A stretch of 64,000 bases of DNA, from the NCBI RefSeq assembly GCF_018143015.1, contig NC_054758.1, positions 186,001 through 250,000 of the forward strand, written 5' to 3'. The translations under genes were made by a program, and so were the position numbers. Source of the stretch: Lytechinus variegatus. Its lineage: Eukaryota > Echinodermata > Echinoidea > Temnopleuroida > Toxopneustidae. The notes under the pieces are model-generated. The model had not been told where the DNA came from, did no database searches, and worked only from the letters and a program-made list of their open reading frames with translations. Of this stretch, positions 1-64,000 are shown piece after piece. Within the stretch, counting starts at the first letter, position 1. Every line of letters starts with the position of its first letter.

Positions 1-724
1 CAAACACCACTCCATCATGACTCTCACAAAGACAAAGTCATTAACATTCTCAATATTCCTCTGCTTTACTCTTCCACGCTGAACATATCCAATTAAAACT
101 ACTTAACTATCCAAGCTTTGATTTCACCTATTCAAAACTCCCATCTCAAACATTCTCAACAATCTTTTCCTCTCATACATAAAAACAAACATCTATAGAA
201 TTTTAGAGACCCATTGAACTTAACAAAATATATCAAGTTAAATGACCCAATGCTCATGACCTAAGATTGTCAAGAAGTCAAAGTAAAATTCTAATCCTTA
301 CACCACAGCGGGTTTGATCACTTACTTAAAGATACAGTTGATTGACTCTGGGACTATGACAAGAGTCAACCACCCAAATTCCTTTTATTATATACAAGCT
401 GAATGGTTACTAGGGGTTAACACTAAATAGACTTATAGTCGCATTGTGACAGTAAGTTATAGGGAACCTGTTTTACAAGCTTTCATCCACATTTTTAAGG
501 TATATGATCATTACACATTATTTGACTACTTTCACGAATGTATTGTGTTGTTTTATTTCTATGTAGTATAAATTTGTACACAATGATTCTGAGATATTAA
601 AATTATTTACTTTGCTGTAAATGTTGATATAAAATGAAATGTAATGAAAATATCTTATCCTTGATTTTGAAGCTAACTTAATCCTTGTGTTTTATTCTAG
701 AACTGAGGGAGCATGGATACGCAG
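1..724. other. AT-rich stretch downstream of DHDH, no gene seen
   Basis: No coding similarity is recognised on either strand. On the minus strand, downstream of the DHDH stop codon, poly(A) hexamers AATAAA occur at 691-696, 552-557 and 384-389. The 3' end of the DHDH transcript could fall here. Confidence 0.4.
691..696 (-). terminator. Candidate poly(A) hexamer for DHDH
   Basis: AATAAA on the minus strand is the first such hexamer I found downstream of the DHDH stop codon (1868). The 3' UTR would then run through the hAT-like insertion at 733-1849. A downstream GU-rich element was not assessed. Confidence 0.3.
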
Positions 725-732
725 ATAATTAT

Positions 733-1849
733 TCCCGGGGGAGGGGCAGGCTTACATTGACAACTGGATACCATGCGCAACCAAAAAACACGTAAAAAGG
801 ATGTCTTTTTCAAGATAGGGCACGTTACGTACGTACGGTAATAAGGGTGTCAAAAACACTAAACTAATGAAAAAAAAGATTATCTATTTCGCTAGGGAAG
901 CTACGTGATTAGGGTCAGATATGCGAGGGTATAAAAAATCAAGATTAAATGTTTTATAAAGGATGTACTTTTTGTCCCAACAGTCAACGTACACTGCCTG
1001 TTTAGAGTACGATTTGGGCGAGGTGAGGGAGTTGGGATCGTACTATTAGTGCTACTAAACCCAATGATGTAGGTACAGGTAAAACCGACGCCCGGGGGCG
1101 GGGAGCACTCAGTATATAATGCATAGTGGGTATGTGCCGCGGAGGGGACCCCCATTTTTACACTCAAATTTCCGTTCCAAGGCATAGCATTTTTGTCTTA
1201 TTGAGAAAAAGAACAAAGAAAGCCGCTCCAAGGCATAGCATTTTCTTCTTATTGAGAAAGAAATAAGAAAGAAATCCGCTCCAAAGCTTCGTATATTTTT
1301 CGTTACGCCGTTGCGGTCGCATTGGTCTGCTAAAATGAGCGGCCGCAGAGCGCTGTCCGACCATCGCCTCTGCGCGAGCGCACCCGGCGGAGGCAGCGCT
1401 AGCTGCATCATTCACGCATGCCCGTTCCATAGGGATGCATACCAACGTACTCACACGCTGGCGATCCGTTCCAAGGACCCCCGTTTTCACAAACATTTGT
1501 AGTTCCGAAGCCCGTTCCGAGGACCCTCCTTTTTACAATAAGCCCGCTCTGCCCGGTCTCGCCAGCGGCACACCCCTACCACTTTTTTGGTCGAGTACCC
1601 CCCCCCCCCCCGGGAACCGACGCGACCAACGTCCGGGACAATTACTTGTTTAGGGGTTCAATTCAGGGAATTCTTGCCAAGTACTGTTTTGTTTCTGATA
1701 CTTGTTAAGGGTAAGCTTTCACACGCCAATACTTGTTAAGAGGTGCATTTTTCAGAATATAGAAAATACGCGTGTTTAGGGTGCTTTTCGAGACCCCATG
1801 GTCGCTCATGGTATCCACTCGTCAATGGAAGTGCCCCCCCCCCCCCCGG
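733..1849. mobile_element. hAT-like non-autonomous element (MITE), interrupted
   Basis: The termini are CCCGGGGGAGGGGC on the left and a C-tract ending CCCGG on the right, each followed inward by the family's inverted repeat containing GGATACCATGCGC. The element is flanked by an 8-bp direct repeat ATAATTAT (725-732 and 1850-1857), as expected of hAT transposition. The same family recurs at 25212-25761 and 54034-54586. It has no coding capacity. It lies 18 bp past the DHDH stop codon, so it is probably within the DHDH 3' UTR. A second element is inserted inside it at 1091-1614. Confidence 0.85.
1091..1614. mobile_element. Second hAT-like MITE nested in the first
   Basis: It runs from CCCGGGGGCGGGGAGCAC to a C-tract ending CCCGGG and is flanked by a perfect 8-bp direct repeat AACCGACG (1083-1090 and 1615-1622). 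It shares the CCCGGG terminus with its host element, but the interior differs and has several diverged tandem blocks around CGTTCCAAGG. The interior is richer in CpG than the surroundings. No transposase is seen. Confidence 0.8.
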
Positions 1850-1867
1850 ATAATTATCTAATCAATT

Positions 1868-1998
1868 TCAAGCAAGAACAACAATAGGTGATTGGCCTTG
1901 ATGAACCCAGACGATACCCAGATCAAGACGAGCTTTCTCCAGCAAACTAGCAACCAATTCAGTCTCCTTCCAAGGCATCAGGGCGTGCTCAGTTTTAC
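1868..1998 (-). CDS. DHDH: DHDH exon 7 (residues 311-353, stop)
   Basis: The acceptor is CCTGCAG. It encodes HALMPWKETELVASLLEKAR and the final helix up to LDLGIVW, the family's usual end. About fifteen extra residues follow before TGA, a tail I do not recognise from other members. Confidence 0.88.
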
Positions 1999-4900
1999 CT
2001 GCAGGAGAAATCAATCAATGACCAAATATTAAGTGGAATCACCTAATAATAGAAATCATACACAGCAAAAACTGTGGTGTTAAAGGGCCGGTGTACATAG
2101 AGGACCACACCAGTTATTTTACACCGATGTTAAATTGGTGGTGTTGGTTTTACACTCTTTGGTGTTATGTTCAATCTTTAGGGTGTAATTTTAACACCTC
2201 AGGGTGTGGTCCTCTATTAACACAAATTGATGTCAGTTTTAACACCACACTTTTTACAGTGTATAATCCCGCCATATACCAAAGCATTATGCATCAGAAT
2301 AACAAAAAGGTGCATGATTTGACATAAAAAAATAATGTAATGTTTAATTGTCCAACTTAATGGAAATTCATTTTGTTTACATGCAAACATACAAATTACA
2401 AATATACATAATCAAGGAGAGACAAAATTAACATTCATTGTCAATTTAACATTCATTGACAATTTAATCTGAATCGGATGTAAAATACGAAAGTCATGGA
2501 ATTTAAGTTTGATTTCAAGTTTCGCTTAATTTCACAAAAGAAGTGGCACATTCTGGCTGTAAAAAATAAATCGGTGCCATCACCTACTCACCATTTCTTA
2601 CATGAAATATCTGAACTCACCCTATTTGTTAATTTTTTTATTTCTCCATGAGTTACCTTATTTGTAACCCTTTTTTAGATTTGATGAAGAGTAAGCTTAA
2701 TGACAAATCTGCTAAAGTATTGTTGTTGTATATTGCAAACAATAGACTGGTAATTTGTATCACGCAAACAATAAAAGACATAAGAAATAGTGAGTGACAT
2801 CATATACTTTTGCATATTCTGTGTATTTTAAACTGTTTTGTGAAAAATAAGATGAATAAGAAGAATTGAAAAGGATAATGATTGGTAAATGCATATTTTT
2901 CTACATTAGAAAAGACAAAACATTTTAATAATTACTACTTTTTAAAGTGAGTGACTTTGACCTATACCCAAAGTCATACTTCCGGCGAATTATTTTTTAT
3001 ATTATTATTCTTTTTTTAAACAAGTGCACACCTATAGCATTTCCATTTATTTGAAGCTTGCATATTAAATGCCTCACAGATATAGGTGCCGCAGCCGGGG
3101 ATCAACCCCGGACTTTTCGGTATAGCGATGCAGGCGCCTTAGACCACTCGGCCACCTTAATATTGAATACCTTCATCGATAGCTTGCTTCACTGCATCTG
3201 CTTCGTATAACATACCAGACCAAAGAGGTCCATAAGAATATTCCACCGTAGATTCTGGTGTAGGATATTGAAACGTTTCGATGAGTTCTCCAGTGGTCTT
3301 TGACCATATCAGCTCAGTGGGAGCCCAGAAATGACCCGGAATCTATGATGACGAAAATAATGATGGATTTTGAATCAAATTATTACGAATAATCCTTTAT
3401 ATCCTTCAATTATTTATTGCTATCTTTCGTTATCTCTTTGATTGTCTATATAAAATACTCTACCTCTTTTTCAATTTTCTATTAAAAAAAATCCCCTATA
3501 GACAGTCGGAGTATAATTGCCATTACAATTTTATATTATTTACCATTATTTTCATTAATTCCTTTAATCAGTTCAAAGAAATCTCTTATGAACATCATCC
3601 TATCTTTCCTTTCTCACTATACAAGATGCCATTATATGTGCAAATCAAACCACGAAATCACTGGCGGATCCATAGGGGGTGGCACAGGCTGCCCGTGCCC
3701 CCTCCCACTTGAGAGGCACAATCCAAATTTGTAATGTATTTACTGACATAGCACAATAATGTGCCCCACCTTTTGTTTGAAAGCGAGGAACTTTCTTTTT
3801 CGTGCACGAAATGACCTTGAATATGGATGAAAATTTTTTTCCTCGTCTAATTTTCCTCGGGAAAATGTACCCCCCCCCCTTCGAAAATCATGCATGGATC
3901 TGTCTCTACATGAAACTGCCCCCACATGAAATGGTTTTCATATAGCTACCTTTCTCTGGCTGCTTTTCTCTCAAGCATTTTGCTTACGATAGCTGGCCAC
4001 GGGTGTCTGGAAAACGAAGACCGAAGACCGAAGACCGGGGACACGTATCACACTCGTGTGAAAGCGTTTGTAGTTCACGCACGAAGTGTGTACAAAGCAG
4101 TGCAAAGTGTGTACAAAACACGTGCGCGGGTTAGAATGGACTTTGGACCTTGCCCCCTACACCATGTTCTCCCATTGACATAACGCATGTCCCCGGTCTT
4201 CGATCTTCGTTTTCCAGACCTGTTGTTGGGTGTCTGGAAAACGAAGACAGAAGACCGGGGATCGCATCCGTCTAGCTAAAATAAACCATTATTATATTCA
4301 GATCAAATTCAGGAATATTCTGATATTGGATATGTAGTCAGTTATGATTGGTTGATAAGTTAATGATTAATTGTAAGGATGTCGTTATCAGCTAGGGCAT
4401 AATTAATACATAACAATTATAACGTACAATACACCTCATACTGCGCAATCACGTACAAGCAGTCTCAACTTAACTGCCGTTTGCAACTACCATTGACATT
4501 ACGCGTGTCCCCGGTCTTCCGTCTTCGTTTTCCAGACCTGTTGTTGGGTGTCTGGAAAACGAAGACAGAAGACCGGGGCCATCGCATCCGTCTAGCTAAA
4601 ATAAACCATTATTATATTCAGATCAAATTCAGGAATATTCTGATATTGGATATGTGATCAGTTATGATTGGTATTGATATAAGTTAATGATTAATATTGT
4701 ATGGATATCGTGATGTGAATGATAATTGATTGAGCAATATATCGCGCTCAGCTGGCATTAAAATTTTACTACCATTGACATAACACATGTCCCCGGTCTT
4801 CGATCTTCGTTTTCCAAACCTGTTGTTGGGTGTCTGGAAAACGAAGACAGAAGACCGGGGATCGCATCCGTCTAGCTAAAATAAACCATTATTATATTCA

Positions 4901-7900
4901 GATCAAATTCAGGAATATTCTGATATTTATAGTCGGTTATGATTGGTTGATAAGTTAATGATTAATTGTAAGGATGTCGTTATCAGCTAGGGCATAATTA
5001 ATACATAACAATTATAACGTACAATACACCTCATACTGCGCAATCACGTACAAGCAGTCTCAACTTAACTGCCGTTTGCAACTACCATTGACATTACGCG
5101 TGTCCCCGGTCTTCCGTCTTCGTTTTCCAGACCTGTTGTTGGGTGTCTGGAAAACGAAGACAGAAGACCGGGGATCGCATCCGTCTAGCTAAAATAATCC
5201 ATTATTATATTCAGATCAAATTCAGGAATATTCTGATATTGGATATGTAGTCAGTTATGATTGGTTGATAAGTTAATGATTAATTGTAAGGATGTCGTTA
5301 TCAGCTAGGGCATAATTAATACATAACAATTATAACGTACAATACACCTCATACTGCGCAATCACGTACAAGCAGTCTCAACTTAACTGCCGTTTGCAAC
5401 TACCATTGACATTACGCGTGTCCCCGGTCTTCCGTCTTCGTTTTCCAGACCTGTTGTTGGGTGTCTGGAAAACGAAGACAGAAGACCGGGGATCGCATCC
5501 GTCTAGCTAAAATAAACCATTATTATATTCAGATCAAATTCAGGAATATTCTGATATTGGATATGTGATCAGTTATGATTGGTTGATATAAGTTAATGAT
5601 TAATATTGTATGGATATCGTGATGTGAATGATAATTGATTGAGCAATGTATCGCGCTCAGCTGGCATTTAAATTTTACTACCATTGACATAACACATGTC
5701 CCCGGTCTTCGATCTTCGTTTTCCAAACCTGTTGTTGGGTGTCTGGAAAACGAAGACAGAAGACCGGGGATCGCATCCGTCTAGCTAAAATAAACCATTA
5801 TTATATTCAGATCAAATTCAGGAATATTCTGATATTGGATATGTAGTCAGTTATGATTGGTTGATAAGTTAATGATTAATTGTAAGGATATCGTTATCAG
5901 CTAGGGCATAATTAATACATAACAATTATAACGTACAATACACCTCATACTGCGCAATCACGTACAAGCAGTCTCAACTTAACTGCCGTTTGCAACTACC
6001 ATTGACATTACGCGTGTCCCCGGTCTTCCGTCTTCGTTTTCCAGACCTGTTGTTGGGTGTCTGGAAAACGAAGACAGAAGACCGGGATCGCATCCGTCTA
6101 GCTAAAATAAACCATTATTATATTCAGATCAAATTCAGGAATATTCTGTTATTGGATATGTGATCAGTTATGATTGGTTGATAATTTAATGATTAATATT
6201 GTATGGATATCGTGATGTGAATGATAATTGATTGAGCAATATATCGCGCTCAGCTCAGCTGGCATTAAAATTTTACTACCATTGACATAACACATGTCCC
6301 GGTCTTCGATCTTCGTTTTCCAGACCTGTTGTTGGGTGTCTGGAAAACGAAGACAGAAGACCGGGGATCGCGTATAATTTTGTCTAGCTAAGGTAGGCCT
6401 ATCATTCAGCACCATTCAAGAATATTTTGATCTTGGATACGTCATCTGCCATGATTGGCTGCAGATAAGTTATGGTTATTTGTGTGAATGGTTCTAGGAC
6501 AATTACCCCCGGACAATTACCCCCGGACAATTTAACTACCCCCGGACTACAACCCTCGGACAATCACCCCGGACAATTCCCCCCGGACAACTACCCCCGA
6601 ACAACTACCCCCGGACAATAAGCCCCCGAGGACACTTATCCCCGGACAATTATCCTCGAGGACAATTACCCACTGGACAATTACCCTCGAGGACAATTAT
6701 CCCCGGACAATTACCCTGCCTGCACCAGTTCAAGAATATTTTGATCTTGGATACGTCATCTGCTATGATTGGCTGCGGATAAGTTATGGTTATTTGTGTG
6801 AATGGTTCTAGGACAATTACCCCCCGGACAATTACCCCCGGACAATTACCCCCGGACAACCCCCGGACAATTACCCCCGAGGACAACTACCCCCCGGACA
6901 ATTACACCCCGGACAACTACCCCCTGGACAATCACCCCGGACAATTCCCCCGGACAACTACTCTCGAACAACTACCCCGGACAATAAGCCCCCCGAGGAC
7001 ACTTACCCCCGGACAATTATCCTCGAGGACAATTACCCCTGGACAATAACCCCCGAGGACAATTATCCCCCGGACAATTTCCCCTGCCTGAGGACAATTA
7101 CCCCCATAAAATCATCCCTTCTCTCCAGCATCAATGTTAGAAGCGGGACCCTTTTTAAGTTTTGGTAGGTGGCACAGGTTTTTCGAAATATTTTCTTCTT
7201 TATCTTACCTTGATAATTTTTTCTTTCTGTTTGATATTGCTCTTTTTCCTATTCTCTCACTTTCTTCTTTTTTCCGTTTTTTGTTTGTTTAGCGGCGCCT
7301 TCTGCATCATAAAAAATGGGGGGGGGGGGGTCTTGCACCCGAAATCTCCCGTTTGGCTATGCATATATTCATCAGAAAATGTGTAAACTGGCCCTCATAC
7401 TAAGTTTTCATAGATGAATTGAACACGATTAGTCATAATAATCACAAATGCTGAATATCTCCGATTCCAACTGATCTCATTTTTTGAATATTTATTTCGG
7501 GTTCAATTTCAGGAAAGAAATCAGGCAAATAGATCAAACGTAAAAAGACACCTTTATAGGTAAAAATATATTGAAAGTCGATAACGCATCTATCAACACT
7601 AACACTGTCAAGTAGGACTTATAATCCTGTTATTTTAAAACAATTCAACTAATAAGAAGCTAAAAATTATGAAACGATTGGTGCACATTCCAGCAAGCTC
7701 AAAAACTTTATGCAAAGATAATACAAACAAGAACACCTTGTAATTTTACCATTTAGGCCCTAAATGGTAAAATTACAAGAAGTGTTTTGTGTTTTACTCT
7801 TGGGTGAAAGCAACATTAAAGAAGGAAATTAAGTACCAAAATTACTAAATTGTAAACAATTGTAAAGAATATGACATAATCAAAAACTGATTTTTCTAAA

Positions 7901-10900
7901 CAAATTGGCAATCATGATAGTAAACAATTCGTTTAAGATGCATTTTAAGGACGGTACGTAAGAATTTATAAAGAAGTAGACCTATGCAAATCAAATAATG
8001 CGACTGAGCAGCGTGAGCTGAAAATGTTAATATTTAGACCTAAAAAGGACATTTTACAGAGCACTTTCAAGAAAAAATCAATTTGTAAAAGTGAAAAAAT
8101 AATGAAAGCTCGATATCCGAGATAAAATATGTTTTGTATATTAAATTCAAATCTTGATATTTTAAGCTCCATATATGTCAGCGCGAAGCGCGAGCTGAAA
8201 ATTTTTGGAATTGCATGTATATATTTTAACCTGAAAATTGACTATTCTGGGCAATGTTTGTGAACCTGAACAAGATGCGTATGTAACTAGATAATTACTG
8301 CAAGCGCAAAGCGCGAGCAGAAATTGTTATTAACTGTCCTATAGCATTATCGAAAAGGGACCTGTTAAGGACTGTTTATAGGTACCCACGAAGACGGTAT
8401 ATATATTTCAATAAAGCATTTTTTTAACATTCCGACCTAAAAGAATGGTAATTACTTTTTGTATCAATAAAAGGGATAGGTATGTAACGAAACAATGGAT
8501 GCGAGCGCGAAGCGCGAGAGGAAAAAAAAGAGATTTCAGACCTAAAAGCGGGACACTATTCATATTTTGTAAATCATAAATAAGATATAGTTAATTGGGT
8601 ATCATTACTAATGCGATCGTGAAGCGCGAGCAGACAATTATTGATATTATGATGTGAAACTGGATAATTCAAGTAGATTTTAAAAAAAGAACATGCAGGC
8701 TATCGCGCATGTTTTAGATTTGGACCTAGAATCTGGGCTTTTTGAATACATTCTTTAAAGCCTCGGTATAGCTTTGGTAAAGGGTCAATAATGTGATTGA
8801 TAATCGAATATTATCTAATATGACAGTCTTACTGAAGCGTAGAGCTCGTGTTCTCTGAGAAAAATTCAAATATTCAAATCTTGGATATATAGCGTCCTCT
8901 CTCGGCGATGCTTGTTCTAAATTAAAAAAATGGGCATTCAAGCACTTATCTTATAAATTTAGTAATTAGATATCCAAAAGTTACAAAGAAAATATCTTGA
9001 AAGTTTCAGCCCATTCCATGATTTGGAATAGGATTTAATTGAAAGACAAAAACACACAGATATTTTAATTTGATCGGGTGACCCGATCAAGTTAAATTTC
9101 CATGTAAAATCGCAAAAGTTATCCTGTAAAACACATTTTCATTTCATATCCTCCACATCATAACTGTTAGAGAGCATATCCATTCATATTAGCTAGCAAT
9201 GAATTGGAATAGTGATAGGTGCATTTTGGTGGATTTACCAAAACTATACACAAGCTTTAATAGAATATTATAGATAATAGGAACTTGGCAAATCAAACAA
9301 TGTGACCACGCAGCGTGAGCTTAAAAAAATGCTGATATGTAGACAATACAAGTGGAATGCCTCTGGCCGTCTCACCTGCATCGCGCGGTTCAATATAGCA
9401 GCAGTGCTGACTTTGAATACTACTCTAACTCGCACAAGATGTTCAGTGATACATGGTTACTCTTATGTCCACTTTTTATGAACTAGACCAATAAACTTAC
9501 AGATCGAGATATGATGGTTATTCAACAAAAAAACCCAACATGGCCAAAGTTCACTGACCTTACAAGACCTTTGACCTTGATCATGTGACCTGAAACTCGA
9601 ACAGGATGTTCAGTGATACTTGATTACTCTTATGTACAAGTTTCATGAATCAGATCCATTAACTTTCAAAGTTATGATGGTAATTCAACAGATACACCCA
9701 ATTCGGCAAAGTTCATTGACCTTTGACCTTGGTCATGTGACCTGAAACGTGCACAGGATGTTCAGTGATACTTGATTACTCTAATGTCCAAGTTTAATGA
9801 ACTAGACCAATAAACTTTCAAAGTTATGATGGTAATTCAACAAATACCCCGATTCGGCCAAAGTTCATTGACCCTAAATGACCTTTGACCTTAATCATGA
9901 GACCTGAAACTTGCACAAAATTTTCAGTGATGCTTGATTACTATTATGTCTAAGTTTCATGAATCAGATCCATAAACTCTCAAAGTTATGATGGGAATTC
10001 AACAGATATCCCCAATTCGGCCAAAGTTCATTGACCCTAAATGACCTTTGACCTTGGTCATGTGACATGAAACTCTAATAGGATGTTCAGTAATACTTGA
10101 TTAACCTTATGGCCAAGTTTTATCAACTAGGTCCAGATACTTTCTAAGTTATGACGTCATTTCAAAAACTTAACCTCAGGTTAAGATTTGATGTTGACGC
10201 CGCCGTCGCCGTCGGAAAAGCGGCGCCTATAGTCTCACTTTGCTTCGCAGGTGAGACAAAAACGGACATTTTACAGAGCACTTACATTTGTGAATGAAAA
10301 AATATTGAAAGTTCGATGTCCGAGCTAATTATGTTTTGTATAATAAATTCAAAACTTGCTCCATATCAGCCTAGATGTATTGAGCAAGATATGAATCTCA
10401 TCGAACAGGCAATTCTGGCTCGAAGCGCAAAGATTTATTTATGGTAACATGAAAGATTTTTTTTTTGGCAAGTGTTCCCCTCACATTATTTCATTCACTC
10501 GTCTTCCTCCTCTTTTTTCCACTTATCTTTTCTTCTTCTTTTCGTTTTATCTTTTCTTCTTTCTCCCTTTTTTTTGCTCTGCCAATTTTTTCAGGGGGGG
10601 GGCCTGAGACAGCCACTAGCTGTTGCGTTCTTAATTTATTTTTTTTCCTTCTTGTTTTTTCTGTTTTCTGTTCAGATTTCATGTTAGCATTTTCGCATCC
10701 CGTTTATTTTTTGCTCTTATCCATTTCTTTCCCGACTAAAATTTCTGTTTCACTTTGCCATCTCTTTATTTCTAACCCCTTTCTCACTTGTTTATTAGTA
10801 GGCCCTATTTCAGGATGATTAGATGTGTTCACTCCAATTATTGGTCCTTTTCCTTTCTCCTCTTGTTTCTTTATTCTTTCCCACTCTCATTGTTTGTCTC

Positions 10901-13900
10901 GCCCACAAGAGGTGAAGGCGAGACTAATACCCCTTTCATAGTGAGAGCCGAAGTGGAGTTAGTCCGGAGTCCAGGAGGAGTTACTCCACTTTGGAGGGCA
11001 ATATGAAAATTCTGAGATTAGTTGATCCGGATTCCATATCAATTTGTTGTGTACAAAAAACGCTCCTTTTATAAGGCATAAAAATGGGACGTTTAACGCA
11101 CAGTCACTAATACGCGCCGCTGTCTTCGCATCGTGCAGGCAATCTACGTGTATAGTGGCGGGCTGCTACATTGCGGTGCAGGGGTGTTCAACTTACATAT
11201 CGTGAGCGCACTCAGCTGCGTGTTTTCACTTCTTCTCCTTTCTCTCCTTTTCTTATCATTTTTCCTGGCATTACTTGTTTTCATAAATTTCCCTCTCACT
11301 TTCCTTGTTTTCTCACTCCCTTCAGTTTTGTAACTGTTCTTGATCACTTGCATTCATTGGCACACCCCCGGTCAAAAGTGGTACGGTCCTATCCAACATA
11401 CACTCAAGTCGTCGCTGTACGAATAATGAAAACGTGCAAAATTCTTCACGCGTTGCGTTGCCTAGCTATGCGTGTGTACTGTGTACACACAATGCCATCG
11501 GCTGAACCCGCCAAACTATAGTGACCAATTATTGCAAAAGCTTTTGCAAATGTGAAAAGTGACAGAGGTTTTTTTTATCCAATCAAAATAATTCTTAGGT
11601 ATTCGCAATCTACAGCATTTTCTGCAAAATGTCTTTTTTTGATAGGGTCTATTGTGACGTATATATTTTTTTACAACAATGTGAAGTCGCACCAAACGTT
11701 TCGTTTCCTGCACTTGCCCATTGGCTCATGTACAAATGGATTTCCAAAATCATCAAGAAAGGTTCCAAAAACCTCAAAAGTGACAGAACTTAATTTGACT
11801 AAAATTAAATGAAAATCATATCATGTTCAAGGTGAGAATCTGCTCTATTCTATTCTGTTTTGATAGATCACCTTGTTGACGCGTTTGGGAGATATCTTAG
11901 CAAATCCGTCAAAAAAGGCGTATTTTTTTATTATTCTCCATAGGGAAATAATTTAACACGCTACGCACTGCAAAAAAGGAGCGCAAACAAATTGATATGA
12001 AAGCGGTGTACTCAACCCACTTCGAGAAGAGGGTTACAAACGGAGTTACTCCGCACCGGAAATGCGGTATGCACTTATCGCTGTGATCTCGCAACACGTA
12101 TGGCGCGAACTCGCTTGGAAACCATGGCAACAACAGCGGATACACCGCTGCGGTGTTTGCCAATATGAAAGGGGGTTTAAAGTCGGTCCGCAGTACAAGC
12201 GTATAAACTCAATCCGGAGTTATTCCGGAGTAACTCAACTTCGCCTTCAGTATGAAAACGGTATAAATGTCGTCCGCCCGTCGATTCCCAGAGAGGGTTA
12301 GCCGATTCTGCGGTGCAAGATAGACCATAAAAGCCAATTCTGCATCGGCCTATGGTTCTGAGCCAAAAGCCGATGCACGTGTAAACAGGGCTTCCAAACG
12401 CGTACTGAATGTTGCTGTCTCGAAATGTACGCGTGGGAACGTCTCGGCCGGTTTAACCGCAAAGTAGTAAGCTAGCGACGCACTATTGTTTCATGTTCGC
12501 CGACCGTATGGAAAATACATTCACAAGGGCGCGCTTGCCACCTGTCTTAGGTCGATGACATTGCTTTCTATTACAATTAGGTTTATTTTATACGGAGTTT
12601 TTAATGGGATGGTCCGGGCTGAAAGTATGTATAGCTTAAAGGAATTGTTTAACTTTGTGAGCAGCCGATTAAAAAAATTCTCAAACCAAGATGAAACATG
12701 TGTACAAGTGCATGTATTAGAACTAATAAACCCTGAAAACAACCATAATTGAGAATAAAAAGCTAAAACTACAAGGCAATCCCCGATTTTGTAAATAGGC
12801 GTCTTAATAGACACCTAACTAGTACACATAAGTGTATGGGATGAAATTAAGATGGTGTTTCCGGTCACTTTATATTTCAATTTTTGAAGCACTAAATAAT
12901 CATTTTCGAACGCAATTTTTTCTGGGCTTCATTTTTGGAACATATCACAGACACAGGTGACAAGTGTAACCAATCACTTTAATGAATAGAGTAGAATTCA
13001 CTGAGTAAAATACCGAAAATTTCATCAAAATCGGATAACAAAGTTATTGAATTTTAAAATTTAGCAATATTTTGTTCGAACAATTATCATTCACATCACG
13101 ACATCCATACAATTAATCATTAACTTATCAACCAATCATAACTGATTACATATCCAATATCAGAATATTCCTGAATTTGATCTGAATATAATAATGGTTT
13201 ATTTTAGCTAGACGGATGCGATGGCCCCGGTCTTCTGTCTTCGTTTTCCAGACACCCAACAACAGGTCTGGAAAACGAAGACGGAAGACCGGGACATGCG
13301 TTATGTCAATGGTATAAAATTTTAATGCCCAGCTGAGCGCGATATATTATCTATATCAATCAATTATCATTCACATTACGATATCCATACAATTAATCAT
13401 TAACCAATCATAATTCATTACATATCCAATATCAGAATATTCCTGAATTTGATCTGAATATAATAATGGTTTATTTTAGCTAGACGGATGCGATGGCCCC
13501 GGTCTTCTGTCTTCGTTTTCCAGACACCCAACAACAGGTCTGGAAAACGAAGATCGAAGACCGGGACATGCGTTATGTCAATGGTATAAAATTTTAATGC
13601 CAGCTGAGCTGAGCGCAATATATTGCTCAATCAATTATCATTCACATTACGATATCCATACAATTAATCATTAACCAATCATAATTCATTACATATCCAA
13701 TATCAGAATATTCCTGAATTTGATCTGAATATAATGGTTTATTTTAGCTAGACGGATGCGATGGCCCCGGTCTTCTGTCTTCGTTTTCCAGACACCCAAC
13801 AACAGGTCTGGAAAACGAAGATCGAAGACGGGGACATGCGTTATGTCAATGGTATAAAATTTTAATGCCAGCTGAGCTGAGCGCGATATATTGCTCAATC

Positions 13901-16900
13901 ACTTATCATTCACATTACGATATCCATACAATTAATCATTAACCAATCATAATTCATTACATATCCAATATCAGAATATTCCTGAATTTGATCTGAATAT
14001 AATAATGGGTTATTTTAGCTAGACGGATGCGATGGCCCCGGTCTTCTGTCTTCGTTTTCCAGACACCCAACAACAGGTCTGGAAAACGAAGACGGAAGAC
14101 CGGGGACATGCGTTATGTCAATGGTATAAAATTTTAATGCCAGCTGAGCTGAGCGCGATATATTGCTCAATCAATTATCATTCACATTACGATATCCATA
14201 CAATTAATCATTAACCAATCATAATTCATTACATATCCAATATCAGAATATTCCTGAATTTGATCTGAATATAATGGTTTATTTTAGCTAGACGGATGCG
14301 ATGGCCCTGGTCTTCTGTCTTCGTTTTCCAGACACCCAACAACAGGTCTGGAAAACGAAGATCGAAGACCGGGGACATGCGTTATGTCAATGGTATAAAA
14401 TTTTAATGCCAGCTGAGCTGAGCGCGATATATTGCTCAATCAATTATCATTCACATTACGATATCCATACAATTAATCATTAACCAAGCATAATTCATTA
14501 CATATCCAATATCAGAATATTCCTGAATTTGATCTGAATATAATAATGGTTTATTTTAGCTAGACGGATGCGATGGCCCCGGTCTTCTGTCTTCGTTTTC
14601 CAGACACCCAACAACAGGTCTGGAAAACGAAGATCGAAGACCGGGGACATGCGTTATGTCAATGGTATAAAATTTTAATGCCAGCTGAGCGCGATATATT
14701 GCTCAATCAATTATCATTCACATTACGATATCCATACAATTAATCATTAACCAATCATAATTCATTACATATCCAATATCAGAATATTCCTGAATTCGAT
14801 CTGAATATAATAATGGTTTTTTAGCTAGACGGATGCGATGGCCCCGGTCTTCTGTCTTCGTTTTCCAGACACCCAACAACAGGTCTGGAAAACGAAGACG
14901 GAAGACCGGGGACATGCGTTATGTCAATGGTATAAAATTTTAATGCCAGCTGAGCTGAGCGCGATATATTGCTCAATCAATTATCATTAACTTATCAACC
15001 AATCATAATTCATTACATATCCAATATCAGAATATTCCTGAATTTGATTTGAATATAATAATGGTTTATTTTTGCTAGACGGATGCGATGGCCCCGGTCT
15101 TCTGTCTTCGTTTTCCAGACACCCAACAACAGGTCTGGAAAACGAAGATCGAAGACCGGGGACATGCGTTATGTCAATGGTATAAAATTTTAATGCCAGC
15201 TGAGCTGAGCGCAATATATTGCTCAATCAATTATCATTCACATTACGATATCCATACAATTAATCATTAACCAATCATAATTCATTACATATCCAATATC
15301 AGAATATTCCTGAATTTGATCTGAATATAATGGTTTATTTTAGCTAGACGGATGCGATGGCCCGGTCTTCTGTCTTCGTTTTCCAGACACCCAACAACAG
15401 GTCTGGAAAACGAAGATCGAAGACCGGGGACATGCGTTATGTCAATGGTATAAAATTTTAATGCCAGCTGAGCTGAGCGCGATATATTGCTCAATCACTT
15501 ATCATTCACATTACGATATCCATACAATTAATCATTAACCAATCATAATTCATTACATATCCAATATCAGAATATTCCTGAATTTGATCTGAATATAATA
15601 ATGGGTTATTTTAGCTAGACGGATCCGATGGCCCGGTCTTCTGTCTTCGTTTTCCAGACACCCAACAACAGGTCTGGAAAACGAAGACGGAAGACCGGGG
15701 ACATGCGTTATGTCAATGGTATAAAATTTTAATGCCAGCTGAGCTGAGCGCGATATATTGCTCAATCAATTATCATTAACTTATCAACCAATCATAATTC
15801 ATTACATATCCAATATCAGAATATTCCTGAATTTGATTTGAATATAATAATGGTTTATTTTTGCTAGACGGATGCGATGGCCCCGGTCTTCTGTCTTCGT
15901 TTTCCAGACACCCAACAACAGGTCTGGAAAACGAAGATCGAAGACCGGGGACATGCGTTATGTCAATGGTATAAAATTTTAATGCCAGCTGAGCTGAGCG
16001 CGATATATTGCTCAATCACTTATCATTCACATTACGATATCCATACAATTAATCATTAACCAATCATAATTCATTACATATCCAATATCAGAATATTCCT
16101 GAATTTGATCTGAATATAATAATGGGTTATTTTAGCTAGACGGATGCGATGGCCCCGGTCTTCTGTCTTCGTTTTCCAGACACCCAACAACAGGTCTGGA
16201 AAACGAAGACGGAAGACCGGGGACATGCGTTATGTCAATGGTATAAAATTTTAATGCCAGCTGAGCTGAGCGCGATATATTGCTCAATCAATTATCATTA
16301 ACTTATCAACCAATCATAATTCATTACATATCCAATATCAGAATATTCCTGAATTTGATTTGAATATAATAATGGTTTATTTTTGCTAGACGGATGCGAT
16401 GGCCCCGGTCTTCTGTCTTCGTTTTCCAGACACCCAACAACAGGTCTGGAAAACGAAGATCGAAGACCGGGGACATGCGTTATGTCAATGGGAGAACATG
16501 TGTAGGGGGCAAGGTCCAAAGTCCATTCTAACCCGCGCACGTGTTTTGTACACACTTTGCACTGCTTTGTACACACTTCGTGCGTGAACTACAAACGCTT
16601 TCACACGAGTGTGATATGTGTCCCCGGTCTTCGGTCTTCGGTCTTCGTTTTCCAGACACCCGCTGGCCACTGCATTTTATTATCGTATTGCTTACTCGTA
16701 TGTAAATCATTCTTCTATTATATAATCGCCACAATTTGCAATTCTTTAATTTATCATTTGTTTTTGTATTTCTTTATATCTATTATGATTACCGTGTTTC
16801 ATTTATTGAATTTTCAATAAATGCAGAAACAAACTGAAAAAAAACTGAAGAATGAAAGTATATGCTTCATTGAAAATGATTTTCTGGAATCATTTAAAGA

Positions 16901-17204
16901 AAACCATTATCGGGTAGAATAATCATTCACTGTTAACACCCCCCCCCCCACCACCACCCATTCGAGTTTTTCTTCTCTATCTCTTTCTCTCTTCCAAATC
17001 TCGTATTGTTATGGCTGAAGTGATGTTTGGAGAATGCATTTTCTTTAGCATTCCTTTATTCATCATTAGTGGTTAACCGACCTTGTATCATCAAACGCGC
17101 GCATTAGTTCTTCAGAAGTCATAAGATGCCTTCAACTTTGCAAAGTCCTTATTGAAAAAAACTTAAATTTATAATTTCTAATGATACTAAGTTAAGTAGA
17201 AATA

Positions 17205-17245
<41 letters not shown>

Positions 17246-20200
17246 AGGATATAAAGGACATTGCGCACCAAAAGAAAATCACAAGCAAAAAAAAAATTTC
17301 TTCACTTTTAAACTCGTCAGGGGAGGGGGGGCAGAATTACGTCGCTTGCGTGGGTTGTGACTCGTCGGGGTCTGCTCCCCCCCCCCCCCCGTGTGTTAAA
17401 GACTCGTGTGCTAAAGTGGCACTTAAAAAGGATTCATAAAAAATAAGATGGAAATTCGAGGCTTGAATGTTTACTACCAGTGGATAGGATAAAAGTCTTA
17501 CATTCCATATCTGGCCAGAAAAGGGTACCTCGACCGGCTCATTTAAAAAATAATTCAGTATTTATGAAGACTACACCTGACGGGACCAATTTCATTACTT
17601 GAGAGAGTAAAATGACCCTAATTCTTCCGCCAGTAAAAATATAGTTCCATGGTGATGTATCTTTCCAATTTGGAAAAAGTAAGTTCAGTAGGTACCCTCC
17701 CTAGTATCAGTGTTAGATTGTCAGTCATATTCATTCATTTTTGTCAATCAGCAATATCAAATATAAAAAAATTGAACAATGGGTTGGCTCGAATGAAACT
17801 ATATGGCCTGCCAGTTGTGATAGGCCCGTGCAACCAGCAGTATTGCTGTGTTGCTGCCCTCTATGTTCGTTGGTTAGTAGTACCTTTAGATGCCCTTTCG
17901 TGCCACTAATAAAGACTTCATTTGGATAGTCTGCTGTGATTGTACATGAAAGCGTTGCCATGGTGTTGTTACGAAACCTCATCACAGTTGTGTACATCTC
18001 ATCTACTCCTAAAGGGAAAATAAATAACGATCATTAAAGGAGAATGAAACATTTGGAATAAGTTGTGAAAGTTACAAAATCGAAGAATAAGATCAATGAA
18101 GTTTGGTTAAAATTAGTCAAGCAATAAATAAATGATCATTTGAATGCTGAGAATTCAAAAGCAATAATTTGATATCCTCACATTGGTAATGAAAATGTGC
18201 AATGTCATACAATCCCTACGCCTATATAAACATCACATTTTGTTCATGCTAACGATAGAACAATCATTTCTGTCATGAAAACTATATTTCACGTCCTCTC
18301 ATAAAAATAGAAAACCTAATCTTGCATGCAGTACAGTGCGTATCAAAAAAAGTTTACACTTAGAAAAAATCCTGTAAAATTATATATTTGTAATATCCTG
18401 AGGATTTTTCCACATTTTAAGATTGGTACAGATCCATTTAAGCAAATGACGATATAACTGTCGAAAAATATTTCCGCTTGAGTGAGCACCACTTACTTTT
18501 GAAAAGTTGGTGAAAAATGATTTGCGCAGAACTTTGAAATAGTTATGCGAATAAAAGTAGACCTTAATCATGAAGAACACGTGGAAATTAGCAAGTTAAA
18601 ACTGATATGAAGATATCTTTTACCTTTTTAAACTTGTTTCCTTGCCCAAAACACTTCGAAGAGTGCATTGCGCCCCATCCCACTCCCCCACACACCGAGT
18701 CCATCGTGACGATATTTGCTTTACACTGAGCTGTGATTTACATGAAATGGCTTAGGCTTGATTTTCATTTTGTTAATCATTGCCAAGCTTGGGAAAGTGT
18801 GGAGAAACAAGTATTAAATGAAAATGAAATGTAAACCAACTTTAAATGATAAAAACTTAGTGAAAAATGCCGGAGAAGTCTGATATAAACTTTTGTTCAG
18901 ATTCAGTTATGTCCTCAGATCCAGCTGGCACAAAAAGGGTAAAGGTTGTGCTTACTAAGTGTTGAAATTTCAAATTTGGGCGGCAAAATTGTTACAAAAT
19001 GCTTGAATGTATCCGTTTTATTTCAATTGGCTAAAAGTGCTAGGGAAATTTATGAGAAATGCTTCGCAGGGTAAGTTTGATTTCACCCTTTCCCCTTGAC
19101 ACAGCGTGAAAACAAGCATTTCTGCACAAACAGATTTCTGCGAGCTTTACAAAAATGGACAGTGCTCACTCAAGTGTAACATTCTGTCAAAACTTTTACC
19201 TTCATTGGATAGATGAGACCCAAACCCATAATTATATGTGAAAAAATTACCCACATGTTGTATATTTATTAATTCCCAGGGCATTTTCAAAGTGTAAACT
19301 TTTTTTTGATACGCACTGTATAGACGAGATATAAGAGAAATAACGTTGAAATATGCACGTAATGTGGAACTTGTGTGTGTGTAATATCACATATATTTCT
19401 AATTGCTAGAGGGATTACCTACAGCAGTGGTGATATAAGCCGCAGTGGTGATATAAGCACCAACATTTTCATACCTTTCTCATTGACCTTCCTATATTGT
19501 TTTGAATATGTACTATTGCTTCGATTATATTATTTATTTTGTTTAACGGAAATAAATAAATCTAAATATAAAATCTATTCTATTTTTTCCTTTAAAATAT
19601 TATTGATCCGTTTCTTTGATTTATAATTCACTTAGTTTTAAGAGTTTCGTTATCTTTTATGGTTGACATAAGAAGGTAATAGATATCCATATAATTTAAG
19701 CAAAATCTACCCGATTTATCATCTGTTCATCAACATTTTAGATATAAAAAGTTTTCTGGTTTACTTTTTGTCCGTTTATTTATTTCTATCTAGCTTGTGC
19801 TTTTTTCTGTTTGTTTATTACCATATAAACAGAATAAAATATACATGTTCGAATCTAACAAATCGTACGAATCATTATCATTTCAGCGGTATTAACAAAA
19901 TACTACTTTTTTCCATGGGGTTTTAATAACGTTAATACAGGCTTATGAATATAGTATATGCATATAATAATTGATCCTCATTGAGGATATCAATAATTAT
20001 ATTAATAATATATGAATTAGTTAGAGACTTGCAAACATACATTGAATTGCCAATAGCCATTAAATAAAATGATTGGAGAGAATGTGTAGAAGAGATAACA
20101 AGTCGTACAAGTGGTTGTTAAGTACAAAAATGTGAAATGAATATTATGGAATGAATATGATGAACATTTGAAGAAAAATGAACAAAGGTTCATTTATTTT

Positions 20201-23200
20201 GAAAAGATTTACTGTTTCAAGTGAAATACTTCAAAATAACATCTTCCAACTTAGACTCTCTTTATAAGTTATATTAAAGTAGTATGAGTCTAAGTTGGCA
20301 GTTGTGAAGCAATCTATTGTCTGCTTTTCCCTATTCAACAATAAAACTCCTTGGCCTTTAAAAAGGCGAGGCCTGCATAACAAAAGCTTTTACAAAGACA
20401 TTCTAGAATGTTCCTTATCATAAATGAATGTAATTGCTCTTACAATTCTTCTTATATGTAACAAACTCTATATAAGAGTCTAAGTTGGAAGAGCTCATAC
20501 ACGTCCCTTATCTTTCAAAGAACAATGGATTGATATGTTTACCGTCATCATTGAGGACCCCACTTGTTATAGATGATATCGGTGCTACTCCATTGAAGAT
20601 CATTGTAGTCATATAGACCATGTACACACCCATGTCGTAGAGGGCTCCACCACCATAATCTGACGAAAACGTGAAAGAGAAAAGATAAAAATCAACAAGG
20701 CTGACGGTTAGAGGAATTGGAATTATATATAGGAGCCCACCACCCCGAGAGGAATTATGGGGAGCCCACCACTCCCGAGAGGAATTAGAATTATATAGGA
20801 GTCAATTACCACCCTCGAGAGGAATTATGATTATATAGGAACACCCCCCCCCCCCCGATGAATAAGAATTATATAGGGAGCCCACCAATCAACACCCCCT
20901 CCGCGAATTCCCCTCCCTGACCATTTCGTTTTAACCCCGAATCAGGAGGCGATTAATCCCTCTGCATGGGAAATTTCATTGAGACTGTCAATAATATATA
21001 CATTTACACTAGTATTATATACATTTACACTAGTATTAAAGAAACAGGATGTTTCTTTGACATTCATTTTCATTTGATTCCACTGCTTCGCTGTTAATTC
21101 TTTATACAGGCCCTATAGATTTTGTATTTTTAGACTAGGTATATACCTAGTTCTAGATTATTTGAATGATCTATTCTGTTTTTTTTTTTACTTACTTTAT
21201 TTTGGTATTTTCTGTCAGATTATGTGATATGCTTGTATTATGTTTTAGATTCAGTGTTTTTTAGTTAAAATATTTATTCAATAAAGACTATTTAAAAGAA
21301 ATATAAATTTCATGCAGTTTCATCAACGTTGAGCAATTATTTTTCTGCAAAAGTATTGAAGCATGATTGGTTATAAATGGCTTATTTTTTCATTCTTTGT
21401 TATGAAAATTACCCGCCTGAATAAAATATGTGAAAAAAGGGTAAAATAATATGATTTGTTTTACAATTTTCTGTATTCTGAATAATTATTTGACAATGTG
21501 AACAGTGATTATGTTGATATTGTAACCATATATACGAATTAATAATATGCAAATTACCCATGGAAATCATAAAATTACCCGCACATTGGCTATAAAAAAA
21601 ATGAAATTGTGTGGCAGGAGTGAAATAATCTCTGAAAAATAGTTTTGGATAAAATCATTTATTTTCTGGACATTCAAAATGGCCACCATGTGCCCCTGTA
21701 CACTATATTATGTACAACATGAGTAGGCAAAACTAATTTTCACAAAAATGAGCACTAAACTGCAAGAAAACGAGTACACCGTCTCCATAATGCTCCTGCT
21801 GCCCCCCCCCCCCCACGACCACCACCATGCCCACCAGTTTCTGGTATCACAATCCTAAAACATTTCCAATAGACTCTATTTTGTTAAAATGGCACTTTAA
21901 AAAATCACAGAAAATAAGGTTGAAATTCGATGATTGAATGCAATACCAGTGGATAGGATAACATGTCTGACATTCCATATCTAACCCCAAAAAACGGTAC
22001 CTCGACTGGCTCATTTTAAAGATAAATAGGCATTTATGACGACTACACCTGACGGGATCAAATTCATCACTTGAGACAGCAAAATGGCCCTAATTCTTCC
22101 GCCAGTAAAAAAAATAGTTCCAAAGTGGTGATCACAGAGATACGGAAAAGAGAGATCAGTATAGGCACCCTCCCTTGAATTGATTGTCAATTATATTCAT
22201 TCATTTCTGTCAATCAGCAATGTCAAAATTACAAATTAAGAATTGGTTGGCTCGAATGAATATCTTTTGCCTGCCAATTGTAACTAGGCCCGTAAAACCG
22301 ATGTTGTTGTGCTCAGACATGGGCTTTGCCAACCCTGTCCGCAACAACACGTCCTTGAATTCATTCCCTCCTCCCCACCCTTGGTCCCCATCCCGCATAT
22401 GAACTTCCTCAGAATACTAATTATAGTGTGTGAAAAATGAAATAAAAATTTATACAAATTTGAAAAAAATGTTTCCTTGCCTCTTTTTATCGTTCTTTCT
22501 CTGTCTGGTGTATATATTCCAAAATTTATAAGCACAGATTTGACGTCACCAAGTTGCCCCGATGAGACAAGTTCCCGGATCTTAGCGCTGACGGGAAAGA
22601 AACGGGTCCACATTGCCTGCATGAAGAAAAATTGCAATACAATGAAAGGAGAAAAGGGGGCAGGCACTTCCACCCCCCGCCCCCAATTCAGGCTCTGCTG
22701 GTGATTGCCTTTGAAATATTGGCCCCAAAATAAAAATAAGATAACTCCATGGCATTTATAGTGCAATCTACCTATAAATATTTTATTCCAAACGCAGCAA
22801 GAAAATTGAAATAAGAGAGCTTGGATCAGTGTCATAGTGTCTTTTACTGATTATCTTAGAAAATAAAACTGCATTTTGGATTGGTGAATGGTACACAAAG
22901 CCCTAAAATAATGCGAGCGAACAGTGTGAGCAAAAATTGTGACAATTTTAATAGCAGAATCTGACAAATATAGAATTTGACAAAATATTCAGAAAATAAT
23001 GTATTTTACTCGTTCAATTTCTTGTTTTTCTGTTCCCATCTCAGTCATGAAACTGTTGAGGGCATGATCCCACAAGCCCCCCCCCCCTCACTTCCATCAT
23101 CTCTACGACAGTGATTGGCAAGGTTGGTATAAAAAATGTATTTTCTGGTAGAGAGCGTTTAAGACATTAACCGCTACCCCCCCCCCCCCCCCCCGCCCAT

Positions 23201-26124
23201 GCAAAAAAAACCCACTTACCTCCATGAAAAACACATCATTCTTCTTGGCCGTTTTCAATATATCTTGTGTTTCTCGTAAGGTGAGTGCTAGTGGTTTTTC
23301 ACATAATACATGTTTCTTGTGATTCAGGAATAACATACACAGATCATGATGTGCTGTGTTAATGGCCCCAATGTAGACTACGTCTGTAATGAAGAGAAAT
23401 AAAGGGCAATTTTTAAAACCTTTGATTATTTATTATGTTTATAGCATGGCTGCATGTATGGGAAGAGGTGGGCGGTTGTTTCCATCCCGAAAGAAGGAAA
23501 AAGAGAAGGTCACAAGTGAAACTAAGAGAAAGGGGAGATATTGCTCTCTTCTTTGGGATTCAAATTCATTTTATGATGGTGAGTGCCAAGAGCCCTCCCA
23601 AACACCCCCTTCATGGTAATGAGTGCCAACCTAGCCCTTTCAAGCACCCCCCCCCCCCATTCATGAGGGTGAGTGCCAAGTGCCCTCCTAGGTACCCCCA
23701 TTCATGGGAATACAGTGCCAAGAGCCCTCCCAAACACCCCCCCCCCCCCCCCCTTCATGGGAAGGAGTGTCAACTGGTTTTCCAAGCACCCCCATCCCCC
23801 CTCCCATTCATGATGGTGAGTGCCAAGAGACCTCCCAAGCACCCCCGTCATGGTAATGAGTGCCAAGTGCCCTCCTAAGTACCCCCATTTATCATGTTTA
23901 TGGGAATAAGTGCCAAGAGCCCTCCCGAGCACCCCCCCCCCCCTTCATGGGAATGAGTGCCAACCGTGCCCTTTCAAGCACCCCCCCCCCCCCCCATTCA
24001 TGATGGTGAGTGCCAAGAGCCCTCCCAAGCACCCCCCCCCTTCATGGGAATGAGTGCCAAGAGCCCTTTCAAGCACCCCCCCCCCCCTTCATGGGGGTGA
24101 GAGCCAAGTGTCCTCATAAGAAAGGGGAGATATTGCTCTCTTCTTTGGAATTCAAATTCATTTTATGATGGTGAGTGCCAAGAGCCCTCCCAAACACCCC
24201 CTTCATGGTATTGAGTGCCAAGTGCCCTCCTAAGTACCCCTATTCATGGGAATACAGTGCCAAGAGCCCTCCCAAACACCCCCTTCATGGTAATGAGTGC
24301 CAACCTAGCCCTTTCAAGCACCCCCCCCCCCATTCATGAGGGTGAGTGCCAAGTGCCCTCCTAAGTACCCCTATTCATGGGAATACAGTGCCAAGAGCCC
24401 TCCCAAACACCCCCCCCCTTCATGGGAAGGAGTGTCAACTGGTTTTCCAAGCACCCCCATCCCCCCTCCCATTCATGATGGTGAGTGCCAAGAGACCTCC
24501 CAACAAGCACCCCCGTCATGGTAATGAGTGCCAAGTGCCCTCCTAAGTACCCCCATTTATCATGTTCATGGGAATAAGTGCCAAGAGCCCTCCCGAGCAC
24601 CCCCCCCCCTTCATGGGAATGAGTGCCAACCGTGCCTTTCAAGCACCCCCCCCCCCATTCATGATGGTGAGTGCCAAGAGCCCTCCCAAGCACCCCCTTC
24701 ATGGTATTGAGTGCCAAGAGACCTCCAAGCACCCCCGTCATGGTAATGAGTGCCAAGTGCCCTCCTAAGTACCCCCATTTATCATGTTCATGGGAATAAG
24801 TGCCAAGAGCCCTCCCAAGCACACCCCCCCCTTCATGGGAATGAGTGCCCAGAGCCCTCCCAAGCACCCCCCCTTCATGGTAATGAGTGCCAAGTGCCCT
24901 CCTAAGTACCCCCCCCCCTTCATGGGAATGAGTGCCAAGAGCCCTTTCAAGCACCCCCCCCCCCCTTCATTGGGGTGAGAGCCAAGTGTCCTCATAAGTA
25001 CCCCCCCCCGTTCATGGGAATGAGTGCCAATAGCCCTCCTGAGTACCCCCCCCCCCCTTCATGGGAATGAGTGCCAACTGCGCTCCAAGCACCCCCCCCC
25101 CCCCTTTCATGGGAATGAGTGCCAAGTGCCCTCCTAAGTACCCCCCCCCCCTTTCATGGGAATGAGTGCCAACCGTGCCCTTTCAAGCACCCCCCCCCCC
25201 CTTCACGGGGACCCGGAGGGGCCACTTACATTGACGAGTGGATATCATGCACGACCCAAAAAAACACGTAAAAAGGATGTCTTTTTCACGATATGGCACG
25301 TTACATACGTAACGTGATAAGGGTGTCAAAAACACAAAAATAATGAAAAAAGCCTATTTCGCTAGGAAAATTAGGTGTTTAGGATTGAATTTGCGGGGAT
25401 GATGAAACAAATTTAAGATGTTTTATAAAGGATGTCCTTTTGCCTTAACACTTCGTGTTTAGAGTCTGATTTGCGCGAGGTGAGAAGGTGGGATCGTACT
25501 AAACCAAATAAGGTAAAGCCGACGACCGAAGGACCCGTAATAATAAAACATTCCTGTACTTGTTTAGGGGTTCATTTCAGGGACTATTTGCCAAGAGTAT
25601 CGTTTTGTTTCCAAAACTTGTTAAGGGTAGGGTTTCACACGCCAATACTTGTTAAGGGGTGCATTTTCAGAATAAGTAAAAATTACGTGTTTAGGGTGCT
25701 TTTCGAGACCCCATGGTTGCGCATGGTATTCACTCGTGAATGGAAGTGCCCCCCCCCCGGGCACGGGGATGAGAGCCAAGAGCCCTCCCAAGCACCCTTC
25801 CCCCCTTTCATGGGAATGAGAGCCAAGTACCCTTCCAAGCGCCTCCCCCCCTTCAATCACCAACAGTGTCTTTTGTAGGTCTAGAGGTGGAGGTCAGTTA
25901 TACTCACCAACATTTGGATCCTGAGCGAGCTCTTCATAGCTTGCATAGGCGCTTGGAATCTTGAATTTAGTCGCAAACTTCTGCGATCTTTCCAACGATC
26001 TTGTTGCGATACCTACGACGAGATGGCTGTCGGAATGGCCTTGTAAACTGGAAACAAAATCGTTTGATATTTCCCCTCCCGCACAGATTCCCCAACGTAG
26101 AGGCGACGCAATGATGGAAGCCAT
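1868..26124 (-). CDS. DHDH: Dimeric dihydrodiol dehydrogenase, seven exons, 353 residues
   Basis: The spliced product matches the trans-1,2-dihydrobenzene-1,2-diol dehydrogenase family, NADP-dependent cytosolic oxidoreductases of the Gfo/Idh/MocA superfamily that oxidise dihydrodiols of aromatic hydrocarbons and sugars such as D-xylose. The coding exons are 26124-25908, 23383-23220, 22616-22481, 20659-20543, 18008-17884, 3342-3171 and 1998-1868, all complement. Residues 10-22 form the Rossmann dinucleotide loop (RWGICAGGEISND). The family signature CEKP is at 100-103, with K102 equivalent to mammalian K97. GGGALYDMGVY (175-185) carries D181 and Y185, equivalent to mammalian D176 and Y180. All three keep the same offset of five, which supports the splice model. 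The start codon has A at -3 and G at +4. The family's usual length is about 335, and the excess lies at the two ends. Intron 5 is about 14.5 kb, swollen by a fold-back transposon. The family assignment is firm; the physiological substrate is not known. Confidence 0.93.
2061..2261. mobile_element. Short TA-flanked MITE
   Basis: The terminal inverted repeats are about 25 bp (CACAGCAAAAACTGTGGTG against the complement of the right end, CACTGTAAAAAGTGTGGTG). TA lies on both sides (2059-2060 and 2262-2263). The interior has further inverted copies of GTGTGGTCCTC. A related sequence is at 52000-52170. Confidence 0.7.
2460..2830. mobile_element. Decayed copy of the TTAA MITE family
   Basis: It shares long imperfect blocks with the elements at 46954-47501 and 49432-50077 (GAATCGGATGTAAAATACG, then the AAGTTTCGCTTAATTTCAC block, then AAGAAATAGTGAGTGA). 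The ends are too decayed to place. Confidence 0.5.
2993..3162 (-). mobile_element. tRNA-derived SINE (Leu/Ser-like head)
   Basis: On the minus strand it begins with a Pol III A box (TGGCCGAGTGG) and a T-arm-like B region (CCGGGGTTGATCCCCGG), then a short unrelated body and an A-rich tail. The acceptor stem does not pair, so it is not a working tRNA gene. It sits just downstream of the donor of DHDH exon 6. Confidence 0.65.
3171..3342 (-). CDS. DHDH: DHDH exon 6 (residues 254-311)
   Basis: The acceptor is ATCATAG and the donor GTATTC. It continues in frame from exon 5 with IPGHFWAPTELIW and reaches GMLYEADAVKQAIDEG, matching the GMSYEAKHV block of vertebrate DHDH. A SINE begins about 8 bp past the donor. 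Confidence 0.9.
3992..4000. repeat. Left 9-bp target-site duplication of the fold-back element
   Basis: GCTGGCCAC lies immediately before the element's first base. The identical sequence follows its last base at 16662-16670. Confidence 0.88.
4001..6400 (+). repeat. Left arm: array of eight hairpin monomers
   Basis: After a unique ~190-bp cap, hairpins begin near 4188, 4509, 4791, 5103, 5421, 5699, 6017 and 6296. Each has stems of about 27-30 bp (CCCCGGTCTTC...TTTTCCAGAC) and a ~12-nt loop. Two spacer types alternate irregularly: long type A (through CAGCTAGGGCATAATTAAT) and shorter type B (through AGCAATATATCGCGCTCAGC). Much-decayed monomer pieces persist to about 6795. Confidence 0.88.
6480..7105. 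repeat. Minisatellite of GGACAATTACCCCC type
   Basis: Around forty variants of a 13-17-bp unit (GGACAATTACCCCCGA, GGACAACTACCCC and similar) are interrupted at 6717-6805 by a second copy of the flanking sequence TTTTGATCTTGGATACGTCA. The unit looks open in several frames, but those frames are repeat translation, not genes. Confidence 0.85.
7110..7960. other. Non-coding stretch inside the fold-back element
   Basis: T-rich sequence, a G run at 7317-7330, and an imperfect palindrome near 7738-7780 around CCATTTAGGCCCTAAATGG. No gene or known element is recognised. Confidence 0.5.
7960..9344. repeat. Irregular array of a GCGCGAAGCGCGAGC-bearing repeat
   Basis: Diverged blocks of about 100-200 bp each carry a partly palindromic motif, TGCGAGCGCGAAGCGCGAGC or variants, followed by AAAAT or a similar A-rich run (near 8005, 8181, 8303, 8500, 8611 and 9301). 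Between them the phrase GGACATTTTACAGAGCAC recurs. Related blocks occur at 10257-10440 and 55310-55700. Confidence 0.6.
9345..10257. mobile_element. Helitron/pearl-like element with a core of ~155-bp tandem units
   Basis: The left end carries GTCTCACCTGC (9370-9380) and the right end its complement GCAGGTGAGAC (10246-10256), next to a small hairpin GTCTCAC...GTGAGAC. Between them are about five tandem units of 150-170 bp, each with GACCTTTGACCTT, GTGACCTGAAAC and GTTCAGTGATACTTGATTA. A left module, a tandem core and a hairpin end recall non-autonomous Helitron-like 'pearl' elements of marine invertebrates; that assignment is inference. The insertion splits a copy of the neighbouring repeat. 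Confidence 0.6.
10258..10926. other. Flank of the split repeat, then a pyrimidine-rich tract
   Basis: To about 10440 this continues the split GCGCGAAGCGCGAG-type repeat. From 10448 to 10900 the plus strand is almost pure T/C with a G run at 10593. Long open frames here reflect base composition only. Confidence 0.55.
10927..12264. mobile_element. DNA transposon remnant with ~50-bp terminal inverted repeats
   Basis: The left end ATACCCCTTTCATAGTGAG and the complement of the right end, ATACCGTTTTCATACTGA, match and continue into GAAGTGGAGTTAGTCCGGA against GAAGTTGAGTTACTCCGGA. Further TCCGGAGT and AGTTACTCC copies lie inside. No transposase is recognised and no clear target duplication was found. 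Confidence 0.6.
12600..13083. mobile_element. Rearranged remnant of a TTAA MITE
   Basis: GGGATGGTCCGGGCTGAAAG (12608) and the 12986-13083 block (TTCATCAAAATCGGATAACA onward) match the start and early interior of the TTAA element at 45652-46214. The right terminus is missing and the next base joins the right arm of the fold-back element. Confidence 0.55.
13083..16661 (-). repeat. Right arm: array of thirteen hairpin monomers
   Basis: Hairpins begin near 13224, 13496, 13766, 14036, 14306, 14577, 14842, 15092, 15359, 15631, 15881, 16153 and 16403, in the opposite orientation to the left arm and all with type B spacers. The period is about 270 bp, or about 250 where a segment containing CATTCACATTACGATATCC is missing. 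That variant recurs at 14985, 15775 and 16297, a sign of higher-order amplification. The array ends in the ~180-bp cap at 16480-16661. Confidence 0.88.
16671..17412. other. Unique intron sequence with a (TA)n microsatellite
   Basis: Part of DHDH intron 5 beyond the fold-back element. It has a poly(C) run at 16940, a (TA)n tract at 17210-17241 and another poly(C) run near 17380. No gene is seen. Confidence 0.6.
17413..17850 (+). repeat. Dispersed ~440-bp repeat, copy 1
   Basis: It shares long blocks with 21891-22310 (same direction) and 63565-64000 (opposite direction): TACCAGTGGATAGGAT, TAATTCTTCCGCCAGT and GGTTGGCTCGAATGAA. No terminal repeats were identified, so the class is unknown. Confidence 0.75.
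17884..18008 (-). CDS. DHDH: DHDH exon 5 (residues 212-253)
   Basis: Acceptor CTTTAG, donor GTACTA. It encodes GVDEMYTTVMRF and the beta-sheet segment ATLSCTITADYPNEV followed by ISGTKGHLK, all typical of the C-terminal dimerisation sheet of the family. Ends in phase 0. A dispersed repeat (17413-17850) ends about 35 bp past the donor. Confidence 0.9.
18334..19318. mobile_element. Tc1/mariner-like non-autonomous element
   Basis: Perfect terminal inverted repeats CAGTGCGTATCAAAAAAA and AGTTTACACTT, flanked by TA on both sides (18332-18333 and 19319-19320). It is 985 bp long with no transposase frame. It lies in DHDH intron 4. Confidence 0.82.
19321..20241. other. AT-rich intron sequence, nothing recognised
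   Basis: Part of DHDH intron 4. There is a short local palindrome near 19972-20000 (TTGATCCTCATTGAGGATATCAA region). No coding or repeat-family match was recognised. Confidence 0.4.
20242..20492. mobile_element. Short inverted-repeat element
   Basis: TCTTCCAACTTAGACTCT at the left end is repeated in inverse at the right end (AGAGTCTAAGTTGGAAGA). A third partial copy, GAGTCTAAGTTGGC, lies in the middle. It ends 50 bp from the 3' end of DHDH exon 4. Confidence 0.6.
20543..20659 (-). CDS. DHDH: DHDH exon 4 (residues 173-212)
   Basis: The acceptor is CGTCAG and the donor GTAAAC. It encodes YGGGALYDMGVYMVY, the second half of the active site, including the catalytic Tyr185. Phase 1 at both ends. 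Confidence 0.92.
20715..20900. repeat. Minisatellite of GAGAGGAATTATATAGGAGC type
   Basis: Four or five diverged units of about 50 bp, each containing GAGAGGAATTA and a TATATAGGAG phrase, plus a poly(C) run. It lies in DHDH intron 3, 56 bp upstream (in transcription) of exon 4. Confidence 0.7.
20901..21890. other. AT-rich intron sequence
   Basis: Part of DHDH intron 3. A T-rich block with AATAAA near 21280 could be the tail of an old retroposed element, but no domain is recognised. A poly(C) run lies at 21802. Confidence 0.4.
21891..22310 (+). repeat. Dispersed ~440-bp repeat, copy 2
   Basis: Same family and direction as 17413-17850. The two direct copies bracket DHDH exons 5 and 4. Confidence 0.72.
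22481..22616 (-). CDS. DHDH: DHDH exon 3 (residues 128-173), with a GC donor
   Basis: The acceptor is ATGCAG; the exon starts AMWTRFFPVSAKIREL, the family's WTRFFP motif. No GT site gives both the right length and the right phase. A GC donor does: AGAG followed by GCAAGG (minus strand, 22480 downward). It closes in phase 1, makes a GAT codon with exon 4, and keeps the spacing from the catalytic Lys to the Asp/Tyr pair identical to mammalian DHDH. Confidence 0.82.
22617..23219. other. DHDH intron 2
   Basis: No element is recognised. It has long C runs at 23080 and 23177, close to the exon 2 donor, which read as G runs in the DHDH transcript. Confidence 0.5.
23220..23383 (-). CDS. DHDH: DHDH exon 2 (residues 73-127)
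   Basis: Acceptor TTACAG, donor GTAAGT. It encodes VVYIGAINTAHHD followed by HVLCEKPLALT, the cofactor and substrate strand of the family, and ends FFME in phase 0. The tract just past the donor is (minus strand) T-rich and then a long G run. Confidence 0.93.
23560..25203. repeat. Minisatellite of ~50-60-bp units in DHDH intron 1
   Basis: About thirty units of the form GGGAATGAGTGCCAAGAGCC, CTCCCAAGCA, a C run and TTCAT. Unit variants recur as blocks (23570-23930 and 24160-24560 are near duplicates), indicating segmental amplification. The array continues after the hAT-like insertion at 25212-25761 to about 25858. Long open frames across it are repeat translation. Confidence 0.9.
25212..25761. 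mobile_element. hAT-like MITE inserted in the minisatellite
   Basis: Termini CCCGGAGGGGCCACTTACAT and CCCCCCCGGG, flanked by a perfect 8-bp duplication CACGGGGA (25204-25211 and 25762-25769). It is 550 bp long with inverted repeats of about 40 bp and no coding capacity. Confidence 0.87.
25770..25858. repeat. Continuation of the DHDH intron 1 minisatellite
   Basis: Two further units (GAGAGCCAAGAGCCCTCCCA and GAATGAGAGCCAAGTACCC) resume after the MITE. They end 50 bp from the exon 1 donor. Confidence 0.8.
25908..26124 (-). CDS. DHDH: DHDH exon 1 (residues 1-72, start codon)
   Basis: It encodes the N-terminal Rossmann beta-alpha-beta unit and the conserved block AYASYEELAQDPNV. The donor is GTGAGT (minus strand, 25907-25902) and the exon ends in phase 1. 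The upstream minus-strand DNA lacks an obvious TATA box. Confidence 0.92.
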
Positions 26125-28680
26125 GCTCGCAAGAAGTTTATTGTCATATCAGTATCATGCTTTGAGGACTTTGAACGTTAACTGATTTAACAATGTCACC
26201 CACAAAGTCAAATAAAATTATAAATTAATCATCTAAAAAAACATGAACTTGCATCGTGAAAATCAAATAGCGGAGAGCGAGGTCAGTTCTTTTTCCCTTT
26301 TATTTTGGTGTTATATTGTTGTTGTTTTTTTCAAAACTTTTCGTTATTGAAAATCTTTTTTTTTTATATGCCGCCCAGCACGTGATTTTCCACTATGCTG
26401 TGACTGGATTTAGGTTTTGATTGATTGATTGATTTTATTCGTCAAGAATATCAAAAGAGATTGAAATTGAAGAATACCTTGACAGGATATATAGCACACA
26501 TGAAAGCCGAAAGGCTTATTTCCAATGGGGTTCTATAGTTAGTATAAACATTAAAATATTGTAACAAAACTGGAATATGGAAAAAAAATAATAAAATACA
26601 TACATACATATCCATCAGTCAAATAATATGCAAGCATCTGAAGCAAACAACAATCCTCCTAATATGTGAAACAAGATTATATTTGAACATACCCTAATGT
26701 ATACATTATCTATTGAAATGTGTGATTTTTAATGGTAATATTTCTCTCGAGTAGCTTCCAGTTTTAGGTGCTTCTTTAATGCACTCTTAAATTGAGAAAA
26801 TATTTTAACTGCTTTTACTTTATTGGGAAGAGCATTCAAAGATTTTCTTATAGTTCAGGTCACGGCTTTCACTTTACAATCCCATGCGAAATAAACCCCC
26901 AAGAATACCTTTGTAATGATATTTTACTTTCTTCCTCTTTCAAATCAAAAAGTTTACAATCATATGAATCAATATTTTGTACATTGTAAACGAAACAAAG
27001 AAATGTGTCAATATAAATGAGATTACAAAATTTAAGAATTTATGACAAATGAAATTAACTGCCCAATTTCTCTTGCATAACAATGTGAACGCAGAGAGAA
27101 AAACAAAAAAAATATATCAATCGACAAATAAAAACAGACTATGACCTTTATCCCTGAACAGAATAGCAATAATCACTTTTGAACAAAAATGTACAACAAC
27201 AATAACAAAAACAACACAAATGAATAGATGATTACTTTAAAGGTTAAGTAGAGGAAAGTTATTTTGCCTAAACTTCTTTTTTTAACTCTTTGCATGCTGA
27301 ATTAATTTTGGGGGATAATAATGACAATAATTGTTTTCATGTTATTTTTTTTATTCAAGATTTTCATATTGCACCATTGATACGTACATGTATTATCATT
27401 ATAGATGTTATCCAGGAATTATTGCCTTCTATTAGCTTCTCAAATTGAAGGTAGGGGAGAAAACAAATTATTACGATTGTTGAATTTAATTGTATACGAA
27501 TGTGCAAGACAGCAAATCAGCGCACATCTTGTTACCTAAACTTTCAAAACAACCTAAACTCTTTTGATATTAGAAAAAGAGCGCCATCTCTCGTTGATTT
27601 CATGAGCACATTTAACGACGAAGGTTGCTGTTTTTGTTGTGAGGCAACAAAATAAAATATAGAGTATACTAAGATCAGGAAAAGGTTAGGAAAGGAGAGA
27701 GAGAACAGAAAAAGTTTCAGTGAGGAAAGTCCAAAATAATGAACAAGTCAAAAAATGCATTCAATATGAAAATAAGTTTTCATTTAGGCATATAAGTATT
27801 GGCAAACTAAAACATCAACACAATTATTTTTGAAAAGTTTCATTTTGTATAGATATAGGACAGGGATCTGCATGGGAACAAGGGGAATGGACAATGGCCG
27901 AAGTAAGGTAATTCACAAAGATAATTAATTTATAACATAATGTTTCTTAAAGTAAAATATACCAGGTTTTCTTATGATTCACTGGCGGACCGGGGGGGGG
28001 GGGCACAGCCGGCCCGGGGAGTCCCCAGTAGATAGGTGCAAGAAAGAATATACTGGACAAATAAGATATGAATTTATATCGGTTTCAAAATATCTGTAAT
28101 TATCATATGGAACTTCAAATTGGTCACATTTGTGATGTCATATGATCGGAGAGGCAATGACTTCTGTTCCATTCCAAATAAAGGTCAATTTCTTCAAATT
28201 AGGCCTATCATGGACCTACCAGCAAATCCATGGGCCTATCGTGAGTATGTGCCCACACACAAAACATGTGATACCAAATTAAACCGTGTCCCACTGTTGG
28301 AATAGGCAAAGGGTCCTTCTTGGAGAATAACACGAATCCATGAAATTAAAGTACATTAATTATATGGTCCATGAGAAAGTTATATCCCGGCCATGCACTG
28401 ACTTGTCATGATGTCATATATATTCAAATATTATCAATAAGAAGTTGTAAAAGAATACTGATAAAAAAAACACAAGTACGAACATTCGGGGTTCCCTTTT
28501 ACTCTTATTTTAATTTTCTATTGTCCTTTCGAGCCCACCCTCAAACATACACCTGTAATTTACAAGTAACCTTCATAATCCCTTTTATATTTTTATGTAG
28601 TATTATCAGGGTTTTTCTTATATAATGTTCTTCGTCATTCGGTCTACGTGGCGTGGCCTGTATGACTCACACTATTTACC
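26125..28680. other. Intergenic region between DHDH and WEE1, no gene seen
   Basis: Mostly AT-rich. A (TGAT)n patch starts at 26417, followed by a sequence with CTTGACAGGATATATAGCAC that may be an old LINE 3' tail (weak). A 12-base G run follows CACTGGCGGACC near 27980. No coding exon is recognised. Confidence 0.45.
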
Positions 28681-28689
28681 ATTTTTTAA

Positions 28690-29031
28690 TTCAGTTCATG
28701 ACGTGACTGAGGACTGGCTGGATTACGTAGCCAATACATAAACAAGATCACAATTGATATAAGCTATTTCGTGATTGGCCGGTGTTTAGTCACGTGATCC
28801 CTTCCAAAACGGGCGCGCCATTTTGACGTGCTTTTCTCCGCGCCGCATGTGCTGATATCTCGTTGTGTACTATATGCACGATTGTCGATCTCGCGAGCAT
28901 ATACGCTATATGCAACACGACGCGCGCATGTTGTTGTTATTTACGATTTGTTTGCCACACGCCATCACCATCGATTGAGACGGGAATCGACAACTAATTC
29001 ATCAAAATCTAACGGTTTTTCTCGACGGAAG
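28690..29031 (+). promoter_or_regulatory. Probable WEE1 promoter and 5' UTR
   Basis: This is a CpG-richer stretch next to the WEE1 start codon. It carries TGACGTGA (28699-28706), CCAAT (28731-28735), an inverted CCAAT (28774-28778), the E-box CACGTG (28791-28796), and GGGCGCGCCATTTTGACGTG (28811-28830), which has an E2F-like core beside a CRE-like half. No TATA box is evident. Paired CCAAT boxes with E2F-like sites are common in cell-cycle promoters; the assignment is inference. Confidence 0.55.
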
Positions 29032-29786
29032 ATGTCGTTAGCTACACCAATGAATTCCTTATTTCATCAAGGTGTTCACGGATCGCCTACACAACGCCTA
29101 GATTTTGGCGATGCTCTCGGTTCCGAAGGCGAAAGTGACGCTAGTTTTGCCGCTTACTCTGATTTCAACGATTTGCAAGAAGAGAGGATTGATCACAGTC
29201 CCATTTCAAGTTCATTTTCTGATGATCGTGATGACTCCTTAAATCTCACGGCAGAATGGGATCCCGCCTTGGCAACTCCAAAAAGCAGCCCATCAAAACG
29301 GCCCGTGCAACGAAGACCAGTTTCAAGACTTCATGGTGGCGAAAATTCAGTTGCATCTCCCCTTTTCCGAAGGCCAAGCGACTCAAGTTGCAGTCCCTCT
29401 CCAATGTTAATATGCGGAAGTAGCCCCGCCTCCTCCGCAGGGGGAAGCGACTCTGTTGGTTCTCCACCCCCACACAAGCGGCTTCGTAACTTGAGACTTT
29501 TCGATTCACCACACACGCCCAAATCATTAATTCAAAAGGCAAATGCGAGTGCCAGACGAAATAAACTTCTTGCCAGTAGACTCTTCAGTGAGAAACCCGC
29601 TGCTGTACGTGAACATGGTGATGATGGTACTCTTGCAAGGCCGCACACGGCTCCAAACATGAGAAGTATGCAGAGAAGAAGCACAAGAATTTCTAAGACG
29701 AGACAGCAGAATGTAGCAAATGTCAACCCATTCACACCATCAGCCATGTTGCAAAACGCAACCAAGAAAAGGCTTCGACAGGAAAG
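29032..29786 (+). CDS. WEE1: WEE1 exon 1 (residues 1-252)
   Basis: Encodes the regulatory N-terminus, with many SP/TP sites ([23 protein letters not shown]) and a cyclin-docking-like KRLRNLRLF. The donor is GTAAAT and the exon ends in phase 2. It is disordered by composition, as in other WEE1 proteins. Confidence 0.93.
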
Positions 29787-32700
29787 GTAAATTTTAGGGA
29801 TTCTAAAGTTTAACTTGGTTTTATAACCTCTGGAGACAGTATTTTTTTTTGCATCTTGTCTCTTACTTAGTCTTAATCTTGATTCATGTTTTATTTTGTT
29901 CCCCAGTATTAAAATGAATCATGGACTGGTTGTTGATTTATCATGTCATATTTATTGACCATTTTTTGCCATTCTGAGTCGCAGTCATAGGGCATTTTTA
30001 ATTTTCGGGGGCTATAGTATATTACTACAGTCCTGACAGTACCTGAATGAATCTAACAACACCAACATTACCTGAATCTCCAACATGTCATTGGTAAGCT
30101 ATTATTTAACATTTGCAACAAATGAGGATTTTTCAGGGCTCTTTTGAGCGTTCAGGGGTCAACTCAAAACCCCGACTTGCCCCCTGTGTACTTTTATCTC
30201 TTCACAGCCTACCAATCTGTGACTAGTAGACATGCATGTACATGTAGGCTGAAGAAATCTATTTTTCAAAATTTTATGGAGGGAGGGGGATGCCCCAAAG
30301 TCTTGGAGGATACCCTGACCAAAATAGACTGATTATTCAGTCAAGCTGCATAACCTCGCCTTGTTCATTGAATGAGTGCCTTGTATAGAGTAGGGGATGA
30401 GGGATAGAAGCATTTGATCTGATCTTTAATTCAAGAGTTACAATACAATTAGACTTTGACCTTGAAGGCTTGAATGAGCAACAGCCTAACAGTGCATCCA
30501 TTGTTTACACAGTTCATCATATAGCAATGATTGCAATCCAAATTTCAAATGCAGGGAAATGTACATCTCAAAGTCCTCAGCCTTAAAAAAAGGGTGATGA
30601 TTCAGAAACATACATGCACAGTTTATGTACCTGATCTTATCGAGGCCCCTGAATGATTGACCTTGTAAAGGTCATGCAATGTAGAACATGTAGCAGACTG
30701 GTTCAGACAGGAGCGTTCAGGTGCTTTGTTTGCTAAACGTGAAGCTGACGGTTGAATTTTAAAAGCAAATGAGCTTAAGAAGTTTTTTTTCCCATTTACT
30801 GTAAATAGCCTGCTCTGTTCTACACTTTTTTAAATCTCAACACAAAGATTTACAGTCAGTTATAGAGGGGGGGGGGGGGGGGGGAAGGTTATTGGCTGGT
30901 TTATAGTCTTCAAACACAATACATACATGTACACATTTACAAGATTATGTTGATATGATGAATTATGATGCCTTTGCCTTTTGAAGGCTTAGGCTTATCT
31001 TACTTGTGTATTTGGGCCCTTTGTCACAATACACCAAAGAGATCTACTTATGTTCAGAATCAACCATATGAGTATTGACCCTCATGAGAATGGAAGTTTT
31101 CAGTGCGCAAACTATTCTCTTTCAGTCAAGTCATAAAGTAAGTTTTATGACTGTAGTTTGACTACAAATCTGGTCACAATTCACAATAGAAAAGTAGTCT
31201 TTTGAAAAGGGTTTTGATTCAAATATAATGTTGAAAGGCAGGAGCTTTCCCACCATTTTGGATATTATTCCACCCCTGCTCCTGCATTGGATCAAGATAA
31301 ATTTAAGGTAGAACAGAGTCCAAGAAAGATTTTTGTTTTAAATGCCTGATTTTTACCGGTACCATCCCAGAACTCTTTAGCAACACCTTTTCATGTCTTT
31401 CAGTACAATTATAAAAATAAAAACAACATGTAAAATTATACTTCTCCATGAATTGCACTTCATTTAAATTGAAAGTGCAGGAGAGTAGAATTATGTACCA
31501 GTATTGTAATGCATTTTCGTGAGCATCTGTGAAGGAATAAAAATGTGCTAGATGCTGAAATCATGTAAATCTATGGAGGGATTACTGAGCAATCTATCAT
31601 GCATGTGTCAATTACACCCTATGTGAACCAGCTTATTGATTTTGATTTTAACAAGTTACTTGAACATGTCATTATAATTAGATTTAACCTCTAAATCTAT
31701 ACCAAAAATGCACAAGTGCTTTTCTCAATAACAATCCCCTGGCACCACTGTGCAGCATTAACTGTATGCACATCAAACAGTCTAACCTAATTGGTATTTC
31801 TAAAGTTATTTACTTGTAAATCCTATTTTCAATCCTTTATTGTCAGTTTCTTGGCTAAAGAAAAATGAGACATGAAGGGCCTTTTTAGTTAGATTAAAAG
31901 AAGTCTCAAAGGTTATCTTAGACTTCAAAGGAGTTCATTTGAAGGCACCCCTGTTTTTGTTATATGCTTTAGAGGTGGCATAAAGGGTTTTTCATGTCTT
32001 TCTCACTTTGAACACTGACTAATCCCCCTATTGAAACCCTTATTGATATTTGAAAGGCTACTGTCTTTTGTTTGGTTAATTGGTGTCTATTGAGATAACC
32101 TTTGAACTTTGACTATGTAACTGTAGTTACCAGGATCTTGTTTAGATTCAAAAATTTTACTGGTACATTTTGATTATTTATTTGTTGTTCTCTTTTGAGT
32201 TGTATCTCCAAGGATTATACACTTTGTAGTTCATTTTTTCAGCTGAAACTTGTAGTCTTTTTCTCATACACTGTACATGTGTCTTTCTACTTTCTGGCTC
32301 AAAGTTGTAAGATACTTGTTTTATTATCAGCACTCCTTGATATTGATTATCATTTTATAAAAAAAATGAATACTACCAGAATTACAGCATCCTAAACCTG
32401 TATGTTCCCAGGTCACCAGGGTTCTGTAACACAAAGGTTAGCAATTAATTGTACACTTGATTTTCACGATTGATTTTACATTGTAGTCAATGGAATCAAT
32501 CGCAGAAAAATGTTCTACAATCATTGCTAAGCTTTGTGTTCTGGGCACCAGATTAGTGTTGTATGATGTATCTAAAGTGTGTTTAAACTGTTCATGCAAC
32601 CATGCGTTTTAAACTCGCCCCAAAGAAAGGTGGTTACGATTTGCACATTTCAAAGATAACTCGGTTGAACAGAGAGATACTGGTTTTATTTTAAAGGCCC

Positions 32701-35700
32701 AGACCAAAGCATCTGAAAGGGAATTTCATGTGCTATATGGTAATTAATACATGCATAGGCAAAAGATCGATGTTTAAAATCAAAATACATGTATATTGGA
32801 GGAACAGGTTTGTAACTTCTAAACAGTCAAATATTTTCACTTACGGTATAAGATGTGAGCAGCTCACCAGACCTGCCAACCAGTACGTTTTTAGCGTATT
32901 TAGTACGTTTTACAACCAAAATACGGCAGTACATTTTTTCTATAAAAAATATGTTTTTGTGTAAATTTTTTTTTTTTTTACAAAATCGTAGTTTATGTAG
33001 ATTGAGAAAAATAATCTCTACATGTTATTATTTCATAAAACTTACACAAAACTTACACAAATATGGTTATTAGATCAATGTTATTTCAGGTACTTTTTTT
33101 CCAATCATTTTGTTATAACCAGGGTGAGATATGTATGTTTTTAAATATATTTTTTTTCATCTGCAAGAGCAGTGCGCATTTTAGCTTGCATGCAGCTTGA
33201 GCGCCACGATGAGTGAGTGCGACACACATTTTATTATGAAATACACTTTTTATCATAAAATACAATTTTTCATTCCCAGAGGTTGGCAGGTCTGGCTCAC
33301 CATACCTCTTTTTTAATGCAATTTTTGAATCCCAGGAAATTACCTTTACAAACCAAATCACTCGTGTAACTCTGCTATCAGTAATATTAACTTGATTATT
33401 TTATATGTTTTATCTTTGATCAGGAGTATTCTCGATGATGACGATGATGAAATCGATGATGACATGGATGGTAGCTATACAGAAAATCCAGCAAAGGTAA
33501 TAGTTGGGTTTTAAAAAAAATATCCATTTTGGGTACCTAGGGGGGATTGTAAATTTTTACAAATTTCTGATGATATTGTGACTGTACACTTTCCCATTGA
33601 AAAAAAATGAGAATCAGAGGTCTAATCCTGTCTTTTTACATGGGAAGTGTTGTGGCCCAGTGGATTAGTCTCTGGACTTTGAAATAGAGGGTTGTGGGAT
33701 CGAATCCCAGCCATGGTGTAATTTCCTTCAGCAAGAAATTGATCCACAATGTGCTGCAGTCGACCCAGGTGAGGTGAATGGGTTCCCGGTAGGATTTATT
33801 CCTTGAACGCTTTTAGCGCCTATTAAATGGCAGCTCAGCTACAGCGGGGGTAATAATATGATGCCAAGTTTCAAAGCGCAGTTGAGTATATGCACATAGT
33901 AACTGCTCAGTTATATAAATGGACATATTATTTATTATTTATATATTCTTAAAAGGAGTTCATGGTATGACGGTGCTGTCAAACTGAAGCTTCAATGATA
34001 ATTGGACCATTGCCTAGGGGATAATGTTTCAAACAAGAAATCTGCCTTGAAATTATGTAAACCTATCATAATTAAACTTGCCATGTTTCCTTGAAAAAGA
34101 GTAAAAAATATGTCATCCCCAACAAATATATTTTCGTTCCCCCTCTCCAGTCATTTTATTTATCAGCTTTTTGCTTTAAAAAAAGTGAAATGTAAAGATT
34201 ACTTGAGTTAATTGTATTGGCAGTTCTTTGGGGGACATTATATCCTTTCAGCCTAATGTGAAATATTGTGCATTCCTAATTCTTAATGTCGTGTATCTTT
34301 ACAGAGGATAGCATTACGAGACAGCGACATCTCTCGTTATGAGGCAGAGTTTGTTGAGGTCTGTAAGGTTGGATCTGGCGAGTTTGGATCAGTCTATAAG
34401 TGTATCAACAAACTTGATGGATGTTTCTATGCCATCAAGAAATCAAAAAGACCTATCGCTGGATCTGCTTTTGAGTAAGTATTTATCAGTCTTAAATGAT
34501 TAAATGATTTATAACATTGGCCTGTATTCTGAAGTCAGGTGTGATTTAGACCATGGTCTATCTCATTGCTGAAATTATGGGAAGCCAAAAGTGTCAACCT
34601 TTTTATTAAGTTGTATGTTTCTTATGTTTACTGTGCTCTGATTCATCGATGGTGAAGGCAATCATCTATTTACACTTCCTAGACAATTCTGAATGATTTG
34701 AGAGCCAAATGAGCTGAAGTATGATATCTTTACTGTTACTGTTAGTGATTTATGTAACAATTGGCTGTCCATACTTAAATCCCCAACTTTAAACCTGAGT
34801 TTAAGTTAAACCCGACTTCAGAATATGGGCCATACTGTATATAAACCGTGATCCTGGTTTAAAATTTACCCCCCTCCTCCTTCATGTACAAAAAAATGAG
34901 TCACATCACTATTTGTTGTTAAAAAAGAAAAGACATGTAAAAAAAGGGCTGGGACTTGTTACATGAAACTGAAGGATTTTATTGACATTGATTTGACTTC
35001 AAGGATATTACCCACAATTTGTCACTTTTGTCTGTGATAGGATGTATAAATGAAGCCCTCACAAAATTGAATTTGAACATCATTATTTGGTTCTTTTAAA
35101 AAGTGAAATATGGAGTGACTCTGGTGAGATGCCATCCCAATTCATTCAGTTTACTGATGTGCAATCTCCCCAAGACAAAGACATAATATATTACTTCAAT
35201 TCATGCACATATATCAAATGAAAAGATAGTACATGTATCACAATAAAGTATATTTGTTAATGAACAATGATAGGATTTGGCTCTGGGATAATTTTATTTT
35301 ATTTTACAGAACTCAATATATTACACTGCTACAGTGATACATAAGAAGAAAGCCTATAAATATTGCACTATTACTTAATCTTGTATTACAGGCAAATGGC
35401 ACTAAATGAAGTATACGCCCATGCAGTACTTGGAACTCACATCCATGTTGTCAGATACTACTCAGCTTGGTCAGAAGCTGGTCACATGATCATACAGAAT
35501 GAATACTGTAATGGTAAGTCACATGATCATACAGAAAGAATACTGTAACGGTATAAAGTCACATGATCATACAGAATGAATACTGTAATGGTAGGTCGCA
35601 TGATCATACAGAATGAATACTGTAATGGTAGGTCACATGATCATACGGAAAGAATACTGTAATGGTAAGTCAATGGTCACATGATCATAAATATATTAAT

Positions 35701-38700
35701 AGTATCATGATAGGGGCCCACCATACCATTATTAATGCATGGTCTAGGCCTTATTTACTTAATTGTTGTGAAATGTTTTGGCCCAGTGGATTAGTCACCA
35801 GACTTTAAACAATTGGTCATGGGTTTGAATCCCAGCCATGGCTAAATTTCCTTCAAGTAATTGATACTGAGCTTTATTCACCAAACAGCTGGAGCTAATG
35901 CACCATAGAGTAAGCACCTAGATAGTAGGTGCCTCGTAAATGATATAGACCTTTTTTTTATACCTCTTCAATGTCGAACAGATAAATGGGGTCCTGAGAT
36001 CTTTGACCAAGGTAAAGTAACCTGTTTTGGGCGATTCCATACGTGTCGTCTGGGACTTTTCGACAACAATTTCTAGATTCCTAGCTGAATGCTTGAGCAA
36101 TAAAATATTTTCTTTTGTCAGTGATAAAGCTGTAGTGGGTAGCCATGTGAAAAACTAATGACCAACACAAAAAAATTAATTATGGGTAAATTATAGGTGA
36201 AAATGTTGTGTGTCGTACGGGACACAGAAATGTCTCGTACGACACACAACATTTCAAGCTCTCATTTACCAATGGACAGCATATTTTTAGTGGTTGTCAG
36301 TTTTTTGCATGTCTACCCAGTTGTACTTTGATATTACCACAAAGCAAATGAAATTTCTTCGTTCGTTTGGACAGCAGGATGATAAATATTGTGAAAATGA
36401 CCGATTTTTCTAGCATGGAATCAACCTATTTATCTTTCAATTACGACTATAAATGATCTAGCATTGAGTTTTAAGGTCCATATCAAGATTACATGTAGCA
36501 ACTGGTTGTGCGCCTCAAGAAATGTTATACTAGTAGTATTGGAATTCATTTTTATCTGTTAATTTTCAGGTGGTAGTTTAGCAGACATCATCTCATCTAA
36601 TAAGCAGAACAATCACATAATGACGGAGATAGAACTCAAACAGGTCTTGGTCCAAATAGCTCAAGGTCTTAAATACATCCATTCACAAGGACTGGTCCAT
36701 ATGGATATTAAACCAGGTAAGTAGTATTGGTCTGATATTAAAGAAATATATGTTAAGAGGCAGGAGAAAATTATTAAACTCTCATTGTCTTCTTAACCAG
36801 TATTGTATTTTGACTTTTTTAAATGAGACGTGTCATATAAACCCCTCAAAAAAAGTTTTGCAACTCAGTTTTGGGGGATGATATCTTTTTGGTTAATGAA
36901 GTATAAAAGATGAAACTGGTATCATTGGAAAGCTGAATTATTCTTTTTTACAATGACATGCCATTTGCTGTGATTATGTAATCATGGAATATGCAATCAC
37001 CCTGAACATCGAGAAAAGTCAGAAGTGAAATGTTGCAAAATGCATTGATTTCCGACAAGAGTCTCCATTTCTATAGAATTTCCACCATGCAGGTGACAGT
37101 GAATGCACTCGGTCCATCCTCGAAACAATTTGAAATTCGCTATTGCAAACGACGCATTTTGCAACATTTCATGTCTAATATTGCTGCGTATTATCATGTC
37201 TGTGTATTTCATGATAACATTAGCATTACAAATGACACATGATTGTAAAGAAGAATAATCATGCTTTCTAAAGATATCACTTTTACACATGATGATGGCA
37301 CATTAAGAAATTTATTAGCACTCAAACTTGCAGTTTGAGTTGCAGAACTCAAACATGACATGGCAACGAATTTTGCAACATTTCATTTTTTACATTGCTG
37401 CATATTTATCATGTCTGTGTATTTCATGATAACACTAGCATTACAAATGACACATGATCGTAAAGAAGAATAATCATACTTTCCAATGATACCACTTTTA
37501 CATATGATGATGGCACACTAAGAAATTTATTAGCACTCGAACTTGAGTTGCGGAACTTTTTTTGAGGGGTTTAGTATTAACCCTATATAGCCGGGCTATT
37601 TTGAAATTGCATAGCCCGGGGGGGGGGGCTATTAGGCCCCCCTCAGATCTCGGCCGTTTATCGACCGATTGCGACCAAATTTGATGTGTGGGTGTCTCAT
37701 GTATTTTAAAATTTGTGATATTTATTATCATTTTTTATTTATCTAATTAATTATGCAAATATTCAAATTTTTTCAAGGAATTTTCAATTTTTGTAGTTTT
37801 CCCCCATTTTTTGAGAAAATGCAATGGAATCAAGCATGTTAGTAGCCAGTCATGTAATCTAAAAGACAGCTCACTCAACTGTATTGAAATTGTATAATTA
37901 TTAGATTATAATAGTAATTAATTATGCGCATATGCTAATTTTTCGCGATAATATTCTTGTTTCCTTCCGTGTTTCCAAATTCTTATGTATTTCTTTGTTT
38001 TTAATTTATTATGTATTTCTTTGTTCTGAAATCTCTATTTTTTTATTGTTTTTTTAAATCTAGAATAGTTGGTGATAGCCCAAAAGAAAGTTATGTGAGG
38101 AAAAAACAGAAAAAAAAACATTCATCCGACAACATTTCTTGTAAAACCCATACATTGTACACACAAAAGTCAATGGAAATTGCCATTTTCGGTGACATTG
38201 GTCACGAATATGTGCTATATCTCCGCAAGTACACCCCCGATATTCGCAAACAGGGTCTCAAAATGTGCGGGAGATGTGAAAGAAAAAAGTCATGAAATTT
38301 CAGCGTATTTTTTTTTTTGCATTTACAAATTATCGCGAAAAATGTCGAGGGGGGCCTTTTTGGCTCCCCCCCCCCCCGGGCTATATAGGGTTAAAGATTT
38401 TTAAGACTTGACAGTTCCTATTTACAAAGCCTTTTGGAAAAAAAATTCTCACAAATTTACATTGATTTTGTAGATCTTTAAAACAAACACGTTTTCTAGC
38501 AGAGTGTACCAACATATTGCATTAATTCACTGTTAATTTGATGTGCTTGTTATTCAGGTAATATATTCATCACTAAGAAAGAGCCTCTCCCATCAACGAC
38601 ATCTGAGACAGAGAAGATAGATGAAGATGAAGAAGTATCGTTAGAAGACACTCAAACTCTCACTCATCTTACTTACAAAATTGGTAGGTTATAGCAGGGT

Positions 38701-41700
38701 GCTACGTAACTTTTTAGAAGCACTTGCAGTAAATTTTTAAATAGTTGTATTATACTTGCCCAAATATTTAATTCACTTGCCTGAAAAAAATCCTGAAAAA
38801 AAGTTTTGCCTCTTCAAAAGAAAGTACATGTATTGCAGTTTAATAAACCATTGGCTCTTTTCACTCTTTTTGACATGAACTGATCTACTTTGTTATTGCA
38901 TTTCTTTTTCTAAAGGGATCTTGCCTGCCATGAAAAAAAATTTGGTTCAATATCATATCCACCATAATTGTTGTCATTTTACTGTGAGAATTTTGCTTGC
39001 CCAATTCGGGCAAGTAGTTTTGGTCTGTACTTCAAAACACTTGCCCGACTCCAACTTTTACTTGCCCAGGACAATCGGGCAAGTGCTTATGTAGCGTCCT
39101 GGTTAGATACACACATTAGGTTAACATTATGAAGTACTTATGTGTATTTTGAAAAATCCTGAATGTGATGTGTTGTGTATAATGCTATTCACAAGAATAA
39201 AAAACGCACAGGAAGGGGGGAAAAATCTGCAGATACTTTCAAGATATCAGTAACTGAAAGATCATCATTTAATTATCTCCTTGGAAGACTAATGTAATAC
39301 ATTGTTGTTTATGGAATGGAATTGATATGATGTTTCTGGTTATTTTATCTCTTCATTCAATCTCTAAATTATTATTTTGGGATGCAATTTTTTTAGGGCT
39401 TCATGTTTGCAACACATCACAAATGTAGGTGATAAATGGGATCTTGCAGCTCAGATTTTTTTTGTTGAGTCAGTTCAATTTTGAATATAGTAAATACCTG
39501 ACTAAATGGAACTTATTGGCCGAATTCACAAAGGTGTTTTTGAAAACCCACGGATGAGTCCATGGTTTACGCAGATTTCCTGTATTTATTACCGTAAGTA
39601 ACGGTGTATTAACCGCACCTTTTTCTCGGCGGGGTAGAAGCAAAAGTCGGGGGTGCGGTTTATACACGGTGACGGGTCTGAGCCAGCCCGCCGTAACCCC
39701 TCCCATACATGTACGATGTCTGCCAGTTCACAACACATCGAGTGGCCGGGCGTAGCCGCCCAGGCAATGTCGTTTAGAGGGGTATGAGCCGCGGGTAATG
39801 GGAAGCGATTATTGCAATATTACTTAAATGGTGTCCATAACAAACGCACTCACTTTCATGACACTAATTTTGACTTTATTCTTGATTCAAAGTAGTGAAG
39901 TTCCCTGACTAATTTAAAAGAGACGCCAAGCATACTCGGTAATATTTTGTCACCGCTGAGCGAGAGTTGAGTGAGCTTAGAGATTGCGTTGTAATGTGGT
40001 TACAGTGCGACTTAAGCTGGCGCTATTCAAAGTCCCGTTTCGCGCCAGCTTGTTTTTTTCTTTCCTGTTTGCTTTTCATAAGATACCATGTCAACCACGC
40101 ACGAGAGAGACGGCACGAAGCTGTAAACAACAACAGGAAAAAATGTCAATTTCTTTGTTTCTCGAACCTTCCTGTAATCCCATATCCAAAATTCATGCTA
40201 AGACATCAAATTTCTGAGAAGTGATTGTGAGATTGTGATGCAAGAAATGTGAATGTTTCTTCCTCCTACGCTGGGAAAGACAGATCATAATTTGATAAGA
40301 TGTACTGGCATGACTTGTACTGTATCGTAGTTTGCTATGTAATGGCAGTGCTGTGTGTGTAGACTGTGACTGTGAGGTGAGCGAGTGTGTAAGTTGCCAA
40401 TATTGGCGGGACCGTTCTTTCTTTCTAACATTTGTAGATGAATTGATCAAGAACAGCATATTTCTGCATACCGGTAATCTCTTTGGATACTTTGAAATCT
40501 TAAAAGCTTAGATTTTGTTTCTCCGTACCTCAAATATGCATGTAAATGTGAGATTTTTTTTTTTTTTTAGTCCAAAGTTGGGGGTGCGGTTAATACACGG
40601 GTGCGGTTAATACACCGTTACTTACGGTACGCTTATTTCACCGCACATATTGAAAATGTCCAATGCTGATGCGTGCTTTTGTCACCATGAACCAAATTGA
40701 CGCCCGTTGCCGTGGTTATCCAAGCTATTTTATTCATGAGTCCTCTCTTCAAACAGTGAACTCCTGAATAAAATAGCGTGGATAACCATGGCAACGGGCG
40801 TCAGTTTTGCGCACTGACAAAAGCACGCATCAGCATTGGACATTTTTAATATATGCGGTAAGATAACTGTAATTTATAATGAGTCTACTCTTCAAACAGT
40901 GAACTCCTGAATAAAATAGCATGGATAATCATGGCAACAGGCATCAATTTTGGCGCATGGGACAAAAGCGTGCATCAGCAATGGACATGTTTTATACACG
41001 CACCCGATACGCACTAACTTAAGCATAATTTATACAGGAAATCTGCATAAACCATGGATTTAACCGTGGGGTTTTAAAAACCACCTTTGTGAATTCGGGC
41101 CATTAACTTTCCAAAAACTAATAGTAAAAAAAAGATAAAGGTTTTGATATATGCTATGCCAGGCAGCATCCAGCAAATATTTGAATGTGTGCTAGCTTTG
41201 TACAATTGGTCTGATGTTACATCCATATTGAAATGCAAAATCAAAAGTATGGTAATGAATAGAAGATTTATGTTAGTTGCTAATTTGGGGAGAAAAACAG
41301 ATTAATGATGACATTGTGAAATCTGTCACAATGTCATCAGTAATCTGATCATATGTCATGTATATCATTATTTCGAAATGTTAATCATTCAAATTTGTCA
41401 GGTATTGGTGATATTTATCTCATTCTATTTTAGAGCAATTTTTAGTTCCCAATGCTAATTTATACCTTTAACTGTATGGTAATGTTTTCAGGTGATCTGG
41501 GTCATGTGACATCAATATCCAACCCTAAGGTAGAGGAAGGTGATGTGAGGTTTTTACCGGTAGAGATACTACAAGAGGTAGGTTATCTTACATTCAAGTG
41601 TTGCCATGGTAATGACTAATCATGCAGCATTTCAGGTATTAATAAGGTGATGTTAGGTTTTTACCAGGCCCCATGTAACTAGAAATTCCAGTGAGTTATT

Positions 41701-44700
41701 GATAATTATGATATGCTTGCTAATGTCTGCGACTTTTTGCCACTTAGTTATTAAAATTTTATTTGTAGACTTTGTTTACATTTGTAGCTTGTTCTTACAA
41801 GAGAGTTGTTGCCGGCATATAGCCATGAGGGTTTTTAGATGGTGTTTGTGCTCTATACGTTAACACCATTATGTATTATTAATATTAAAATGCTTTTAAA
41901 TCTTGTATTGGCATTAGAGAGAGGGGGGAATCAAATTGTTATTGTAACAATCTATGATGGAATTAAAACCTTGCGTATGGAGGTGCTGAAGTTGCAGAGT
42001 TATACAGTGCGTCACACAAAAAAAGAAACCAAGATTTAGCGATGATTTATCATAACTTAATCACAAATACAATAGACAAATGACCTACCATTGTAAAGCT
42101 TAGAATCTCCTCTTTCATCTGAAATTACTTTATTTCTCATCCACGCATGACCGAGCAAAACAATTTGAAGAATTGTGAAATTATATCTTAAGCTTTCATA
42201 TTGGGGGGAGGGATAAGCCTCCTTATCTATAGGAAACTTATGACACCACAGATTGGGACCAAAATTGTAAAAGGCACAAGATAGTTTATAAGAGGCGTAT
42301 TATGCCAGTCAATAAGACATCCAATGCTCTCAAATGAACTTTATCTAGGCCGGGGTTAGCTTTTTGGAGTTCATATCACAGCGATCACGCCAAAAATTGG
42401 CAGGCAGGTTGCCTGGGACGTTATCTACAAAATTCTGTATTAATGTATTTCATGCGAATCGCTGTCAATTGATTACCCTAATTTATGCAGAATTAGTATG
42501 CAAAATAAATATAACCATAAACAGCATAGAATAAATCCATTTAGGCTAGCAAAACTAAAAATAACCATACATGTACATTGTACGAATTTTGGTGGAACGC
42601 AGTTTGCATCGACTTTGTACACGAAATCACGTTTTTGAGCATTTTTTGTCACTTACAGAATGTTGCATGATTTCAGAACTGCTTACCCGGGCGTCGCAGA
42701 TTTTATCTCAATAGATGCGCAAGACTTGAAAGTAAAAAGTCAGCAAGCAGTGCAGTAAAAAAAAAATCGCACGGCAAAAATATTGCGCAAATTGTTGAGG
42801 GGGCCTCGAGCCCCCCCCCCCCCCCCCCCGGCGCTGAGACGGTTAAGCCTTTGTTTTTGTTTAGTCAAAATTGTTTTATTAATTTTACCCACATATTTTT
42901 TTTTGTCACTTTGCCTTGAGCATTTTAGATCCATTATGAATATCAAATCACAATTTTTTTTTCAGGAGCACACACACCTAACGAAAGCAGATATCTTTGC
43001 CCTTGCATTGACTGTATACCTAGCAGCCAGCGGTGAAACATTACCAAAGAATGGTGATGATTGGCATAGTATAAGACAGGGTGAACTTCCTCCACTAACA
43101 CACATCTCGTCGGACCTGGTTCATCTTTTACAGGTATGGTTAACATGCCAGATTCAAGGCCCTGTTTCACAAACAGGTTTTGAATCCTTGGATTATACAA
43201 ATTTAAATTTATCAGAATACATGCATCTATTTGGATACTGGGGGTGTTTCACAAAGATTTAACCCTATCTAGGCCGGGGTATTTTGGGAGTTCATATGGC
43301 CGGGGGGGGGGGCCTCCCAGGCCCCCCCTAAGATCTCGGCCACGACCGCGCGATTGCGCCGAAAATTGGCACGGGGGTTGCCTAGGACATAATCTACAAG
43401 ATTGTATAGTAATTTATTTCATGTGAAACGCTATTAAGTGATTATGCTAATTTATGCGTAATTAGTATGCGAAATCATACTTTTTCCTCTAACTCCCTAA
43501 ATAAGGCTCCATATGTACTGAGTTTTGGTATAGAAACTCTTTGTGGTGTTCTTAGCAAGTGTACATGAAAAAAATTGTGATATCGAATCATTTTCTTATG
43601 TATTATATTGTTTTTTGCAATTTCTTATGTATTTCTCTGTTTTTTCGACCTTTTGTTTTTCATTGTTTTTTCAATGAAATTTGTTGGGGACTCTTCTATG
43701 ATCATAAAAAGCATAAAATAAATACATTTAGACCAGCAAAACTAAAAATAATCATACATTTATGAATTTTGGTTGAAAACACAATTTGCATTGACTTTGT
43801 ACACGAAATCACGTTTTTGAGCAATTTTCGGTCTGACATGCACTTACATAATGTTGCGTAATTTCGGAACCACATACCCGAGTGACGCGAAATTGGTCTA
43901 AAAAATTGCGCAAGACTTGAAAGTAAAAAGTCAGCGAGCGGCGCGGTCAAAAAATTTCGCACTGCAAAAATATCGTGGGATTCGTTGAGGGGAGGCCTCT
44001 GAGGCCCACCCCCCCCCCCCCCCCGGCCCGGCCTAGATAGGGTTAAGTATGACTTAAAAGTCGCACTTAAATGTCAACGCGTACTTGATATGCAACGCAC
44101 GATCTTATTGATACGCAGTAGTGCGCATCCCCATGACACGATCTGACCAATGCAGTCAATCCTTTCATATCGTACGCAACTCAGTATTTAAGTGCAATTC
44201 AGTATTTAAGTGCAACTCTAAGTCATACTTAAATCTTTTTGAAACACCCCCTGGTTTTCAACGCAAGAATGATGTCAGAATCAAGAAAAAATTGAGACAT
44301 GAATCTGCTCTCAGAGAAGGGTTTGAGCTTTTCCATATTTTGAATTCATTTTCCCAATTTTGAGCTTTTTTGTTATATACTGATTTTACATTTTTCTCTT
44401 AAATACAATTCATTATTGCGATAGAAGTAACAGCCTTCTATCAGTTTACATTTAAAAATATTTCACTCAATCTGCAACAGAGAAACTTGTGCACTCATCT
44501 CCTCACGTCTTGATTTAGGTATTACAGCCTTATCTTTAATATACCTAACTCTAAATTTACCCAACTTCAGAATTCAGCAGCTTGCAATGTTCTCTGTCAA
44601 ATAAACACAATCAAATAACTCCTGTTCTTATGGATTGCCCATATAGGATTGCCTGGTTTTCAAAATTCTACCTTTGGTTTATCGTATCATCAATGGATCT

Positions 44701-47700
44701 GCACCCGATTACAACAAGTCTCTTATACACCACTATCAACCTGCATGCACACTGCGATCATCCCAATCTCGTCTCTTACATATTCCACTATCTAAAAATC
44801 CTGGGGCGATTGAGCCTTTGCTCATGCCGGACCAGCCCTGTGGAATTCACTACCACAGGAGCTGAAGAATTCAAACTCTGCAACATCCTTTAACCCTATC
44901 TAGGCCGGGGGGGGGGGGCCTCGGAGGCCCCCCCCTAAACAAATCGCGCGATATTTTCGCTGTGCGAAATTTTTTGACCGCGCCGCTCGGTGAGTTTTTA
45001 CTTTCAAGTCTTGCGCAACTTTTGAGACCAATTTTGCGTCCGAAATTACGCAACATTATGTAAGTGCATGTCAGACCGAAAATTGCTCAAAAACGTGATT
45101 TCGTGTACAAAGTCAATGCAAATTGTGTTTTCAACCAAAATTCATAAATGTATGATTATTTTTAGTTTTGCTAGTCTAAATGTATTCATTTTATGATTTT
45201 TATGATCACAGAAGAGTCCTCAACAAATTTCATTGAAAAAACAATGAAAAACAAAAGGTAAAAAAAAAACAAAGAAATACATAAGAAATTGCAAAAAACA
45301 ATATAATACATAAGAAAATGATTTGATATCACAATTTTTTTCATGTACTCTTGCTAAGGACACCACAAAGAGTTTCTATACCAAAAATTAGTACATTTGG
45401 AGCTTTATTTAGGGGGTTAGAGGAAAAAGTATGATTTCGCATACTAATTACGCATAAATTAGCATAATCACTTAATAGTGATTCGCATGAAATAAATTAC
45501 TATACAATCTTGTAGATTATGTCCCAGACAACCCGCGTGCCAATTTTCGGCGCGATCGCGCGGTCGACGGCCAAGATCTTAGGGGGGGGCCTGGGAGGCC
45601 CCCCCCCCCGGCCATAGGAACTCCCCAAATACTCGGCCTAGATAGGGTTAAAGGGATGGTCCAGGCTGAAAGTATTTATAGCTTAATAAATAAAGAATTC
45701 ACTGAGCAAAATGCTGAAATTTCATCAAAATCGGATAACAAATAAAGTTATTGAATTTTAAAGTTTAGCAATATTTTGTTCAAACAATCGTCATGAATAT
45801 TCATTAGGTAGGCTGATGATGTCACATACCCACTTGTTCTTTTGTATTTTATTATATGAAATTAGGTTTATTCAAATTTTTTCCTCCAAGAACTAGAAAA
45901 ATTGGATTGAAAACTGATTTAGTGCATTAGATATTTATTGCTGCAACTTATTTCATTATAAGGGAGACATATTATTCTCACAAGAATGAAATAATGAAGA
46001 AATTATGATTTTATGTAATAACATAAGAAAACGGAAAGTGGAGATATGACATCATCACCCCACCTGATGAATATTCATGACAACTGTTTTCACAAAATAT
46101 TGCTAAACTTCAATAACTTTATTATTTGTTATCTGACTTTGATGAAACTTTCGGCATTTGCTCAGTAAATTCTACTCAATGTATTAAGATATATTTTCAG
46201 CACAGACCATCCCTTTAAGGGCAACCTAAATTGCATCTGTTCACCAGCAGGTGCTAGGTTTGAAGACAGACATTTTTTCTCCTTTTTTAATTTACCCTTT
46301 CTTGTACTTCTCTTAGTTCTCTTTACTTTTATGCTTTGCTCTCTTCTAAGTGCCTTGAGCATTTAATCCAAATTGACGTTATACAGATCATATGTATTAT
46401 TAGTATTAGACTATGATCCACTCTGATCCAATACAGCATACCTCAGCCTAGTAAACAATCTTATATCAATCTCTCTCTCTCTCTGATTAAATAGACTATG
46501 ATCCACCCAGACCCGACACAGTGACCTTGTGCCTCGGTCCTAGTCCAGCACCCACTGTTATGCCCTAACAGTAAACAATCTTATATCAATCTCTCTCTCT
46601 GTCTTATTAGACTATGATCCACCCAGACCCGACACAGTGACCTTGTGCCTCGGTCCTAGTCCAGCACCCACTGTTATGCCCTAACAGTAAACAATCTTAT
46701 ATCATTCTCTCTCTCTCCGTGTCGTATTAGACTATGATCCACCCAGACCCGACACAGCGACCATCAGCCGCTGCCCTAGTCCAGCACCCACTGTTATGCC
46801 CTAACAGTAAACAATCTTTCACCCAACTCAAAAGGGAGCTAAATGTTGCAAAGTTTCAGAATGCAGTCCTCTCCAGGTAAGATACTAGTAGATGGTTGGA
46901 GTTTTATTGAAATATCCTTTAGAAATAGAAAATAAAATGAAACATGTCTTTAAAGGTCAAGTCCACCTCAGAAAAAATGTTAATTTGAATTATTGGAGAA
47001 AAGTCAGATAAGCACAATGCTGAAAATTTCATCAAAATTGGATGTAAAAGAAGAAGAAAGTTATGACATTTCAAAGTTTCGCTTATTTTTAACAGAATAT
47101 TTATATGAATGAGCCAGTTACATCCAAATGAGAGAGTCGATGATGTCACTCACTCACTATTTCTTTTGTTTTTTATTGTTTGAATTATACATTATTTCAA
47201 TTTTTACAAATTTGACATGTTCAGGGAGGAATGAAACTTCCATTTCACATGACACTGACGAGAAGAAAAATAAATAATTTCATATAATAAAATACAAAAG
47301 AAATAGTGAGTGAGTGATGTCATCAGTTCCTCATTTGCATACTGACCAAGATGTGCATAAACTCTTTGTGAAATTAAGCGAAACTTTAAAATGCCCTAAC
47401 TTATTATTTTACATCCGATTTTGATGAAATTTTCAGTGTTATGCTTGTTGAATTTTTCTCTTTTTATTCAAATCAAGTTTTTGTTGGGGTGGACTTGTCC
47501 TTTAATGTCCACCAAGGGAAACACAAAATGTGGCCTTTACAGACAGGTGGCTGCTATAGACAGTTTGCCTCCATGGGAATCAGTTTTAGTGGTCACTATA
47601 GGCAGGTGGCTGTTATGAACAGGTGACCACTAACATAGGTTACACTGTAGTAGCAAAGTATATTAGTAAAGGCAGATAAGAGACTATTTTCAGGATTCTA

Positions 47701-48942
47701 ACTAACATTTCCAGCTACTTTGTAAAGGCACATTGTCAACAGACAGATATGCATCTTTACTTCAGGAATCCTGCATTCAGATTTTCATTATGATAAATCA
47801 TCACAGTCACCATAGATTAAATAATGCAGACTGCATGAAAGCTGCGATGAAAAGATGCATAACAAGATTCCTGCTTAAGCTACTTGACAACCTTCAACTC
47901 ACCTTCTGGAAGGTACAGATTTAAGCGTCTGCCCTTTGGCATTAGAGTAGCTCAAGACATTTTCCAAGAGAAGATGGACATGATTCTCGCGCAGTGCCCA
48001 GGCACAGGAAAATGAAACCATTGGAACAAGATAGTTTGTGTGAAAACAGACAAATCATAGAAAGTTTGAGAAAAATTGAATAAATAATAAGAAAGTTATG
48101 AGCATTTGAAGTTTAGATAAGTATTTTAATGTAGATCCTCTCATTGGCAATGTAACAAAGATGTGTGATATCACATGTGAACAACTTTCCCACTGCTTTT
48201 GTGTATATTTCACTCAAAATGCCTCTTTTATCACATCTATCATTAGAGCATATATTCTTATTTTAGGAGGGCTTGTAATTCAGATTTTCAAACAATATAT
48301 TATGAATAAAGAGTTTGTATCACCATAAGAAATAGCAAAAAGAGACATTTTAGGGGTATTTTATAGTCCATCAAAGGGAAAGTTGTTCACATGTGACGTC
48401 ACACATCCTTGTCTCATTGCCAATAGGAGGATCTCCATAGCATTAGTGATTGCAATATTCAAATGCTCATAACTTTCTCATTATTTGTCTGATTTTCTCT
48501 TATTATTTGATTATTCTCTTTCCACACAAGCCCACTTGTTCCAAGGGTTTCATTCCCCTAAGACAAGTTTCCTAATCATGATTGCAAACCTCATGTCAGA
48601 CAGGAATCACCCAAGCTGTACAGACCAGCAGTCATTGATATATCAAGATGTCCATGAACGAAAATTCATGTTGTAAACTTGTATTAGTGTACTAGCATAT
48701 CAATGAGGTTTCTTTTGGTGTTATGAAAGAATCATTTTCAAATACCTTTTCATGTAACAATAACAACGAAAAGAAAACAACAACAATGCAAACTTTGTTT
48801 CCCTTTGTTTTCCAGGGAACTTAGCGAGGCTCGCAATGCAAACCAGAAAGGAGGAAGCACCATGAACCCTCCTAAATCAAGGTCTAATTCTCGACTCGTT
48901 GGAAAGAAGGTTAATAGAAGTATGAGCCTTACTATATATTGA
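29032..48942 (+). CDS. WEE1: WEE1 mitosis-inhibitor kinase, ten exons, 639 residues
   Basis: The product is a nuclear kinase that phosphorylates the Tyr15 equivalent of CDK1 and delays mitosis. Coding exons: 29032-29786, 33424-33496, 34305-34474, 35392-35513, 36570-36716, 38558-38683, 41492-41577, 42966-43133, 46731-46876 and 48816-48942; the summed length is 1920 bases with a consistent frame. The N-terminal region (1-276) is rich in Ser/Thr-Pro and holds the WEE1 motifs [13 protein letters not shown] (about 154-166) and [11 protein letters not shown] (about 229-239). The kinase domain starts near 288: GSGEFGSV (299-306), catalytic K321 in YAIKK, NEYCNGGSLAD, HMDIKP with D419, and DLG (466-468) in place of DFG, a family hallmark. 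The C-terminus [11 protein letters not shown] matches vertebrate WEE1. Human WEE1 has 646 residues. ATG 29032 is preferred (A at -3, family-like start) although the frame stays open upstream. Confidence 0.96.
29787..32414. other. WEE1 intron 1, 5' part
   Basis: AT-rich with a long G run at 30867-30884. No repeat family or exon is recognised. Confidence 0.5.
32417..32550. mobile_element. Short MITE
   Basis: GTTCTGTAACACAAAGGTTA at the left is mirrored by ATTGCTAAGCTTTGTGTTCT at the right. The interior has ATTGATTTTACATT and GGAATCAATCGC. Target duplication not resolved. Confidence 0.6.
32869..33293. mobile_element. hAT-like MITE
   Basis: The ends are AGACCTGCCAACC and GGTTGGCAGGTCT, flanked by AGCTCACC (32861-32868) and GGCTCACC (33294-33301), a 7-of-8 match. 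It lies in WEE1 intron 1, 130 bp upstream of exon 2. Confidence 0.7.
33424..33496 (+). CDS. WEE1: WEE1 exon 2 (residues 252-276)
   Basis: Encodes a strongly acidic linker, [18 protein letters not shown], between the N-terminus and the kinase domain. Acceptor GATCAG, donor GTAATA, ends in phase 0. Confidence 0.9.
33647..33950 (+). mobile_element. tRNA-derived SINE, copy 1
   Basis: It has an A box in TGGCCCAGTGGATTAG and a B box GGATCGAATCCC, then the body phrases CAGCAAGAAATTGAT and CCCAGGTGAGGTGAATGGG, ending in a TTATTATTTAT tail. Related copies are at 35770 and 53481. It lies in WEE1 intron 2. Confidence 0.75.
34305..34474 (+). CDS. WEE1: WEE1 exon 3 (residues 277-333)
   Basis: Encodes [10 protein letters not shown] and the nucleotide-binding lobe: glycine loop GSGEFGSV and K321 in FYAIKK. 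Acceptor TTACAG, donor GTAAGT, ends in phase 2. Confidence 0.95.
34519..34831. mobile_element. MITE with ~30-bp terminal inverted repeats
   Basis: The left end GGCCTGTATTCTGAAGTCAG and the complement of the right end GGCCCATATTCTGAAGTCGG pair well. It lies in WEE1 intron 3. Target duplication not clear. Confidence 0.65.
34832..35391. other. Rest of WEE1 intron 3
   Basis: AT-rich; no element or exon recognised. Confidence 0.45.
35392..35513 (+). CDS. WEE1: WEE1 exon 4 (residues 333-374)
   Basis: Encodes [27 protein letters not shown] and QNEYCNG, a hallmark WEE1 block. The acceptor is TTACAG and the donor GTAAGT at 35514, ending in phase 1. The last 33 bases and the donor are repeated in tandem just downstream. 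Confidence 0.95.
35481..35689 (+). repeat. Five tandem copies of the exon 4 3' end and its splice donor
   Basis: The unit is 37 bp (once 40) and holds the last 33 exon bases plus GTAA. Copies start at 35481 (true exon), 35518, 35558, 35595 and 35632, with a sixth partial from 35676. Candidate donors are at 35514 (GTAAGT), 35551 (GTATAA), 35591 (GTAGGT), 35628 (GTAGGT) and 35665 (GTAAGT). Use of any later donor reads a TAA at 35546-35548. Confidence 0.92.
35770..35870 (+). mobile_element. tRNA-derived SINE, truncated copy 2
   Basis: TGGCCCAGTGGATTAG and GGTTTGAATCCCAGCCATGG match the head of the SINE at 33647. The body breaks off soon after. Confidence 0.65.
36198..36255. repeat. Long hairpin in WEE1 intron 4
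   Basis: TGTTGTGTGTCGTACGGGAC and TGTCTCGTACGACACACAAC form a ~24-bp stem around a short AGAA-containing loop. It is probably the relic of a palindromic MITE. Confidence 0.6.
36570..36716 (+). CDS. WEE1: WEE1 exon 5 (residues 374-423)
   Basis: Encodes GSLADIIS, the helix [16 protein letters not shown] and the catalytic loop LVHMDIKP with D419. Acceptor TTTCAG, donor GTAAGT, ends in phase 1. The residue after KP is Gly, where human WEE1 has Ser. Confidence 0.95.
36840..37571. mobile_element. Tc1/mariner-like MITE
   Basis: The termini are AACCCCTCAAAAAAAGTT and its near-perfect inverse. TA lies on both sides (36838-36839 and 37572-37573). The interior holds two diverged copies of a ~200-bp block (CATCATGTCTGTGTATTTCA family). 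It lies in WEE1 intron 5. Confidence 0.8.
37581..38390. mobile_element. piggyBac-like TTAA element
   Basis: The ends are CCCTATATAGCC and GGCTATATAGGG, flanked by TTAA (37577-37580 and 38391-38394). Poly(G) and poly(C) runs lie just inside the two ends. It has relatives at 42341, 43263 and 44894. No transposase is seen. Confidence 0.8.
38558..38683 (+). CDS. WEE1: WEE1 exon 6 (residues 423-465)
   Basis: Encodes NIFITKK, then an acidic insert ([15 protein letters not shown]) that is variable in the family, then LTYKIG leading into DLG. Acceptor ATTCAG, donor GTAGGT, ends in phase 1. Confidence 0.93.
38695..39101. mobile_element. MITE beginning 12 bp past the exon 6 donor
   Basis: CAGGGTGCTACGTAAC at the left and GTAGCGTCCTG at the right are inverse partners. 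Two inner copies of CAATTCGGGCAAGT or ACAATCGGGCAAGT are present. No convincing target duplication. Confidence 0.55.
39515..41102. mobile_element. Outer MITE with fold-back interior
   Basis: The left end GGCCGAATTCACAAAGGTG and the complement of the right end GGCCCGAATTCACAAAGGTG pair, as do CCATGGTTTACGCAGATTTC and its inverse near 41045. The interior includes an inserted TA element and a palindromic region at 40640-40990. It lies in WEE1 intron 6. Confidence 0.7.
39592..40627. mobile_element. Tc1/mariner-like element nested in the outer MITE
   Basis: Ends CCGTAAGTAACGGTGTATTA and the exact inverse, flanked by TA (39590-39591 and 40628-40629). The inverted repeat extends into AACCGCACC. It is 1036 bp long; I could not recognise a transposase. 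Confidence 0.78.
41492..41577 (+). CDS. WEE1: WEE1 exon 7 (residues 465-493)
   Basis: Encodes GDLGHVTSI, holding the DLG metal-binding motif, and the activation segment [17 protein letters not shown]. Acceptor TTTCAG, donor GTAGGT, ends in phase 0. Confidence 0.95.
41578..42340. other. WEE1 intron 7, 5' part
   Basis: Nothing recognised apart from a short partial echo of exon 7 sequence (GGTGATGTTAGGTTTTTACC) at 41647-41666. Confidence 0.5.
42341..42842. mobile_element. TTAA element, decayed copy
   Basis: The interior matches 43263-44042 (GCAGGTTGCCTGGGAC, TTTCATGCGAATCGCTGT) and ends in a C run, CGGCG and TTAA (42843-42846). The left TTAA is lost. It ends about 120 bp before exon 8. Confidence 0.65.
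42966..43133 (+). CDS. WEE1: WEE1 exon 8 (residues 494-549)
   Basis: Encodes [19 protein letters not shown], the helix F region, and [12 protein letters not shown]. Acceptor TTTCAG, donor GTATGG, phase 0 at both ends. Confidence 0.95.
43240..44251. mobile_element. MITE split by a TTAA insertion
   Basis: GGGGGTGTTTCACAAAGATT at the left and the inverse of GAAACACCCCC at the right are its ends. After the inserted element, the sequence resumes with GTATGACTTAAAAGTCGCAC, mirrored by TAAGTCATACTTAAATC near the right end. Confidence 0.65.
43263..44042 (+). mobile_element. piggyBac-like TTAA element, copy in a MITE
   Basis: Ends CCCTATCTAGGCCGGGG and its inverse, with TTAA at 43259-43262 and 44043-44046. 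Poly(G) and poly(C) runs are just inside the ends. It is 780 bp, in the opposite orientation to 44894-45647. Confidence 0.82.
44894..45647 (-). mobile_element. piggyBac-like TTAA element, inverted copy
   Basis: TTAA at 44890-44893 and 45648-45651, ends CCCTATCTAGGCCGGGG and inverse. It is similar along its length to the complement of 43263-44042. The right TTAA is shared with the next element. Confidence 0.82.
45652..46214. mobile_element. TTAA MITE abutting the previous one
   Basis: Ends AGGGATGGTCCAGGCTGAAA and the inverse of TTTTCAGCACAGACCATCCC, flanked by TTAA (45648-45651 and 46215-46218). The inner sequence is itself partly palindromic (GATGAATATTCATGAC and GTCATGAATATTCATTAG). Confidence 0.82.
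46410..46730 (+). pseudogene. Three tandem decoy copies of the exon 9 acceptor and 5' part
   Basis: Copies start at 46410 (85 bp, internally deleted), 46495 (116 bp) and 46611 (120 bp). Each begins TAG|ACTATGATCCAC and the second and third continue through CCTAACAGTAAACAATCTTA. Each copy ends in its own CT-rich tract and a new TAG acceptor. In copies two and three the codon matching Arg559 is TGA (46522-46524 and 46638-46640), so splicing to them would stop translation at once. The true exon follows directly. Confidence 0.9.
46731..46876 (+). CDS. WEE1: WEE1 exon 9 (residues 550-598)
   Basis: Encodes [20 protein letters not shown], ending the kinase domain, and then [15 protein letters not shown], the C-terminal helix of the family. 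Acceptor GTATTAG, donor GTAAGA, ends in phase 2. It is the fourth and only functional copy of a tandem series. Confidence 0.93.
46954..47501. mobile_element. TTAA MITE
   Basis: Ends AGGTCAAGTCCACC and GGTGGACTTGTCCT, flanked by TTAA (46950-46953 and 47502-47505). The interior is roughly mirror-symmetric around ATGACACTGACG. It lies in WEE1 intron 9. Confidence 0.82.
47506..47879. other. WEE1 intron 9, short unassigned stretch
   Basis: It contains two imperfect copies of GACAGGTGGCTGCTATAGAC at 47541-47615, reminiscent of a minisatellite. No gene is seen. Confidence 0.4.
47880..48005 (+). mobile_element. Reverse-transcriptase fossil of an LTR-type retroelement (Ty3/gypsy-like)
   Basis: A short stretch reads [18 protein letters not shown], the conserved RT block around PFG of Ty3/gypsy-like pol. 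Only this piece is recognisable, with no LTRs or other pol parts nearby. It is broken and looks old. Confidence 0.6.
48006..48561. mobile_element. MITE with ~50-bp imperfect inverted ends
   Basis: Left GGAAAATGAAACCATTGGAA pairs with the complement of the right end, GGGGAATGAAACCCTTGGAA. A related end with an adjacent TTAA occurs at 18035. The boundaries here are less certain because the flanking TTAA is lost. Confidence 0.6.
48816..48942 (+). CDS. WEE1: WEE1 exon 10 (residues 598-639, stop)
   Basis: Acceptor TTCCAG after a TTTG-rich pyrimidine tract. It encodes [14 protein letters not shown] and the conserved [17 protein letters not shown] terminus followed by TGA. I could not choose a poly(A) site: AATAAA at 49752 and 49894 are both inside a MITE. 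Confidence 0.95.
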
Positions 48943-49019
48943 AGACTGATCAAGAATTACAATGTATAACCCAAGTACATGCCTTACCATATATATTGAA
49001 GACATATCATTGAGGCTCA

Positions 49020-49140
49020 TTCAAAGTTGCAGTACAAACCCCAGTTTAAGTGAAATTGATGACAAAGCTGGGATTTAAACTTACAACATGTTGATAGCGG
49101 GACCAATTGTTTAACCACTGATCCACACAACAAACCTCGG
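49020..49140 (-). mobile_element. tRNA-like SINE fragment
   Basis: On the minus strand, TGGATCAGTGGTTAAAC (A box) and GTTTAAATCCCAGC (B box) are spaced as in a tRNA. A similar piece lies at 50140-50225. Confidence 0.45.
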
Positions 49141-49431
49141 CAACAAATATTTGCTAGGGAGGGAGACATCCTTCTTTGCATGGCTGCAAAGCCCATTGTC
49201 TAATCGAATTTCTTCTGAAATCCATGATGATGACATGACAATTTCTCATAGAAAATTTTGAAAAAAATGTTCTTTCTAAATTTGTTTTGAAATTTATAGC
49301 TCCAGCGATCATTTGGCCAGTAGCTTTGCATGCTTGCATGGTTTTAAACTTAACATAACAATCTGCTCATGCAGCTTTAATGCTTTGCTGATTTAACCAA
49401 TTACTTATGATACGTTTTACATCTTAGTTAA

Positions 49432-50077
49432 AAATCAAGTCCACCCAAGAAAAATGTTGATTTGAATCAATAGAGAAATATCAGACAAGCTTAATTCTGC
49501 AAATTTCATCCAAATCGGATGTAAAATAAGAAAGTTATGACATTTTAAGTTTCGCTTATTTTTCACAAAATAGTTATATGCACAATTTAGTCACATGCAA
49601 ATAAGAGAATCGATGATGTCCATCACGCACTATTCCTTTTGTATTTATTGTTTGAATTATACAATATTTCTTTTTTACAGATATTACAATAAGGACCAAC
49701 TTGACTGAACCATAAAATTTAAAACGATGGTAATTCTACATGTTCAGGGAGAAATAAAACTTTGTTTCACATGACAATGAAGAGAAAATTAGAATATTTC
49801 ATGTAATAAGAATTCAAAAGAAATAGTGAGTGAGTGATGTCATCAGTCCCCTTATTTTCCTACAGACAGGAATGTTCATGTAACTTTTTTGTGAAATAAA
49901 GCAAAACTTATCAGTGTCATAACTTATTATTTTACATCCGATTTTGATGTAATTTTCAGTGTTATAATAATGATTCAGAGTATTTCTAAATCGCCAAATC
50001 CATATTATGTGTGCAAGGTGTTTTTTTTTCTCTCTCTCTTTATTCACATCAACTTTTTTGGGGGTTGGACTTGTCCT
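49432..50077. mobile_element. TTAA MITE, same family as 46954-47501
   Basis: Ends AAATCAAGTCCACCC and GGTTGGACTTGTCCT, with TTAA at 49428-49431 and 50078-50081. Likely within or just past the WEE1 3' UTR. Confidence 0.8.
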
Positions 50078-50139
50078 TTAATCGCTCATAGTTGCTTACA
50101 TTACAAATAAGAGAGATTACTCTTAGGCTTTTAATTTTT

Positions 50140-50225
50140 TGGTTTAAGTGAAATTGATGGGATTTAAACTCAAAAACATGGTGAAAGCGAGTCCAATGGT
50201 TTAACCACTGGCCCATACAACCCAA
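50140..50225 (-). mobile_element. tRNA-like SINE fragment
   Basis: The minus strand carries TGGGCCAGTGGTTAAACC and GAGTTTAAATCCC, matching the A and B boxes of the piece at 49020-49140. Confidence 0.4.
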
Positions 50226-50742
50226 TGTGACATTTCACCTGAACTGTCTTAATTACTACTTTTTTTAATAATGAGCAATTTTCAGTTTTAATAGAGATGT
50301 GTTTTAATTGTGGTCCTAAGTAACTTTTATTTTTTTTGCAAAAAAAAAAAGAAATCAAGAAATTATTCTTATTTGGTTTTATTTTCATGATGACTTTGAT
50401 GGTACGATACCAGGGATATTCTTCTACATTTATCAGAGCTACCATCAGGCCAGTTACATTCATTTTGAATATTCCTTTTCAGCTGTGTTTAGTATTTTAT
50501 ATCTTCTGACATAATGTATTTACTTGCCCGTAATTTGTCTTTAAAATGCAAAATAGTACTCCCAAATTCTTGAAGATTTTTATCAGTATTCCGGTTTGGC
50601 TTCCTTTGTATTGAATGTAGCTACTGAAAAGTAGTTTTATTTTGAGTCTGATATAAGGTTCTATGAAGGGCATTGCTCTTGAAGGTACGTATGTGTTGTG
50701 GATGGCAACAAAGTCCTCGCGTTTTGAAGTTACTTGACCTCC

Positions 50743-50904
50743 TGGGGGGGCGTTTCATCAATATTTTCATCCGACAAGTTGTCAGATCTGACAACTTTCC
50801 TGGATTCTGATTGGTTGAAAAGCACTGTTACTATAGTAACTGTCGGATTAAACAGGACTTGTCGGATAAAACGTCCGACAAGTCCTTTCATGAAACACTC
50901 CCCT
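50743..50904. mobile_element. Short MITE
   Basis: GGGGGGCGTTTCATCAATAT at the left and CTTTCATGAAACACTCCCC at the right are inverse partners, with inner CCGACAAGT copies also inverted. Confidence 0.6.
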
Positions 50905-50994
50905 GAACTGTATGATGATGGCTCATTGAGATGATTATTAGTTTGGTTTTACCTGTGCCTTTGATAGCTAAATCGAATTGAATCACTATGAAGC

Positions 50995-51205
50995 CTTGGT
51001 AATAATAGCGGTGCCCGCTGGGATAACAGTTTTCGAAACTGAAGTGGCTTCCCTGGGTAAATAATGGATACATGTAGGAATTAATTTCTTAAAAAGCTGT
51101 GTGCACCTGAATAGGTAGCCTAGCTTAGCCAGGTAATAATAATAGCGGTGCCCGCTGGGAGAACAGTTTTCGAAACTGAAGTGGCTACCCTGGGTATATA
51201 TACCA
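50995..51205. repeat. Tandem duplication of a ~65-bp block
   Basis: TAATAGCGGTGCCCGCTGGG through GAAGTGGCT and CCCTGGGTA occurs twice (about 51001-51062 and 51139-51201), almost unchanged. Function unknown. Confidence 0.65.
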
Positions 51206-52000
51206 ATTAATATCTCGTGAATAACTATGTACTACTTCTGAGTCTTCCACCATATAAGAATGATTATTTTAGGAATGCATCTTTGTCATGGGTACCTTTT
51301 AAGCTTGATATATTTGAGCACACGAATCATCCACACCTTTTTTCTATTCTGTAAAAGATTTTTCTTCTTTCATTTGCACTAATTCTTATCTTATATGTAT
51401 ATATCTTACTCAAAATCAGTACTTCATTATATTACCATTGTGTATTTTATCAATCTAAAAATCGCTTGAAATCAATTTTGGTATTAAAGCAAAGTCTTGA
51501 TAGTAATATGCATCACAGTTATGTCTGTATTCAGTGCTATATGAATGATGCATATTATTGTTTTAGCTTAAGTTTAATCTGCTAGGTTGTTTCATTTGGT
51601 TGCCATTTCATTCAATCAATTCTATGGATATAATTTCAGTCTCAAACTGAGATTGATTTCAAAGTTTTAAATTCATTTTTTATACTAGTATTGACATCCC
51701 TCATATTGTAAATAGACTTCTAAAATTATTGTAAATATATTTTCATGTCGGTATTTTCTTTTTCATCAAGTCTGGTTAAGTCAGGACTTGAGAGAAAGAT
51801 ATTTTACATAATTTGTGCCTTGAACTTCTTATTGTACTGCATTTATAATTGTTTCAGGAGCGACATCTTCTGGTGGATCTTTGCCTTTTTATTATGTTTT
51901 GGAGTTGATATTAAAAAAAATTCCAATGTGTCTTCCCTACATTATTATGTTGTTAATTTGAACAACACTAGTCAAGTATTCTGAGAGAATTATACTTTCA
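51206..52000. other. AT-rich stretch, nothing recognised
   Basis: No exon or repeat family is recognised. It may hold the distal WEE1 3' UTR. Confidence 0.35.
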
Positions 52001-52170
52001 GGTGTTAGAAATATACCATGGAGTTTGAACATAACACCAAACATATTTGAATTGATAGAAGAGAATGTATTATGATAACACCAAAGATTGTTACACTTAC
52101 ACTGTAATACTGGTGTCAAATGCTTGGTGTGGTCCTAACACTGATGGTGTAGTTTGACACCATTATTGAT
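52000..52170. mobile_element. MITE related to 2061-2261
   Basis: It shares the GGTGTTA/AACACC vocabulary and the phrases TTACACTGTAATACTGGTGT and CTTGGTGTGGTCCTAACAC. The ends are unclear. Confidence 0.4.
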
Positions 52171-52903
52171 ACAATGTATGGTCTCTGATCAGAAGGTCAA
52201 GAAAATATTTAGTGAATATTACACAACCATTGTGTAAAAAAAACAATCAAATATATATTCCCCAATGTAATTTATATCTTACTGTGTTTTTTTTTATATA
52301 AATAACCCTCGAAAAGATGAATTTATTTGGCAGTGAGTTTTAAGATGCATTGTTAGTTACACATATATACAGTGTGAACAAAGGACATTCTTGAAATTTA
52401 CACATTTAACAATCTAATCATGTGCTTCCAAAAAATAATACCGGTAATTGAGTCATAGATATCTTGATAAGAAGCAAGATTTTTTCTTGTTTATTTGTAT
52501 TATTGAGTATCATACAGTACAGACATTGAATTTTTACATTTTTTCGATACCAAGCCTTACTAAGTTAATATTATGTCACTTTGAAATATTATTATGTTAT
52601 CTTTTACAGTAATGGCACATTGTTTGTGTCTATCATTATTTTTAAAGGTCAGTATTCTCTCGTAATTTTTTTTTATGTATGAAGAGGAAGATATTTTTTC
52701 ATATAATAGTGCCTTATTTCTCTTCCTCTTTCTTGGTTGATATCAGCAATGTGTTTTATTTTGACTGTGTGTCAATACAATGCATCTATAGTTAAGTGAA
52801 CAGAAAAGATTAAAGCATAGAAAGTAATCAAATATTGTATTGTCAATGATTGGTTATTCTGCAGTAATATTCTTTGCTGAATCTCATTGGTAAATTGTCA
52901 TTT

Positions 52904-53169
52904 GGGCCCGGTCTTACAAAGAGTTGCGATTGATCCGATCAATCACAACTATGGACAGCCAGCGATGTCAACATCTGTTATGCATGTTTGATCAAAATAT
53001 TTTCTTACTATGATGTATATTTATGCATTCATTGTTTTCTTAAAAATTCACTGTGTTTCTCTTTGTTTACAAACTGTTCAAATTTCCTGTAGAAAAAATT
53101 ATGACGCTGATGGATTTCCATAGAGTTACGATTGATGGGATCAATCGTAACTCTTTGTAAGACGGGGCC
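52904..53169. mobile_element. MITE with ~30-bp inverted ends, copy 1
   Basis: GGCCCGGTCTTACAAAGAGT at the left and ACTCTTTGTAAGACGGGGCC at the right. GATTGATC and GATCAATC continue the symmetry. Confidence 0.7.
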
Positions 53170-53221
53170 TTGGTCTACGCCCAGTTTACCTATTTTCTGT
53201 TTATGCTCATCCCACTTGGTC

Positions 53222-53406
53222 AAGGTTGCAATTGATCAACCAATCACAACTATGGACAGCCAGCAACATCATCTTGAAAATTCAGTGTGATTCTCTGTTT
53301 ACTGAGGATATTGTGCAAATTTTGTGTGGAAAAGAAAATGGTATGGATGGATTTCCATACAGTCAGATTGATTGGATCAATCATAACTCTTTGTAAGACA
53401 GGGCCC
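53222..53406. mobile_element. Same MITE, truncated copy 2
   Basis: AATCACAACTATGGACAGCC and ACTCTTTGTAAGACAGGGCC match copy 1. The left terminus is missing. It starts only ~50 bp past copy 1. Confidence 0.65.
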
Positions 53407-53480
53407 ATGTCTTTATTAAAGATCATGCAAAGAACCAGGCCTGGCAACCTGTAATAGCCCGCAGGTTAAATTTACATTAT

Positions 53481-53760
53481 GGAGCGTTATGGCCCAGTGG
53501 ATTAGTCTCCCGACTTTGAAACAGAGGGTTGTGGGTTCAAATCTCAGCCATGGCGTAGTTTTCTTCAGCAAGAAATTAATGAACATTGTGCTGCACTCAA
53601 CCCAGGTGAGGTGAATGGGTAGGAATTTATACCTTGAAATGCCAAGTGAGTGAAAGCTGCCTGAGCTACAGCCAGGGTAATAATATCCAAGTCCTTTGGA
53701 AGCGCATACAGACGTTATTCATGTGCCATGCCCTATACAAGAACTGACTATTATCATAAT
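53481..53760 (+). mobile_element. tRNA-derived SINE, copy 3
   Basis: A box TGGCCCAGTGGATTAG, B box GGTTCAAATCTCAGCC, and the body CCCAGGTGAGGTGAATGGG as in the SINE at 33647. Confidence 0.75.
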
Positions 53761-54033
53761 AGCATACAATGGGAGATCCCACTACATTATACATTACAAT
53801 CACAAATCATTATTATATTACTGTTCGGTTACTGCTATTACTTTTCAATATAAGGAATAACATTAAATATCCAATATATAGAATAAGTTCAAATAGTGAT
53901 AGATACATACACTGGTACCGAGCAGTAAGTAAAAGAAAATGACGAGAGGTGAGATAGAGATTGGAATTATTCATCTTATTACTGTTCATTGCAACAATAT
54001 ACAACAATATCACGAAAATGGTCAACATATAAT

Positions 54034-54586
54034 CCCGGGAGGGCCACTTCCATTCACGAGTGGATACCATGCGCGACCATGGGGTCTCGAAAAGCACCCT
54101 AAACACGTAATTTCCATTTTCTGAAAATGCACCCCTTAACAAGTATTGGCGTGTGAAACCCGACCCTTAACAAGTATTGGAAACAAAACGATACTCTTAT
54201 TGGTAATATTCCCTGAAATGAACCCCGAAACAAGTACAGGAATGTTTTATTGTTACGGGTCCTTCGGTCGTCGGCTTTACCTTATTTGGTTTAGTACGAC
54301 CCCACCTTCTACACCTCGCGCAAATCGGACTCTAAACACGAAGTTTTGGGGCAAAAAGGACATCCTTTATAAAACATTTTAATTTTATGTTATCATCCCC
54401 GCATATTCCATCCTAAACACGTAATTTTCCTAGCGAAATAGATACCCTTTTTTCATTATTTTTGTGTTTTTGACACCCTTATCACGTTACGTACGTAACG
54501 TGCCCTATCGTGAAAAAGACATCCTTTTTACGTGTTTTTTTGGTCGCGCATGGTATCCACTCGCCAATGTAAGTGGCCCCCCCGGG
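54034..54586. mobile_element. hAT-like MITE, complete copy
   Basis: Ends CCCGGGAGGGCCACTTCC and CCCCCCCGGG, flanked by a perfect 8-bp duplication CATATAAT (54026-54033 and 54587-54594). It lies in the opposite orientation to 25212-25761. Confidence 0.87.
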
Positions 54587-54594
54587 CATATAAT

Positions 54595-57500
54595 ACAATA
54601 TAAATATATCCAAACAGCAATACCAAGCAGTAGGATATAGAGAAAGGGAAGAGAGGAAAAGAGAGAGAGAAATTCAAGAGAGATGAGATAGAGAGAAACA
54701 GAAAGAAAAGAGGGGATCAAGAGTGGAATAATGCATCATTTGCTGTTGCAACAATGTCATTAAATGGCCAAAATGATATAGGTTGTATTTAGCAATACAG
54801 ATGCATTAACATGGCACCAGGTGGTAACATAGAGAGAGAGAGAGAGAGAACACACACATGACAACAGCTTTACTAACCTACCCTACAAGTTTATCCATCT
54901 GCTACCTTGCCCTGGGGACCTCGACACGTACGTGTTCGGGCTGCCGCAGTAATCTGCTACCCTATATGTATTTTTGCGTGTCATGCCCCCTAAAACAAGT
55001 ATAACCCGTAAAAAACACGTTACCCGTAAAAAATATACCCCTAAACCACAATGTCCGGAACTCTAAAAAGCACTGAGTAAAATTTTACTTAATATTTGGT
55101 AGGAATGGAATGTAAAATTCACAAAATATATGTTTTTATCCAACCTACGTGCATGTTCCCATTTACCCATTATTGGGAAACCCTTTTTTAGAGTGAAAGT
55201 ATATAGGCCTATTATATATACATACATCAATGTGAGTGCGGATTTTTTTAAAAGCCGTTAAGACAGAATATTCTAAGTTGATTTTTTTCTCTATTCATAA
55301 ACAAGATTATATCTAGCTAAATGAATGCAAGCGCGGAGCAAGAGCTGAAAATTATCCATATTCGGATCTGAAAAGGGAACATTTAAAAGACCCTTTCTAG
55401 AAAATCATGAATTATTATGATGATATTAAATATATCTACCTATTTTTATTTTCACCATTAAAAATATTCTAAACACTATTACTTTTAATCAATAACATGA
55501 TGCAAAATTATATGAACAATTCATGCGAGCGCGAAGCGCGAGCCGAAAATTATTGATATTTATCAGACCTGAAATCGTGACATTTTGGTGAAGTATAATT
55601 TATGATTCCAATCTAAATAATGCAAGCACGAGGGATGACTTGGAGCAGAAATGCTTTCCTGAAAGAGGAAATTTTAAGGAGTATTCTTATGAATACATGA
55701 ACAACAGACTGTTTGTAAAATTTAACGTAGAGGGTTTGTCTATCCATTATCAAATCAGCGCGTGATAAAGGTCTTTGACAATTAAATCAGGAAAATAGGA
55801 CTGTTTGTAAGAATTGAGGATAAAGTATGAAAATGCTAACCCGCGGTCATATGTAGAGATAAAAGTGATATACGTTTGAAAAAGGGATCATATAAGGACT
55901 GTTGGAATTCTTCAAAAGAAGCTAGTCTATACCACTAATCAAAAGTTGGCACGAATATTCATCCCTGGGTAAAAACATGCAAAATTCATTTTCTAAATGA
56001 GTTAGAAACTCCATTACCATAAAATAGACGGGGGTATTAATCATTTCAGTGGTATTCTGTTTCTGCGTCTTTTTCCAGCTTTTGCCTTTTCTATTATTTT
56101 TTTTTCCTTTTCTTATTTGTGCCCCCTTTCCCTTTTTGTGCCCCCCGAAAGGGGCGCCCGGGGCACGAGCCCCCATTGATAAGTTCCCCTCCCTAGATAA
56201 GCCAATGCGTTTGAGTGATACTTTAAACTATGTTTGCTGCTATGGCAGGCAGATCTACATGCCCAATATGGGTCTCTCTCCTTCAAATTCTGATTTTCAT
56301 TTTGTTTTTCTCAATTATCATTTTACCCACCATGACGTGGCATAATGTTTGTTCTAATAGATTTCAATTCAGTCTTTCTCTTTTAATCGACCTTTAGACA
56401 GTATATAATGAAAATTGAAGGGAAAAAAAACGCAAGTTCAATTTCTGCTAACACATACTGCTGCTATGTCTGGGATAGGCTTTAAAGTAAATAAGGAAAA
56501 GAAATAAACAAAATGATAGTAAAAATATTTTGAAAATATAACCCCCCTTCGCGCATGCTCAGTGAAGCAATATTTCAGGCAGGGGGTGGAAACTCCGCTT
56601 CTGCATCCGGTCAGACATGGGGAAATTTTGGAAGGTCAAAAGTGCACACTGCTCCCATTTTTCGCGTACAAGGCTATGGACACCGCAACTTCATGGCACA
56701 CCAGCGAAACAGAGGCGTGGTCATAAATTGGCCTGCGCGCACAGCGTAAAAATATGCAAATAAGCAAATTGTCACAAATTAGCATAATACGCGAGGTGAT
56801 TGAATATGAAATGTACCGGTATTCATAGAGCTGCGCGTCTTTGGTAAATTCATGTCATTGATCATTCCCCCGTTCACCCCCCCCCCCCTCAAGGTATTCA
56901 GTTGTTTATTCATCTTATATTTTTAATTCTTTCGCGCTTATTACTACTTCAATTAATTCACTTATTTATTTGCTAGATATTTCCCTGGAAGACATTTTGG
57001 AAGCTTATAAGAGATTCATTAGTAGGATTGAACTTAGGGATCTGCTTGCTCTATTCATCAGGTGTTCATCACTGTCCATTATTTTCATTACACATCATGA
57101 ATAGCCACAAATATTTGTTTATTATTTTGGGGGGTGGTGTAAATACTTAAAATGATTAGAAAAATCTGAGCAAGAGAGCAATCAGGTCATTTTGTCTTTA
57201 TTTTGAAATTGAAATGAACAATCTGGTGCAAATCTTATGAAGATTTTTTTTTAAAAGTCTGAGTTTGGGATGGGAGCAAAAGAGAGCCCAGTACCCCCCC
57301 CATGTATTTGCTCTCATCAAGGCTATCTTAAAGGTCACTTCCAAATAAAATAAAAATTTTGTACCTGCCCACCCCCTATATTTCTCTATCGATTCCACCC
57401 CCCCCCCCCTCTCTTCCACACACACACATTCCACATAATCATGCGAGCAAACAATCATTCTCATTTCATTTTTATTTCTATCCCACTTTTAAATCAAACT

Positions 57501-57900
57501 CATTCATGTCTTTAATTCGGCTGCACCTGAATGTCACAGTATGCCATGTTGCAATGGCTTTTATGGGCTATCTTGCCACGCATGTTATTTTGATACTAAA
57601 TACCTGTTGTACTAGTATTATACCCATGGATACCCGACATACAGAATCAATCAATCAGTAGCACCATCATATTCCAGTCATATAGAAGTAATCTTCAGTG
57701 CCATTTCATCACAACACAGTTTGGTAGCAATAACATCATCACCACATATCTTTCACGCAATATAAACTGGTGGATTAAGTTAATCACGAATATCAAGATT
57801 AGAAAGTAATATTTCAAATTAAAATGTTTATTAGTTAATAAATTTTTGAATACATGATAAAAATATTTTTTTCTCACCAAAGCATCAAATTACATCAGCA
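54595..57900. other. Repeat-rich stretch without a recognised gene
   Basis: It contains a GA-rich patch (54650-54850) and GCGCGAAGCGCGAGC-type repeats at 55310-55700. A pyrimidine tract ends in GGGGCGCCCGGGGC at 56060-56170. A CpG-richer block lies at 56540-56740. No exon of known type is seen. Confidence 0.4.
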
Positions 57901-59079
57901 AAATGCCTATAATGAGTGCAACAGAAATTGCAAGGATATTACAGAGAGGGGATGTATTTTTTTGATAAAATCTAGAGAAAAAAATATGAAAAAAATAAGT
58001 ATGTATATTCACTTACATAGTTATTGATAAGCCTTACATAGTCAATATAAGGGGGGCATCAAGGATGCCATTAATAAAGATTATCACTATACCTCTTTCT
58101 CAAAGTCAGTTACTAAAATATCAAATTATTTTTTCAGCATTTGCTGACAAGAAATAGCATGCTAATCTAATCGGTGACACTTCATAAAAAAAGGGGAGCA
58201 CATTTCTCTAAAGAGTGCCTTCCCAAATCTGCACATTGGTAAATCAGTAACAAAGTTGCTTATTGTCTATTGTTGTGAAGTGCTGCTAGAGCTGTGTTCT
58301 ATTTCCAACAAATTCTTTTATTTGCAGAGCTAATCTAGTTCATTATACGGGACATCGACAATACAGTGTTACAAAAACAAAGAGATTAAAAAAAAATAGT
58401 GCAACTTTTCACTTCCCCCAGAAAATGAATTCAACAGCTTAATGTCCAGCAATACATACAGGTTCTTGTTTCATAAGGACTTCAATTATGGTAAATTGGC
58501 CCCAAATGTAACTAGCAACTAGCATGGGAACCCCAATGTTGATCTGTTGCTTTAATGTTTCCATGGTAATTACCAGAATGGCAAAGCTAGATTAGTGGTT
58601 GGTCTTAATGAATTGGGGTCCAGGACTGAGAGTGATTTCTTCGCCCTCTGTTCTGTCACCTTGTTTTTATTATGCACATTTTTTCAATGAAAATCCATTA
58701 TTTCTTATCACCTTTTATATGTCTGTAGGCATGTATGTTACATAGCCCAGACCTCAGTAAAGGCCCATTCTGCATTGTTTAGATTACCAGAACACAACCT
58801 ATCCCTTTCAAACTACTAATATTATTCAAAGTGCTTTCACTACTATAAGTACTACATGTAGATGATTAGAACATTAATAAAGGGGGGGGGGGGGATAAGT
58901 GTGCCCTTTCGAAAAATATTTTAATCTTGTGTGAAACCTATGGACCTAAATATCTATACTCCAAATAATCTTTTTTTGTTCAACAGATGTGTAGTTTAAG
59001 CAACATTCAATATGTATCGACACATTTATTTAAATTCATTAAATTTTTAAATCTGTAATTGCAATAAAGCAACTGCTTG

Positions 59080-59144
59080 TTATGAACCTGGCCTTCATAT
59101 TTCTTCTTGATCTGCCCTGGTGATACTCAAACAGCCTGTGAAAC
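59080..59144 (-). other. Possible last exon of an unknown minus-strand transcript (weak)
   Basis: On the minus strand a good acceptor (TTTACTATGCAG) precedes GTTTCACAGG at 59144. Read in phase 0 from the exon candidate at 59633-59716 it stops after five codons. The lower boundary is arbitrary. Confidence 0.15.
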
Positions 59145-59632
59145 CTGCATAGTAAACAAAAAGAAAAGGGAACAAAATGAGCTGCTGATATGAATTATTC
59201 TTACTCATCTAGTCCAGTTTATTTAGAAGTTTTAAACTTTTTATGAGCCCTTACTCTTCCATGCAATATTATTTTAAAAATGCACATGTAGTAACTTATG
59301 TTGCCAGATAAAAATCATAGATCACTATTATAGATCATTATTCATATAACTTTTTTTATTAAGTGTGAAAACCCATTCAAATATATATCGAAAGATTAAT
59401 CTCAATATTTTGTCCTTTTTTATTTCTGTCTTCAGAGTAACTGAGTTTTAAAGTGATTTTATGTATGATTAATATAGCTAAGATACATGGACAATAAGTA
59501 TGCATTGATGATAATGGAAATACTGGTGAATCTGAATCCAAAGAATATTGTCTCATCATGGAGCTTTACTTTATGGGATATAACATGATTCAGAAAAATA
59601 GGTTTTTTATATTTTTATGAAAACAAGCATAC

Positions 59633-59716
59633 CTGGCAAGCTTTTAGATCAGATATCCTGTTACTCATCAGATTGTACCTCTTGGTGATGTGCAAATGGT
59701 ATTTGACTTTGTACTT
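59633..59716 (-). other. Possible 84-bp exon, minus strand (weak)
   Basis: It is bounded by CTATTCAG and by CCAG|GTATGC, open in one frame only (KYKVKYHLHITKRYNLMSNR at its start), with 28 codons. I do not recognise the peptide. It could be a non-coding RNA exon or chance. Confidence 0.18.
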
Positions 59717-60399
59717 CTGAATAGGCTGGGACTGCTAAGAACTGGATCCCATTGGATCTGCAATTCAATATACATACAATACTTTACAGTTAAAAATTTC
59801 AAAAGTGATAAACAAAATTCCTCTCTAAAAACAATTTTTCAGAGTTTCCAGCTTTCACAATTCCCAACTAGAAAAAAGCAGGTCTTGACCAAAAACTAAA
59901 TGGTTCAAGCATACGTGGCCTACTCTAGTGAGGTCTTTTGTCAATCTTCAATATATATACACACCAAGCCAGCTTTGACAGATGTAAGATAATTATCATT
60001 TGTGTGATAATATGGCTCTCGCTCATTCATCAGTGCGAGTCAATCATTAAATTTTTTGCACTCGTCAATAAACATGTCTGATTTGAATCTCTACGTTAAG
60101 TGAGTTCCTCTTTAAGTTTAAGTTTGATTTTTATTTAAAAAAAGGGTTAGCTCACTTGCTGCCAGGTTTAAATGACCCTTTGCCTTTCACCACAAATAAC
60201 ATCAAGTGAGGACAATAAAGATAAATCAATCGGATCAGCTGCTCTCTCTGCTTAGCCTTATACTTAAACAATTCAAAATAGGGCACTATGAATTTTCTCA
60301 ACCCTTCCAAAAAAAACAATTGAGCAGTTTGAACCCTGACATAGAAATGTTCCCCCCCCCCCCGAAAAAAAAGAATCATTAAACTCCTTTGCTAGGCTA

Positions 60400-62620
60400 A
60401 TCATATTTTAGTCCAACGGTCCAGCCAGGAACTAAAATGAAATTAAATTTAACTTAAAAAATCTTTGTAGAAAAAAAGTCAAACCAGACAGATCTAGATT
60501 TTTTTAAAAAAATCTATATCTACGATAGACCTATCCTAGGGGCTTTTTATTTAAAAAAAAGAAAAACGTTAACATCTGTCTCAAATCATTCCACGAGTGA
60601 CCATGGGCATGGCAAAATCTACCAATATCATTCCAAACAGATTCATCATTCAGTTCATTTAGATTTAATTTCATTTCATTTTAAATGCAGATAATTATAT
60701 TGAAATAGCGGTGTCGAAAAATCAGTACTCGGCCCATGGCCTATAACTTCAAATTTCAACTCGAGCTTGTTTGACACTTAATTTCCAAAACCTAATGACC
60801 TAGCCTACATCGGCAATTTCGCAGCCGGCTGGCACCGGCGATATCAAAGTCCGCATCCCGCTCTGGCTATATATTTGGCTTAATTTTGATGCAGCTTTGC
60901 CGTTAAACAAGTCCACATCTAACCCTGATATTTGACAATAAGAACTGAAATACAGATTTAATAAGGGCGGACATGAAGCATCTCAATTAACCAACTTAGT
61001 TCTACGAAAAAACTATATTATTTTCTGACAAAATATGTCAGTCAGATTTCAGACTTATTTGGGATCAGGACAGGAAAAAGAAATGGAAATATGGAAATTG
61101 TGGTTTGCGTTGTAAACTGCACATAAAGCCATGCATGCGACGCCGAACCCCAGCAAACACATTACAATTTCAACTAAGATCAAAGTAAGGAATTGAACTT
61201 AACTTACTTTTATTCCTATGGAATGTCATTAGATTGATATCAATGTTTCCTCCAAGATTTTCTGCTCCATTGAAGTTCACTCAGAAATCATGATTTCGAA
61301 CACCAATTCTACTCGACCCAAAATAGATAATTAGACTTGCTATTGTATTTCAAGAAGTTGAATTTCGCAGAATAAAAAAGAACGACACTTCCAGTGTGGC
61401 CAGCGCTCAAAATGAAATTATGCTAGGGAGGACTGCAAAATTATGCTAAAATTATGCCAAATGAAATAACAACATGGAGCAGAAAAAATACTAAATTATG
61501 CTAAAATTTATGCAAAAATGGGTGAGATGACTAAACAATTTTTTGAAATCAAATGAAATAAATAGGTCTATATAAATAAAATAAAAACTATTAAAAAAAC
61601 AAAAAAAATGAAAAATAAAATTTGAATTTTTTTTGAAAATTATAAAATCAAATATAAAAAATAATAAAAAAATGGACAATTACAATAAACAATTTGCTAA
61701 GTAGATGCAAAACTGCTTGCAATGACTTGCACGGTTCTCATGCACTGGGAGAAGCCTGAAAGAAGGGGCGGGGGTATGAAAACCTGTATGTATCTTGTCC
61801 AGATTGTGAATACTTAAAAAAAAAATAAACAAAATATTGGCCTGAGCCTCCCCCCTCCCCCCACACACAAAATGCATCCAGCCTTGCATCGCCACTCACA
61901 CCCTGCCTGTCTTTATTCTAATCTTTAATAAACAAAATAGTCAAGCTTGCTGAAAAGGGGTATAGTTCTATATTCAAAATAAGTTTAGATCCTGCATGGG
62001 AATACTTGGTTGACATAGTAACTGAGGGGGAAACTTCCTTGTAAGCATGTAAAATTCATGTTATATCTTTTTTTTCTGTATGATGCTGCAGGAATTGCTT
62101 CAAATCTATAAAAGACAATTAACAACATTATTGAATATTTCTGTCTCAAATTTTTGACTGCTTAAAATAAAATTTAAAAATGGTATATTTTTTTCTCAAC
62201 CCATTTGTTCCCTAACTGCGATTATGACATCATGAATCAACATCTGTCATGCACAACTGAATTACAACCAGAGAAAGAGCAACACAAAATACACGCATAT
62301 ATTTACATATATGTCTGGTATAAATTTATTGGCATCTGCAGCTTATTTGTGAGGTATTTTCACAGAGACCCTGAGTCAACATAAGTATTTTGATATAATC
62401 TATAATGTGTGCATGCACAAAATGAAATACCTCAGACTTCTGACCTTTAAACTCATGACTTAATATCAAATCTATATACAAGCATAACAATGCATCTACC
62501 AACATGTATAGCAATTACATAGCTACCAAAATTCAGAAGCAGATAACAGTCTTACTTCATGAAAACAGGAGTACACATGTACTTGCCAACTTGAAGTTAA
62601 AATGAAAATTTCAATAACAA
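60400..62620. other. No gene recognised
   Basis: AT-rich. A small CpG-richer patch near 60815-60860 (CAGCCGGCTGGCACCGGCG) and a GTAAGT-like site on the minus strand near 61207 are compatible with a 5' exon there, but nothing identifies one. Confidence 0.3.
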
Positions 62621-62624
62621 TTAA

Positions 62625-63039
62625 TCTAACACATTCGTGACAGAGGTCCACAATTTTTTGGTTTGGCCTAGGCCTAATATCTTTTGATGCAAAGCCCTAA
62701 CAATCATACCAAATACATGAGCAGAAAGAGCAAAAAATTCTACACAAACTGTGCCCATTTTGGTTGCGTCAATATTCGTTGTTTGATGCTGAAATTTTTT
62801 AAAGGAAGATAAGCATTAAAATCCTTAAATTGGCAATGTGATAAAAGTCTAAAATCACTGTTTTCCCCTGCAAATTGGCAACTTTTTGACTTTTCATAAT
62901 TTCCGTCAGTTTATATTCATTTCAGATACATGACATTTTATAAGAAAAATGTAGCAATAAAACAAAAATGTTCGTGTTGCCAATTTGATGAATAAAAGCT
63001 GATCAAATTAGGCTTTAAATGATTCCCGTCACGAATGGG
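62625..63039. mobile_element. TTAA MITE
   Basis: CACATTCGTGACAGAGG near the left end and CCCGTCACGAATGGG at the right are inverse partners. TTAA lies at 62621-62624 and 63040-63043. Confidence 0.65.
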
Positions 63040-63059
63040 TTAAAAAGTTAGAATAGGAT

Positions 63060-63175
63060 AGGCCTAGACTACCAACAGTCAGATCTAGGTCTAGATCAAG
63101 ACTAGAATCTAGATCTAGGTCTATAGAGTCTAGATCTAGATCTAGGCCTAGATCTAGGCCTAGTAGACTCTAATA
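63060..63175. repeat. CTAGAT/AGATCT-rich microsatellite
   Basis: Many overlapping TCTAGATCTAGGCC variants form a dense palindromic patch. Milder TTAGATCTAACG repeats continue to 63400. Confidence 0.8.
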
Positions 63176-63564
63176 CAAATTTGAAAATCTGTAAATTAAT
63201 TTCTTCAGTTAGACATCTACTTGCAAATTTGTATCTATTTACTTTTAATTACAATCATTTAACGTTACATCAGTTCAGTAATTTCAATTAATACAATTGG
63301 ATCTAAGTTACAACTTAAACCCAAGTTAACCCTGACCTCTTTAACATTAGACCTAACTTAGTTAGATCTAACGTTAGAGTCTAACGATCTAGAATTATAT
63401 CTAAATCATGTTTACACTATTTGGCCTAGGGCCTATTGAGTCAAAGGACAAGAGAATGGAAAACTTTTCTAAAGTACTAACATTGACTTTCAAGTGTCTC
63501 ACTCAGTTTATGCACGAAGTACAGATCTACTGTAGATTAAGATTGTTTTTTATTCCCCCCGGCC

Positions 63565-64000
63565 CTGCTGGTTGTACATGGTCTCATGGGCCTAATCACT
63601 AGTGGCAGGCCCTAGATATTCATTCGAGCCAACCCGTTGCTATTTTTTTTTATTTTGATATGGCTGATTGACAAAGTGTATGCATATGATTGTCCATCTA
63701 ACACTGATTCTATTTTTGGTAATTACTGAACTTCCTTTTCCCAAATTGGGAAGAAATATCACCAATTTTGGACTATATTTTGACTGGCGGAAGGATTAGG
63801 GCTATTTTGCTGTTTGAGGTGATGAATCTGCTCCCCCGACGATGTCTTCAAACACGCCAATTTATTTTTAAAATGAGCTGGTCGAGGGACCCTTTTCTGG
63901 TCAGATATGGATTGCCAGATACAAATCCTATCCACTGGTAGTAAACATTCGACCCCCGAATTTCATCCTTATTTTTTATGAATTTTTTAAAGTGCCAATT
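63565..64000 (-). repeat. Dispersed ~440-bp repeat, copy 3 (cut by the window end)
   Basis: The complement matches 17413-17850: TACCAGTGGATAGGAT, TAATCCTTCCGCCAGT and GGTTGGCTCGAATGAA in the same order. Confidence 0.75.

Follow-up and report, generated by a model that had tools for sequence, protein, structure and literature searches.

A probable non-autonomous fold-back transposon with long arms of repeated inverted-end units in Lytechinus variegatus

A 12.66-kb segment of the window (the whole 64-kb stretch of Lytechinus variegatus DNA that was analysed) is very probably a single insertion of a non-autonomous, fold-back, cut-and-paste DNA transposon with long, internally repetitive terminal inverted repeats (Table 1). 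Its transposase would have come from another copy, and its arms would have grown by unequal exchange or slippage. Both features sought in a fold-back element were found, namely long inverted repeats built of internal tandem repeats of variable number and a target site duplication lying flush with the ends. The duplicated target is GCTGGCCAC. An exact comparison places both copies directly against the element ends with no mismatch, bearing out the perfect 9-bp duplication that an earlier note had proposed around these boundaries. At the exact spacing of the element, a 9-mer is shared at two of the 51,321 positions, and the GCTGGCCAC duplication accounts for one of these; the background of 9-mer sharing at the nearby spacings sampled is 39 in 2,776,470 (1.4e-5).

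The ends of the element begin with GGG and carry a 20-base motif, GGGTGTCTGGAAAACGAAGA, which is present in 23 exact copies in the 64-kb window. Every copy lies inside the element and faces outward. The left arm has nine, all on the + strand (4001–6334), and the right arm 14, all on the - strand (13238–16642); the rest of the window contains no exact copy. When up to three mismatches are allowed in the 20-base motif, 32 matches are obtained, none of them outside the element (mean of 100 shuffles, 0.00), and these consist of the 23 exact motifs and nine closing inverted ends of monomers. No second copy of the element was detected elsewhere within the window by the exact and mismatch-tolerant motif scans or among the matches listed in a self-comparison of the window, which left aside matches within one and the same arm, left or right. 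Exact-pattern scans of viral contigs (four patterns) and prokaryote contigs (one pattern) also returned no match, as expected for an animal repeat, for which such scans are a weak test.

Table 1. Positions of the element, its parts and weak domain matches within the window
Feature	Position	Strand	Description
Fold-back element	4001-16661		12.66 kb; flanked by exact 9-bp duplication; inverted ends
Left copy of 9-bp target site duplication GCTGGCCAC	3992..4000	+	Exact match
Left cap unit, outermost terminal inverted repeat	4001..4227	+	227 bp
Left array	4228..6333	+	7 full monomers: 4 type A (313-318 bp), 3 type B (278-282 bp)
Eighth left monomer, truncated and diverged	6334..6496	+	128/149 aligned bases identical to left monomer L6
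GGACAATTACCCCC minisatellite, two blocks flanking a decayed monomer remnant	6497..7105	+	
Interior, no recognised coding sequence, other repeats present	7106..13066	.	
Innermost right monomer, truncated	13067..13257	-	Inner edge uncertain
Right array	13258..16435	-	12 full monomers, all type B (250-272 bp)
Right cap unit	16436..16661	-	226 bp
Right copy of 9-bp target site duplication GCTGGCCAC	16662..16670	+	Exact match
Weak Nkap_C/TEX33 Pfam matches in right-array monomers	13413-13463, 14224-14274, 15536-15646	-	

The two caps differ by one substitution in 226 bases and one indel (99.6% identical, 0.44% divergence). They are thus as nearly identical as the earlier note had described them, and longer (227 and 226 bp) than the ∼190 bp it gave. 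No left-right type-B pair (36 compared) and no left-A/right-B pair (48 compared) diverges as little as the two caps do, and cap sequence is confined to the outer ends of the element among the self-comparison matches listed. This close match may reflect joint conversion or selection, or matching at the last transposition. The monomer sequence, which had been unfamiliar at first inspection, is not foreign to the caps, as the two have common edges. The first 21 bp of the left cap are common to all four monomers tested. At the other end, the right cap and the right monomers have 24 to 56 bp in common (12 monomers tested), and the left cap and the left monomers 10 and 24 bp (two monomers tested).

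The arms are unlike in monomer type, number and order, with two types (A and B) in the left array and one (B) in the right array. A previous count of eight left and 13 right monomers is correct provided that it takes in the truncated inner monomer on either side and leaves out the caps. Within the left arm, divergence is 0.31–0.96% for type-A pairs (6 pairs) and 0.72–1.82% for type-B pairs (3 pairs). Type-B pairs of the right arm diverge by 0–4.02% (mean 2.05%, 66 pairs), and left-right type-B pairs by 2.61–5.76% (mean 3.75%, 36 pairs). Fourteen alignment columns of the B monomers, four of them substitutions, are fixed for different states between the arms. In the right arm, monomers R1, R3 and R6 are identical, and zero substitutions separate R2 from R10 and R5 from R11. 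Since the divergence ranges within the right arm (up to 4.02%) and between the arms (from 2.61%) overlap, the case for separate homogenisation depends on the mean values, the fixed differences between arms and the identity of R1, R3 and R6, which together suggest that the arms expanded and were homogenised largely separately.

The truncated innermost right monomer runs counter to this arm-specific pattern, being closer to the left B units (96–97% identity) than to the right units (93–96%). On one reading it retains an older state, with the qualification that a dispersed repeat of another kind (12979–13090) overlaps the monomer and leaves its inner edge uncertain. Divergence is greater at the inner edge of the left arm, as seen in the truncated eighth monomer and in a decayed monomer remnant farther inward, at 6717–6810. 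The remnant agrees with monomer L6 at 63 of 75 aligned bases, and its alignment score is 79, compared with a maximum of 59 among 300 simple shuffles. This region also includes a direct duplication (85.6%) of 6409–6717 and 6722–7023.

Every full unit, caps included, opens with the 21-bp element end GGGTGTCTGGAAAACGAAGAC and finishes with part of that sequence, inverted, followed by a TGTTGTT linker. There are 21 linker-bearing junctions, eight in the left arm and 13 in the right arm. Four of these, folded as single DNA strands, form strong hairpins with energies of -26.9 to -33.2 kcal/mol and z-scores between -8.0 and -10.9; no shuffle out of 200 was equally stable. The first 29 alignment columns are invariant across the 19 full monomers, and the caps match them over the first 21. 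Given that 46 of 225 gap-free columns are variable overall, the naive chance of 21 invariant first columns is 0.005, a value that only suggests constraint on the end motif, since the units share a recent origin by duplication. The motif could also owe its invariance to conversion and to such duplication instead of to binding.

The interior contains no recognised coding sequence. No Pfam family was matched at E up to 1 in the six frames of 6401–13070 (stops replaced by X), and transposases of the MULE, DDE_Tnp_IS1595 (Merlin) and PHD-finger (Rehavkus) types were absent from the interior frames by the same Pfam threshold. The Pfam searches covered the arms on the - strand, as part of - strand scans of 1–30000. 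In the right array, the weak matches to Nkap_C (E from 0.014 to 0.1) and TEX33 (E 0.0026) do not reach the curated cut-offs and were attributed to chance. The window has no match to a known RNA family at gathering scores.

Several other repeats are found in the interior. The region 10928–12263 has imperfect inverted ends with TAA at either side, and is perhaps a nested Harbinger-like element. The region 9369–10257 is a repeat between GTCTCACC and GGTGAGAC, within which a 163-bp unit is repeated in tandem about 4.5 times. Neither region seems to belong to the fold-back element; each has the look of an unrelated repeat. The dispersed repeat at 12979–13090 has further copies at 45683–45788 and 46077–46187 (87% and 80% identical) among the matches listed.

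In the explanation that we favour, a transposase supplied by another copy would bind the end motif GGGTGTCTGGAAAACGAAGAC that opens every unit, cut at the outermost caps and insert the element with a 9-bp stagger. The arms would then grow through unequal exchange or slippage among the tandem units, mostly independently in each arm. This mode of growth is suggested because units are on average more alike within than between arms, and some are identical. A more elaborate scheme, to which we give little credence, is that each unit is a transposon-like cassette whose exchangeable core (of cap, A or B type) lies between an outward end that is complete and an inverted end that is partial. The arms would in that case grow by a cassette process at the hairpin junctions (end-to-end insertion or hairpin-provoked repair) and not by ordinary unequal exchange, and any unit would be a possible alternative end.

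A Mutator-like origin seems the reasonable, if provisional, choice of superfamily. The target site duplications of Mutator-like elements (MULEs) are described as about 8–11 bp (PMC6446971, PMC5225508), and the 9 bp observed here fall within this range. The superfamily is not fixed without a transposase, because Merlin elements likewise show 8–9-bp duplications and GG ends. The Merlin families described in PMC8101967 have a GG start, duplications of 8 or 9 bp and TIRs of 24–462 bp, and in some cases contain internal tandem repeats; eight echinoderm sequences from two species are counted there. The GGG ends and the 9-bp duplication of the present element agree with the terminal GG and duplication size of Merlin. 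However, according to the Tetris paper, Mutator seems to be home to most fold-back elements (PMC4079207), and the end sequences of both superfamilies are set against the element here by description only. A Merlin-derived fold-back element, which would alter the superfamily and nothing else in the favoured explanation, is thus a less likely, though credible, source. Rehavkus is a further candidate, described as having a 9-bp duplication, a minisatellite before the 3′ TIR and a PHD-finger transposase (PMC6446971). The element studied here has the 9-bp duplication; its minisatellite adjoins the left arm only, and no transposase was found in the interior frames.

The 12.66-kb segment might also be a macrotransposon, in which two adjacent smaller fold-back elements, one for each arm, mobilised the intervening host DNA through their outer ends. 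This would be a sub-case of fold-back transposition and is compatible with the favoured explanation. The interior without a Pfam match, the unrelated repeats inside it, and the presence of cap sequence at the outer ends only, among the matches listed, are in accord with such an origin. However, no inner caps remain among the matches listed and type-B monomers are present in both arms, and we consider a macrotransposon improbable. Long inverted arrays are hard to assemble and, as is generally known, error-prone in assembly, which raises the prospect that inverted satellite arrays were misjoined. An assembly artefact is nevertheless highly improbable: the arms are built differently, and a misjoin is not expected to give a flush, exact 9-bp duplication.

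A DHDH-like gene lies on the - strand, with pieces near 26.1, 23.3, 22.6, 20.6 and 18.0 kb. It matches GFO_IDH_MocA with E-values of 9.3e-12 (above the curated cut-off) and 7.2e-5 (below it), GFO_IDH_MocA_C3 with E-values of 1.4e-5 and 0.0046 (both below the curated cut-off), and the dimeric dihydrodiol dehydrogenase 2o48 with an E-value of 2.7e-5. A further exon of this gene is likely near 3.2–3.35 kb, as judged from a sequence motif. If no coding exon was missed, the element sits in the fifth intron found of this gene. The earlier note had read the segment as a single recent non-autonomous fold-back insertion into DHDH intron 5. The single insertion, the lack of recognised coding sequence and the placement in a DHDH-like gene, within the fifth of the introns found, are all supported. 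For a recent date there are no more than suggestive signs, namely the exactness of the duplication and the 99.6% identity between the caps. With the arms in an intron, a transcript of the gene would be predicted to contain kilobases of complementary arms.

Other features were noted in the surrounding sequence. An open reading frame at 28798–29790 (+) is followed by kinase pieces within 34359–36715 (+), which match Pkinase with E-values of 7.1e-5 (below the cut-off) and 7.1e-13. The open reading frame presumably resembles the N-terminal part of Wee1; it has zero matches in the PDB. Among the matches listed, a large imperfect tandem repeat at 23527–25210 has long open frames on both strands, a dispersed repeat of ∼420 bp is present at 17409–17836, 21882–22304 and 63576–63997 (copies 78–80% identical), and three related dispersed copies are located at 728–1841, 25215–25758 and 54037–54594 (pieces 79–88% identical).

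The element is a large, well-preserved case of transposon inverted ends becoming satellite-like arrays, in which the separate homogenisation of the arms still appears traceable. If other copies differ in unit number, they would provide a direct test of the roles of transposase ends, hairpin repair and unequal exchange in the birth of such arrays.

The Drosophila FB and sea urchin TU elements have a fold-back architecture with much shorter repeat units, and are likened to the present element by description. Target duplications of the Drosophila element Galileo are shorter than the 9 bp seen here. Searches of the open-access literature retrieved no paper on the sea urchin TU element, and for fold-back elements in echinoderms one paper, which by its listing deals with genome rearrangements in Drosophila; the combination of sea urchin, Mutator and TIR led only to the Tetris paper, and five strings from the element ends did not occur in open-access papers, which proves little about novelty. 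In the Tetris paper, the fold-back elements cited include FB and one from a sea urchin (PMC4079207). The consulted sections of two papers on transposon-derived satellites (PMC9659126, PMC8268682) contain no relative by sequence.

Galileo has long TIRs, with ∼210-bp direct repeats in one subfamily, and the number of repeats is unequal between the two arms of one copy, as in the present element (PMC3573991). Unlike the latter, it belongs to the P superfamily and at most three repeats are reported in the part of that source compared, again by description. Tm1 (PMC3169594) and Muta1 (PMC5225508) are described as Mutator/fold-back elements with duplications of 8–10 bp and 8–9 bp, respectively, and, like the element studied here, they have TIR repeat units of varying number; many of their copies also lack a transposase. 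However, their units are 12–15 bp long, in contrast to 250–318 bp here.

The architecture is thus already known, and the element is a new example of a known transposon type, on nearly the same plan as Tetris. Tetris is a non-autonomous fold-back element of Drosophila virilis with 8–10-bp duplications, whose TIR consists of an outer cap domain followed by ∼220-bp tandem repeats; beyond the TIR comes a middle without coding capacity (PMC4079207). Its cap and repeats have a 37-bp stretch in common, the repeat number varies, and the repeats also build longer satellite arrays of up to 66 copies; its authors, pointing to the size of the duplications and to other fold-back elements as precedent, suggested that it belongs to Mutator (PMC4079207). 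The cap, the tandem repeats, the lack of recognised coding sequence in the middle and the stretch common to cap and repeat all recur, by description, in the present element. Two features are less usual, namely how long the arrays are within a bounded element and the inverted ends on every full unit; the latter was not found described in the portions of the literature examined, which is no proof of novelty. Whereas the TIRs of Tetris are described as at most 1,735 bp, with an allelic pair carrying three and four repeats in one arm (PMC4079207), the arms here contain eight and 13 units in an element of 12.66 kb, and each full unit bears its own inverted ends.
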